Positions 1 to 64,000 of a stretch of DNA of 64,000 nt are shown piece after piece; within the stretch, counting starts at the first letter, position 1; every line of letters starts with the position of its first letter. The stretch is from contig CM063113.1 of the NCBI GenBank assembly GCA_031841125.1, forward strand, positions 36,139,697 to 36,203,696, read 5' to 3'. A program made the translations under genes and the position numbers. The notes beneath the pieces were generated by a model. That model worked only from the letters and a program-made list of their open reading frames with translations. It had not been told where the DNA came from and did no database searches. The stretch comes from Acanthococcus lagerstroemiae (lineage: Eukaryota > Arthropoda > Insecta > Hemiptera > Eriococcidae).

Positions 1-1260
1 ATTAAATCGGATTACCCGTTCTTCTCTATCTAAAAAATAAGAAGTGATCAAATTATCCTGTACATTTCACGACCTCAATAGGAGTACTGAGAGTGCTTTT
101 TGAATTTCAATATTTGTTCATGTACAGATTCTGTAGTCCTCAGTGTCATTTACGAGGATATTTTATAGTGAATTGTTGGAGAATCAAAAAATACCCATAA
201 TTGGGAGCTGCACTCAATCTTGGGTTTTGAGAACTTTTGGGAAAAAATTCACCAAAAATCCAAAAATGCTTAAAACTCAAAAGTAATTGTCACAAGTAGT
301 AATAAGTTCTTTATGATAGGTAATTTTCATTACTGTTGAAGCAGGGCGTGACAATGAACAAAAGTACCCTCAGGCCTTCTAAGTTGTTCAAAATTCCAGA
401 TGGAATTCTTTTGAAAATACCAATTATGGGTCGACCCACATTAATTAGCAACGACCCACAATTGATACGAAATTTTTTGATATACCCATAATTGGTAAGT
501 ATAATAAATCAAATGAAAAATGATGTAGTTTACTTAAGTAAGCATTTCAAATTTATTTTAAAAACACGTTGACTCGTCTTATTTGACTTTAAGTATTTTA
601 AAAACACATTAAAGTCGAGTAAATTCACAGTACCAATAATGGGTCTGAAAAAAGGTAGTACCAATTGTGGGTCGGGCTAAAGTTTGATTAGAAAAAGTAA
701 CTGAAAAAACGTGAAATTTGGTTTTATAAGTTAAAGTATCACTTGTACTACACTTTTCATTCGATTATCCGATCATTCACTTTGATTTTTCGCGATTTTT
801 GCAAACTATTTCCCCAATTTTTTGAATGACCGAAATCGAAAACTCAAGCGGAAAAATGTCCCCTAGACTCTCCTCTATACAACCGTATATAATACGTTGA
901 GAAAATATTAATTTAAAGTACTTATCGATCGTTTTTCACAGAATTGATATTTCACACACATGAAAAATAAGGCATGTTTTGATAACAGCTTTGAAAAAAA
1001 AATTCCATCACAACAAACACATTGAGTTATGAACTTGAAACCAACATGGATAGTGTAAAACATGTTGGTCCTTCGAATGGAAGAGGTTTCACGGTTGTCC
1101 AATACCTCGATCTAGCGAGAAAACGCGTTTTCAAAAAACGGACTCACAATTGACGCTAGGCTCAGAATAGGTAGCTTACCTTACTATTATTATTTTTAAT
1201 AAAATATTTCAGAATAGACCTCAGAGGATAAAAGTTCGAATGGTGACTGTTTACATTAGA
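1..1260. other. AT-rich non-coding stretch with repeated short motif
   Basis: No gene is recognisable. A short motif reading TACCAATTATGGGTC, or its complement, recurs at about 192-205, 418-433, 452-464, 482-495, 631-645 and 658-672. A second phrase, ATTTTAAAAACAC followed by GTT or ATT, occurs twice near 553 and 595. The rest is AT-rich sequence with no domain-like translation on either strand. Confidence 0.55.
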
Positions 1261-1269
1261 ACCTATTCG

Positions 1270-1880
1270 ACGCTAGCGCTTCTATAATTTGCACAATCCC
1301 AGTCAGAGGCTTTCAAAAACATTAATTATAGATAACAACTTTGATAGGTAACAGTTTGTATGTTTGTGTCACAGGTCGCGCTATATGTTCTTCTTATCAT
1401 TGTATGCTGTACGATTTTGTAACTTTGCACTTTGAAAATGCCTAGCCGGTATACTTTACTTATCATCTAAATCTCTTTAATCTCTTCAATACATGAAAAA
1501 TGAAGCAAAAAAGTATTTGTAAAATAAAAGTTTGATAGTAAAAAAAAAAAAAAAAACGCACTAAAAGATTCGACGCTATAGTGCTTCTACAGTTTGCACA
1601 GTCCCAGTCAGAGGCTCTCAAAAACATTAAAGATATCGGCTTTGATAACAGTTTGTACATTTATGTCACAGGTATACCGCTATAATATGTATACTCTCCT
1701 TATCATTGTATAATAACAAACGCACTAAAAGATACGACGTGTAAAATATAAAAGTTCGATAGTAAAAAAGCGCAACATGAAACATCTACTTACATCTCTT
1801 TAATCTTCTCAATAAATGAAAAATGAAGCAAAAAAATGTTTGTAAAATGAAAGATCTGTAGTAAAAAAACGCAACATGAA
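1270..1880 (+). repeat. Degenerate tandem repeat, about 300-bp unit, two copies
   Basis: A block beginning GACGCTAGCGCTTCTA at about 1,270 and containing CCCAGTCAGAGGCT returns at about 1,570 in the same order. Each copy is followed by a second block containing ATGAAAAATGAAGCAAAA and then AGTAAAAAAA...CGCA. The two copies have diverged by substitutions and by a poly-A expansion at 1,540-1,556. The small reading frames here fall on these repeats and look fortuitous. Confidence 0.75.
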
Positions 1881-1972
1881 CTGAGTTTTGAACTTGGTAT
1901 ATCTGTCTCCCAACCGGATGCGCAATCAGTTACCCTAGCTACCCGCGGAAAAGTCACCCATCCATTTGCAAA

Positions 1973-2275
1973 CGTCAGTTGGACGCTGTTAAACGCAAGG
2001 AAACCAGCTGACATTTGTAAGCAGAATGATTTATTAGTATTGTTATTGGTGAGTGCATAAAAAGTAGAATTTAGTATCGTTATTGGTAAGTGCATAAAAA
2101 GCATAATTTTTCAAAATTGGCCCCCCGATTCAAAAATGTGCACTCACGTTGAAAAAATCTTATCCGTAAACGCTATTTCACATAGTTACTACACGGCTCG
2201 TGAACTTCGAATCACGTGTTCACAAAAAACAGATTTTACTGGTTGGTTCCCTTATGCTTAACAGCGTCCAGTTAC
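1973..2275. repeat. Small inverted repeat, about 34-bp arms
   Basis: The left arm (1,973-2,006, containing TGGACGCTGTTAA) is repeated in reverse complement at 2,239-2,275 (containing TTAACAGCGTCCAG), with mismatches. The spacer is about 230 bp. CAGTTACCC-like strings cluster in and beside the arms. It could be a small decayed inverted-repeat transposon, but I see no target-site duplication. Confidence 0.45.
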
Positions 2276-2504
2276 CCTCAGATTACCCAGAAACCTGTCA
2301 GTTACCCTTGGTTCCCTTTCAGTTACTTAGGTAACTGGTGGGATTCTGCGCATCGGAAAGTCAGTACGTTTTACGTTACAGTTATCAAAAAATTTTCACG
2401 CCATACGCCTGCTAGAAAATACTTACTTCTAGATGAGACATTTTTAAAAAGATTTCCTTCAGTAATACCTGAGAACACTGGTGAGGAAAAATCAAGATTT
2501 CTCT

Positions 2505-2670
2505 TTATATATTACATTAATCTCTTTAATAAATGAAAAATGAAGCAAAACAGTATTGGTAAAATGAAAGTTCGATAATAAAAAAACGACACATGGCCTA
2601 AGTTTTGAACACATGAAGCCCTACGAAAGGATTTGTGAAGTAAAAGTTCAATAATAAAAAGACGCAACAT
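2505..2670 (+). repeat. Further copy of the 1.3-1.9 kb repeat block
   Basis: The phrase ATGAAAAATGAAGCAAAA returns at about 2,533, followed by the AAAGTTCGATAATAAAAAAACG part of the unit, with a second partial copy near 2,645. It belongs to the same family as the blocks at 1,462 and 1,789, so at least three copies lie within 1.2 kb. Confidence 0.7.
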
Positions 2671-2679
2671 AGCCTGATC

Positions 2680-4480
2680 AACCGCAGTATGTACACTGAG
2701 ACGCTTTTCTAGATGGAAGAAACCCTGATCGTTCTATATTCACGATGTGTTATATATTGTCACACTGATCACTCTAACACACGTTTACAATGACGGGGTA
2801 AGCGCGCGGAACACTCACACATAGACACAGATGCAAAACGACTTTAAAACTTAATTACAGCTTACCGAATGCACTTCTCTGCTATGTTTTTTTTAAAAAA
2901 AACCTCCTAAGGGAATCCAAGCTTTCATTTGAGACATTTTTCAAAAGAATCTGTTCAGCCTATCGAGCGTGATGGCATTTCATCGACCCATTTATAATAT
3001 AGAAGAAGAGATGTAACTCGGCGTGTGTAGTACTGGTAGTACCTGTACACTCTAGGTAGAATATTTTTTGTCTATTTTTGACCAAAATTTTCAAACTAAG
3101 GATGAAAGGGACAACGAATCTTTCTATTTGTGGACAAGTGGGGTCCCCAAAACATATCAACTTCATACTTCGCGATCATCCCTCGCAAGGTCAGCTTCTC
3201 GTATACGACGTGTGACTTTGTACGAATTTAAAATCCTCCCTTAACTATATTTATGAGACCATTCGAGCATGCCGCTGATCAATTTTTACGCCTTTTGACC
3301 TTAATACATCAAGGCGATGCGATGGCACGCCGTTAGCATACACTCGAGATTCGTGAACAAGAAGCTAATAAATTCACATTCCCAGTGTCGCATCGATATG
3401 CCTGTCTTCTTGCAGCCTCGTCTACCATCGCATCGCCGCACCAGTATCGAGTGGAAAAGTCGTCCGATCAATCGACACCCCATCTCGCGCGATTTCACGC
3501 ATTCGTAAATAATTACAACTCCGGGTCTCGACTTTTTCGGCTGTTGTCGCTGCGAGAGCGAGCGAGGAAGCGAAAGGTTTTGAATACTTTATAAATCCTA
3601 TCGCTTAATCACATTTACACGGCGTGTACAAAGCTGTTCGTTTTTCCAGTTCACGCGTGTGCGCTCGACGACGACAAATTTTAAATTAACTTTTTATTCG
3701 GCAAAAGTCGATCCGGAGAGCGACGTTGAGAGAATTAAAAAGGCGAACAAGCTGATAAAAGGGTGTCATCGTGCGCCGATCCCGTATTAGCGGTTCGTAA
3801 ATTCATTTATACGCCCGCGTGTAAACGCGACCGCGGTGTGAGAACTCGATTATTATCACCCTGAAAAGGCGCAAAGCCCAATCTCGAATCATAATTTGCA
3901 CATTCGACGACCTTTTAACGAATCGTTAGGTCGACCAGTAACTTGCAGATAGGTGTTCGTAGCATATGTGTGGCCTCTGCTGCTTCCACCCTCCTTCAAA
4001 GTTAGAAAGCTATAGCCGGTGTCGGGGGCGTATAAAGGTTTTGATTTCGGAAGAAAGAGGGTTGCAAGTTGAAAATATAGAATGAAGTTGGATGATAAGA
4101 CTAAGACAGTTCACCGTATCGTGACTTTACAATCATGGAGTAGCTTGGCGCATTAGAAATGTTTGCGATTGTTAAAAGCTTGTATTTGCAAGAGGTAGGA
4201 CTGTTGGTCTGACCCTAGTGGTAAAAAATTTGCGGAAGGGCCTAAAATTGAAACGTTAACTAGGCATCCATAAGCCATAACTGATTCCAATGTTTTTATT
4301 GAGTCTTGAGCATTCTAATATTCCGTTGAAACTTGGTATGGTGGACTTGAGATGATCTACAATCAACAATAGGAAAAAGCGATTTGCCCGTAGGAAATGA
4401 CAATGAATTCTGAAAACCTGATGTGACTGCGTTCCTTAACGGCACAATGTTATATCTTATGCGCAATGCTAACTATTGTT
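2680..4480. other. No recognisable feature
   Basis: This is unassigned sequence. Positions 3,300-3,960 are noticeably richer in CG dinucleotides than the flanks and read like low-copy DNA rather than transposon. No open frame shows a recognisable domain, and I see no tRNA or other RNA gene. Conserved non-coding or promoter DNA is possible but unsupported. Confidence 0.4.
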
Positions 4481-4504
4481 GATATACATACATAATCCGA
4501 GGGC

Positions 4505-4595
4505 TCTGGTCGAATTGCGCCGGAGAGCGAAAAAGGGTATAGGCTGAATTGCGCTTAGCAACAGAAAAAGTATAGGTCGAATTGCACCGCGAATG
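4505..4595 (+). repeat. Short tandem repeat, about 34-bp unit, three copies
   Basis: The phrase GGTCGAATTGCGCC and its variants occur three times, at about 4,507, 4,542 and 4,575, each time separated by an AGCAACAGAAAAAGTATA-like tail. The units are imperfect. Confidence 0.7.
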
Positions 4596-4619
4596 ATTCA
4601 TTTTACCTCAAGAACGAGA

Positions 4620-5210
4620 AACGTTATTCTGAAGACTGCAAATTTCTTTAGTGTCTTGCAGACTATGAAACACGTTCAATCATGTCAGCTATTGCACGTC
4701 CATATATAGGTACATTACTTCATTTGTATCGTGATGTGCAAATAATAAGTACGGGATATGTGAATCATTGTCTGTAAGCTCGTACTTGTTGGTATTATTC
4801 ATCGGTATGCTGGATACCTGTATGACGATCCGCGTATCCTCGTCTGATTGTGAAAGGGTTCTTAGTCTGGAGTGAGCTGCTGGTCGTGATACTTTTCTTC
4901 TTGTACTCGGAAAAATGGAAGAGCAGTGTGCTGTTAGCGAGAGAGGCAAGCCCACAGTGATTCATAATGATTTCAAATTTCTGGAAGTTCCAGTTAAAGA
5001 TGAGACCTTTTGTAAGTGGCGATGTACGAATAAAAACTGTAAAATTGTGATCTTCACGTAAAAGCTTGAAACTTTTAGCAGCCGCACAGTCAGCAGAGAA
5101 GTACTACTTTTCATTTGAAAAAAAGCGTGAAGTCTGTAATGGTTTTTAAATAGTAACGTTAGCCCGGCCATAGTCTCATCTATTCATGTATACTAAAGTA
5201 GTGTATTACA
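4620..5210. other. No recognisable feature
   Basis: Unassigned AT-rich sequence. Short frames on the minus strand at 4,689-4,955 and 4,962-5,171 contain no recognisable motif and are probably chance. Confidence 0.4.
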
Positions 5211-5213
5211 CAC

Positions 5214-5312
5214 CAAGAGTCAAAAGTGAGTGTTTACATGCGAGGGAAAGTTTGCGAACGAGCGTAGCTAGTCAGCAATTCCCGAGTCATGTAAATTCAC
5301 TTTTGGCTCTTG
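5214..5312. mobile_element. Small hairpin element (MITE-like), about 99 bp
   Basis: The left end, from CAAGAGTCAAAAGTGA through TTTACATG, is repeated in inverted form at the right end as CATGTAAA through TTTTGGCTCTTG. The arms are about 25 bp around a 45-bp centre. There is no coding capacity. Arm structure and size fit a miniature inverted-repeat element; no target duplication was identified. Confidence 0.55.
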
Positions 5313-5317
5313 TTTTG

Positions 5318-5740
5318 TGAGATATGTACTTTTTACAATACATGAAAAGAAAGGGAAAACATTAACCTCTTTGTTTTGTCAAAAATGCAATGCTGAAAAA
5401 TTCACACTGTGCATTTTCCCAATTGAAAGGAAACCTACAGCTCTGAAAGCAAATAACATCAGGTAGCAACGATTGCCACAATAACATAGTAATAACCTCC
5501 TCGACATTCGTGGGCTACTCTCGGCATCTGTCTCGGCATTTTTGGTATCGCTCTGTCGTGTCAGTTGGTAAACGTGCCTGCGTGTACAAATGTGACTCAT
5601 GTTTTTACATTGATGTTGGTTTACTTTACATTGAGGTTATGCTTGTGTCTAATTCGTTGATGAAAAGAGCTGCTTTTCACTGGTAAAACAGTGAAGTAAA
5701 CATCGTCTTTCTGATCATGCATTGTAAAAAGTACTTCACA
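5318..5740. mobile_element. Terminal inverted repeat element, about 420 bp
   Basis: The left end reads TGTGAGATATGTACTTTTTA and continues CAAT.CATGA. The right end, at about 5,711-5,740, is its inverse (TCATGCATTGTAAAAAGTAC, then TTCACA). The inverted arms are about 28 bp with small gaps. The interior has no coding signal. The right end touches the start of the large inverted-repeat element at 5,741. Confidence 0.5.
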
Positions 5741-7714
5741 TAGTCCAGGGGAATTAGCATTTTTGATGGAATTAATTGCAGCACAGCTGAAACTTGGTAC
5801 GATTGTTTAGTACCCTCTGCGGAAAAGCCCCGTAATTTCCCCTCCTCCCCCAGTGTGATTATCCCCCCCCGAGTCCAAAAAGTGCCCCCGGAAACAGTCT
5901 TTGGCTTGTGTCTAGCTTAAGATTGAGTTTATAGGTAAAAATATTCGTTACCAAAATTAAAAAGCGTAAAATTCTCTACAAAAATGATATCTATGTTTTT
6001 TTTTTTCGTAAATCCCATACCAACCAAGATAATTGGCGTTCAAGATCACACGAGCACGTAAATGTGGAGTATCCTACAACGTATATACAGTATACGAACG
6101 CTGACGCTGTAATTTTAAATCCCTATACTAGATGGACCAGCTTGTTTTAGAAACCGGATTGAAGACAGACAATAGTTAAGGAGCGACATGACTATTAGCG
6201 TTTGGACACTCCTGTAGGTGCGCTAGTGTAGTGGACGAAAAGATGATTCGGGTATTTTTACCACAAAAATATGTACAGGTGAAATGAGCTTTAGCATTTT
6301 CAGTATTGAAGAGAACTAAAGTGTTAGCCCTTATCATTTCCTTTCAGATGAGCCCAACTTGAGTTTTTTACAGAACAGTTTTGTCCCTGATCATCTTTTC
6401 ATTCAAGTACACCAATCAACACGTCACATTTCATTAGGCCGCTAGAGAGCGACTCTTTAGCGTCCAAACGCGAATCGAACAAATCCTCATGCGAACTATG
6501 AAGAGTGCAGGCGGACTGACTCATCGACGTGGTGTTATCTCTAGCGTTTTGCAGCAGTGGATTCTTAGCGCCCCTGTCATATGCTTCATCTTTGCCAAGG
6601 TTTGGAAAAGTTCACAAACTGTCAACCAGAAACGAGTGTTCAGCATAAAGAATTGAGGACCACGAGTGCAGCATGATAGAAGGGATGTTCAAACTTTTTT
6701 AAACTGGCTGAGAGCCCATCATCCCTTCCCATATGTATCTGAATTACAAGAGGGGATCTATCCGGGTTTACGGAAGGGATTCATGAAGGGGATATGGAAG
6801 GGCTATACGACGGGTCTACAAAGGGCATACATAGAGGATATACAGAGGGGCTACATGACAGTTTACAAAGGGGATACTTAGAGGCATACAGAGAGGCTAT
6901 ACGGCGGGTCTACATAGGGCATACATAAAGGGTATAGCACGGGTGTCTCAACGCCGGTGTATAGCTCGTGTAGTGAGAGGGCTACACGTAAATGAAGCGC
7001 TGTGATTGGCTAACCTGATGGCTCCCCTCGAATGGAGTGCTCTGATTGGCTGCTGGAGAGGAAACATACCGGGTTGAGACAGGGCTAACGAGGATCGATT
7101 TTCCAAGGGTCTCGAGCGGGTGTACACGAACTTAAGTTTTCCGCATCGGGTTCACGAGCTTGTGGTTGCTGTAAAGTGGGTATCTCTTGTAGTCACGCGT
7201 TTGTAGAAGAGGTTGTTTAAACGCAGAAAATTGTATACATGTAGATTCGGATGAAGATGAATAATTCTTATAATAATAAAGATAATAAATTGAAATTATA
7301 TCATGTAACATTCTGTGCATCCAGTCATGGGCTTTCGCGATTATTTCAGCGTTTGTATTCCGCGTGCGTTGTAGGTTACTCCATATTTACATGCTCGTGT
7401 GATCTTGAACGCCAATTATCTTGGGTGGCATGGGATTCACGAAAAAAAACATGGATATCATTTTGTAGACAATTTTACGCTCTTTAATTTTGGTAAGGAA
7501 TATTTTTACCTATAACTCAATTTTAAGCTAGATACAAGCCAGAAACTGTTTCCGGGGGCACTTTTTGGACTTTGAGGGATGATGCTCACACCGGAGGGGG
7601 GGGGGAATCACGGGGCTTTTCCGAAGAGGGTACGAAACAATCGTACCAAGTTTCAGCTTTGCTGCAAATAATTCCATCAAACACCTCTTTTTTTAGCTAA
7701 TTCCCTCTGGACTA
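5741..7714. mobile_element. Large inverted-repeat element, 1,974 bp with ~345-bp arms
   Basis: Positions 5,741-6,082 match the reverse complement of 7,367-7,714 over their whole length, with scattered mismatches and homopolymer differences. Outer ends are TAGTCCAG and CTGGACTA; inner ends are CTACAACG and CGTTGTAG. The interior (6,083-7,366) carries a 12-bp minisatellite and two CCAAT-type GATTGGCT copies at about 7,006 and 7,043, but no transposase motif that I recognise. The long arms around a non-coding core resemble foldback-type or non-autonomous DNA transposons. A TA flanks each end, but it is also part of the palindromic termini, so no target duplication can be claimed. Confidence 0.7.
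6750..6936 (+). repeat. 12-bp minisatellite with a ~95-bp higher-order repeat
   Basis: Units of 11-14 bp with the general form GGG..TATAC or GGG.CTACA follow one another across this span. A composite block starting GGCTATACGACGGGTCTACA at about 6,800 returns at about 6,896 with few changes, so the array has a higher-order period near 95 bp. One frame (6,666-6,881) reads through it as repeating tetrapeptides such as KGIW, KGYT and RGYM. With no family match and a repeat origin, I regard that frame as fortuitous. Confidence 0.75.
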
Positions 7715-7719
7715 CACAC

Positions 7720-8330
7720 GGCATAACTCAATATTGGGCAAAACAGCGACCATATTGACGCTTATGCTTAAGTATATAATACATCCACGGGAGAGTGAAG
7801 AGACAGTTGAAACAGAAGTGTATACTGTTCGGCGTTCGGCAAGCCTCGTACATGTTATATTTGTATAGGCCAGCGAGGTATGCGTCGGATCTAATGCTTC
7901 TTTTCCATACTACACGCATTGCACAACTTACGCTCCGCGTCCTTGTTAATTACAAACACAAAAACAAGCTAGCATGTTCAACGCGACAAAATCTGTGCGT
8001 TTGGTTGCGTTTTGGAAGCGCTTTGAGTCAAGCTTGGCTCGGCTTGGCTACACACGAATGTCGAAGTTATTGACAGTGAAACGTGATTATGTTCTTCTAC
8101 TAGTCAACGCGTTATGTTTAAATGCTTCAATTCTCCCCCCCCCTCCCCCCACAAAATGCGTATTTGAGATCTTATTGAAAAACACTCACCCGCCATGGTA
8201 CCAGAAGGGCCTTGTTTTCTGTCTGTATGAGTTCTTGAAGGTTTACTACAGAGCTATAGACGAGGCGCTTGGTTTCAAGGTTTACTGGCGAGTTTTTGTT
8301 GAGAGGATCCAATAAAGGCTGCACAGCTTC
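7720..8330. other. No recognisable feature
   Basis: A 113-residue frame on the plus strand (7,974-8,315) includes a run of five prolines produced by a C-rich tract. It matches no family I know. The C-rich stretch at about 8,136-8,152 is simple sequence. I see nothing else. Confidence 0.35.
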
Positions 8331-8638
8331 TAGCTCACCAATGCTGTCTTGTCAGAAATGTGAGCAGCCCGACTTGGTTTCGAGTCCAGGGTAATAATAA
8401 GATATTTGGCTGTTTGATAAAGAGGTATATCGGTGTTCCCAAAGCGAACCAGTTGGTGTAGGCAGGTTGACCACTTGGTCATTTTTTTTACCCGTTTTAT
8501 GTCATCTGAGGTCCTATTAGTAATTTAATGCCTAAAATTATAATTTAAGTCATTTTGGGAAAATTTCTTACTGATTATGAAGAAATGTTTTCCCTTTATT
8601 TTTGTGCTTCCGGTATACGGTGTAAATATAATTGAAAT

Positions 8639-8835
8639 TCAATTTACCGGCAGTTTGTAGTAAAAATTTCCCACGCCGCTACAGCTAATCAATTGGGGCT
8701 GGCCGCCGACGTCCTCTAGTTGCCGACGCGATACTCGAAAAGGTAGTTCTGGGACCAAGGGTGTAGTGTCCGGGGAGCCACTTTGGCGTGCGTGTATCAC
8801 CATACGCTCCACCAACTGAGTCAATTGGAGGGTTG
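8639..8835 (-). repeat. Possible tRNA-derived SINE
   Basis: Read on the minus strand, the sequence near 8,805-8,830 is GACTCAGTTGGTGGAGCG, which closely resembles the D-arm and A box of a tRNA. The expected B box is not clear: the best candidate downstream is degenerate around GGTCCCAG. No cloverleaf can be folded and no poly-A tail is obvious, so this is not a tRNA gene. A tRNA-headed SINE is the simplest reading. Confidence 0.4.
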
Positions 8836-8849
8836 AAAATATGTGATGA

Positions 8850-10015
8850 CGAGTAGTGTGTAAAAAGAGAAGGGGAAAAAAGTCACTTTTTGGTCATGTA
8901 AAAGGAAAAGCACAGAAAAGAAGGAAAAAATTGTAAATGTTCTCCATGGTCATTTTTCATATTTAATAAGGTTATTTTTCCATTTTTTCCCTGAGATTTC
9001 AAGTGGTCACGTTCCAATGTTGAAAGTAGTTCTGAGTTGTTGGAGCTTTTCCATGAGATTGGTTAAGATACTCCTTTAGACTCTGTTAGAATTACTTGAG
9101 ACTACGTTTCACGAATGAAGCATTTAGGCTGAATTTATGGGTTTCGGCGCCAAATATACTTCAGTTCCTGGCACTCGGCCTTGACTTAGGAGATTGGAAC
9201 CTGGCTGGATGCATGAATTAGGAATCGCTATTCGACGTGTCATTATTAATTTCATCTCCAAACGAAGTAGATTTTCTCGAAGTACGAATGTTCATTTAAT
9301 TTGACTCGCTGTACGTCAGGAAGGTCTCAATGACTACTTCGTCAAGGTATGACAACCGGTTTATATCATTCGCGATCAATCTGAAGCTGTATAACTTAAT
9401 ACGGCCGAATTAGTTACCTGTAATTCTTTTTTTAGGTGAACTGTGAAAAGTCATTTTGATTTTTATTTGCTATCCGTATATACGCAGTTTACTTACATAG
9501 GTATCGTATTTCACCGTATTTATTGCATTAAGACGAAATAAAGCAAAACGGTGGAAAAGGGAGTGGCTTCGGCGGTACGACGAATGATTATATCAATATA
9601 AAATTACAACTGCGAAATAATCAAAATATCAATTTATAAGGAACCGTGAGGCGAGTTTAATATACAAATACGTCTATCGAAGGCCTTTCAATTCATCGTA
9701 ATAAGATCATTGCGCCGAATTCTTTTTGACGCTCTGTATCTCAGTTTAGAATCTCCAGATTATGTAATTTATGTAAGCTCTACCTTCGTTTTCAGAACTG
9801 CAAATTATTATGCCGCCAGCTGAGGGCATGATTAGTACGACTTTTCCCCGAGATTAAGACCTGAAAACTATAGAAGATCGGTAACTTCATTTGAGACACA
9901 TCGGGCTGAAGTCGTTTCCCGTCCCTCCCATTCGCACCATCTAGCATCCAATCGGGAAAAACACTAATAACCTGTCGAAAAACACCGGGGCGAGAAATAC
10001 TCACCGATCACGATC
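8850..10015. other. No recognisable feature
   Basis: AT-rich, apparently low-copy sequence with no repeated block that I can detect and no long frame with motifs. It lies upstream of the candidate exon at 10,020 and could be intronic to it, but nothing shows this directly. Confidence 0.35.
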
Positions 10016-10019
10016 GCGT

Positions 10020-10349
10020 GAATTAACAGTGTCGGAAGCTGCAGTCGAAAAAAAAAAAGAACTCAATCGTTATAGGGACGCGCGAGGCAACATAAACGAG
10101 TTCATTAAAGCAGAAAAATTTCAAACTAAACTGAAGAATAATATTTATTTAATACAGAATGTAATAGAACGACGATGCGTTCCCGCTGATATAGAAAAAT
10201 GTTTAATAATAACGAATACTATTCGAGGTATTCTGGGACTTAAGTCCACGCCGAAAAAGTGCCACTTCGAGCGTATAATTGGAGGCGACACGCTCTATAA
10301 GAAGACCGAATTCGAGAAACGATTATATTCGCCTTCTTGTCCGAGTTAA
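10020..10349 (+). CDS. Candidate terminal exon of an unrecognised gene
   Basis: An open frame of about 108 codons runs from an in-frame TGA at about 10,017 to a TAA ending at 10,349. It contains no methionine, so it cannot start a protein on its own. It is preceded by ...AATTAACAG at 10,021-10,028, a possible splice acceptor. The translation is charged and ordinary in composition, with segments such as ELNRYRDARG, KLKNNIYLIQNVIERR and LYKKTEFEKRL, unlike the low-complexity chance frames elsewhere here. I do not recognise the family. No upstream exon or nearby poly-A signal was found, so a processed fragment or chance frame remains possible. Confidence 0.4.
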   Translation, partial: ELTVSEAAVEKKKELNRYRDARGNINEFIKAEKFQTKLKNNIYLIQNVIERRCVPADIEKCLIITNTIRGILGLKSTPKKCHFERIIGGDTLYKKTEFEKRLYSPSCPS

Positions 10350-10990
10350 GTGGTAACTAAAGCAAGCCTCGAAGTGGTGATACCACCGATGGGCTCGTGG
10401 ACCAAGGTGCCTTGTGGAGATGACAATATGGAAATTATTTTATCGTGGTGCAACCGCACATTTAGGGTAAGGGGTTTTTAAAAGACGCATTTCCTACTTT
10501 TGCTCATAAGTTTTCATAGAATTGTACATTTGCTCCCAAATTTATACCATTAGAAAAATGAGGTGGGAAGAAGTTTAAAAAGCCTACTAAACATCAATAT
10601 TTTCATTTATTTTATTTTAGACAATATCTTACCTTCTCTCAGACAGAAGCGAGTCCAATCCTGAGCAGGAGAGCGTTCAACATAATACATCTAACCGGAT
10701 AGATATGTATAAAACAAAACAAACAAACAAACAAACAAAAGAAGAGAACCTGACGATACATAGTTGAGCCACCACCAGCTTCCACCCCCTCCCTCGAAGC
10801 CCACTTCCACGTATACATAACCATCCATACAAGATCCGTGCACCCAGTTCCACATTTACTCAGCCAGGCAGTAATATTCGACTTATGTTAACAAACATCA
10901 AACATAAGTTCTCGTTTATTTAATCTTGTCTACTGAAACTGGATTTTGTTTAGTGGCTACTTTTTGAAAAGGGGAAAGCGGGAGGCTTGG
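10350..10990. other. Non-coding stretch with a CAAA microsatellite
   Basis: No gene is seen. A (CAAA)n tract lies at about 10,711-10,740. The rest is AT-rich and unassigned up to the start of the LINE at 10,996. Confidence 0.5.
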
Positions 10991-11035
10991 GAAATAAGGT
11001 GACCAAGCATTATAGGAAAAGATGGGAATGTGTAG

Positions 11036-11500
11036 TTTGCAGATGCCTCTAAGAATGACCAGGGTGTAGAAATCGGAATCACGAATGCAAAGGGCGCTGA
11101 CAACTATTCAGTGGCACTAGATGATGGTGTCACTATCCTCCAAGCAGAGGTAATGGCGATCACGGTTGCCATTGATAGAAACCAGCAGAAGGTCCTCGTT
11201 AATACGCAGATCTATGTCTGTACAAACAGTCAATCTGCTATTAAGGCACTGTTGTCACACCAAATTACATCCCTGGTGGTGGCGGAATGTGTTAACAAAT
11301 TATACACCCTTGCTCAGGAGAACCGTGTCACCATACTATGGACACCGGGACACTGCGGCATAAAAGGGAACATGATCGCTGGCAGGCTAGCAAAGGAGGG
11401 CATAAAAAGGAACTGGCAATACCCAGACCGTGTTTTCCTGTAGCATACAGCGTCATAAAATCCAAAGTAAAGGCTTGGATAAGTAATGTGGCATTTTTAT
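11036..11500 (+). pseudogene. RNase H domain of a LINE, degenerate
   Basis: The frame from 11,036 reads FADASKNDQG, then QAEVMAI, then TNSQSAIKAL, then WTPGHCGIKGN. These match the four blocks of retroelement RNase HI. In active enzymes four acidic residues bind metal. Here the first Asp (in ADAS) and the Glu (in QAE) are kept, but the third position is Asn (TNSQ) and the fourth is Gly (IAGRLA where IAD is expected). The frame stops at 11,443 and the homologous reading continues one frame over (VAYSVIKSKVKAW) to about 11,500. The domain should be inactive as written. The open frame is best seen as a relic. Confidence 0.8.
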
Positions 11501-12565
11501 GAACGACCAACCAAAGAAAAACCAAGGTATTTCGATCGCTCACAAACATGCGCACATTGTACTGTTGATACCTTCCGTTTATCAGCGGGTACGTGCTTAA
11601 GTCAGAAAATCGGCGTCAACGCTCAAAAATGCAGGCATCCGAAAGGGGCCTGGGAAAAAGCCACGACTAGCTCCTACGAGACTCACCCAGGGAGCGGGAG
11701 GTGCCAGGGCTTTGGAAGGCGGTTACCCAGATCACATGTTAAATATTCTATAGTTCCTGGGGCCAGAAGCAAGAAAAACCAAAAAGGAATTTACAGCATC
11801 TCTCTCTCTCTCTAAGCCATGGTCCCTTACATTCTCTCTTACAAAAAGTTACTTACGACCTCTCATGTCGTTCACGCGGTGCACCTCAAAAAGGAAAAAG
11901 AATAACGCAGGTTACACATCGCGGACAGACATTTATTTATGGAAAAAGAAAAAAACTCCACGGACGCGGTGGCGGTCACGAAAGCTGCGGCTAAAGGAGC
12001 CGCACGAGAAAGTTCGCGAACACGCGATCAGGTCCCGGGTTGAAGAAAAGAGAAAAGTCGCGGAGCTCGGCAGGTCGCGGAAAATCGCACCAAAATCACA
12101 CTGTCGGTCGCGGTGTCGGGTGGGAAAACGGTCCACACCCAGAACGTTCTTTAAAACGTAAAAAAGAAGTCAAAAAAATAAAAATCCAAAATGACAAGAA
12201 AATGTTTAAAAAAAAACGTTATGCTGTCCGAAGACAGATTCACTAACTGTACACCGCCTTGGTTGCAATTAGCAGCCGATACCAGCAGTGCGGGAGGGGT
12301 AGAGGGAGGAAAACTGCAAGAGTTTTCATGCAGGAAGATAAACGTTTGTATGTGGAGCACAGAGAAATCTCTGGATGGACAGAGGGGAAAGGTGGAAAAG
12401 CGGGTTGAGGGAAAAGAGAGAGGAGAGGACGTACTAATGCCTGCGGAACTCCGTGACGTTGAATTTTGAAGCGTATTCACGTGTTTCCATGTCACAGTAA
12501 ACAGACGGAAATGCACTGACGGTTGGCCCCTGGCATGAAAGTCAGCAACACACTGATGGAGACGC
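11500..12565. other. Unassigned DNA interrupting the LINE
   Basis: About 1.07 kb separates the two LINE coding fragments. It includes a CT repeat and a CG-richer block (about 11,940-12,150). A 154-residue minus-strand frame (12,151-12,615) overlaps the LINE knuckle on the opposite strand and has a phenylalanine-rich tail; it looks spurious. No terminal inverted repeats or target duplication were found, so the nature of the insert is unknown. Confidence 0.45.
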
Positions 12566-12566
12566 C

Positions 12567-12870
12567 CCCAGTAAGTATGCCAAGTTCTTTTTAGTGCTTG
12601 ACGGGAAACATGCAAGGCTCATGGTCGGACTACTAAGTCATGGGGCCACAAAACACATGTGGTATAAAATAGGAGTGGTGAAAAGCGGCTCCTGTAGGTA
12701 CTGTGGAGAAGTGGAAGAAACCTCAATCCGCCACATCATGTCAATGCCCAGCAATAGCCGGGACAAGACGCGAAGCACTGGGACTAGAGTATCCAGCACC
12801 CAGTGAAGTCAAAGGGATAGAGCTCAGTAAAATTCTCACTTTGGCTATAAAAGTGAGGCTACTGAACTGA
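12567..12870 (+). pseudogene. C-terminal zinc-knuckle region of a LINE, frameshifted
   Basis: From 12,567 the translation includes ARLMVGLLSHG, then CRYCGEVEETSIRHI, which is the C-x2-C...H pattern near the C-terminus of RNase H-type LINEs. The last Cys of the knuckle (CPAIAGTRREALGLEYPAP) is reached only after a frame change near 12,740. That second frame then runs to a TGA at 12,868-12,870. It is the continuation of the RNase H fragment at 11,036 across intervening unrelated DNA. Confidence 0.8.
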
Positions 12871-13052
12871 TCCTTAATAGCAACTTGAGGAACAGTGCAA
12901 TGAACTACAAAGTCTGAGCACTCGGCGCATACTGCGCCACCTCACACACAAATGTAATGTACATTTCCTATTATTATCACTACTTCACAAATGTAGACTT
13001 GGAGTACAATATTAAGCGGGTTTTTCAGCCAAGGCTTAACAAGGTAGTGCAG

Positions 13053-14050
13053 TTATCCGCCAATAACTTTCCGGACAGTGTTGACTGTGTGTAATATGAC
13101 TGCCTTCTGCATCATTCGGAGTTCTCTTGTTGATCCTCCCAGCTCCAGCACGCTTTCAACTGTGGTTTGTGGGATGATTCCAGTGGTGGATATTACAATT
13201 GGCAGGATCCTGGTTCTCATCTTCCATTGTTTCTGAATATCGTTTGCCAGCTCGATGTACTTATTCCTCTTGTGTTGTACCGTGTTCATCATATTGTTTA
13301 TATTTGGTACTGCAATTTCGATGATGTAAACTACTTTGTGGTGCTTATCTTTCAGCGTTATATCAGACCTATTATGCGCTACTGTTTTAAATGTATAAAT
13401 CGTTCGATCCCAGTAAATCATTGCTTCCCTCGTCTCGAGAGTTTTTAAAGGTTCATATTTGTAATATGGTTCTATTTTTTCCTCGGGATAGAATTTTCTC
13501 ACTAGCCTGCTATGTATTACCTTGGCTACACTGTCATGTCTGGATTTATATTCCTCTGCCACTAAACTGTTGCACGCTTCTATTATGTGTGGCACAGTTT
13601 CTGATCCTTTTCCACACTTTCGGCATCTGTCATGTTGTATTGAGGCGTCCTTGATTATATATCTGCGGTAATTTCTGGTGTTTACCACTTCGTCTTGTAT
13701 GGCCTTATAAAACCCTTCTGTTTCTGGGTAAAGAAAGCCATCAGTGAGCCACAGCAACGATGCCAACCGGTTAACCTCTTCCTTCTCTAGTTCCGCCGGA
13801 TATCTACCATGCAGTACTTTCCCCTTCCATTGCGATACTTGTTGATCCTCCTTCTGAGGCTTACTCGGTTTTTCTGTTGGGATTTCTGAATTTAGCTGCA
13901 ATGCTGTTAGGTTCTTGTCCGCTCGCACTACTGCCTTGTGGAGTTCTGAATAATCCTTACTTCTGCGGAAGTACTGTCTGAGGTTATTCATTTGCTTTTT
14001 GTGCAGCCAATTTAGATTGGCTATGCAGAATTTGGGTGTAACATTCTGTT
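13053..14050 (-). pseudogene. Knuckle and restriction-like endonuclease of an R4/Dong-like LINE
   Basis: This long minus-strand frame (351 codons as an isolated ORF from 14,108) is homologous from about 14,040 onward. It contains LHKKQMNNLRQYF, then a C-x2-C-x8-H-type knuckle (DRCRKCGKGSETVPHIIEAC), then YWDRTI and NRSDITL followed by VVYIIEIAVPN. In restriction-like endonucleases of these LINEs a PD followed by a distant acidic residue forms the active site. Here the usual Pro before Asp is Ser (RSD), while the later acidic residue (IIEIAVP) remains. It ends VRKVIGG at 13,053. It is the best-preserved coding part of this element. Confidence 0.8.
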
Positions 14051-14487
14051 CTTGGTTAGCAGTGCTCTCGTTTTTCGTTCTAGACTCTCCAGTTTTGTTG
14101 GAGACCATTTTATGACACCGAATGAGTATGTTACAACTGGGATCGCGTAGACATTTATCGCCTTCACTATATTCCTGCTGTTAAGGCCTGTACCCAGAAT
14201 CTGTTTCATTCTTGTAACAAACTTCCTTCCTAGCTCTTCCTTCATTAGCTGGTGCTGTGTTCTTTTGTTTTGTTCTGTTCCCAGGTATCTGTAGGTCTCT
14301 GACGGTTCCATATCTTCGATGTCCGTGTCAGTGTTCCAATTTCCAGACCTGTCATTTCCTGGTACATCCTTGTCATTTACTTCAAGTATACGGCATTTAT
14401 CAAGCCCAAATCGCATTTTTATATCATCTGAGAACATCCGGACTATCTCAAGTAGCTGCAAGAGCTTCACTCTGTTGGTAGCATACA
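14021..14487 (-). pseudogene. Reverse transcriptase, post-YMDD and thumb region
   Basis: The frame resumes after the MITE with LYATNRVKLLQL, continues with IKMRFGLDKCRILEV (motif D region, GLDKC) and YRYLGTEQNK, and ends RALLTKNRMLHPNSA. This is the normal continuation of the YMDD-bearing fragment, in the same frame once the MITE and one copy of its target are discounted. It ends at a stop near 14,021, where about 20 codons expected before the next domain appear to be missing. Confidence 0.75.
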
Positions 14488-14495
14488 ATTTAACA

Positions 14496-14661
14496 CAGTG
14501 GCGTAGCTAGGGGTTTCCCAAAGCGGGAGCACAGTAAGGTTTTCAAGGGAGAAAAAGTCTAAAATTGAGGTATTTTTTAAAAATCACCGATATTAGAGGA
14601 CTATGTAAAATATTGGGGGGGCGGCACGTGCCCCCTCGTTCCCCCTCACGCTACGGCACTG
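14496..14661. mobile_element. hAT-like MITE, 166 bp, with 8-bp target duplication
   Basis: The ends are inverted repeats, CAGTGGCGTAGC on the left and GCTACGGCACTG on the right, matching at 11 of 12 positions. The 8-bp string ATTTAACA is present immediately outside both ends, at 14,488-14,495 and 14,662-14,669. An 8-bp duplication and CAGTG-type termini are standard for hAT-superfamily elements. The element is far too short to encode a transposase. It sits inside the reverse transcriptase gene directly after the YMDD codons, so it landed after the LINE had inserted. Confidence 0.9.
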
Positions 14662-14669
14662 ATTTAACA

Positions 14670-14990
14670 TCATCCATATATAACAAATGTGATATGTTGT
14701 ACAAAGTCCTTCTATTATCTCGGATGTTGAACCCTATCGGATCTTTTTTTAATAAAGTTGACAGCGGGTTGAGTGCTAGACAGAACTATAGGGAGCTTAG
14801 AGTCTCCTTGAAAGATTCCTCTTTTTACAAGGATTGGGAGCGTGTGGTATGCTGTTTTACTTGTTCTCATCTGAATGACCGCTGACCATTTCTCCATTAT
14901 AGTTCGTAGGCATCCTACTATTGTTGGATGTATTTTGTAGATTTCCAGGCACTTAATAAGCCAGTCATGAGGCACCGAATCAAATGCTGT
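14670..14990 (-). pseudogene. Reverse transcriptase, palm motifs A to C
   Basis: In the frame adjacent to the previous fragment the sequence reads DYQTAFDSVPHDWL (palm motif A, with its catalytic Asp), then RGIFQGDSKLPI (motif B, where QGD.LSP is usual). It ends in LLYMDDV, the YMDD catalytic motif, at about 14,672-14,690. The codons right after YMDD are interrupted by the MITE at 14,496-14,661. Key catalytic aspartates are present, but the reading frame is shifted relative to the upstream part. Confidence 0.8.
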
Positions 14991-15714
14991 CTGGTAATCT
15001 ATATGTATATGCTGTACTCATTTTTCTCTGTGTTTTCCTGGCCTGCTCTAGAATTAACTGGTCAATTATGAGTTGCTCTTTACAGCCATACATTCTTTTC
15101 CTGCATCCTTTTTGTTCTTCTGCAAGCACACAGCTGCTTTCACAATGTTTCTGTATTTTGGCGGCTAAGCACGCAGTAAAGATTTTGTAAGTGGTCGGGA
15201 GGCATGTGATTGGTCGGTATTTGGATGGATCTTTGCTGTCCCCCTTTTTTGGTAGGAGATATGTGACACCACGAGTTAGTGTTTGGTTCATTAAGGAAGG
15301 ATCTTGTAAGCATCGGTTGAGTTCTTTCAGTAATAGGTCATGTATGGCGGTCAACTTTTTGATCCAGAAATTTTGTAGTTCATCTGGTCCCGGTGCTTTC
15401 CAACTGTGCGTCCATTTTATTACTGCAGCCAGCTCTTCCTTTGTGATTTGTGGTTGTGCCATCTCCTGTATTGTGTTACCTCGACTTTCCATCTCGCTGA
15501 CCCATGTCGCTTCTGTATTATATTTTACTCCTCTGGACCATATACCTGACCAATACTCAGTGACTTGTCCCATCGTGGGTCCCTGCCTTTCATCCGCGTC
15601 AGCCGTGTTGATACTTCTGTAAAACTGCTTCTCATTTCTTTGGAACTTTTGGTTGTCAGTACGCCTTATATAGCTTTTCTTATAGGACTTAAGCTGGGCG
15701 GCTTTGGTTATCAA
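14980..15714 (-). pseudogene. Reverse transcriptase, N-terminal motifs
   Basis: This minus-strand frame of about 244 codons contains KAPGPDELQNFWIKKL, then YLLPKKGDSKDPSKYRPITC (fingers motifs), and EQKGCRKRMYGCKEQLIID. The EQKGC...GC.(D/E)Q(L)LI string is characteristic of the R4/Dong group as I know it. The start is only the first available codon after the TTA repeat: the natural protein would extend further upstream and has been lost. The frame breaks just before the first catalytic aspartate, at about 15,000. Confidence 0.8.
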
Positions 15715-15738
15715 TTTATTATTATTATTATTATTATT
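15711..15738 (+). repeat. (TTA)n microsatellite at the LINE 5' junction
   Basis: A run of about eight TTA/ATT units directly abuts the truncated 5' end of the minus-strand R4/Dong-like LINE. With the shorter TATTATTAT at the other end, it is likely to be the original insertion target rather than part of the element. Confidence 0.75.
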
Positions 15739-15928
15739 TTATTGACATTTTCATGTCTTTACTTTGGCACACAAAGGGGGATAACGTTAAATTTGAGGAG
15801 TTATGAAAAGGAATAACGAAAAGGAATGGGAAAAACGTTATATTTGAGGAGGAACGAAAAAGAATTATCATTTCCATGGAAATTTATTTTTATTCCAGCC
15901 ATGAGTATACTTGAGCGAAAACTGTTAC

Positions 15929-16504
15929 CAGGGTGTCTACACAATTTGGAAAATCAAAATACTTGACTTTTTTTGACCGATAAATTTGACTAATAAGAAC
16001 TCCGAAAAGGCGCCCCTTATGCAGAAACATGCAAAGCGCTACATCACAATACTCGCATTGCCATAATTATAATATAACGTCATCATAATATTTTTCACCT
16101 TACAAAAGTGAAAAGATGGAACAAAATTTTTTACCTCTAGCTTTGTTCATTCATCATTCCTAGTCATTCATATATTCAACATTACTTGATCTATTAAAGA
16201 ATTTTGAGAAAATACTTGAAAATACTTGATTTCTTGATTTTTACTTTACCACTTGACTTTTTTTTTTTTTTTTTGAGCACTATGACCTTTAGGCATCGTT
16301 TACATTACGGTAGTGCTATCATGATAGTAGAACTATCATGCACGCCTGATGGTATGTGATAGCACCTGACAGGATTCCTCATGCACCTAGTGATAGTTTG
16401 CTTACACTGTGAAAGTTACTGTCATGACAGCGAGACTATCATGATAGCACAATTGTAATGTAAACGAGCCTTTACTTGACTTACTTGACCCTGTAGATGC
16501 CCTG
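15929..16504. mobile_element. CAGGGTGTCTAC element, 576 bp, with 5-bp target duplication
   Basis: The left end is CAGGGTGTCTAC and the right end GTAGATGCCCTG, an inverted repeat with one mismatch. GTTAC lies directly outside both ends (15,924-15,928 and 16,505-16,509). The related copy of the host repeat at about 29,408 reads GTTACGCTCC without any insert, which shows the empty site and confirms the 5-bp duplication. The interior is non-coding and AT-rich, and is itself interrupted by a second small element. The superfamily is not determined. Confidence 0.8.
16292..16470. mobile_element. Nested MITE, 179 bp, with TTTA flanks
   Basis: The ends are GGCATCGTTTACATTAC and GTAATGTAAACGAGCC, inverted with a one-base difference. 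TTTA flanks both sides (16,288-16,291 and 16,471-16,474). The interior contains palindromic CTATCATGATAG strings near both ends. No coding capacity. It sits inside the CAGGGTGTCTAC element, so it is the younger insertion. Confidence 0.8.
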
Positions 16505-16759
16505 GTTACACGCCCCCCAATACGCTGAAAAATTGTAACGCTCCTCCCGACATGCTCACCCCGACATGAAGCCAGTCCATATGATTTAGCTTTTTTCCAT
16601 GGAAATTTATTTTTCTTCCAGCCGTGTCCTCATTGATCTTGATCTTTGCTGCGTCCTGCGCGACTACAGTTTGCAGCCGTGTTGTTAACAGAAATTTCCA
16701 TGGAAATTCTTGACACACAAATGGGAAATGAGAAAGTGCACGTTATAACGTGCAGAACC

Positions 16760-17033
16760 AAGTATGAACGTGGTTGAATGTAGTCCGTGTACTAGTAATG
16801 GATTCGGAAGAGTTTCGGCAGTTTGTAAACGATACGCCATTTTTGTCGACTACTACCGACGAAGAGAAAATAGACGGTTCTTGGAATCCGGAAAGCAAAG
16901 GAAACTAATGAATTTTTCGATTTTTATTGAACCTATATTAAAATTATTGAATTTTTGTTGGACTTACTGGACCATTTTTCAAATATTGGACTTTTATTGG
17001 ACTCATTGGACTTATTGGCCCGGTAGACACCCT
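16760..17033. mobile_element. One end of a second CAGGGTGTCTAC element
   Basis: At 17,022-17,033 the string GGTAGACACCCTG is the right-hand terminus of the same type as at 16,504. It is preceded by TTGGACTTATTGG-like repeats of the phrase TTGGAC. No matching left terminus was found before 16,760, so the element is truncated or solo-ended. Confidence 0.5.
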
Positions 17034-17248
17034 GTTGTTTCTTTTTTTATCATCTGTGATTGGTGTTTCTCTCCTCCTCCCAAATTAATGAACATTAAAT
17101 TAAGTTTTGAAGAATGTTGAAGAGCCCGAGTGTGTACTGGCAAGTCGAAATGGGACTCGTGATTTCCTAGACGATAGGCCTGTCCTTTACCTTCCATGGA
17201 TATACTAATGTTAGCATATATATGTAACGAGCTCGAGAGATCTCAGTC

Positions 17249-17372
17249 AGGCAGACAGGCACGTGGATAAACGGACAAACCAACAAACAGACAAACGGAG
17301 ATGGCCAGACAGAACGATGGACAGGCGGACACACAGACAGACAAGCAGACAGACTGCAGATGGACAGACATG
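17249..17372 (+). repeat. Degenerate GACA tetranucleotide repeat
   Basis: Strings of the form ACAGACAGACAAGCAGACAG dominate this span, with many substitutions. The minus-strand frame through it (17,167-17,406) is a cysteine/serine-rich translation of the repeat and not a gene. Confidence 0.8.
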
Positions 17373-17399
17373 TTAAAGGCTTAGAGGTTTTCTTTGCAT

Positions 17400-18460
17400 A
17401 GATCAAAGTTAAAATTTACTGGATTTCTTCTAACGACATAGGGCCTAGAACTACCTAAAACAGCTATCCTCTGTTTCCTACCCGTCCTGGGATGCGCCCC
17501 TAACCTTCATTATTTAGACCTACAAAGCTGCGTATTTCTTGTAACCCGATGCTCCACCTAATAATTCTCATATCGTCATCTAAGGTCAAGTCCAGACCCA
17601 ATTATAAATTTCCATACTCGTCCGCATACTAAACTTATTACGTGTAATTAATCGGACACATTCTTCGGTGACGTTCATCAAACTCGAGTTCTACGAGTAT
17701 GACACCAACTTCCTCACCCTCGTCGAACGATGGGTATCTTTTAGTTCAATAAAACCAAAACAGAAATACATCCCGAATAGATAATCTGGTCCCGGGTTTA
17801 TTAACATAATATTTTCTTCTACCACTCAATACAAATAAGGTTGAATTGCCGCGACCACTCGTTCGTAAGTAATTGAGTTAATTTTCAGAGGATTCGTTCG
17901 AATTAATTATACCGGCGGCTTGTGCTGACCGAGCGAGGTACACGTTTTTTATCGTTTAATTAACAAGGCGTTTTCAGCGTATGAGAAACCGCCAGTTTGT
18001 AAACACGATTGCGGCTTCGATTGTCGAGTTTTACTTGCAGTCGCCCATTGGCAGACGCGCCAAGTCGAAAGATTTGCGTGAAAGAATAATTATAAATAGG
18101 CGATTTGATTTCACTAATATCGTCACAATAATCTAATTGAAGAGAAGCTAATTAATGAATAATAAAACGAAGAAAAGAGATGACTATTCTGTATCTCGAG
18201 CAGTAAAGCTTCGAGACAGCAGCGGATTCAAGAGAGTAGAATTTATAATAATCTGCTAGAAGAAAAATAAACATAATAAGCTTCATTGCCTGTAATTTTT
18301 AAAAATCCAATTCAATCTTCTTAACTTCCGAGTTTTTGGTCAAAGTGCCAATAAAATCGCTGAATTCTCAATTACAGCCCTAAAAGTGTTTGGGGTAGAC
18401 TGTTCCTTGCCCTCCCCCCATAACATTTCCTGAAACATTATTTTCGGAGGTTGAAATGAA
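17400..18460. other. No recognisable feature
   Basis: Low-copy-looking AT-rich DNA with CG dinucleotides, for example around 17,900-18,080. No open frame with motifs, no repeats shared with the rest of the window, and no RNA gene seen. Confidence 0.4.
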
Positions 18461-18599
18461 GTCTTAATTCCAGTTCCAGGCCCGTAGCTAATGCCAGGAT
18501 AACCAGGGCCAAGCCCTAACTAGCAAGTGCGCCGTCCTGACTAGCACATGCGAGCGGAGCGAGCATAAATTTTTTTGTCTCATGCCCTGGCACACCTTT

Positions 18600-19085
18600 T
18601 TCTGTGGCCTGTCTTTTGGGCCTAAAGGTTTGGTTGGCCCAGACGATGAGCCTCCATTATCGCAGCTGCTTCTGTAGCAGTGTGAAGTGGTGACAAGCTT
18701 AGGAGCCTTTCCAGTGCCTTAGTCGGCACCGTTCTCATTGCCCCCGTTGTCATTACGCACGTGAGCCTTTGCAGGTGGCCTAGTTCCTCTCTGACTTTGG
18801 CCAGGTGGACCCGGCCCCACCGCACAATGACCGCATATGTGATTCTGGGACGTGTTACACTGGTGTATATCCAGTGCATCATTTTGGGAGAGAGTCCCCG
18901 GGGTCCTGCCTACAAAAGTGTGGCAATCCCAAAGAGCCTCAATCCCTTTTCTTATTTTATCTGAAACGTGATCCCTCTAGGAGAGTTTTTCATCAAGATA
19001 TATTCCTAAGTACTTCACCTTTCTTGTGAGGGCTAACGATTTTCCCTTGTCCAGGAAATGTAGCTTTTCCAAATATTAATTACTG
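18600..19085 (-). pseudogene. LINE reverse transcriptase, thumb region fragment
   Basis: On the minus strand the fragment reads LTRKVKYLGIYLDEKLS with an in-frame stop where Trp is expected. After a frame change it reads MMHWIYTSVTRPRITYA, then RLTCVMTTGAMRTVPTKALE, then LLSLSPLH. This is the region between the palm and the RNase H of I/LOA/R1-group LINEs (GAMRT.PT.ALE..L.L.PLH). It may belong to the same family as the RNase H LINE at 10,996. It is truncated at both ends, contains stops and frameshifts, and is certainly a relic. Confidence 0.75.
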
Positions 19086-19189
19086 ATGATGGCTTCTAAC
19101 AGATATATAATTTTTCTGGACGTAAAAAGCTCCCAATTCGGATGTTCGGGAGGAAGCTATTTGGGGAGCATCATCATCGGAAAGTTTTA

Positions 19190-19855
19190 AAAAGAAACAA
19201 GGCGCAATTGAAATAAGAACTTGTAATGTGAGAAGCTTGAATGGAGTTGAAGATTAGATAATCATAAGAGAGAAATGAAGAGGCTTGATCTAGGAATAGT
19301 TGGAATAAGTGAAGTGAGTAGGAAAGAGGAGAATAATTTTTGGTCAGGAGACTTTAGAATAATAAATACAAAGGGAATAAAAGGGCAAGCAGGTGTCGGA
19401 ATCGTTATATGAATAAACAAATAGGTAATAAAATTTTATATTATAAACAACAGAGTGAAAAGTTAATCTTAATAAAAATCGATACCAAGCCTGCACTTAC
19501 AAAAAATAATACAATTATATGTAAAAAGCCTTTTGCAGGAATGTTATAAGTCCAATTCTGGCAGTTTTGAATTGAGCGGTGTAACAGAAAGTAATTCTTA
19601 CGTGGAATGCGATAGTACCACTGGATTTCCAGTGCGATCACTCTACAAAAAAAAACAAAATGAAACAGAAAAGTTTATGAATAAAGGACAAATAAACTTG
19701 GCCTATAGAAAAGTAAAAATGGAGTTTGGAGAAAGAAGGAAGAAAGCAAGTAATGTAACAAATAAGGAGGGAGAGCCTATTTACACAGCTGAAAAAAAAG
19801 TCAAAAGGTGGGTAGGGTATGTAGAAGGACTATACAGGGTTAGTCGGTTTTCCTT
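19190..19855 (+). pseudogene. RTE-type LINE fragment: endonuclease and linker
   Basis: From about 19,200 the translation, with several stops, reads IEIRTCNVRSLNG, then RLDLGIVGISEV and then GQAGVGIVI. These are the N-terminal blocks of an APE-type endonuclease of the RTE group. After a gap, 19,660-19,850 reads KGQINLAYRKVKMEFGERRK, NKEGEPIY and VKRWVGYVEGLY, which matches the linker that precedes the reverse transcriptase in RTE LINEs. The middle of the endonuclease is missing or scrambled, and the element stops at 19,850 against other DNA. Confidence 0.7.
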
Positions 19856-19934
19856 CCGCCATAGGAAAACTCCGTTACGCTGAACGAAGTGTGACTCAAT
19901 TGTTTCGCCAGGTGAGCGGTCTCTTCGACAAGAA

Positions 19935-21330
19935 TTTCATGGGAAATACTCGGGGAAAACTCCGCTGGCTTTTAAAGAATTTTATCAAGTATCTTGAGGA
20001 AAAATTTTCTAAATCTCCGAAGAATTGCATCAGAAATCTTCGAGAAAAATCTTCTATTCAGGAAAATTTTGCGATAATTTTCTACGAATTTCATCGGACA
20101 TCATTGAGAAATATCTCCAATGATTTCAGGCGAATTTTGTCAGAAATCTTAGGAAAAATCTCTAATGATTCCAAACAATTTTATCAAGAATCATTGAGAA
20201 GGATCTCTGATGATTTTGGAAGGATATTCTTTAAAATGTTGATGCTTTTCAGAGATTTTCGTCAAAAATGTTCGGCGAAAATCTCCAATGATTTCTAAGA
20301 ACTTAATCAGAAATCTTGGAGAAAAATTGTGATGATTTCCGGAGAATTTCAGCGGAAATATTAAAAAAAAAGTCCAGTGTTTTCCAAAGAATTTCCTCGA
20401 AAATCTTCTGGAAAGTTCTCCGATAATTTTTAAGGAATTGCATCGGAAATTTTCGGAAAACAACTCCGATAGTTTCCGACGAATTTCATCAACGATTTTT
20501 GCAAAAAAATTCCAATGTTTTCCAAGAAAGTTCGTTAGCATTCTTCGAGAAAATTTTCTGACCATTTTTGAAGAATTTCATAGGAAATATTTAGAGAAAA
20601 ACTCCGATGGTTTCTGATGAATTTCATCGAAAATCTTCGGTAAAAATCACTGATTCATCGGAAATATTCAGAAAAAAGTCCAGTGTTTTCCAAAGAATTT
20701 TCTCGAAAAACTTCGGGAAAATTTTCCGAAAATTTTTAAAGAATTGCATCGGAAATTTTCGGAAACAACTTCAATAATTAACGAAGAATCTCATCGAAAA
20801 TTATTCTAATGAAATTATTTTGTAGAAATCATCGGAGATTTTTCCCAAACATTTCTAATGAAATTCTTCTGAGATCATCGAAATATTTTTCTGAAGAAAA
20901 CCTTCAAGAATCATCGGAGGTACTTCTCAATAATTTCCGATAAAATCCTTTGGGATAATTGCAGAGTTTTCCTCAAATTGCCCACAAATTTCTCCTGAAA
21001 TCATCGGATAATGTTTTTCAATTATGTCCGATAGAATTCGTTGAAAATGGTCGGAAATTTACCCTTAATATTTTCGATAAAGTTCGTTGGAAATAATCTT
21101 TGAAAATCAAAGGAATCGTCCCGAATATTCTTCATGAAATTCCTTGGAATCAATCGAAGATTTTTTTGAAGATTTTCGGTACCGTTCTTCAAAACTCTTA
21201 GTGATATTCCCCGAGTGCTTTCGATAAAATTCTCCAAAAATTATCAGGGAATTTTCTCGAAGAATTTTGATGAAATTTTTTTGGAAAACAATGGAGATTT
21301 TTTCTAAAGATTTCCGAAATGAAAGAACTT
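19935..21330. repeat. 45-47 bp satellite array with internal orientation switch
   Basis: Diverged units of about 45-47 bp, of the form GAATTTCATCGGAAATCTTC then GAGAAAAATCTCCGATGATT then TCCGA, repeat in plus orientation from about 19,935 to 20,790. From about 20,800 to 21,330 the units are in the opposite orientation (AAATCATCGGAGATTTTTC then a TGAAATTC-type phrase). The frames at 19,891-20,298 and on the minus strand are translations of the repeat and not genes. The same satellite family appears at 26,520-27,260. Confidence 0.85.
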
Positions 21331-21339
21331 GCACAAGAT

Positions 21340-21965
21340 AGGAAGAAATGGAAAGCTGCATCAAATCGGTCGTGAGGCTGTCAGAATTACGTGACATGCG
21401 CCCCTGTCCACAACCTTAAGAAATGTCCCAAAAATACCTCTTTATTCTCCATCCTGTATCTCTTTTTTCCTTCTACCTTATCTCCTTGGGGATTCCAAAT
21501 TAAGTCCCAAAACGGTGTTTTTCGACGGGTTGAGTCCGGGCTTGCGGGGTTACCTGACATGAAGTTCCGGATTAAGTCCCGGGTTAGCGCCTGTGTTCGG
21601 TTCCTTTGTACGTTGCATTAGGCGGAGAGCTGACCAAAATTGAGTTCATGAAGCGAATCAATTTCAAATACCACCCTCCCCTTTAAACAGTGAAGTAACT
21701 GACTACCGCGTACAGTATCAACTTGCTTCAACAGCCACATGATACTGATTTCAATTTTTAATTAGTTTACACATAGAGAATAAATCTTACAGTTTTCGTT
21801 GCTTTGGTTGATGTGAATTAATTTGGAATATATGTGAACTTTCAATAGTCTCGTTTTCCTTACCTGAATACCAACAAGGGAAATTGGTTTGCTAGCAAGG
21901 GACTAAATCCGGAAATTTACATATTTCAGGCAGGCGCGCAAACACGGGACTCAATAAGGGTACTG
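21340..21965. other. No recognisable gene; repeated AAGTCCC-type phrases
   Basis: Short phrases such as ATTAAGTCCC and its variants recur at about 21,505 and 21,570, with a related GGGACTAAATCC at about 21,898. Otherwise unassigned. No domain is seen in the frame at 21,391-21,621. Confidence 0.35.
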
Positions 21966-21971
21966 ATAATC

Positions 21972-22265
21972 AGAGATGTCAGCGTTCCCCAAAAATATGA
22001 ACGCGTTCACATCCGTTCTTGTTCATATGAGAAGAAGAACGCGTTCACTTTGTTCTCGTTTGTGAACGCATTCCCGTTCGCGAATGGGAGTTGACATCTC
22101 TGACTGTAGTCATTCCTTTCTCCGTTCTCTGCGTTTTCGTTCACAAAATGAAACAAACGCGTTCCTGCCCCTTCTCGTTCATGTGAGAAGAAGCACGCGT
22201 TCACTTTGTTCTTGTTTGTGGAGGTGCTCCGTTCTTGAACACGTTCCCATTCGCAATGAAAACAA
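21972..22265 (+). repeat. MITE-derived tandem repeat, about 170-bp unit
   Basis: A segment with inverted ends CAGAGATGTCA and TGACATCTCTG spans 21,972-22,104, about 132 bp, and looks like a MITE. A second, related unit follows: GAGAAGAA.(C/A)ACGCGTTCAC is found at both about 22,028 and 22,188, each followed by TTTGTTCT(C/T)GTTTGTG. The first block of the degraded copy near 37,690-38,090 appears to carry at least three units. I see no exact target duplication. Confidence 0.65.
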
Positions 22266-22581
22266 ATAGGAGCGCGGCTGGGACTCGATCCGGTGACGCC
22301 CATCTCCTTATTCGTTTATTTCTGTTTGTTCCTTTTCCCGCATTGTCTGAAAGTGCCGAGTCTAGACGTTTGTCCATTTTTCGCCCTTATGTGAATCTAG
22401 CATTGTCTGATTTGACGTTGGTTACAAATTTTATTTCTTTTCTGTTGCGAAGGGATGGTAGTCTGAGCATCAATTCATTTATTTGAGCCTTACCCGACGG
22501 TTTCAAGTACCTAGGTGTAATTTACAAACGATTTCTTTTACCTGGTACTGACGTCCCCCAGTGGGAGTCGTCACACCATCG

Positions 22582-22768
22582 TCATGCCATCGGGTCTACC
22601 CAGCCACGGGTATAGGCCATAACACCTGTCTCCAAGCCCCCCACCCGGTTCATGGCTATCCTTTGCCAAAGGATTCCAAATTTACTCACAACTTCATCCC
22701 TCCATCTGGTAGGAGGTCTACCCCACCTCCTTATTTTGTCCAAAGGATACAAATCCTCCATTCCCTTT
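22582..22768 (-). pseudogene. RTE-type LINE, C-terminal fragment
   Basis: The minus strand reads DLYPLDKIRRWGRPPTRWRD, then FGILWQRIAMNRV and then WVDPMA before a stop at 22,582. The GRPPTRW..D pattern followed by W...A..R is the usual C-terminus of RTE-like LINEs. The frame is open over about 60 codons. The upstream part is missing. It is only a 3' scrap, and a separate insertion from the RTE copy at 31,609, which lacks this end. Confidence 0.65.
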
Positions 22769-22774
22769 TTTCAT

Positions 22775-24140
22775 TTATTGTTGTTGCTCTTAGCCAAGTA
22801 CTCGGCATATACGAGTTTAAGTTTCTTTACAAACCATCCTATGCTACAAGCGCAGCACTTTTTTCTGATAGTTTGAGTTTTAACCATGTGTTCCAGTGTT
22901 ACTTCTAGTGTCCTACGCAGCGTTCTATTGTGTGTGACCCTCAGTCTATTAACCTTGGTCTTGGTCAAAGCCTAAATTTGCGTAAGTCAACGACGACTCA
23001 GTGCACTGCCTTAACACGCTGGCTTTAGAGGAAACATTTTGTTTGCTTTTGATTATATGGCTGTACGCCAAAAATTTCGTTCATGTCCCAGAGATCCGAG
23101 CTCTTAGTTGTTTGTCATGCCTGTCTTCGAAGGAGATAATTTTTGGCCAATTGTTTGTATTCTAACACAATGTTACCGTCTCCCATGCTATAGCTGAGCA
23201 TCAAAACTGATATTTATTTATCTATCTAATGGAGAAAGTTTTACGTTTCTTTCGAGTACCACAAAATATACAGTGCATTATGTGTAACTTAAGCTCGATA
23301 TGGTTCTGAAAAGGAAGCTACAGCTTCATAACTTTCTGAGTCTATTTGTTGGATAACAGTATTTATACAGGTTTGCAGGCCGCCATTTAAAGGCCGCTGT
23401 AGTTTTATATGTGTCTTTTTCTTCTGTTTTCGATGATTTCTTCTCAACAGGCTTTCACCGAACAGGGGGGCCTCTAAAGAAGACTTCACTCTCGCATGAT
23501 GTAATTTACTTCAAATATTTCTTCCCAGTTTTCTGATTCCATCAGCGTCAACCCTCCTCTTAATGAGAGCCAGGCACTTCAATAACGGCGATGTGACTAC
23601 TTCATATTTATCCAATTAACATGATAAACTTTTTTTCAGTGAATTCGTTAAAATAAAATATTACGAGTATAATTTAATTTTTTGAATTCGTTATCGTACG
23701 ATGTACACGTGGTTTGAAAATGGCTACCGTAATTTGATTAATCGTAGTTGATAATCTAGAAATAATAACCGGGTCGCGTATTTAGTTCCCTGGTTGTACT
23801 TTTAATTTCTGTCGAAGATTTTCTTCGTTACTCTGCAGTCTACAGTGTCTTCTTTCAATGTGATGAAGCTATGAAGTTGAAAATTTAGCCTTTTATTAAG
23901 TATATGAACTTGATAAGAGTACATCGGAGCCGATGTAGCTGAAGAGGTGGAGAAAAGTCCCACCCAACTGAAAACTTTGACACCGTACATTGTATGCAAT
24001 ACGAACTGGAAGGGCTTGAGATATCCAAGTCCGTACCGTGACCCCTTTTCCGGATAGAACAGGACAGCCACTTTTGTAGGAAGAGCAGCTAGTGGAAAAA
24101 TTACATTTAACGCTCCTCCTCTCCCCCCAAACGAGGTCGT
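22775..24140. other. No recognisable feature
   Basis: AT-rich unassigned DNA with several short frames and no motifs. It is repeated in degraded form at about 38,620-40,110. Confidence 0.35.
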
Positions 24141-24144
24141 AGCC

Positions 24145-24621
24145 TTGCTAGGGAGAAGGCTCTCAGTTCAGGGAAGTAGAGCTATTTATTACAATTTCTT
24201 TCGAAAACCTGAGCCCGAATTGTGGAACCTGTACAATCCTTTTGATACTTTCCCGTTGGTACTCCGAAATACTTTCGAAAATACTCGCGAGTTCGGAATT
24301 GCTCGACCCAGCTCCCGGTCGAATAAATATATCGCAGGTATAATAAGGAGTTTTTCTAAATACAGAAATATCATTCCGTCAAAATGCACCATAGGGAGTG
24401 TAGCCTATGTCGAGCGAAATTGTTTGTTTAATTTCGTATTATCGGACGAACAGAACGAATATCAACAAAAAAACTTTGGATCGGTTTATTTAATTTTAAC
24501 TCACCGGTTGGACATTCGTAGTTATAAATTAATTAAATTTCCCAATTCATCTTTCCGACCAGGTAGAAAGACCAAACGAGTTCTACAGATGGTTGCAGTG
24601 CAACTTAGGTGGATTTTATAA
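24145..24621 (+). CDS. Unrecognised open reading frame, doubtful
   Basis: A 158-codon frame with a non-ATG first codon is open across this span. Its composition is ordinary, but I find no motif, signal peptide or membrane segment. The corresponding stretch of the degraded copy (about 40,110-40,590) is broken, though that copy is unreliable. No splice or promoter evidence is seen. It may be a chance open frame; I list it only because it is the longest non-repeat frame in this part. Confidence 0.15.
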   Translation: MLGRRLSVQGSRAIYYNFFRKPEPELWNLYNPFDTFPLVLRNTFENTREFGIARPSSRSNKYIAGIIRSFSKYRNIIPSKCTIGSVAYVERNCLFNFVLSDEQNEYQQKNFGSVYLILTHRLDIRSYKLIKFPNSSFRPGRKTKRVLQMVAVQLRWIL

Positions 24622-24624
24622 CGT

Positions 24625-25740
24625 AGCTGTGTGGAAGGAATAAAGGACCATAGTAGTGGGGTTGGGTGTTATAGACTCTCCATGTTTCTTGATAAGTCGG
24701 CAGCGGCACTCAACAAATTTTTAGAGCCAGCCGGCAAAATTGGGAAGACCCGAACTTTTTCTTTTTTAGGTTCCAACAGAAATTTGTTGTATTTTAATCG
24801 CATTTTTGCTACCCCCCTCATGGGAAACTTGATTGCTCGGACCCTACAGACTATGTCCAACTTTTAGTCACGAACGGCTCCAAGTTTACGAATCGCATTA
24901 CGGATGGTCGACTTTTCAGCAGGTATGTATGAAAGGAGATTTAAAAAAAGAAAGAAAAAACTGTACCTGTTGGTGGATTTCGCTGATTTAATGATCTATC
25001 GAATTTTTATTTCCCTCTCAAAGAATGCTCCCAGCAAAGGGTAACAACGAAAGTGGAAATTTTCGTTTCCAAGATGCAATGATTGAACAAGGTTTGATAG
25101 AAATAGCGCCTCATTTAGCTTTTGTGATCCTTTTCTTTAATCATTCCCAACTGCGCCACCACATTTTGTTTTGTTTCCTTCTAATTCGTTCAGTCAAAAC
25201 ATTCGCCAAATTTCAGGGTTTAAGGTAGACTGTTCATAATTATTATTTCGGTACGAATCTAGATTTGCATGACCCGGGAAGGTTGGCGTCTTTCTGACAG
25301 TGTTTCCGAGTGAAATTCTCAAAAAAGTACCACCATCGCTAAAAAAAAGTGCCACATAAATTTTTTTTCGCATGTGGGATAGGGACAGATGAAAATCACA
25401 TCAGAAGATCACTGATCGGAAGAAAAAGGGCCTAGAGTAATCTTTCAAATGTTTTTTAGTTTATGAAAAAGTTGTAGTTGTTGAAGTTTTATCTTCTTAG
25501 AAGACAAAATAAGTAGCGTAATATAGGAAAAAATGGAAATATTCCGCAAAAATTGTGGAAATTGCTCTAAAAAAAACAGAAAATATGCCAAAACATGTTT
25601 TAATACCCAAAATTAATATGCTCGATCAAGATTGGCTCATTCTTCTTAAAATTATATGAATCACAATAATAACATGGATATTCCCTATCTACTCTTACTT
25701 CAACAGAAAAAAACATGCAAAAGCATATTTTTGGAATCTC
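24625..25740. other. No recognisable feature
   Basis: Unassigned DNA. One phrase at about 25,270-25,295 (CCGGGAAGGTTGGCGTCTTT) is shared with 34,455-34,480 (CCGGGAAGGCTGGCGTCTTC), which suggests a dispersed repeat; the shared part is only about 28 bp long. Confidence 0.4.
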
Positions 25741-25746
25741 TATTTA

Positions 25747-25821
25747 AGGATTTATCTGTCAAAAGGGCCCCTAATGAATAGGATTCCTATTCGTCAGGGG
25801 CCCTTTTGACAGATAAATCCT
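25747..25821. repeat. 75-bp near-perfect palindrome
   Basis: The left arm starts AGGATTTATCTGTCAAAAGG and continues GCCCCT. The right arm is its reverse complement, ending TGACAGATAAATCCT. The arms are about 37 bp with no real loop; only two or three mismatches lie near the centre at 25,784. The same structure is seen, damaged, at about 41,769-41,843. No coding meaning. It would form a strong cruciform or hairpin. Confidence 0.9.
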
Positions 25822-26519
25822 CATTTATGATCAACAGAAATGTATTCAAACGACACTTTGGTCGGCGATCCAAAACGCATGATACCATCTACGCACACAG
25901 GGACGTACAGAAGAGTTTTTACCGGGGGGAAGGGGGGGGGGGGTAAAAGGGTAAAATGTAAAAGTCTCAACTGATTCAACTCAAAGTTTCCAAGTATCGA
26001 AGCAAGCAAAAAAAAAAGAGAGAAAAAAATATGAAGAAATAACCTTTGGACATGTTGAATTTTTCCAACTTCTCAATATGATGTAGCCGTAAGCGTTGAA
26101 CTTCAGGCCTTTTAAGAATATCAGGCCCGAAAGTCCGGGCCCGGGGTATCCCCCCTCTCGTCGGGGTTGCCGCACATTTGAAATGATGCGCCACTGAACT
26201 GAACTGTGACTCAGATCATACTGGAAAAGAAATGAGAAGAAAAATAGCGATTACAATGCTCGGCTACTAGTAGCCGACCCTAAAAAATATTCCCCATAAA
26301 ATTCCCTATCGAAATGGGCATTATGATTTTTTTTTTCCAAAAAACTTGTTTTAACCCCATAAATATATTTCGTGCGAACGAAAAGGGACCAGTTGACCAA
26401 AAGTAAAATTTTGCGGGAAAAGCGTTTAAAATTGAGAATATTTCTTTGTAATTGCCGTTCTGTTACTTACCAACATTTCAACCGTGAAGGTCTTACACAC
26501 TACCATACGCTCCCCCCAA

Positions 26520-27260
26520 TCTCTGGTCCGTTCTTTTCTTCCAAAATTTCCAACGTTTTCCAAAGAATTTAAATACTTGATGATCTCCGAAGAATTCCCA
26601 TCGAAAAACTTTGGGAAAATTCTCCAATGATTTCTAAGGAATTTCATCGGAATTTTTGGAAGAAAATTTCGATACTTTCCGGAGAGTTTTTTTTTTCCTA
26701 AATCTTTAGAAAATATTTCTAATGTTTTCCAAAGAATTTCATTAGAAATTTTTGGGAGAATTTTCCGATAATTTTTAAGGAATTCCATCGGTAATTTTCG
26801 AGAAAAATTTCCAATTTTATTCAAAGAATTTCTGTAAAAATCTTCGGGTAAATTTTTTCGATAATTTTTGAAGAATTTCATAGGTAATATTTGGGGGAAA
26901 ACTCTCATGGTTTTTGAAGAATCTTATCAGCAATCTTCAGGAGAAATGTTCTCCGAAGAACTTCATCGACGATTCTCGGGAAAAATCTCCGATTGTTTAT
27001 AAAGAATTTCATCGGAAATTTTTGTGAAAAAAATTCCGATACTTGCCGAAGAAATCCTATCGGAAATCTTTAGAAAAAATTACGAATGTTTTCCAAGGAA
27101 TCTCGACGAATTACTTTGAGAAAATTTGCTAGTAAATTTTGAAGAATTTCATAGGAAATATTCGGGGGAAGAATTCCTATGAGTTTGAAGAATTTTATGA
27201 AAAATCGCCACAATAATGTTCGATGATTTCCGAAGAATTTCATCGAAAATCTTCGAATCT
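26520..27260 (+). repeat. Second block of the 45-47 bp satellite
   Basis: Units such as GAATTTCATCGGAATTTTTG and CCAATGATTTCTAAG, about 46-47 bp each, run through this span in plus orientation. They are the same family as 19,935-21,330. The minus-strand frame at 26,426-26,908 is a translation of the repeat. Confidence 0.8.
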
Positions 27261-27300
27261 GAGTCCCTTAATCGGTAAGAGTAGACAGGCATTCGTGCAG

Positions 27301-27386
27301 CAGGATAAGTTGCCTACATTATAAGATTGATTTCTAGCGAGAAATGCGAGACTCCCCTGCAGCAGGTACGTAGGCAACTTATCCTG
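27301..27386. repeat. Hairpin with perfect 17-bp arms
   Basis: CAGGATAAGTTGCCTAC at 27,301-27,317 and GTAGGCAACTTATCCTG at 27,370-27,386 are exact reverse complements separated by 52 bp. The structure lies just past the satellite block. It has no poly-T or gene context that would make it a bacterial-type terminator. Confidence 0.85.
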
Positions 27387-27711
27387 ACAACGGATAAATG
27401 TATTCGCCTGCTTTCGTATTTAAAAGGGCAAGAAGAAAATATTATGTCCAGTATTCATGGGAAATTGTTTCCGAACATTTTTAATTTTACATAAGAACAT
27501 GCTATTTCCTTTTTGTACTTTTTGAAATAATAAATTTTGACTTGCCTCATTTATAACTGCAATATCTCGCTGAATTTTCAAGATAGAGGTCTGGGAATGG
27601 TTTTATATAATTTCTAAAGGGGTTTTTACATAAATTTAGCCAGAAAAGTAAAAATCGAAAAATTGGTCAACTGGTTCTTTTCGTATGCGCCCTCACATAC
27701 TCAGTTATGTA

Positions 27712-27891
27712 GACTGCAGTGACTATGCTCTGTATGCTACATGTGGGTTCCATTTCAATCTGCACCTCTCTTATTTATTTGCACCCTCACCAACGAGTAT
27801 GCCTTTGAAAAACATCACTTCAAATACTTATTTTTTAACTGGAGTATTAAAATAAAACGCACATATAGCATCGAGCATAGTCATTGCAGTC
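27712..27891. mobile_element. MITE-like insert, about 180 bp
   Basis: The left end, GACTGCAGTGACTATGCTC then .ATGCTACATGTG, is repeated in inverted form at the right end (CACATATAGCAT then GAGCATAGTCATTGCAGTC). The arms are about 30 bp with a few mismatches. The interior is non-coding. It interrupts the right arm of the foldback-like element at 26,281-28,004. Confidence 0.65.
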
Positions 27892-28009
27892 CAAATAATC
27901 GAACACAGCGACGCGTGAAATATTACTATAGTTATAAAATTCGTAATTTTATGGGGAAAATCATAATGACTATTTCGATAGGGAATTTTATGGGGAATAT
28001 TTTATGTAC

Positions 28010-29140
28010 TAACTTTTTCCCCGAAAAATACGATATTTTGTGAGGTAATTGCAAAAACTGCTGTGGCGTAACATTTCAAGCTATAGCACGCGATGCACTT
28101 GAAGTATGGAGTGAGACTTTGAGTACGAGCATGTTAATAAGGACCCCTTTCACTACAGAATCCCGCAAAAGCCCTTCTATAGAAATTAGTCCGAATGAAA
28201 AACATCCCTCCCAGGCTGGACAGGCATTTGTACCTATATATCCTAAATTTAACGCTGTTTGTGGATTTTTTTTTTTTTTTGTAACTGAATGACGAAATTT
28301 CGCAGCATGTGACTTCCAGACATGCTGCGTTACTAGGCATGTTATGTAGGTTCACTTTCGCCACCAGATGCCGCTCTCAATTCAAAAATTATGAAAATGA
28401 ACTTAATGCACTTTGGAAAGTTAATTTTCAATTATCATTCTCAAGACTGTTCTCCGATATCCGAAACCAAATAAATTGTAAACCTTTCAATTTTGTGTTC
28501 AAATGAAAATGCATATAAGACTTCAGTTATAAATGGTGAGTTCTGTCAGTAACGGTCAAGAAATGGGGGAAATGCTCAAGGGCTAGCAACATGTAACAAC
28601 TACTGGATCGCTTTTTGACAATTAAACTAAGAAAGATCCTAAAAAGGGCTTTTAAAATTTGTTTGTGTCTAATTAAAAAGAAATAGGATTGTTGAATTAG
28701 TTTCTTGCCTCTACGTTTCAATTACAAATTTTTTAATAACAAACCATGAGGCTAAACTGAAGGGCCGATGTGTTCGAAGTATTCTAGAGTCCTCCGCCCC
28801 TCCCCTCCAAAAAGTGTCAATTCTTGAAATTAAGGAAGTGAAGATACATGTTTTTTCGTGGCGATGCCAACATTTTAATTAAATGAAATTAAAATCTCTA
28901 CCCATCGCATCGTTTTTGAAAAAGTATCTTCGGCATGCCCCTGCCAAGCAAGGGCGCAACCAAGGAGAGGGCCTGGAGGCTATAGCCCCAAATTCTTTAA
29001 AATTTTCTCAAATTCAATTTTGAAACGAAAAAAATTGATGCCAATAACCTGATGTGGTTACGTTGCGTCGTAGTTTCGTACTTCACAGCATATTAAAATA
29101 GGTAGGTACCAAATCGAGGTTTCACTCCTGTTCAATTATT
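28010..29140. other. No recognisable feature
   Basis: AT-rich unassigned DNA with a poly-T run at about 28,266-28,280. No motif-bearing frame on either strand. Confidence 0.35.
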
Positions 29141-29144
29141 TTTT

Positions 29145-29640
29145 TTCTTGTTGATATTTTCATGTCTTTGCTTTGGCACATAAACGAAGGAAACGTTACT
29201 TTTTGAGGGTTACTTTGGAGCATCATGAAAAAAACAGCTGATCGAAAGCTTTTTGGCACATAAACGAAAAAAGTGTTTCTTTTTGAGCGTTACTTCTGAA
29301 GCGAGAATAGAAATCAAGGTTCTTCATGGTGACAGTTCAGCTCAGTGGTTGACATTTCCATGGAAATTTATTTTTCTTCCAGCCATGGGTATACTAGAGT
29401 GAAAACCGTTACGCTCCCCCGACACGCTTGAAAACCGTAACGTCGACACGAAGCCAGTCAGGATGATTTGCTGTTCATGGTGACAGTTCAGTTCAGTAGT
29501 TGACATTTCCATGGAAATTTCTATTAACAACATGGCTGCAGACTGCAGTCGCACAGCAACAACACCAACACGGCTGCAGACTTTAGTCACGTCGATATTA
29601 AAATCGAGACAATGAAAATGCTCTCCCGTGGTTGCAGATC
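29145..29640 (+). repeat. Dispersed repeat family A, copy 2 (uninterrupted)
   Basis: This copy contains TTTTCATGTCTTTGCTTTGG, a CCATGGAAATTT with CCAGCCATGGG, GAAAACCGTTACGCTCC and a second CCATGGAAATTT before GCTGCAGACTGCAGTCGCA. It keeps the order of the copy at 15,739-16,740 but lacks the insertion there, which makes it an internal empty-site reference. It is non-coding; the minus-strand frame at 29,342-29,590 follows the repeat. Confidence 0.75.
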
Positions 29641-29649
29641 CGTCTGCGA

Positions 29650-31240
29650 CATGTTTTCATGTTGCTAGTGATTTTGATCACTTTTGGTTCGACTTTGTGG
29701 TTTTTGGTCGTTTTGGTCAGTTTTTGGCAGATATAGAAGGTTTTCTTTGCGTAAGATTCTAGTTGTGTTCCATTATTTCTGGTCACCTTCCTTTCAATTT
29801 GTCTTTGTATTATTTCAGTGTCCCCCCGCCAAATTATATGGTTATGGGTGGTTGTAGCTCCCATTTGATCTGGTCTCTGTTTACAGATTCGATTTCGACC
29901 TATTTCAAAATTATTTCGACAAATTTTAACAGGGATGAACGAAACTTTTCAGTGTAGATGAGAGTAGTTTCTTTCCGTTTTCATTCTCCTCCTAATGGAC
30001 CCTACCGTAAGTTTTATTTAATTTTGAAATTTCAGATTTTTATGTTCTGTCACGTGCGCAGAATTCTGTTCTTTTAAGAGGATAACAAAGTTTAAAATAT
30101 TCGACTCACGGAGACTGTTTTTCAAAATAATTTACGTATCAAAAATGAAAACTTTGGGAAATTTTTATGACTTTCTCAGCCAAGTGTCGTAATTTTTCCT
30201 AATATAATAGGGCCTAAAAATAATTTTCCTTTCACATTTTGTAAAGGAGTAGATTGATTTTTCGTCCTTCTCCCTTCCTCTGCCTTCTATGTTTTTTTAT
30301 TGTTTGTGGTTTTAATGGTATAAATCGATTCAGACCTATTTTTTGCTTAGTGGTGGAAAGGGATTCTCTTTGGTCTTTTAATTCGGAATTACTCTCGTTT
30401 TACTTCGGACTACGGGTCATATTCTCCAGAAACTGAGAATATTAAAGTTGTATTTTTTGTTAGTTTTTCTTTCCGCCCCCCCCCCTCCTCACCACCCAAT
30501 AATATTTAGTTAGTATGTAGTAAAGAATATTTAGCAAGTTTAGCAAGAGCATCAGAATTGAAGAAGGGAGACAATTTTTCTAAAAAGTTTTGGTTGTGCC
30601 GCTGCTGTCAAGGGATAGTGTTTCTTGTCCCTTTTTCAGCTACGTGGTAACAGGGACAAAACTGGAATATCTAATGAATAGAAATCGGCCGAGATGGAGT
30701 TAGTAGGGAAAATTCCAGTACTTCCACCATGAGGATTTTAAAATATTATTTTACTAAAATATCGCATGTTCTCGAATTTTGCATCTCCACTGTATAACCG
30801 AGCACGAGAAATTTTTCCATTAACTCTGTAATCAGAAGGTTGCCAGTTCAAAAAAGTTAATGTATATTAGGAGGAGCTTCGAATTAATTTGGAACTGACC
30901 TAGAACAACTAAAACCTTTTCTTTTTTCTCCTCATTGGTTAAATGCTGGACATTTTTTTTCCAGTGATGGTTATTGACATTCGCAGTTCATGACTGGTAA
31001 TATCAAAAACTCTCGTCCGAAAAGTTTTAAATTTTTTATATTTGGTCAAGTAAATTATTGTAAAATATCGGAATAACCTACTCATAGCGCTATCTATCGT
31101 TGTTCCTGTATACTACTAGATGGTTTCTATTCCAAAAACTAAACGCAGTCCATTTTCATTCTACGAAACCATGGATCAGTTTCATTATTGGTATTATTGA
31201 TGATTGAAGTTAACTATTGAGCCTATCGTACGTTACAGCC
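29650..31240. other. No recognisable gene; poly-C and poly-T/G tracts
   Basis: Unassigned AT-rich DNA. A C-rich tract lies at about 30,476-30,486. At 31,242 the string CAGTGGCGTCGCTGG, similar to the hAT-like MITE terminus at 14,496, precedes a poly-T and an 11-bp poly-G; no matching right terminus was found nearby. Confidence 0.45.
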
Positions 31241-31608
31241 AGTGGCGTCGCTGGATTTTTTTTTTAATTTTTTTTTTTTTGGGGGGGGGGGATAATTTTT
31301 TCCGTATTGTTGACTTACATTTATCGGCGTCGGTGGAGTTTTGGGCGGAATAATTTTTTTAATATAATATTGACTCACGCTCACTGAAATATTTTAAGAG
31401 GAGCAGAATAATTTTCGAAATTCTTTGTACATAGTAATGAAAACTTGATTTGCGTCTTATTTTTGTTGCACTCACTGAGCGGAGCTCGTTTCGAGGCTGT
31501 ATTATAATATTTTTTCCACTTTTTTAATGAGGAAAGCTGGTTCTTTCTCGTCATTTCCCTCTTCTTACATTCGAGTTTGGATCAAACTAAAAGAATTACC
31601 TAGAAAGT

Positions 31609-32618
31609 TTGGTCAACAAAGGTAATCCGCCAGACCAAAACCTCCCAATCTGTTCACAATCGGAATCTAAATTAATAAAACCACCCCTTAAAATGAAAAG
31701 TAAATCAATTAAATTAAATTTGAAACAAATTTACCCTAAAAGGTTAACTAAGGAAAACTCTCATGATCATATCCCTATCTTGAAAACTGTGGAAAGTAAA
31801 AACAAAAAGCAAAAACCCTACCCTATCGGGACCAATAATAAGAAAAAAGAGGATCTGTCGATAGTCACCTTAAATGTAAGAACATTGAAATCACAAGAAA
31901 ATCTGTTAGAATTAGAAGAAGCGCTAGAAAATACAATCATTAGCATTCTAGGTTTAGCAGAGGTTCGTAGGACAGGAAATAATATTCAAAATACACTATA
32001 TGGAAACTTATTATTCTACATCTGGGAACAGGGTGGACAGGCCGGGGTAGGATTCATTGTAAAGTCACACATGAAAAGAAATATTATAGAAATAAAAGGC
32101 ATCTCAGATAGAATAGCTAAAATTACAGTAAAAATAGGAAATAAAAAAACTTTAACCATCATTCAAATATATGCCCCCACAGCTACATCAGAAGAAATTA
32201 CAATATACGAATTCTATAACAAGCTATCGGATTCAATTTCGAACAGGAAAAGGAACTTTAAACATCAATTTATTATAATGGGAGACTTCAACAGCCAAGT
32301 AGGGAGGGAAAAAAAAAGAGGAATCATCAATAATAGGAAAGTATACTTACATGGAAAACGTAACAAAAGTGGATTGAAATTAACGAGATTTTGCGGATCT
32401 AACAACCTGAAAATCTCAAGTACTTTCTTAAAAAAAAAAAAAGGGGAAAAAAGGAAAAAGGAAAACGATGGACTTGGATAGCCCCCAATATGGAGTACAA
32501 GACACAAATTGATTATATTTTAACACCAATAAACTACAATAACATCAGGAATATCATTGTAGGACAACGATTCAACTATAACACAGACCATAGGATAATT
32601 ATATGTATAAAATTATGA
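31609..32618 (+). pseudogene. RTE-type endonuclease domain
   Basis: A long open frame (31,609-32,481) contains a lysine-rich N-terminus, then IVTLNVRTL at about residue 85, ILGLAEVRRTGN, GGQAGVGFIVKSH, IIQIYAPTA, FIIMGDFNSQVGRE and NKSGLKLTRFC. These are consecutive blocks of an APE-like endonuclease: the Glu of AEVR and the Asp-Asn of GDFN are catalytic in this family. A poly-A slippage near 32,455 shifts the frame, after which RWTWIAPNMEYKTQIDYIL and NYNTDHR complete the domain, ending in a TGA at about 32,616. All core residues seem present, so the frame change is the main lesion. Confidence 0.8.
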
Positions 32619-32639
32619 ACAAGCGACATCTTAAGAAAA

Positions 32640-34328
32640 TTGAGGATATGGGGAAAATAACAGAAGAAAGTTGGACTCAGTATCAAGAAAAAATTACAGA
32701 TAAATTATAAATGATAGGAAAAAATCAGTTATTAGTAAATATAGAAGAATAGAATTCTCAAATAAAAAATATCATAACAGAAGTAGACAAAACAACCAAG
32801 AAAAATATAACAAATATAACCCAAAGCAAATTACCTACAAATATTCTAGGTATAATTAATCAACGAGAAGAAAGAAACAAGAAAAAAAGGAAAAATGGTA
32901 AAGACAAAATAGAATTGAGTATTATATGTAAAATCATCAAAAATGAATTAAGGAAATATAACAAAAATAAAATAGAAACAACTATAAGAGAAATTTTGGA
33001 GACAACAAGAAGTACAAAAAATATTAAGAAGAAATTATCCCTTGGAACTGAATGGATGACGCATTTAAAAGACTCAGAGGGAATAAAGAGGTATGAAAGG
33101 CAAGAAATAAACGAAATTGCTACAAAATACTATATATGGAACTATACAAAGACCCAGAAAAAAAACAAAATATACAAAAATAGAAATAGATAATACAGAG
33201 CCCTATTTTTTGGAAACGGAAGTAAGACATATAGTTAAAGATTTGAAAAATAACAAAGCCCCTGGTGATGATGAAATAAGGAAAGAACATATTAAAAATG
33301 GAGGAAAAAAACTGTAAAAAATCATTGCACAATTATTCAATACTATTTTGAAATGACAAAAAATACCCACCACATGGAAAATTTCGGAAATAAATTTGAT
33401 TTTCAAAAAAGGGGAAAAGGATAACATCGAAAATTATCGCTCAATAAGTCTAAGCCAAACACTGTCAAAAATTTTCTCCAGACTTATGGAAACAAGAATA
33501 AACAAAAATCTCAACTAACATCAACCAAGAGAACAGGCGGGCTTCCGTAAGGGATATTCAACGATAGATCATTTGCATACCATAAACCAGCTGATTGAAA
33601 AATGTGCAGAATACCAAATCAGTATCTGCTTGGCCTTCGTGGATTACAAAAAAGCGTTCGATTCGATAAAACACAAATCAATATATCAAACATCAATCAA
33701 TCAAGGAACACCAAACCAATTTATTAACATAATCATGGATATGTACACAAATCTAAAAGCTAGAGTGATAACAGATGTAACATGAAGATACTTTAATTTA
33801 GAAAAAGGCCTGAAACAGGGAGGTTCTCTATCGCCAATATTATTTAGTAGTGTTCTGGAAGACGTAATCAAAAAATTTAATTGGGATGAAAGAGGGATAT
33901 CAATAAATGGAGAAAAGTTAAATAACTTGAGGTTCGCGGATGATCTAGTAATAATAGCAGAAAATTATCGGGATTTAAAAGAAATGCTAGAAAAATTAAG
34001 GGTTAGAAATCAATACAAAAAAAAAAATCTTGACCAACAATTCGGAACAACAACCTGAAAATGTAAACGAAGTGGTATATCTCGGCCACTAATAACTCTC
34101 ACAAACAAAACTGAAAATGAAGTGAACAGACAGATCAGTATTGCATGGGGCAAATATTGGGTATTGAAACATATTTTTAAAGGTCCTTATAATAACAAAC
34201 TACAAGCTGAAATATTTAATGCTTACATTATCCCTAACAGCCTCCCCGACGTCTCTGAAGTAATGCTAGAAAGGGCGGATTCCAGGACTCGGGTGGAGAG
34301 CAAATTAGGAAAAAGATCCCTGCTATAG
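32640..34328 (+). pseudogene. RTE-type reverse transcriptase, broken by stops
   Basis: The linker (GTEWMTHLKDSEGIKRYERQ) is followed by VRHIVKDLKNNKAPGDDEIR, EINLIFKKGEKDNIENYRS and PREQAGFRKGYSTIDHLHTI. Palm motif A (VDYKKAFDSIKH) lies at about 33,640-33,675, motif B (GLKQGGSLSPILF) at about 33,810-33,845, and motif C (RFADDLVII) at about 33,931-33,957. Stops occur at about 33,317, 33,350, 33,517 and 33,783, and a frame change lies near 34,015. The catalytic aspartates are kept. It ends in NAYIIPNS at about 34,240, after which similarity to the LINE stops. Confidence 0.8.
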
Positions 34329-34339
34329 CCTATGGTGCA

Positions 34340-34930
34340 CAAACGTGGTCATTAAATGAAAAACTATTAAAACCTTTTAAAAATATGTAGTCTTGGAAAA
34401 AATAGAAATTTATATGTGCTATAGTTAACTATACATATCTTGCTCGCACAATCGACCGGGAAGGCTGGCGTCTTCCTGTAATCCGCGCTAAGGAGGTCTG
34501 ATTGGGCTGCGCTCTCTCCTCAGACGCTGGCGGCAGTTCACCCGTCATTGCGATTCTCGAGTAATTGTTCGGCGCTAGCGCTATCTCGTGAAGTTCGGGC
34601 TACACTGTGTTGTAGACATTGTAGATCGATTTGACTTTGCGAGACTGATCACGGCCGGATTGGTACCAGTGGCACGCCGCGATGAGCGCCGACGTGTCTA
34701 TAAACTGAGTTTACGCGTCTAGGCAGCCGTTGCGAGATCTTGGGGAAACTGCATGGTCGTGTGTCGGACTAGTTGGTTGGTGTTTGTTCGGGGTGCCCAA
34801 TCATTTTGTTTATTTATTTATTTTAATTTACTAGGTGGCGACCTCTGGTCGCATCGCGGCCCAACACCCGCCGTCACTCGCTTCGCTCGTGCCGGCCTGC
34901 AATATTTCGCGAGCTGGAAAAATATAACTA
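34340..34930. other. No recognisable gene; CG-richer block
   Basis: A CG-rich block at about 34,450-34,760 stands out from its surroundings and begins with the CCGGGAAGGCTGGCGTCTTC phrase shared with 25,270. A second CG-rich phrase at about 34,835-34,900 (CACTCGCTTCGCTCGTGCC) follows a poly-TTTA tract. Neither codes for a recognisable protein. Confidence 0.4.
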
Positions 34931-34949
34931 TTATTAAAAATAATAATTT

Positions 34950-35010
34950 CAGCCAGCTGTGGCGTAGCGGTAAGAACTCGGCTTCATAACCCGATTTTCC
35001 CGGGGGGAGA
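34950..35010 (+). repeat. Possible short tRNA-like or SINE remnant
   Basis: The string TGTGGCGTAGCGGTAAGAAC resembles a tRNA A-box region (TGGC..AG.GG). A matching B box is not evident downstream, and no cloverleaf can be drawn. It may instead be part of an unknown repeat. Confidence 0.2.
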
Positions 35011-35451
35011 GTCGAAAATGTCGAAAGACAACCTGCCTGGACTCTGGACCTTTTCGACTTCAACAATGTTGAAAGGAGATAAATGCTATTTACTGATGAA
35101 TACTTCCCTCGTACCTGCTTGCACAATTGAGACTCAAACCATACACAATACCTGCTTTAACAATGACACATCACGTCACCGCTCCGATGTAAACAATGAA
35201 AACGTCACCGCTCCGACGTACTCTGTTGAAAACAACTACCCTCCTAGTGTCCATTTTGGAGTGTGAGTGAACTTGGTTATATTCCTTTTGTAGGGTGTGC
35301 CAACTGCCAATTCACTTTTCCTTCTGCTGTATTCCAGAGCGCTTTCGGCTGTTATGCCATCATCAGTGGAGTACCCTAAATGAGACTTGTCTCTTGTGGT
35401 CCTGTAGTTATAGTCGAGGGTAGTACCGTATGGTGAGCCTGTTTAGTCTTG

Positions 35452-35560
35452 CGTTCCTATTGGTTGTCTGTGAATATGCAGTCTGTCCAATCAGTGGTTA
35501 TTGTTATTGGTTGTGTGCTCTGATTGGTTGTCTGTGGTTGTGCAGTCTGTCCAATCCGTA
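35452..35560 (+). repeat. Tandem duplication with ATTGGTTG and CCAATC motifs
   Basis: The phrase ATTGGTTGTCTGTG then .TGCAGTCTGTCCAATC appears twice, at about 35,459 and 35,523, with a shorter ATTGGTTGTGTGCTC between them. The period is about 64 bp. ATTGG/CCAAT strings are dense, but there is no promoter context to make them regulatory sites. Confidence 0.65.
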
Positions 35561-35898
35561 GGTGTTATGTTATTAGTTGGAATAAGTTCTCACTTTGGAA
35601 GTTAGTTGTTGTATTTATTAGGTTGTTTGGTTTTGTTTTTGCCTTTATTATTTCTAGTTGTTCTTTTAATTTTCTTTTTCTTGTTATTTTCTGTGTGTAG
35701 GATTTGTACTTTCTGTAATTTGTCATTGTGTGCCCTGGTCATGCAGTGTTCAACAGAAAAGTAAATCTACACACAGAAAACAACACAAGAAAAGAATTAA
35801 AGAACAACTAGAATATAAAGGCAAAACAAAACCAAACAACCAATAAATACAACAACAACTTCAAAGTGAGAACTTATTCCAACTAATAACATAACACC
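35561..35898. repeat. Long hairpin, arms of about 150 bp, 37-bp loop
   Basis: The left arm (35,561-35,715), beginning GGTGTTATGTTATTAG, is the near-complete reverse complement of the right arm (35,753-35,898), which ends CTAATAACATAACACC. Mismatches and short gaps are few. The loop holds TCATTGTGTGCCCTGGTCAT. There is no coding content. Transcription in either direction would give a long double-stranded RNA. A small foldback element is one origin; no target duplication was identified. In the degraded copy (about 52,210-52,620) only the left arm is clearly legible. Confidence 0.85.
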
Positions 35899-36112
35899 GT
35901 TCTACTTGCCATTAGGCTGTTCGTACCTGTTAGATACTTCATTGAGCATACTGGTGTAGGCTTTATGCTTTACCTTGAGGAAGTTTTCACTTTCTGAGGA
36001 CATTCTGGTATCTCATGTTGAAAATCCTCAAACCGTCAAACAGTAAACAAGTGCTGCCACAACGATTGTAAACCGGTACCCTACGCATAATAGTGCCAAA
36101 AGAGTACTATAA

Positions 36113-37157
36113 GTTATGTACCAAGTCTCAAAGTGACATTATCGGATGGTACACAGTGACTTTTTGTGTTACCAAATCGCGAAATGCTTTACGGAACCAA
36201 TTTGTTATGTGATATTTCTTTTTTTTTTTTTTTTGTACGTCTGGTTACATACATGTTTTGTCCCAAATCTCGCCGGGATTCTGTTGGTTTCACTTTGTCC
36301 TATTCGCGTAGCGTCCGGACTACGCTGCTACATGGTACAACTGGCTTGTACCAAGTTAGAAATAGGTGCGTTACCACTTACCGATCATTCATGAAATTAC
36401 CTGTATGATTTGGGGTTACTATTCGATCATTCATAAAACTTGACTTGAGATAATAAGAGACAATCTTCACCGATGAATCTATATTCCTGCTCCTTTCAGT
36501 AAGCGTAGTGAGCATTTAAGTATTCATAAAACGAGACTGATCTCTGTTCCTTATGTAACAGAATAAGGAATATGAGGAATGAGGAATAGATATAGCACCA
36601 TGTACCAACAGCTTTGTAAAAATTGACGATGTTTCCGCTGATACGGTAACTGTCCGAGAAGCTAATGCAAAATCATCTGTGACTGACTGGAGGGCAAGGT
36701 TTCCTTAGATGTTCATGCTTGACAAAATGCTTAACAAACAGATGTATATGTAGGAAAAAAATGTTCTATGTAACTCCTGGTGCCATAATGCAATGTCATG
36801 CTGTAATAAATAAGTAATATCTACCACCGCACCGTTGGTATCTGAGAGCTTCAACGCGATTCTTCAATCTAGTCATTTAATTTGAATAAAGTTTAATTTT
36901 AGTGTAGTTGTATTGAGCTTTCAAATCATTATATTTCATGAATGGTCGGTAAAGCATCTATTTCTAACTTGGTACAAGACAGTTGTACCATGTAGCAGCG
37001 TGGTCCGGACGCCACGCGAATGGTACGAAATGAAACGTACATATCGCGAATGGTATGTACCAAGTCCGAATCTTACAAATGGTCCGAGCATTTCGCGATT
37101 GGTACAAAATCACCTGTACCATACCCGAAATGTACAATTTTGGACTTGGTACATAAC
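36113..37157. mobile_element. Inverted-repeat element, 1,045 bp, rich in GTACCA
   Basis: The outer ends are GTTATGTACCAAGTC (36,113) and GACTTGGTACATAAC (37,157), exact reverse complements. Inside, 36,315-36,400 (around CTTGTACCAAGTTAGAAATA) matches the reverse complement of 36,935-37,012 (TATTTCTAACTTGGTACAAG), so the arms extend over about 230-280 bp with gaps. GTACCA or its complement occurs about a dozen times within the arms. The interior is non-coding. It is probably a non-autonomous DNA transposon; flanks do not show a clear target duplication. Confidence 0.75.
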
Positions 37158-37159
37158 AT

Positions 37160-37535
37160 ATATAATAAATTTCGTCTCATGTACCTGACATCATAGACTG
37201 ACTGCCGTTCGGTTACAAGAAATGAAGAAACCAAGGAATAGTTTGGAACCCTGAAGAAGAAGAAAATTTGAGTTTTCTTATCATTTGTTGTTTAAGGAAT
37301 ATAAGTGTTATTATTGATAATACTCTTGTTTTATTTCAGCAACGACCTTTATATTTTCCACTGCGCTTATTGGTCTGAGTTCGTGACTTAGTCCAGCCTT
37401 ATCTCTGTGAGATACTTAAGTCAATTGGTTGGAATAAAATTACCGCCCACTAAGCGGTCGTATCGTACTCTGCTGATTCGATATCTAAATTTTATTCCAC
37501 ATGAACTATTCTTGACCAAAAGATTTCAATGACGA
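37160..37535. other. Unassigned sequence up to the copy junction
   Basis: Ordinary AT-rich DNA with no gene. It is the last clean sequence in the window: from about 37,540 base composition and run lengths change abruptly. The matching part of the degraded copy is about 54,215-54,500. Confidence 0.5.
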
Positions 37536-37689
37536 ACACGATGGGTTTATGGGGGGAAAAGGGGGAAAAGGAAAAAGGGGCCCTTTTTTCCCCCTGTTGG
37601 TTTTTTGTGGGGGGCCTTTCCCAAAATTTTAAAAATTTTCGGAGGGGAACCCCTCTGGGAACGAAAATAAAATTCGGTTCCCCTTCTTC

Positions 37690-38095
37690 CTGGGGTTTTG
37701 TTCAAAATAAAAAAAACGCGTTACTTTGTTCCGTTTTGGGGCCGGTAACCCCTTCGCAATTCGAGTTAAACATCTCTGATGTAGTTCTTTCCCTTTTCCC
37801 TTCCTTTTCCTTTTGCGTTTTTTTTTCAAAAAAATAAAACAAACGCGTTCACTTTGTTCCTTTTTTTAGATGTGCTCCTTTTGTAAAACGCATTCCCCCG
37901 TTCGCGAAGGGGAATTTTTGACATCTCTGACTGTAGTCTTTCCCTTTTCCCCGGGTCTCGGGTTTTTTTGTTCCAAAATAAAAACAAACGCCCCCCTCCC
38001 CCTTCTTTTTTCATGTGAAAAGAACCCGGTTTTTTTTGTTCTTGTTTGTGGAGGTGCTCCCGTTCTTGAACACTTTCCCCTTTGAAATGAAAACA
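37690..38095 (+). repeat. Degraded copy of the MITE-derived tandem repeat
   Basis: The ACATCTCTGA terminus appears at about 37,769 and 37,919, and the ACGCGTT(C)ACTTTGTTC phrase at about 37,718 and 37,842, with a third related unit at about 38,000-38,060. The clean copy at 21,972-22,265 shows two units. Extra unit(s) here would mean a different allele or repeat count, unless the consensus is wrong. Confidence 0.55.
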
Positions 38096-38469
38096 AATGG
38101 GAGCGCGGCTGGGACTCAACCCGGGGGACCCCCCTTTCCCCTTTTTCGTTTATTTCTGTTTTTTTCCCTTTTTCCCCGCTTGTTAAAGGTGCCGAGTCTA
38201 AAGTTTGTCCATTTTTTGGGCCCCTTATGTGAATCTACATTGCCCTGTTTTTGACTTTTGGTTTTTAAAAATTTTATTTCTTTTCTTTTGCGAAGGGTGG
38301 TAGTCGGGGAGCATCAATTCATTTTTTTTGGGGGGGTTTTTTTTAACCCGACGGTTTCAAGTACCAAAAGGTGAAAATTTAAAAAACGATTTTTTTTTTA
38401 CCTGGTACGATTTTCCCCGGGGGGAGTGGGCACAAAAATCGTTTTTGCCACGGGTTTTAACCCACCCAC

Positions 38470-38620
38470 TTTTTAAAGGCCAAAACCCCCTGTCTCCAAC
38501 CCCCCCCCCACCCGGTTCATGCTATCCTTTCCCCAAAGGTTTCCCAAAATTTTTCCCCCAAAACTTCCCCCTCCATCTGGTGGGGAGGTTCCCCACCCCT
38601 TTTTTGCCCAAAAGGGATAC
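38470..38620 (-). pseudogene. Degraded copy of the RTE C-terminal fragment
   Basis: It corresponds to 22,582-22,768: TTCATGCTATCCTTTCCCCA and CCCTCCATCTGGTGGGGAGG align with CATGGCTATCCTTTGCCA and CCCTCCATCTGGTAGGAGG. The frame is destroyed by homopolymer changes. Confidence 0.65.
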
Positions 38621-41600
38621 AAACCCTTTTTTCCCCTTTTTTTCATTTATTTTTTGTTGTTTCTTAGCCAATTACTGGGTTTTTAACGATTTTAAATTTT
38701 TCTTTAAAAAACCCATCCTATGCTACAAGCGCAGCATTTTTTTCCTGATGGGTTTGAGTTTTAACCATGTTTTTCCCGTGTTACTTCTAGTGCCCTACGC
38801 AGCGTTCTTTGTTTTTGGACCCCCCTTTTATTAACCTTGGTTTTGGTCAAAACCCAAAATTTTGCGTAAGTCAACGACGCTCAGTGAATTGCCAAAAAAA
38901 CCCCTGGTTTTTAGGGAAAAACATTTTTTTTGTTTTTGATTATATGGTTTGTCCCGCCAAAAATTTCCCCAAGTCCCAGAATCCGACTCTTAGTTGTTTG
39001 TAATGCCGGTTTTCGAAAAAGAAAAATTTTTGGCCAATTTTTTTGTATTCTAACCCCAATTTTTCCCTTTCCCCCCATGCTATAGTTTGAGCATAAAAAA
39101 CTGATATTTATTTATTATCTAATGGAGAAATTTTTTTACTTTTTTTTAAAAGTACCACAAAATATACAGTGCATTATTTTTTAATTTTAAGCCCCAAATA
39201 GGGGTTTTTTAAAAAGGAAGCTACAGCTTCAAAAATTTTCGGGATTATTTTTTGGAAAAACGTATTTAAACGGGTTTTGCAGGCCCCCTTTTAAAAGGGG
39301 CCGCTGTAGTTTTATATGTGTCTTTTTTTCTTTTTTTTCGTAATTTTTTCCCGGCTTTAAAACCAAACGGGGGGGGCCTTTTAAAAGAAGACTTCATTGC
39401 ATGTGAAATTTAAATTCAAATATTTTTTCCCATTTTTTCTGTTTCCATCAGCGTCAACCCCCCTTTTTTAATGAACCCAGGCACTTCAAAAAACGGGGGA
39501 TTGAAATTCATATTACCCAAATTTAAAACATGATAAATTTTTTTTAAATAAAATTTGGGTTAAAATAAAATTTTACAAAGGTAAAATTTTTAATTTTTTT
39601 TGAATTCGTTACGTCCGATGTACCCCCGGGGGTTTAAAAAAGGTACCGAAATTTGTTTAAATCGTAGTTGATAATCTAAAAAAAACCCGGGGGTCGCGTA
39701 TTTTTTCCCTTTGGTTGTATTTTTAAAATTTTTTTGTGGGAAAGATTTTTTTTCTTACTCTCCCGTCTAAAAGTGTCTTTTAAATTGTGATGAAGCTATG
39801 AAGTTAAAAAATTTAGCCTTTTTTTAAAGTTTTTATGAATTAAAATGGAGTACATCGGGGGGCCATGTACCCTGAAGATTGGAAAAAAGGGTCCCCCCAA
39901 AAAACGGGAAAACTTTGCCCCCCGGAAACATTGTAGGGCCAATCGAATGGAAGGTTGAATACCCAAGTCCGTCCCCGTGCCCCCTTTTTTCCGGATAGAA
40001 CAGGACAGCCATTTTGTAGGAAGAGCAGCCTAGGGGAAAAAAATTACATTTAACGTCCCCCTTTTCCCCCCCCAAACGAGGCCCGTCCCTTCTGGGAAAA
40101 AGGCTCTCATTTTGGGGGAAAGTAGAGTATTTATTACAATTTCTTTCAAAACCCTGGCCCCAATTGGGGAAACCTTACAATCCTTTTGATACTTCCCTTT
40201 GGGTTTACTCCGAAATACTTTCGAAAATACTCGCGAGTTGGGAAATTTGCTCGACCCAGTTTCCCGGGTCAAAAAAATATAGGGGCAGGTAAATAAGGGG
40301 GTTTTTTCTAAATCCAAAAAATTTTCCTTCCGTAAAAATGCCCCTAGGGGGGTGTCCCTATGTCGAGAAAAATTTGGTTTGTTTAAATTTTCTTTATTAT
40401 CGGACGAACAGAACGAATATCAAAAAAAAAACATTGGATGGGTTTTTTTTAAATTTTTAAAATTCAGGGTTGGACATTGGGTGGGTTAAAAAATTTAAAT
40501 TTAAATTTTTCCCCAAATTTCCCCCTTTCCGACCAGGAAGAAAACCAAAGAGTTCTACAAGGGTGGCAGTGCAACTTAGGGGGTTTTTTATAACGAAACT
40601 GTGGGGAAAAGGAAAAAAGGACCATAGAAAGGGGGGTTTTGGGTGTTATAGACTCTCCATGTTTCTTGATAAGTCGGCAGCGGCACTAAACAAATTTTTG
40701 GGACCAGCCGGAAAAAATTGGGAAGACCCGAACTTTTTTTTTTTGGGTTTCCCCAACAAAAAAATTTTTTTGAAATTTTAATCCATTTTTGCTACCCCCT
40801 CATGGGAAATTTGATTGCTCGGCCCCTACCGGGACTTTTTCCTTTTTTTTAGTCACGAACGGCCCCAATTTACAAAATCGCTTTAAACGGAGGGTCTTTT
40901 TTCCCGGGGTATGTAGAAGGGATTTAAAAAAAAAAAAGAAAAACGAAACCTGTTGGTGGTTTTTGTGTTTTTAAAGATCTTTTCGAATTTTTTTTTTCCC
41001 CCTCTCAAAGAATCCCCCAGCAAAGGGTAAAAACAAAGGGGAAATTTTTTCTTTTCCAAGATGCAATAATTGAAAAAAGGGTTTTTGATAAAATAGCCCC
41101 TCATTTAGTTTTTGTGACCCTTTCTTTAACCCCTTTCCCCCAACTGCGCCACCACATTTTGTTTTTTTTTCCCTTTCCCAAATTTGTTCAGTAAAAACCA
41201 TTCCCCAAAAAATTTTCGGGGTTTTTAAGGTAGCTTTTTCAAAAATTATTTTTCGGTACGAATCTAGATTTGCTGCCCCGGAAAGGGGTTGGGGCGTCCC
41301 CCCGACAGTTTTTCCGGTGAAATTCTCAAAAAAGTACCACCATCGCAAAAAAAAAAAGTGCCACAAAATTTTTTTTTCCCATGGGGATAGGGACAGATGA
41401 AAATCACATAAAGATCACTGTTCGGAAAAAAAAAGGGTTAGATAATCTTTCAAATGTTTTTTTTTTAAAGAAAAATTTGGGAGTTGTTGAATTTTTTAAA
41501 AATCTTCAAAGCCCAAAAAAAGTACGAATATGGGAAAAAAAAATGGAAAAATTCCGAAAAAATTTTTGGAAAATTTTGGCTCTAAAAAAAACGAAAATAT

Positions 41601-41768
41601 CCCAAAAACATGTTTTAATACCCAAAATTAATTGCTCGTTTAAAATTGGCCCTCATTTTTTAAAATTTATGAACCCACAAAAATTTTAAACATGGATTTT
41701 TCCCAAACCCTACTCTTACTTCAACAGAAAAAAAAAAAATGAAAAAAGATTTTTTGGAATCTCTTTTT

Positions 41769-41843
41769 AAGGTTTATCTGTAAAAGGGGGCCCCCTAATG
41801 AATGGGATTTATTCGTCAGGGGCCCTTTTGACAGTTTAATCCT
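41769..41843. repeat. Degraded copy of the 75-bp palindrome
   Basis: The right half (TCGTCAGGGGCCCTTTTGAC) is intact, while the left half (TTTATCTGTAAAAGGGGGCC) has lost and gained bases relative to 25,747-25,784. Confidence 0.75.
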
Positions 41844-42589
41844 CATTTTTTAAAACAAAATTATTCAAACGACACTTTGGTCGGCGTTTCCAAAACGCAT
41901 GATCCCAACTACGCACACAGGGACTTTACGGAAGGTTTTTCCCGGGGGGGAAGGGGGGGGGGGGGGGAAAAAGGGGAAAAATTTAAAAAGCCCCTCAACG
42001 GTTTCCCAACTAAAATTTTTCCAAGTATCGAAAAGAAAAAAAAAAAGAGAAAAAAAAAATATGAAGAAAAAACCCTTTGGACATTTTAATTTTTTCCAAC
42101 TTCCAATATGATGTAGCCGTAAGCTTTAAACCTTCAGGCCTTTTAAGAAATCAGGCCCGAAAGCCCGGGGCCCCGGGGTTCCCCCCTCTCGTGGGGGTTT
42201 CCCCGCACATTTGAAATAAAGCGCCCGGAATTTGAACTGTGACTCAGATCATACTGGAAAAAAAAAATGGAAGAAAAAAAAAGCGATTACAATGCCGGTT
42301 ACTAGTGGGCCAAACCCAAAAAAAATATTCCCCCAAAAAAACCCCTATCGAAATGGGCATTATGTTTTTTTTTTCCAAAAAACTTTTTTTAAAACCCCAA
42401 ATAAATATATTTTTTGCGAACAAAAAAGGGACCAGTTGACCAAAAAAAAATTTTTTGCGGAAAAAAGGGGTTTTAAAAAAAATTTGGGAAAATTTTTTTT
42501 CTTTTTTATTCCCGTTCTTTTTACTTACCAACATTTCAGGGGTAAAAGGTCTTTAACAACTACCAAAAACGCCCCCCCAATCCCCGGCC

Positions 42590-43350
42590 CCGTTCTTTTT
42601 TTTAAAAATTTTCCCAATTTTTTTCCCAAAGAATTTAAATATTTGGGATGATCCCCCAAGAATTCCCATCAAAAAAAATTTTGGGAAAAATCTCCAATGT
42701 TTTAAGGAATTTCATGGGGAATTTTTTGGGAAAAAATTTCGATATTTTTCCCGGAGATTTTTTTTTTCCTAAATCTTTAGAAAATATTTTTAATGTTTTC
42801 CAAAGAATTTCATTAAAAATTTTTTGGGGAAAAATTTTCCCGAAAATTTTTTTTTAAGGAATTCCTGGGTTTAAATTTTCGAAAAAAAATTTCCAATTTT
42901 TTTCCAAAGAATTTCTTTAAAAATCTTGGGGTTTAAATTTTTTCGAAAAAATTTTTAAAAGGGTAATTTTTGGGGGGGAAAACCTCATGGTTTTTGAAAA
43001 ATCTTATCAGAAATCTTCGGGAAAATGTTCCCCGGGAAAAAACTTAATCGACGATTTGGGGAAAAATCTCCGATTGTTTATAAAAAATTTTCCCTCGGAA
43101 AATTTTTGTAAAAAAAATTCCCGGGAAAATTTCCGAAAAAATCCTATGGGGGAAATCTTTAAAAAAAATTTAACAAATTTTTTCCAAGGAATCTAACGAA
43201 TTCCCTTTGAAAAAATTTTGCAAAGAAAATTTTTGAAAAATTTTTCATGGGAAAATAGGGGGGGGAAAAATTTCCCCTTGAGTTTGAAGAATTTTATGAA
43301 AAACCCGCCCCCAATAATGTTTCGATGTTTTTCCAAAGTTTTTCATCGAA
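42590..43350 (+). repeat. Degraded copy of the second satellite block
   Basis: Phrases such as GTTTTCCAAAGAATTTCATT and AAATCTTTAGAAAATATTTT still align with 26,520-27,260, with many expanded runs. The hairpin at 27,301-27,386 corresponds to about 43,405-43,490, where only the right arm region (CAGCAGGTACGTGGGCAACT) is legible. Confidence 0.7.
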
Positions 43351-45344
43351 AATCTTCGAATTGAGCCCCCTTAACCCGGTTAAGAGTAACAGGCTTTCGT
43401 GCAGAAAGAAAATTTTTGCCTAAAATTAAAGATTGATTTTTTTAGGGAGAAATGCGAGACTCCCCTCAGCAGGTACGTGGGCAACTTACCTGACAAGGAT
43501 AAATGTATTCGCCTCCCTTTGAAATTTAAAAGGGAAAGAAAAAAAAATTATGCCCCCGTATCAGGGGAAAATTTTTTCCCGAAAATTTTTAATTTTACAT
43601 AAAACATTTTTATTTCCTTTTTGTACTTTTTGAAATAATAAATTTTGACTTCCCTCTTTTTATAACTGCAATACTCGCAAATTTTTTCAAGATAGGGGTT
43701 TGGGGAAATTGGGTTTTTATAAAATTTTTCTAAAGGGGTTTTTACAAAAAATTTTAAACCCAAAAAAAGTAAAAATCAAAAAAATTGGGTCAACGGGTTT
43801 TCTTTTGTATGCGCCCCACTTATTCATTATGAAGCCCTGCAGTGACCTAGGGCTCTTTTGCTACTTTGGGGGTTTCCTTTTTCAATCTGCCCCTTTTCTT
43901 TTTTAATTTGCCCCCTCCCAACAGTATCCCTTTGAAAAACATCACTTCAAATACTTTTTTTTTTAAAACTGGAGTATTAAAAAAAAAGAAAATTTTAAAG
44001 CATCGAGAATAGCCCATTGCATTTCCAAATAATCAAAACACAGCGCCCGCGTAAAAAATTTTTTCCCTATATTTTAAAAATTCAAATTTTTTAGGGGGAA
44101 AAATCATAATGATTTATTTCGATGGGGAAATTTTAAAAGGGGAATATTTTATGTACTAATTTTTTTCCCGAAAAAATATATATTTTGTGGGGTAATTAAA
44201 AAAAAATTTCTGTGGCGAAAACTTTTTCAAGCTATAGCACGCGTGCACTTGAAGTATGGAGTGAACTTTGAGTACGAGCATTTTTAAAAAGGGCCCCCCC
44301 TTTTCACTACAGAACCCCCAAAAAGCCCTTCTTAAAAATTTAAGTCCAAAAGAAAAACTCCCCCCCGGGGTTTGGACGGGCTTTGTACCTTTTAAAATTC
44401 CTAAATTTAACGCTGTTTGTGGATTTTTTTTTTTTTTTTTGAACTGAATAAAGGAAATTTGCAGAAAGGTGACTTCCAAAACATGTGCGTTAATAGGCAT
44501 GTTATGTAGGTTAAATTCCCCAAACCAAAATGCGCTCCAATTAAAAAAATTAAAAGGAAAAAGAACTTAATGCCCTTTGAAATTTAAAATTTTCAATTTT
44601 TAAATCCCAAGATTTTCCCCCCCGATACCCCGAACCCAAATAAATTGAAAACCTTTCAATTTTGTGTTCAAATGAAAATGATAAAAAGACTTCAGTTTAA
44701 ATGGGGGGTTCTGTCATTAACGGTCAAAAAATTGGGGGAAAAAGCCGGGGCCAACATGTAAAAAAACTACGGGATCGCTTTTTGAAAAATTTAAAACAAG
44801 AAAGATAAAAAAAAAGGGGGGTTTTTAAAAATTTTTTTTGGGGAAAATTTAAAAAAGAAATGGGAATTTTTAATTTAGTTTCTTGCCTCAAACCTTTCAA
44901 TTAAAAATTTTTTAAAAAACCAAACCTTGGGGCTAAACTGGGGGGCCCGATGTGTTCGAAGTATTTAGATCCCCCGTTCCCCCCCCTAAAAAATTTGTAA
45001 TTTTTTAAAAAATTAAGGAAAGGAAAAATTAAAATTTTTTTTTTCGGGGCCCGATCCCAACATTTTAATTAAATGAAATTAAAATCTCTACCCATCGACC
45101 CTTTTTTAAAAAAATTTATCTTGGGCAGCCTTTCCCAAGCAAGGGCCCAACCAAGGAGGGGGTGGCCCCCAAAACCCAAAATTCTTTAAATTTTCTCAAA
45201 TTCAATTTGAAACAAAAAAAAATTGATGCCAATAACCGATGTGGTTACTTTTCGGTCGGTTTCGTACTTCCCAGCATTTTAAAAATAGGTAGGTACCAAA
45301 TCGAGGTTTCACTCCTGTTCAAATTATTTTTTTTCCCTTTTTTA

Positions 45345-45790
45345 AATATTTTCAGGTTTTTTGCTTTGGCAATAAAGGGAAGGGAAAAACGTTATTTTTT
45401 GGGGGGGTTTCCTTTGGAGCATCATAAAAAAAAAAGCGATCAAAGTTTTTTTTGGGCACAAAAACAAAAAAAAGGGGTTTCCTTTTTGAGCGTTACTTCT
45501 GAAGCGAAAATAAAAATTTAAAGGGTTTTCTTAATTTTTGACATTTCCCAGCTCAGTGGTTAAACATTTCCTTTGGAAATTTATTTTTCTTCCGCCATGG
45601 GTATACGGAAAAAGAACCCCCCCGTTCCGACCCCCCCGAAGCCGTCAGGATATTTGCGTTATGGTGAAGTTCAGTTCAGTATTGACATTTCCATGGAAAT
45701 TTCTATTAACAACATGGCTGCAGCTGCAGTCGCACAGAAACCAACACCAAAAACGGTGCGACTTTATTCACGTCGATTTTAAAAAACGAG
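45345..45790 (+). repeat. Degraded copy of dispersed repeat family A
   Basis: GGAAATTTATTTTTCTTCCG and CATTTCCATGGAAATTTCTA align with 29,370 and 29,505. The 147-residue frame at 45,538-45,981 runs through this block and is spurious. Confidence 0.7.
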
Positions 45791-47399
45791 ACAATGAAAA
45801 TGCTCCCCCCGTGGTTGCAAAACCGTCTCCCAATTTTTTTTATGTTGCTAGTGTTTTTAAATCATTTTTGGGTTCGACTTTGTGGTTTTTGGTCTTTTGG
45901 TCAGTTTTGGCAAAATTTAGAAGGTTTTCTTTGCGAAGTTTTCTATTGTGTTCCTTTAATTTCGGGTTTACCTTCCTTTAAATTTTTTTTGTATTTTTTC
46001 AGTCCCCCCCCCCCCCAAAATTATATGGTTATGGGGGTTGTGGGCTCCCATTTGATCGGGTCTCTTTTTTACAGATTCAAATTTCGCCCTTTTTTTTAAA
46101 ATTATTTCGACAAATTTTTTAAAAGGGGGTTTGAACAAAACTTTTAAAGTGAAGATGAGGTATTTTTTTCCCCGTTTTCATTCTCCCCCTTTAAAAGGGG
46201 CCCCTCCCCGAAAGGTTTTTTTTTAAATTTTTTGAAATTTCAGATTTTTTGTTCTTCAGGGAGCGCAGAATTCTGTTCTTTTAAGAGGAAAAACAAAGTT
46301 TAAAATTTCGACCACGGAGACTGTTTTTTAAAAATAATTTCGTATAAAAAAAGGGAAAACGGGGGGAAAAAATTTTTTTTTGCCCTTTCCAGCCAAGTGT
46401 CTTTTTTTTTTCCCTAATATAAAAGGGCCTAAAAATAATTTTCCTTTCAAAATTTTGAAAAGGAGTAAATTGTTTTTTTCGCCCCCTTTCCCCTTTCCTC
46501 TCCCTTTCTATGTTTTTTTATTTGTTTGGGGTTTTTAATGGTAAAATCGATTCAAAAACCAATTTTTTTGTTTTGTGGTGGAAAGGGATTCTCTTTTTTT
46601 TCTTTTAATTGGGAAATTTAAAAACTCCCCGTTTTTTAACTTCGGACTAGGGGGCCCATATTCTCCAAAAACCCGGAGAATATTAAAGTTGTATTTTTTT
46701 TTTAGTTTTTTTTTCCCCCCCCCCCCCCTCCTCACCACCCAAAAATATTTATTTAGTTTGTAGTAAAGAATTTTGGGCAATTTTAGCAAAGCTTTCAAAA
46801 TTTTGAAGAAGGGAGAAAATTTTTTTCAAAAAAGTTTTGGTTTTTTGGCCGCGCTGTAAAGGGAAAAGTGTTTCTTGCCCCCTTTTTTCAGCTATGTGGA
46901 AAACAGGGAAAAAACCCGGAATATCTAATGAATAAAATGGGCCCGAAGGGGGAGTTAGTGGGGAAAAAATTTCCCAAATTACTTCCCCCTTGGGTTTTTT
47001 AAAATATTTTTTTAACAAAAATTTTGAAAGTTCCTCGAATTTTGCATCTCCATTTTAATAACCGGCACGAAAAAATTTTTTCCATTAACTCTGTAATCGA
47101 AGGTTCCCAAAATTCAAAAAATTTAAAAATTTTTAAAAATTGGGAAAAAAACTTCAAAATTTTAATTTGGCCCCTGCCTTTAAAAACAACAAAAACCTTT
47201 TTTTTTTTTTCCCCTCGGGGGTTAAAAATGCTGGACTTTTTTTTTGTTTTTCCCATTTTGGAGGGGTTATTTTGGGAACTTTTTTTTGGAAATTTTTTTT
47301 CTTTTTGGATTTTGGTTTTTTAATTTTTTCAAAAAACTCCGCCCCCGAAAAAGGTTTTAAATTTTTTTTAATTTTTGGGTCCAAAGGTTTAAATTTTTT

Positions 47400-47488
47400 T
47401 TTTTTTTTATTGGGGGGGGGGGGGGGGGGGGGGGGGGGTAAAAATTTGGGGGGGGGGGGGGGGGAATTTTAATTTTTTTTTTTTTTTA

Positions 47489-47524
<36 letters not shown>

Positions 47525-47812
47525 CTTCTTTATCGGGGGGGGGGGGGTTCCTTCGGGGGGGGGTAAAAACCTAAACTGGGGGGGGGGGGTTTGGGGGGGG
47601 GGGTTTCTATTAAAAATAAAGGGGGGGGGGGCCTTTTAATTGGGGGGGGGGGAAACCCTGGGGGGGGGGGGGGGGACGGGGGGGGAAGGGGGGGGGGGGG
47701 GGGAAAAAATTGGGGGGGGGGCCTAGGGGGGGGGGGGTTTGGGGGGGGTGGGGGGGGGGGGGGGTCGGGGGGGGGGGGAAATTTTTTTTTTTTGGGGGGG
47801 GGAAAAATTTTT
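47400..47812 (+). other. Poly-G tract replacing ordinary sequence
   Basis: About 400 bases dominated by G runs stand where the clean copy (about 31,050-31,290) has ordinary mixed sequence ending in one 11-bp G run. Traces of the original survive between the runs: TTCTTTATCG for CTATCTATCG, TTTCTATTAAAAATAAA for TTTCTATTCCAAAAACTAAA, and AAACCCTGG for GAAACCATGG. The tract is therefore a mis-read of known sequence and not a G-quadruplex locus. The glycine-rich frame at 47,591-47,827 is meaningless. Confidence 0.85.
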
Positions 47813-48089
47813 TTCCCGTATTGTTGACTTACATTTGGGCCCGTCGGTGGATTTTTGGGCGGAAAAAATTTTTTTAAATAAAATTTTTGGACTCACGCTC
47901 ACTTAAAATTTTTTTTTTAAAGGGAGAAAATTTTTCGAAATTTTTTGTACAAAGTAATGAAATTGTTTGAGTCTTTTTTTTGTTGCACCACTGAGCGGAG
48001 CCGTTTTTCGGGGGTGTATTATAATTTTTTTTTCCCCCAATGAGGAAAGCGGTTTTTTTCCTCGTCATTTCCCCCATTTCTTACATTGG

Positions 48090-50960
48090 TTTTGGTTTCC
48101 AAAAACTAAAAAAATTTAACCTAAAAATTTTGGGGTAACAAAGGAAAATCCGCCCCCCCAAAAAAACCCCAATCTGTTCACAATCAAAAATTTTAAAATT
48201 AAAAAAACCCCCCCCTTAAAAAATGAAAAGTAAATAAATTTAAATTTAAAATTTTGAAACAAATTTCCCCAAAAATTTAAAAACAAAGGGAAAAACTCTC
48301 ATGTCATACCCCTATCTTGAAAATTTGGAAAGTAAAAAAAAAAAAGCAAAAACCCCTACCCTATCGGGCCCCAATAATAAAAAAAAAAGGGATCTGTCGA
48401 AGCCACCTTAAATGAAAGAACATTGAAACCCCAAAAAAATTCGGGTTAGAATTTAAGAAAAAAGCGTAGAAAATACAATCTTTTTGCATTCTGGTTTACC
48501 CGGGGTTTGTGGGAAACGGGAAAATAATATTCAAATAACTAAATAAAAACTTATTTTTCAACATGGGGAAAGGGTGGACGGGCCGGGGTTGGTTTCCCTT
48601 GGGTAAAGTCACACATGAAAAAAAAATATTTGGGAAAAAAAAGGGCCCATACAGATAAAATAGCTAAAATTACAGAAAAAATAGGAAATAAAAAAATTTT
48701 AAACCCAACCTTCAAATATATCCCCCAGCTAAAAATCAAAAAAAATTTAAAATTTACAAATTTCTATAAAAAGGGCTATCGGTTTAAATTTCAAAACGGA
48801 AAAGGAAACAAAAAAACAAAATTTATTTAAAATGGGAGAACTTCAACACCAAGTAGGGAGGGGAAAAAAAGGGAATATCAAAATAGGAAAGTAAAATTTT
48901 TCATGGAAAAGAAACAAAATGGTTTGGGAAAATTAACGAGATTTTGCGGATCTAAAAACCTTAAAAAATTCAATTACTTTTTTTCCAAAAAAAAAAAAAA
49001 AAAAGGGAAAAAAAAGGGATGGCCCTTGGATAGCCCCCAAATGGGTCCCAAGACCCAAATTAAATTATTTTTAAACCCCAAAAAAACTACAATAACACCC
49101 GGAAAATATCATTTTTAGGAAAAAGATTAAATATAACACAGACCAAAAGGAAAAATTATATGTAAAAATTATGAAAAAGCCCATCTTAAAAAAATTTGAG
49201 GAAATGGGGAAAAAACGAAAAATTTGGGACTCAGTATAAAAAAAATTACAGATAAATTTAAAAAATGATGGGAAAAAAAAACAGTTATTAGAAAAATATA
49301 GAAAAAATGGGGAATTCTAAAATTTAAAAAATACATAAACAGAAGTGACAAAACCCCCAAAAAAAAATTTAAAAAAATACCCCCCCAAAAAAAAATTCCC
49401 TAAAAAATTTCAAAGGGTTTTAATTTAAAACAACGAGAAGAAAAAAAAAAAAAAAAAAAAGGAAAAGGGTTTAAAGAAAAAATAAAAATTTGAGTTTAAA
49501 ATTAAAAAAACCCCCTTAAAAAAATAAAATTAAGGAAATAAAAAACAAAAATAAAAAAAAACAACATAAGAGAAATTTTGGAGCAAAAAGAAGTAAAAAA
49601 AAATATTAAGAAAAATTACCCCTTGGAATAAAAGGATGACGAAATTTAAAAGACCGGGGAATAAAGGGGTTAAAGGGCCGAAATAAACAAAAAATTTGTA
49701 CAAAATACTAAAAATGGAACTATACAAAGACCCAGAAAAACAACAAAATATAAAAAATAGAAAAATAATACAAAAACCCCTATTTTTTGGAAACGGAATA
49801 AGACATAAAAGTTAAAGATTTAAAAAATAAAAAACCCCCCTGGTGATATGAAATAAAAAAGGAAAACATATTAAAAATGGGGGAAAAAAAACCTTTTAAA
49901 AAATCATTGCCCCAATTTTTTATACTATTTTGAAAGGGACAAAAAATCCCCACACTTGGAAAATTTCGGAAAAAAATTTGATTTTAAAAAAAGGGGGAAA
50001 AAAGGTTTAAAACATCGAAAATTACGCTCAAAATTCAAAGGGCCAAACACTGTCAAAAATTTTCTCCAGCCTTATGGAAAAAAAAAATAAAAAAAAACCC
50101 AAACAAACCATAACCAAGGAAACGGGGGGGTTTCCCGGAAAGGGAATATTCAACGATAGATCATTTGCATCCCATAACCAGGGGATTAAAAAAAATGTCA
50201 GAAAAACCAAATAATATTGTTTGGGCCCTTGTGGATTAAAAAAAAGCTTTCGATTGATAAAACACAAATCAATATTTTCAAACTTTCAATCAACCCGGGA
50301 AAACCCCAAAACCCCAATTTTTTAACATAATCATGGTATGTCCCAAAAATCAAAAGCAGAGTGATAACAGATGTAAGGGAAGATATTTTAAATTTTAAAA
50401 AAAAAAGGGCCCTGAAACAGGGGGGTTTCCTTTCGCCAATATTATTTATAGTGTTCGGGAAAGGGACGTAATCAAAAATTTTAAATTGGGATGAAAGGGG
50501 GATATCAATAAATGGAGAAAATTTTAAAATAATTGGGGGTTTTCGGGGATGATCTGTAAAAATAGCAGAAAAAAAACGGGTTTTTAAAAAAAAATGCTAA
50601 AAAAAATTAAAGGGTTTTAAAAAAATCAATAAAAAAAAAAAAATCTTGACCAACAATTCGGAAAAAACCAAAAAAAATGAAAACGAAGGGTTATCTCGGC
50701 CCTAAAAAACTTCAAAAAAAAGGGGAAAATAAAGGTGAACAGAAGATCTTTATTGAAGGGGGAAAATATTGGGGGTAATTTGAAAATATTTTTAAGGTCT
50801 TATAAAAACAAACAAAAAGTGAAATATTTAATGCTTCTTACCCCAACAGCCCCCCCCGACGTCTCGGGAGAAAATGTAGAAAGGGGGGAAACCCCGGACT
50901 CGGGTGGGAGAAAAAATTGGGAAAAAAAGATCCCTCCATAGCCTATGGGGGCACAAACGT
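48090..50960 (+). pseudogene. Degraded copy of the RTE-type LINE
   Basis: It aligns with 31,590-34,345. AACGAGATTTTGCGGATCTA (48,937) corresponds to 32,381, and ATTCAACGATAGATCATTTG (50,149) to 33,557. The endonuclease and reverse transcriptase frames are broken throughout by run-length changes and cannot be read as protein. It adds no information beyond the clean copy. Confidence 0.85.
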
Positions 50961-52049
50961 GGTCTTTTAAATGAAAAACTAAAAAAAACCCTTTTTAAAA
51001 ATATGTATTTTGGGAAAAAAATAAAATTTTTTAAATGTGTAAAATTTAAATAAAAACTTGCTCCCCAAAATCGCCCGGGGAAGGCTGGCGTTTCCCCAAA
51101 AACCCCGGGGCTAAGGAAGGTCTGATTGGCTCCCGCTCTCCCCTAAACCTGGCGGCGTTCCCCCCGTCATTCGATTTTTGAGAAATTTGTTGGGGCGCTA
51201 GGGGTATCTCGTAAAGTTCGGGGTACATTGTGTTTAGACATTGAGAGATTTGGGACTTTGCGAGACTGATCAGGGCCCGGGATTGGCCCAAAGTGGCACG
51301 CCGCGATGAGCCCCAAGTGTCTTTCCCGGGAGTTTGGGTTAGGCAGGGGGCGAGATTTTTGGGGAAAAACTGCATGGTGTGTGTCGGATATTTTGGTTGG
51401 TGTTTGTTGGGGGGTCCCCAATCATTTTTTTTATTTTTTATTTTTTTTTTAAAATTTTATAGGTGGCGCCCTTGGGTCGCATCGCGGCCCAACACCCCCC
51501 GGGTCACTCGTTCGTCGTCCCGGGCCTGAATATTTCGGAGTGGAAAAATATAATTTATTAAAAAAAATAATTTCACCCAGCTGTGGGGGTAGGGGGTAAG
51601 AACTGGGTTTCCTAACCCTTTTCCCGGGGGAGAGCGAAAATGTTCAAAGAAAAACCCCTGCCGGGACCCCCTGGCCCTTTTTCGATTTTTAAACAATTTT
51701 GGGAAAAGGAAAAAAAAGCTTTTTAAACTGATGAAACTTCCCTCTATGCTTGACAATTGGGACTAAAACCCAAACACAATCCCTGCTTTAACAATGACAC
51801 ATCACGTAAAACCCGCTCCATGTAAAAAAATAAAAAACGTCACCGCTCCGCGTACTCTTTTTGAAAAAAAACTACCCCCCTGTTTTCCCTTTTTGGGAGT
51901 GTGAGTGAACGGGGTTAAAATTTCCCTTTTTTTGTAGGGTGTGCCAATTCCAATTTTTTTTTTCTGCTGTACCCCCGGAGGCTTTCGGCTGTTAGGCCTT
52001 CATCTTGGGAGTCCCCAAATGAGACTTGTTTTGTGGTCCTGTATTATAG

Positions 52050-52625
52050 TGGGGGTAGTCCCGGGTATGGTAAACCTTTTTTGTCTTGCTTTCCAAATTG
52101 GTTGTCTGTAAATATGCAGTCTGCCCAAATCAGTTTTTATTGTTTTTGGGTTGTGTGCTCTGATTGGTTTTGGGTTGTCCCAGTCTGTCCAAACCCGTGG
52201 GTTTTGTTATTTTTGGGAATAATTTTCCACTTTGGAAGTTAGTTGTTGTATTTATTGGTTTTTTTGGGGTTTGTTTTTCCCTTTTAAAATTTCTAGTTTT
52301 TCTTTTAATTTTTTTTTTCTTGGGTTTTTTTGTGTGTAGGATTTTGTATTTTTCCTTTTTCATTTTGGGGGTAAAAATTGGGTAACCCTGGAAAACAAAA
52401 AAAAAAAAGAAAAAAGTTTGTTTTTTCCAAAAGAAAATTAAAAAATCCAAAACACACAAGGAAAACAAACCAAAAACAAGAAAAAAAAATTAAAAGAAAC
52501 CAAACCTGGGAAAAAAAAAATAAAGGCCCAAAAAAACAAAAAAACCCCAAAAACAAAACCTTTAATAAAAAATTAACAAAAAAAAAACCTAAAACTTCCA
52601 AATTTTGAAAAAAATTTTTTTTCCA
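52050..52625. repeat. Degraded copy of the ATTGGTTG duplication and long hairpin
   Basis: TTTGGAAGTTAGTTGTTGTA (about 52,233) matches 35,594. The right arm, clean at 35,753-35,898, is here reduced to A/C-rich runs at about 52,425-52,620 in which the order of phrases can still be followed. Confidence 0.7.
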
Positions 52626-52899
52626 AAACCCTTTAATTTTTAACCCTTTTTTTAACCACCTTTTTTTTTTTTTTCCTTACTTGTCCAAAATTTTGGCTTT
52701 CCTTCCCCCCCCCCTGTGTAGAAAAACTTTTTTTACCATTGAGAATTAAGAAAACGGTTAGGCTTTATCGTTTACCTTAAAGGAAGTTTTCATTTTCCCT
52801 GGGACATATTGGTATCTCATGTTGAAATCCTAAAACCGTAAAACAGAAAACTTTTCTGTCCAAACCCCTTTTGTACCTTATTTCCACGCCCCGTTTCCA

Positions 52900-54100
52900 A
52901 AGAGTATTATTTTTTAATCCCCCAAACCCCAAAAGTGTCCCTTTGGGGGAAGGTAAGGGGGATTTTTGTACCAATCGGGGAAATTTGCTGGAAACCATTT
53001 GTGTGATTTGAAATTGGGTACAACATTTTTTTTTCCATTCGCGATCGTGTGTTTCATTTTTGCCCTATTCGCGTGCGCCCCCGGGGACTCCCGCTCCCAA
53101 ACAGGGGTAAACCTGGTTGTCCAAATTTAAAAATAGGTGCGTTCCCCACTACCGATCATTCATAAAATTTACCTGTTGTTTGGGTTATTTTCCAAATATT
53201 CAAAAATTTTGAATAATAAGAAAAATTTCACCGATAAAATCTTTTTCCCTGCCCCCTTTCAGTAAGCGTATTTGGTTTTTAAAGTTTTCTTTAAAACAGC
53301 CCTGATCTCTTTTCCTTTTATGTAACAGAATAAGGAATAGGGGAAATGGGGAAATTTGAAATAGCACCTTTTAAACCAACATTTTGTAAAAATTGAGGGA
53401 TTTTTCCGCTAAACGGAAAACTGCCAGAAGTAATGCAAAATATCTGTGACGGACGGGGAGGGAAAGGGTTTCCCTTTAAATTTTTATGTTTGACAAAATG
53501 CTTAACAAACAGATGTGTATGTGGGAAAAAAACAAAAAAGTTTTTTAATTGAAAAACCCCCCTTTACTTTAACCTTCCAACCTTTTTTTAAAATTTTTTT
53601 GGGGCCCCCGGGGGGGCCCCCAAAAGCCCCGGGGGGGCCAGAAAGGGGCAAATAAAACAATTGCGGGGTAAAATAAATTTTAAAAGGTAATTAAATTTCT
53701 TAACCACCCCCAAACCGGTTTGGGTTTTTTCAAATTTTCCCCGCTTAAAAAAACCCCCAAAAATTTTCCTTAAAAAAATTATTTTTTCAAAAATTTTAAT
53801 TTAAAATTTTTTAAAGTTTAAATTTTTATTTATTTTTGTTTTTTTTGTTATTTGGAGCTTTCCAAAACCCCCCAAAATTTTTTTATTTTAAAAAATTTTT
53901 AAAAATTTTTGGCCCCCTTTTTAAACCCCCAAAATCAAAAATTTTTTCAAACTTGGTAAAAAAAAGAAACATTTATTGTCCCAGGGGGGTTGGGCAGCGG
54001 GGGGGGTTCCGGACGCCACGGGCGGAATGGTTTTTTTAAAAAAAGAAATGAAATTTTTACTTCCAATTTTTAAAACCCAGTTCCGAATCTTCCCAAAGGT
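52900..54100. repeat. Degraded copy of the GTACCA-rich inverted-repeat element
   Basis: Recognisable phrases include TAAAAATAGGTGCGTTCCCC (about 53,129, matching 36,359) and CCGGACGCCACG (about 54,010, matching 37,006). The right arm is poorly preserved. Confidence 0.7.
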
Positions 54101-54499
54101 TTCAACAGCTTTACAAAACCACCTTCCAAAACCCGCAAATTTTTTTTTTTTTAGGTTGGAATTAAAAATTTTAAAAAATTTTTGCCATTTTCCCTTTCTT
54201 TCATAACGGGGTTTGGTTTTTCGGGGGGGGGAAAAAAAATTTTTGGAATGGGGAAAAAAATTTGAGTTTTTTATTTTTGTTTTTTAAGGGAATATAAGGG
54301 GTTAATTTTTTTGTAATTTTTTTTATTTTCGGCAAAAATTTTCAAACAGCCTTATTTTAAAAGGGAAAACCAAAATTTTAGATTTAAAGAAATTTTTTTT
54401 TAAAATTCCCGGGGCCCAAAAGGGGTGTATTTTATTTTGGGGGTTATTTTAAAATTTTTTCCAAAAAACTTTCCAAAACCACAAATTTCTGACAAAACG

Positions 54500-55671
54500 C
54501 AGCCGCACCGTTTTAAAAAAAATTTTTAAAAATTTTTTACGCAAAAAAATTTTTGAAACCAATTTTTGCTTATTTTTCAATTTCTTCCCCCAAAAAAAAT
54601 TTTTTTAGTGGGGAATGGGGGAGGTCGCCCAAAAAATTGTATACTCACCAATTTTTCCCTTTGTTAAAAATTTTGGTTGGGGGAAACCCCCAAATTAAAA
54701 AGCAAAACGGGGAAATTTTCACAGTAAAAACAAAATTTCCCCACATTTTAACCAAAAAAAAAACTTTTTTAAAATTGGGAAAGGGCTCCCCCCTTTTTGG
54801 GCTGGGCGGGAAAATTCTTTTTTTTTTTTGGGGTTACCCAGGGGGAATTTTTTCTGTTGACCTTTACCTAAAGGAAATTTTTTGGGGGGGGGGGGTTTTT
54901 TTAAACAATATAAAGGCCAAAATTTTTGTAATTTTACGGGTTGGGGTTTTGGGAACGAAAATTAAATGGGGGAAAAAAAAATTGTTTTTTTTTAAAATTG
55001 GCCAAACCCTGCCAATTTTTTTTTCAAGAAAATTTTCCCATGGGGTGGGGGTATTTTTTAAAAGATTTTCACAAAACGGTAAAAAGGCCCCCGATAGTTT
55101 TTTTGAATTTTTTGGAATTTTTTCCCCTTTTATTATTTTAAACAATTTTTTTTCCCAAAAAAAATTAATTTTTTTATTGTTGGAAGATTAAACCCAAAAA
55201 AAAATTGAAAATTTGACCATTAAACCTAAAAGGAAACAAAAATCCCTCCCCCAAAATTGGGTTAAAAACCGAAAAAAACATAGGCCGCCCTTGAAGGGGT
55301 CATTGGAAAAATCTTTTCAAGTTTAACCTTTCATTTTCATTTGCCCCCCACCCTAAACCCCCTTTTTAATTACCCAATTTCGGGCCCAGGCCAAATTATA
55401 GGAATTAGTTTGGGCGTTTTTTTAGGGTTTATGGGAAAAAGGTTTTTTTCGTTGGTGCCGTTTTTTAATCAAGTTTTAAAAGGGGGGGGGTTATTTTTTT
55501 TTTAAAACGAAACGGGGGCCCCGGAATTTTTTTTTTTAAACAAAAATTTTTTTAAATTTTTGAGTAAAAAAAAATTAATTTAAAAAAAACAAAAAAAAAA
55601 ACCCCAAAAAAAAAAAAAAAAAAAAAAAAAAAAACAAAAAAAAAAAATTTTTTAAAAAAAAAAAAAAAAGG

Positions 55672-55724
<53 letters not shown>

Positions 55725-55735
55725 AAAAACACAAA
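54500..55735 (+). other. Degraded tail beyond the copied region, with poly-A block
   Basis: After about 54,500 the alignment to 37,535 ends, so this is new but unreliable sequence. Positions about 55,600-55,724 are nearly pure A. The 212-residue plus-strand frame at 54,553-55,191 is rich in Phe, Lys and Gly, as expected from runs of T, A and G, and I do not regard it as a gene. Confidence 0.7.
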
Positions 55736-55739
55736 AAGG

Positions 55740-57300
55740 GGGAAAAAACATGAAATCACTTCATGAAAGTTGGAGAGCCAAGACCAAAAAATTTAGGGCC
55801 TTTTTTGGGGTCCCTCCCTTAAATTACGCCCCAAAAATTTCACGTCTCAAAAGGGACTCACAAAGCATGTCATACATGCAAAGATCTTGTAAGCTAAATT
55901 ATTTAAATTTTTAATCGTCATTATGGGCGCAATTTTTACGCACAAAAAATGGGCGAAAAAATGCGCAAAATTTTTATGCCTAAAATTCATTTAAAAAAAA
56001 TAAAACCCAAATTAAATTGCCGAAAAAAAAATTTGCCCCAAAATGGTAAAATTTTCCCGTAAATTTGAAAAATACAATATGGGAAAGGGGGAAAACTATA
56101 TCTTTTTCAAAAAAAAAAATTAATTGGATACACTGAGGAAATTTTTTATCATATTTAAAATAAACCAAACAAAGTATCTCCTTAAGACCCAAATTTTTCT
56201 TTTAAAAAGGAAAGCACCCGGGAGATACTGAACCTTTTTTCTTAATTTTTTATGTTTGGGATAAATAAGATGCGGGCAAGAAAAAGGGTTATTTTAAAGT
56301 CAAAAAAACCCATTTTTTTTCCTTAAAAGTTTTTCCTATGTTTTCTTTTGCCCATTAAGTCTTCAAAAAAATAAAATTGTCCCCCCCCCCGCAAAAAAAG
56401 GGGTATCTAGACGAAAAGCATTTTTAGTTTCTAGGGGGGGGGGGGGGGAAGGTCATTTTATTTTCCGTTTTCGTTTTGGGTTAGTTTACTCAGGGGTATG
56501 TGTTTTGGGATTTAAAATGTATGGCACGGTACTATTAATTTCGGTATCACAGGGACTCTAATTCTTTTTTACAAATTTTTTATACCTGCAATACCTATAA
56601 ATAAATTAAATTGGCCTTTAAATTTTGTGGGGGGGGGGTTTAATTTTTTGATCATTTCTCCCCGCTAAATTTTCGGGGGGTTTAAAAAAAATTACCCTTT
56701 AAACCCCCCCCCCTCCCTCAGCGACGCCCAGAAACCCCTTTTCAGCAAGGTTTCCCGAGAAGGTGTTTTCGGTTGCCGTATTTTAAAAGGGGAAAGGGGT
56801 AAGGCCAAACCGCCGGTGTCTTGAACTCCCCGCATACACCACGGGCAAGTGATACAGAAAATTCGATGGAAGAAAAGGGCCAAGTCGCCCTAGGCCGATT
56901 CCCCAAGAAAAAAGTGGGTAAGGCAGCCAAAAAAAAAGCTTCCCGATGTCCCTGAGGTAATGTCGAAGGGGGCGGTTCCAGGGGGGGGTTTGAGAGCAAA
57001 TGAAAAGGGGGAGAAAGGTTCCCGGGCCCCCCCCGCAAAAGAGGGTACCCTTTCCCAATGCACGGCTCAAAAGGGGCAATTTCCAGTTTTTGACGTCGTT
57101 TTTAAAAAGGTCCAAAGTTTGCTGGGTTGATTTTTTAAATTTTTGCACCCAAATTGACATGGTTTTTCCTTTTAATAGATGTATGCGTAGGTGTTTCGGG
57201 CAAAGGCTGTTTATGAGGGGGGTTTCATTTGGTTGTAAAAGAGCGTTTGGGTGGGCGTTTTTTCTTTTACCCAATATGCCCTGGGAAAAGGGGAAAGGGG
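55740..57300. other. Partly legible sequence, no gene recognised
   Basis: Mixed-base sequence with fewer long runs returns here. Phrases such as TGGAGAGCCAAGACC and CATGTCATACATGCAAAGATC are plausible genomic DNA. At about 56,716 CAGCGACGCCCAG resembles a CAGTGGCGTCGCTG-type hAT-like terminus in inverse. A 163-residue minus-strand frame (56,783-57,274) has more ordinary composition than its neighbours, but I recognise nothing in it. Confidence 0.45.
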
Positions 57301-57791
57301 AAAAAAAAAAGGGCCGGTTTTTAAAAAATTTTTTAAAAAAAAGGGTTTTTCGATTTTTTTTTTTTTTTTCCCCCGGGAAAAGGAAATTTTAAATTTTTTT
57401 TAAAAAAACCCCAAAAACCCCAAAAAAAATTTTTTTTAAAAAAAAAAAAAATTTTGTTTTTTTTTTAAAAAAAATTTTTTTGGGGGAAAAAAAAAAAAAA
57501 AAAAATTTTAAAAAAAGGGGGAAGTTTTAAAAAAAAAAAAAAAATTAGGGAAAATTTTGGGGAAAAAAAAAATTTTAAAAAAAATCCTGGTTTTAAAAAA
57601 AAAAAAATTTAAAAAAAGGGGGGTTTAAAAAAAAAATTTTAAAAACCCCTTTTAAAAAGGGGGAAAAAAAGGGGGGTATTTTTTTCCCAAAAAAGGGGGG
57701 GTTTTTTTTTGGGGGGAAAAAAAAGGCCGGCCCCCCAAAAACAAACCTTAAAAATTTTTTTAAAAAGGGGGGGGGGGTTTTTGGGGGGGGG

Positions 57792-57822
<31 letters not shown>

Positions 57823-57838
57823 TTTTTTCCCCCCCCAA

Positions 57839-57870
<32 letters not shown>

Positions 57871-60485
57871 CCCCCCCCTTTTTTTTTTTTTCCCAAAAAA
57901 GGGGGGGAAAAAAAAAAAATTTTTTTTTTTAAAAAAAAGGGAAAAAAAAAAAGGGGGTTAAAAAAAAAAAAAAAAACCCCTTTTGGGCCCCCTTTTTAAA
58001 AAAAAAAGCCTTTTAAAAAATTTTTAAAAAATTTTTTCCCCCTTTTTTAAAAAAATTGGAAAAGGGGAAAAAAAAAAATGAAAACGGGGAAAAAATTTTC
58101 CGGGGCCCCCCTTAAAAAAAGGAAAATTTTTTTATTTTTAAAATTTTTTTTTAAAAAAAATTTTTTTTCCCCCTTTTTAAAAGGGGGAAAAAATTTTTAA
58201 AAAAAAAAAGGGGGAAAACCCCAAAAATTTTTTTTTTGGGGGGTTTTTTTTTTGGAAAAAAAATTTTTGGGGGTTTAAAAAATTTTAAATTTTTTTTTGT
58301 GGAAAAAAAAAAAAAAAACCCCATTTTAAAAAAATTTTTTTTTTTAAAAAAAACCCCAAACCCCCCCAAAAAAAAAAATTTTTTAACCCAAAATTTTCCA
58401 AAAAAAATTTTTTTTCAATTTTTAATAAATTAAACCTTTTTTTAAAAAAATTTTTTTTTAAAAAAAAAAATTTTTTTTTTGGGGTTTTTTTAAAAAAAAA
58501 AAAATTAAAATTTTAAAAAAATTTTCCCCCCCCCCCCAAAAAAAAATTTTTTTTTTTTTTTAATTTTTTTCCCCCCCCTTTTTTTTTTGGGTTCCCTTTT
58601 TTTTTAAAAAAACCCCCCCCCCCCCCCCCCCTTTTTTTTTTTGGGGCCCCCAAAAAAAATTTTTTTTTTTTTAAAATTTGGTTTTTTTTTTGGGGGGGAA
58701 AAAACCCCCAAAAAAAAAAATTTTTTTTTTTTTAAAAAAAAATTTTTCTTCCCCCTTTTTTTTTTTTTTTTGGGGTTTGGGGGGCCCCCCCCCCCAAAAA
58801 AAAAAATTTCCCTTTTTTTAAAAAACCTTTTTGGAAAATTTTTTTTTTCCCCCAAATTTTGGGGGAAATTTTTTAAAATTTTTAAACCTTTAAAACCCCC
58901 AAAAAAAATTTTTTTTAAAAAATTTTTAAAAAATTTTTTTTCCGGGGGAAAAAAAAAAATTTTTAAAAAAAAAAATTTTTTTTTTTTTTTTTAAAAAAAA
59001 ATTTTTTTTTTCCCAAAAAAAATTTTTTTAAATTTTAAAATTTTTTTCCCCCCCCCCCCCGAAAAATTCTTGGGTTTTTTTTTGGGGGGTTTTTTTTTTT
59101 CCCAAACCCCTTTTTTTTTTTTGAAAATTTTTAAAAAAGGGAAAACCCCCCCCTTTTGGTAAAAATTAAAAAAGTTTTTTGGGCCTTTTTTTAAAAAATT
59201 TTTTTTTTGGGGAAAAAAATTTTGGGGTTTTTCCCCCCCTTTTTAAAAAAACCCCCCCCATTTTTTTGGGGAAAAAATTTTTTTAAAATTCCCTTTTTTT
59301 AAAAAAAAGGGGGGGGAAAAAAAATTTTTTTTTTTTTTTTTTTTTTGGGGGGGTTTTTTTTTTTTTTTTTGGGGGGGTTTTTTTTGGAAAAAAAAATTTT
59401 TTTTTTTTTTAAAAAAAAAAGGGCCCTTTTTTTTTAAAAAAAAAAAAAAGGGGGCCCCCTTAAAAAAGGGTTTTTTTTAAAAATTTTTTAATTTTTTTTT
59501 AAAAAGTTTTTTTCCAAAAGATTTTTCCCCCTTTTCCCAGTTTTTTTTTTTTTCCCCCCGGAAAAAAAATTTTTTCCCCCAAAAAAAAAAAACCCCCTTT
59601 TTTGGGAAAAAAAAAGGGGTTTAAAAATTTTTTTTTGGGGTTTTTTTCCCCCCCTTCCGGCCCCTTTAAAAAAATTTTTTTTTTTTTTGGGCCCGGAAAA
59701 AATTTTTGGTTTTAATTTTTGGGGAAAAACCCCCCTTTTTCCCAATTTTTTTTAAAATTTGGGGTTTTAAAATTTTTTTTTCCGGGGGGTTTTTGGGGGG
59801 AAAAAAAAAGGGAAATTTGGTTTTTTTTGGGGGTTTTTTTTTTTTTTTTTTTGGTTTTTTTTTCCCCCGGGAAAAAAAATTTTTTCTTTAAAAATTTTTT
59901 ATTTTTGGGGGTTTTTTTTTTTTTTTTTGGGGGGCCCCCCCGGGGGGGGAAAAAAAAAAAAAAAAGGGGGGGGGAAAAAAAAAAAAAAAAGGGGGGGGGG
60001 GCCCCGGGGGGGGCGGGGAAAGGGGGGTTGGGGGTTTTTAAAAATTTTTTTTAAAAAGGGGAAGGGTTTGGGGGGGGGGTAAAAAAACCCCTTTCCCCTT
60101 TTTGGGGGGGGGGAAAAAACCCGGGGAAAAAAAAAAAATTTTTAAAAAACCCAAAAACCCCCCGGGGGGTCCAAAATTTAAAAAGGGGGAAAAAAATTTT
60201 TTTTTTTTTTGGGGGGGAAAAAAAAAATTTCCCGGGGGGGCCGGGGGGGAAAAAAAAAAGGGGGAAAAATTAAATTTGAAAAATTTAAAACGGGTTTTTT
60301 TCCCCCAAAAAAAGGGGAAAAAAAAAAAGGGGGCAAGGGGGAAAAAAAAAAAGGGAAGGGGGGGGAAAAAAAAATTTTTAAAATTTTAAAAAAAAAACCC
60401 CGGGGAAAATTTAAAAAATTTTTTGGGGGGGGTTTAAAAAAAAAAAAAAAATTTTTTTTTTTTAAAAAAAAAAAAAAAGGGGGGG

Positions 60486-60516
<31 letters not shown>

Positions 60517-62596
60517 AAAAAATTAAAAATTTTTTTTGGGGGGGGGTTTTTGGGGGGGGGAAAAAAAAAATTTTTTCCCTTTTTCCAAAACCGGGGTTTT
60601 TTTTAAAAATTTTTTTAAAAAAAAGGGGGAAAATTTTTAAAAAAAAAAAAAAATTTTTAAAATTTTTCTTTCTTTTAAAAAATTTTTCCAAAAAAAAATT
60701 TTTAAAACCCAAAAAAAAAATTTTTTTTATTGTTAAAAAATTTAAAAAACCCCCTTTTGGGCCACCTTTAAAAAAAAGGGGGGGGGGTTTTTTGGGGGGA
60801 AAACCGGGGAAAATTTTTTTTAAACCCCCTTTTTTTTTTAAAAAAAAATTTTTTTTTGGGGAAAAAAAAAAAAAAAAAAATTTTAAATTTTTTGGGGAAC
60901 CAAAAAAAAAAAAAAAAAAGGGTTGGGAAAAAAAAAATTTTTTTAAAAAAAGGGGAAAAAATTTTTTTTAAAAAAAAAAAAAAAAAAAAAAATTTTTAAA
61001 ATTTAAAAAAAAAAAAAAATTTTTCCCCTTTTTTTTTTTAAAAAAAAATTTTTTTTTTATTTTGGGGGGGGGAAACCCCCTTTTAAAAAAAGGGGGAATT
61101 TTCCCCCTTTTTTTTTGGAAAAAAAAACCCCCCCCCCAAAAAAAAAGGGGGCCCCAAAAAAAATTTAAAAAAACCTTTTTTTTTTAAAATTTGGTTGGGC
61201 CTTTTTAAAAAAAAAAAAAAAAAAAAGGGAAAAAAGGGTTTTTTCCCAAAAATTTTTTTTTTTGGGGGGGGGGGGGGGGTTTTTTTTCCCCCCCTTTTTT
61301 TTTTCCCCCCCAAAAAAAAAAAAAGGTTTTTTAAAAATTTTTTTTAAAAAAAAAAGGGGGAAAAGTTTCAAAAAAAAATTTTTTTCCCCTTTTTCCCCCC
61401 AAAGGGGGGGAAATTTTTAAATTTTTTTTTAAAAACCCCCAAAATTTCCAAAAAACCCTTTTTTTTAAAAAAAAAAAAAATTTAAATTTTTGGGGGGAAA
61501 AAAATTTAAACCCCCCCCCCCCCCGGGGGGGGGAAAAAAATTTTTGGGAAAAAAATTTTTTGGGGGAAAAAAAAAAAAATTTTTTTAAAAATTTTTTTTT
61601 GGGCCCCGGGGGGGGGGAAAAAAAAAAAAATTTTTTAAAAAAATTTTTAAAAAAAATTTTTTTTTTTTTAAAAGGGGGGGGTTTTTTTTGTTTTTTGGGG
61701 GGATTTTTTTTTGGGGGCCCCCCCCTTTTTTTTTTTTTTTTTTTCCTTGGGTTTTTTGGGGCCCCGAAAGAATTTCCCCCCGGGGGGGTTTTTTGGGGAA
61801 AATTTTTTTTTTTAAATTTTTTTTTTTGGGGGGGTTTTTTTTTTAATTTTTTCAAAATTTTTTTTTTAAAAAAAACCCCCGGGGGAAACCCCCCCCAAAA
61901 AAAATAAAAAGGGTTTTTTTAATTTTTTTTTAAAAAAAGGGGGGAAAAAAAACCCCAAAAAACCCCCCAAAAAATTTTTAGGGTTTTTTTTTGGGGGGAA
62001 AAAAATTTTTTTCCCCCCTTTTTTTTCAATAAAGGGGGAAAAAAAACCCCAAAAAAGGGCCCCTTTTAAATTTTTTTAAAAATTTTTTTTTTTGGGGGGT
62101 TTTTTTTTTAAATTTTTTTAATTTTTTTTTTTTTTTTTTTTTTGTTTAAATTTAAAAAAAAAATTTTTAAAAAAAAAAAAAAAAAAAATTTTTTTCCCCC
62201 CAAAAAAAAAACCCCCCCAAAAATTTCCCCGGGAAAAAAAAAAAAAAAATTTTTTTTTAAATTTTAAAGGGTTTTGGGGGGCCCCCCCAAACCCCTTTTT
62301 TTTTGGCCCCAAAAAAAAAAATTTTTTTTTGGGGGTTTTTTTTCCCCCCTTTTTGGGGGTTTTTTTTAAAAAAAACCCTTTTAAAAAAAGGGGGGGGGGT
62401 TTTGGGGGGCCCCCCTTTTAAAACCCCAAAAAAAAATTTTTTTAAGGTTTTTTAAAAAAAATTTTTTTATTTTAAAATTTTACCCCTTTTTTTTTTTTTT
62501 TTTTTTCCCCCTTTTTTTTTGGTTTTTAAAAAAAAAAGGGGCCCCTTTTTTTTTAAAAAAAAAAGGGGGGGTTTTTTTTTTAAAAAAAAAAAAAAA

Positions 62597-62630
<34 letters not shown>

Positions 62631-64000
62631 TTTTTTTTAAAAAATTTTTTTAAAAAAATTTTTTTTTTTAAAAAAAATTTTTTTAAAAAATTTTAAAAAA
62701 ATTTTAAAATGGCAAAAAAGGAAAATTTTTCCAATTTTTAAATTTTTAAATTTTCCAAAAAAAAGGGGGCCCCCCAAAAAAAAAAATTTTTTAAAAAAAA
62801 AAAAAATTTTTTTTTTTTTTTTTTTAAATTTGGGGGAGAAAAAAATTTTTGGGTTTTGGGTTTCCAAAATTTTAAAAACCCCCCCCCCCCAAAAATTTTT
62901 TTTTAAAAAAAAAAATTTTTGGAAAAGGGGGAAAAAAAAGGGGGAAAAAGGGGGAAAAAAAAAAAAAAACCAAACCCCAAAAGGAAACGACCCGGGGAAA
63001 AAAAAAGGGGGGGGGGGATCCCCAAAAAATTTTTTTTAATTCCCCAAAAAAAAAAAACCCCAAAAACCTTAAAAAATTTTTGGGGGGGGTTTGGGGGGGG
63101 TCCTTTTCCCCGGTAAAGGAAAAAAATTTTTTAAAAAATTTTTTTTGGGGGTTTTTTTTGGGGGGTTTTTCCCGGGTTTTTTTAAAACCCGGGCAATCAA
63201 TTAAGGGCCCTTTTTCCCCAAAAGGAATTTTTTTTTAAAGGGCCCGGGGGGGGTTTTTTTTCCCCCAAAAAAAGGGGGTTTTTTGGGGGCCTTTAAAAAA
63301 CCCCCCTTTTTTTTTTTTGGCCTTTTTTTTTTTTCCCCTTTTTGGGCCCCCCCTTTTTAAATTTTTTAAAATTTTTGGGCCCCCTTTTTTTTTTTTTTTT
63401 AATTTTTTTTTAAAAGCCCGGGGGTTTTTTGGGGGGTTTTGGGGAAAAAAAGGGGGTTTTGGGAAAATTTTTTTTTTTTCCCCCCCCCCCCCCCTTTTTT
63501 TCCCCAAAAATTTTTTAATTTGCCCCCTTTTTTTTTGGGGGGCCCCCCTTTTCCCCCCCCCCCCCACCCCAAAAAATGTTTATATTTTAAAGGAAAATTT
63601 CCAATTTTTTTCCCCCCCCCCAAAAACCCCCCAAAAAATTCCTTTTTTTTTTTAAAAAAAAAAAAAAAAAATTTTGGGGAAAAAAAACCCCCCCGGGGCC
63701 CCCCCCCCCCCGGGGGGGGAAAAATAAAAAAAGCCCTTTTAAACCCCTTTTTTGGGGGGGAAAAAAAAAACCCCGGGGTTTAAAAAAATTTTCCCCCCAA
63801 AAAAATTTTTTTTCCCTTACCCCAAAAAAATTTTAAATTTTAAAAAGGGTTTTTTTAAACCCGGTTTTTTTAAATTTTTTTAAAAAAAAAAAAGGGTTTT
63901 TTAAAAAAACCCCCTTTTTTGACAAAACCCTTTCCCCCCTTTTTTTTTTTTTTCCCCCTTTTTCCCCCTTTTTTTTCCCCCCTTTTTTTTTTCCTTTTTA
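57300..64000. other. Homopolymer blocks with almost no information
   Basis: From about 57,300 to the end the sequence is a chain of runs, typically 3 to 15 bases each, of all four nucleotides. The runs translate as Phe, Lys, Gly and Pro in every frame, which yields many spurious open frames on both strands. No repeat period, domain, RNA or protein can be supported. The gradient from clean (before 37.5 kb) to damaged to uninformative fits a failing read or consensus at a contig end. Confidence 0.9.

Follow-up and report, generated by a model that had tools for sequence, protein, structure and literature searches.

The window analysed here is a 64,000-nucleotide stretch of the Acanthococcus lagerstroemiae assembly, read on the plus strand and corresponding to C8:36,139,697-36,203,696. 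The assembly comprises 658,055,089 bases in 438 contigs, with C1 to C9 ranging from 59.8 to 83.8 Mb in length. Based on run lengths and on self-alignment, the locus can be divided into a clean part, which ends at about 37,546, and a corrupted block of 35.5 kb, which continues past the end of the window up to about 73,080 (window coordinates). This block length includes 7.5 kb reading N, the readable part being about 28 kb. The following features were delimited:

22,065-37,545, plus strand: clean copy of the duplicated segment, defined by self-blast and displaying a normal run-length profile
37,536-37,556, no strand: join between clean and corrupted sequence, without N, placed by reading of the sequence and by alignment
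37,546-37,886, plus strand: start of the corrupted block, where alignments leave 37,546-37,699 without placement and identify about 37,700-37,845 as an extra repeat unit of about 156 bp
37,887-54,515, plus strand: corrupted second copy of 22,065-37,545, with moderate corruption and a mean run mostly of about 2.0-2.3
54,516-57,299, plus strand: corrupted sequence past the end of the clean copy, in which 55,740-56,740 matches dispersed genomic repeats (71-80%), the clean flanks giving no match
57,300-64,000, plus strand: heavily corrupted part, with a mean run of 5.5, which extends beyond the window to about 73,080

Comparison of the window with itself by blastn revealed three same-strand matches, pairing 22,065-30,960 with 37,887-47,245 (80.0% identity), 31,270-35,712 with 47,782-52,352 (79.7%), and 35,957-36,761 with 52,759-53,532 (71.5%). 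Exact 20-mers shared between 20,001-37,545 and 37,546-64,000 formed 509 same-strand and 6 opposite-strand pairs, as compared with a single shared 20-mer for the control region 1-20,000. Once merged, 77 of the 84 anchors were found to be collinear, with an offset passing from 15,827 to 16,771 that was non-decreasing in 65 of 76 steps. Both analyses bear out the sequence-only reading, which had described a collinear copy on the same strand with an offset growing from 15,831 to 16,771. The 15.5-kb copy that it had placed at 38,101-54,500, opposite 22,270-37,535, is real, but its bounds had to be revisited: homology begins at 22,065 and 37,887, and the corruption does not stop at 54,500 but persists, becoming far worse from 57.3 kb and running past the window end.

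The two copies are collinear and adjacent, and the drop in quality falls on the edge of the duplication at about 37,546, a position that, judging from this drop, may be a contig boundary. The final 105 clean bases (37,440-37,545) match 54,360-54,580 with a better score than at any of 300 positions drawn at random from the block; taken alone, the segment 37,345-37,445 has no distinctive match there, its score being equalled or exceeded by 35 of 300 null scores. The copy spans the clean end and then continues past it. At the opposite extremity, the block start carries at least one more unit of about 156 bp than the clean copy, whose units sit at 22.0-22.3 kb, and this 156-bp period was absent from the Tandem Repeats Finder output.

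Mean run length, calculated in 1-kb steps, was 1.31-1.68 in clean DNA from -20 kb up to the join. Within the block, it reached 1.84-2.62 over nearly all of 38-57 kb, with a value of 3.06 in the kilobase from 47,001, and then rose to 3.68 in the 1-kb step starting at 57,001, before reaching 4.81-5.81 between 58 kb and the window end. In the heavy part from 57.3 kb, the mean run of 5.5 compares with about 1.5 in clean DNA, and single-base runs account for 8%, as compared with about 70% in clean DNA. A stretch of 7,500 N, which may represent a gap, starts exactly at the window end and occupies 64,001-71,500 (C8:36,203,697-36,211,196). From about 73,080 the sequence is clean again, throughout the 91 kb examined. 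Elsewhere in the assembly, 13 of fifteen 2-kb samples were readable and all of these were clean (mean run 1.36-1.57), the other two reading N.

At the base level, alignment over the clean segment 22,100-30,900 gave 1,750 substitutions, 557 inserted bases, and 106 lost bases in 8,801. Isolated differences were counted in 810 columns with eight matches on each side, taken from two aligned blocks. These 84 differences comprised 43 substitutions that copy a neighbour, a single other substitution, 32 single-base losses, 4 losses from runs, and 4 neighbour-copying insertions. The adjacent base was thus copied in 43 of the 44 isolated substitutions (23 of 23 in the first block alone), against 39% by chance. 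Runs are made of each of the four bases, and between destroyed segments the copy retains exact stretches as long as 49 bases. Three bad patches were longer than their clean counterparts (1.73, 1.66, and 2.00 fold), indicating that the worst sequence was over-called, and not merely smoothed. When a toy process replaced the letter at 30-50% of positions by that of a neighbour, the mean run was 2.10-2.40, with 2.09 observed and 1.39 under uniform error. The same process yields too few single-base runs (0.37-0.47 versus 0.55 observed), suggesting that the damage is patchier than in the toy, in agreement with inspection of the alignment by eye. Overall, the fault looks like over-calling, with single bases lost or overwritten by their neighbour and surviving bases repeated in the worst patches. 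The conversion into one-base runs that the sequence-only reading had proposed for the second copy is real, as seen in the alignment, the substitution counts, and the run lengths. No description of neighbour-copy corruption was found in the literature titles or abstracts listed, and one could still be in print.

Beyond the copy, a search of the whole assembly with 55,740-57,250 identified at least 41 places besides the query itself (40 of 2,344 candidates scored). The matches listed are dispersed repeats aligning with query positions 3-1000 at 71-80% identity, a range similar to the identity of the corrupted copy to its clean original. Query positions 1001-1511 had none among the matches listed, with 40 of 2,344 candidates scored, which is not evidence of absence. 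Since 55,740-56,740 carries dispersed repeats of this genome, the block represents its own DNA rather than a contaminant; the search did not locate the true continuation of the block. Segments 54.5-57.25, 57.3-64.0, and 71.5-73.08 kb were also scanned on either strand against the clean flanks, from -20 to 37.5 kb and from 73.1 to 164 kb. By raw alignment, none of the six top-ranking places listed for each query lay in clean sequence with a score exceeding the reversed-sequence null. In the homopolymer-compressed scan, 54.5-57.25 kb had scattered best places (z 2.5-3.2) and no clean-flank match, while the heavy pieces had z values of 2.7-4.0, four of five lying slightly above the null maximum but at unrelated places. 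As controls, four of five known pieces were recovered at the expected place (z 10.4-42.6), medium-quality controls being recovered easily (z 42.6); the fifth (53,995-54,500) scored higher at another place than at the expected one, and both scores exceeded the null maximum. The missing flank match of the heavy part proves little.

Taken together, the second copy is probably technical, a false duplication derived from an unmerged overlap and not a second piece of chromosome. The good contig would end at about 37,545, and a very low-quality long-read piece (a single read, a gap-fill segment, or a contig of very few reads) would cover the last 15.5 kb of this contig and extend beyond its end. Its high error rate would have kept the overlap from being recognised, so that the poor piece was set behind the good contig without merging and the same locus was written twice. 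The two copies would then represent a single locus, and the corrupted one would come from a read or a gap filler. The coincidence of the edges and the overrun of the clean end are both predicted if the end of a good contig overlaps, without being merged, with a poor read, a gap-fill segment, or a thin contig. Several observations argue against a technical copy. These include the extra repeat unit and the unplaced 37,546-37,699 at the block start, as a read from the same haplotype should lack this unit unless the clean copy collapsed there, together with the unremarkable score of 37,345-37,445, the misfit of the toy process, the lack of a published description of such corruption among the literature listed, and the absence of N at the join.

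The sequence-only reading had left three options side by side, a technical copy, a second haplotype, and a real tandem duplication with nothing but poor data over it. Coinciding edges, the overrun of the clean end, and errors of a sequencing type favour the technical copy, and the real duplication did not stand up well. In that last scenario, a true 15.5-kb tandem duplication would have its second copy covered by poor data alone; the assembly does show the sequence so, but a genuine duplication gives no reason for the quality edge to fall on the duplication edge, which makes it highly improbable. The second haplotype is more probable than that, although still unlikely. Here, the other parental copy, covered by few poor reads, would have been left beside the first, resulting in a heterotype false duplication with a bad consensus, which is still an assembly error. 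The number of units of about 156 bp, which differs at the block start, would fit such a haplotype, or a collapsed repeat in the clean copy. Judged from the lone non-neighbour substitution, the copies diverge by about 0.2% and by no more than roughly 1% (4.74/(810 x 0.61)), and a divergence of up to about 1% is compatible with that single substitution in 810 columns. Yet there are no clear haplotype SNPs, non-neighbour substitutions representing 1 of 44, as compared with 61% of random SNPs.

The runs themselves might be real DNA generated by a mutational process, for which nothing speaks beyond the assembly itself. All four bases are affected, nearly all isolated substitutions copy a neighbour, and intact stretches alternate with destroyed ones; we know of no mutational process that produces such runs, and this origin is scarcely conceivable. 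It is also very doubtful that 54.5-73 kb is a locus whose DNA defeats the sequencer, such as a long satellite or strongly structured DNA, with reads degrading into one-base runs as they enter it. If so, the false duplication would mark a real, hard-to-sequence feature of the chromosome. A missed-adapter (palindromic) origin was ruled out, as the copy lies on the same strand.

The corrupted block most likely belongs to a known class of assembly artefacts, and its base-level signature is unusually clear. The Vertebrate Genomes Project reports describe homotype false duplications, which lie at the boundaries of contigs and frequently have the length of about one read; they are attributed to overlaps left at graph branches or to sequencing errors, and consensus quality, read depth, and k-mer copy number separate them from heterotype duplications (PMC8081667; PMC9516828). 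The locus resembles these homotype cases in having tandem copies of unequal consensus quality at a putative contig edge (PMC8081667; PMC9516828). Inequality of the copies is evident from the run-length profile and the error counts, and the collinear adjacent copies meet at the putative contig boundary; the duplicated length is 15.5 kb, within a block of 35.5 kb. In contrast to the scaffolded duplicates covered in one of these reports, which have a gap between them (PMC8081667), the copies meet here without any N, and corruption of the second one goes far beyond that of an ordinary consensus. As in heterotype duplications, described in both reports, two copies stand next to each other in a single assembly, but heterotype duplications are defined by haplotype-specific variants at half coverage, none of which is clear here (PMC8081667; PMC9516828). 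Copy-specific variation consists of one non-neighbour substitution in 810 columns and the differing number of repeat units at the start. According to the TGS-GapCloser report, this tool puts in long-read segments without N, raw insertions have to be corrected, and overlaps can occur between neighbouring pieces (PMC7476103). Gap filling with uncorrected long reads, as outlined there, resembles the present case in its insertion without N (PMC7476103), and by this analogy the join would fit long-read gap filling.

For the clean endonuclease-like frame at 31,591-32,481, the matches in the copy have 34-39% identity and fall in three different frames. In all three clean frames tested, the matches are split across shifting frames, with identities of 32-60% of which the higher ones cover very short pieces. 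An earlier warning that annotation of this locus would be doubled thus holds for DNA and repeats; for genes, the three clean frames tested are broken in the copy and would give fragments, not intact second genes. Stop-free frames of at least 60 aa occur at 6.1 per kb in the copy and 8.7 per kb in 54.5-64 kb, versus 4.3-4.7 per kb in clean DNA. These dense frames should not be taken for genes, one-base runs being dominant there. Users of this assembly should mask the readable 28 kb or so (35.5 kb with N) at C8:36.177-36.213 Mb, where repeat and duplication counts are false. A raised mean run length combined with neighbour-copying substitutions is suggested as a check for such blocks that does not require reads. 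Beyond the users of this assembly, interest in the locus is low.

The clean part of the window contains several transposons and repeats. Retrotransposon pieces occur at 13,053-15,738 (minus strand), 31,591-33,193 (plus strand), and 11,036-11,443 (plus strand). In a Pfam search with seven clean frames, RNase H passed its cut-off, and the reverse transcriptase and endonuclease domains fell short of theirs. Among 14 proteins, the named matches were from Cyamophila willieti (43% and 41%) and Photinus pyralis (41%), and one transposon protein in the clean part has its nearest named relatives in insects. Rfam returned no match at the gathering score. A dispersed element about 1 kb long occupies 36,108-37,164, and copies of a part of it occur with 96-98% identity at no fewer than 39 other places (40 of 144 candidates scored). 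Most of the copies scored have an inverted partner of about 250 bp located about 100 bp away, and on sequence features the element looks like a foldback or MITE-type transposon. An inverted repeat of about 340 bp (5,762-6,104 and 7,346-7,681), 87% identical, perhaps corresponds to transposon ends. Two clusters of related internal repeats, at 19,930-21,317 and 26,568-27,255, are 66-79% identical and comprise both direct and inverted copies.
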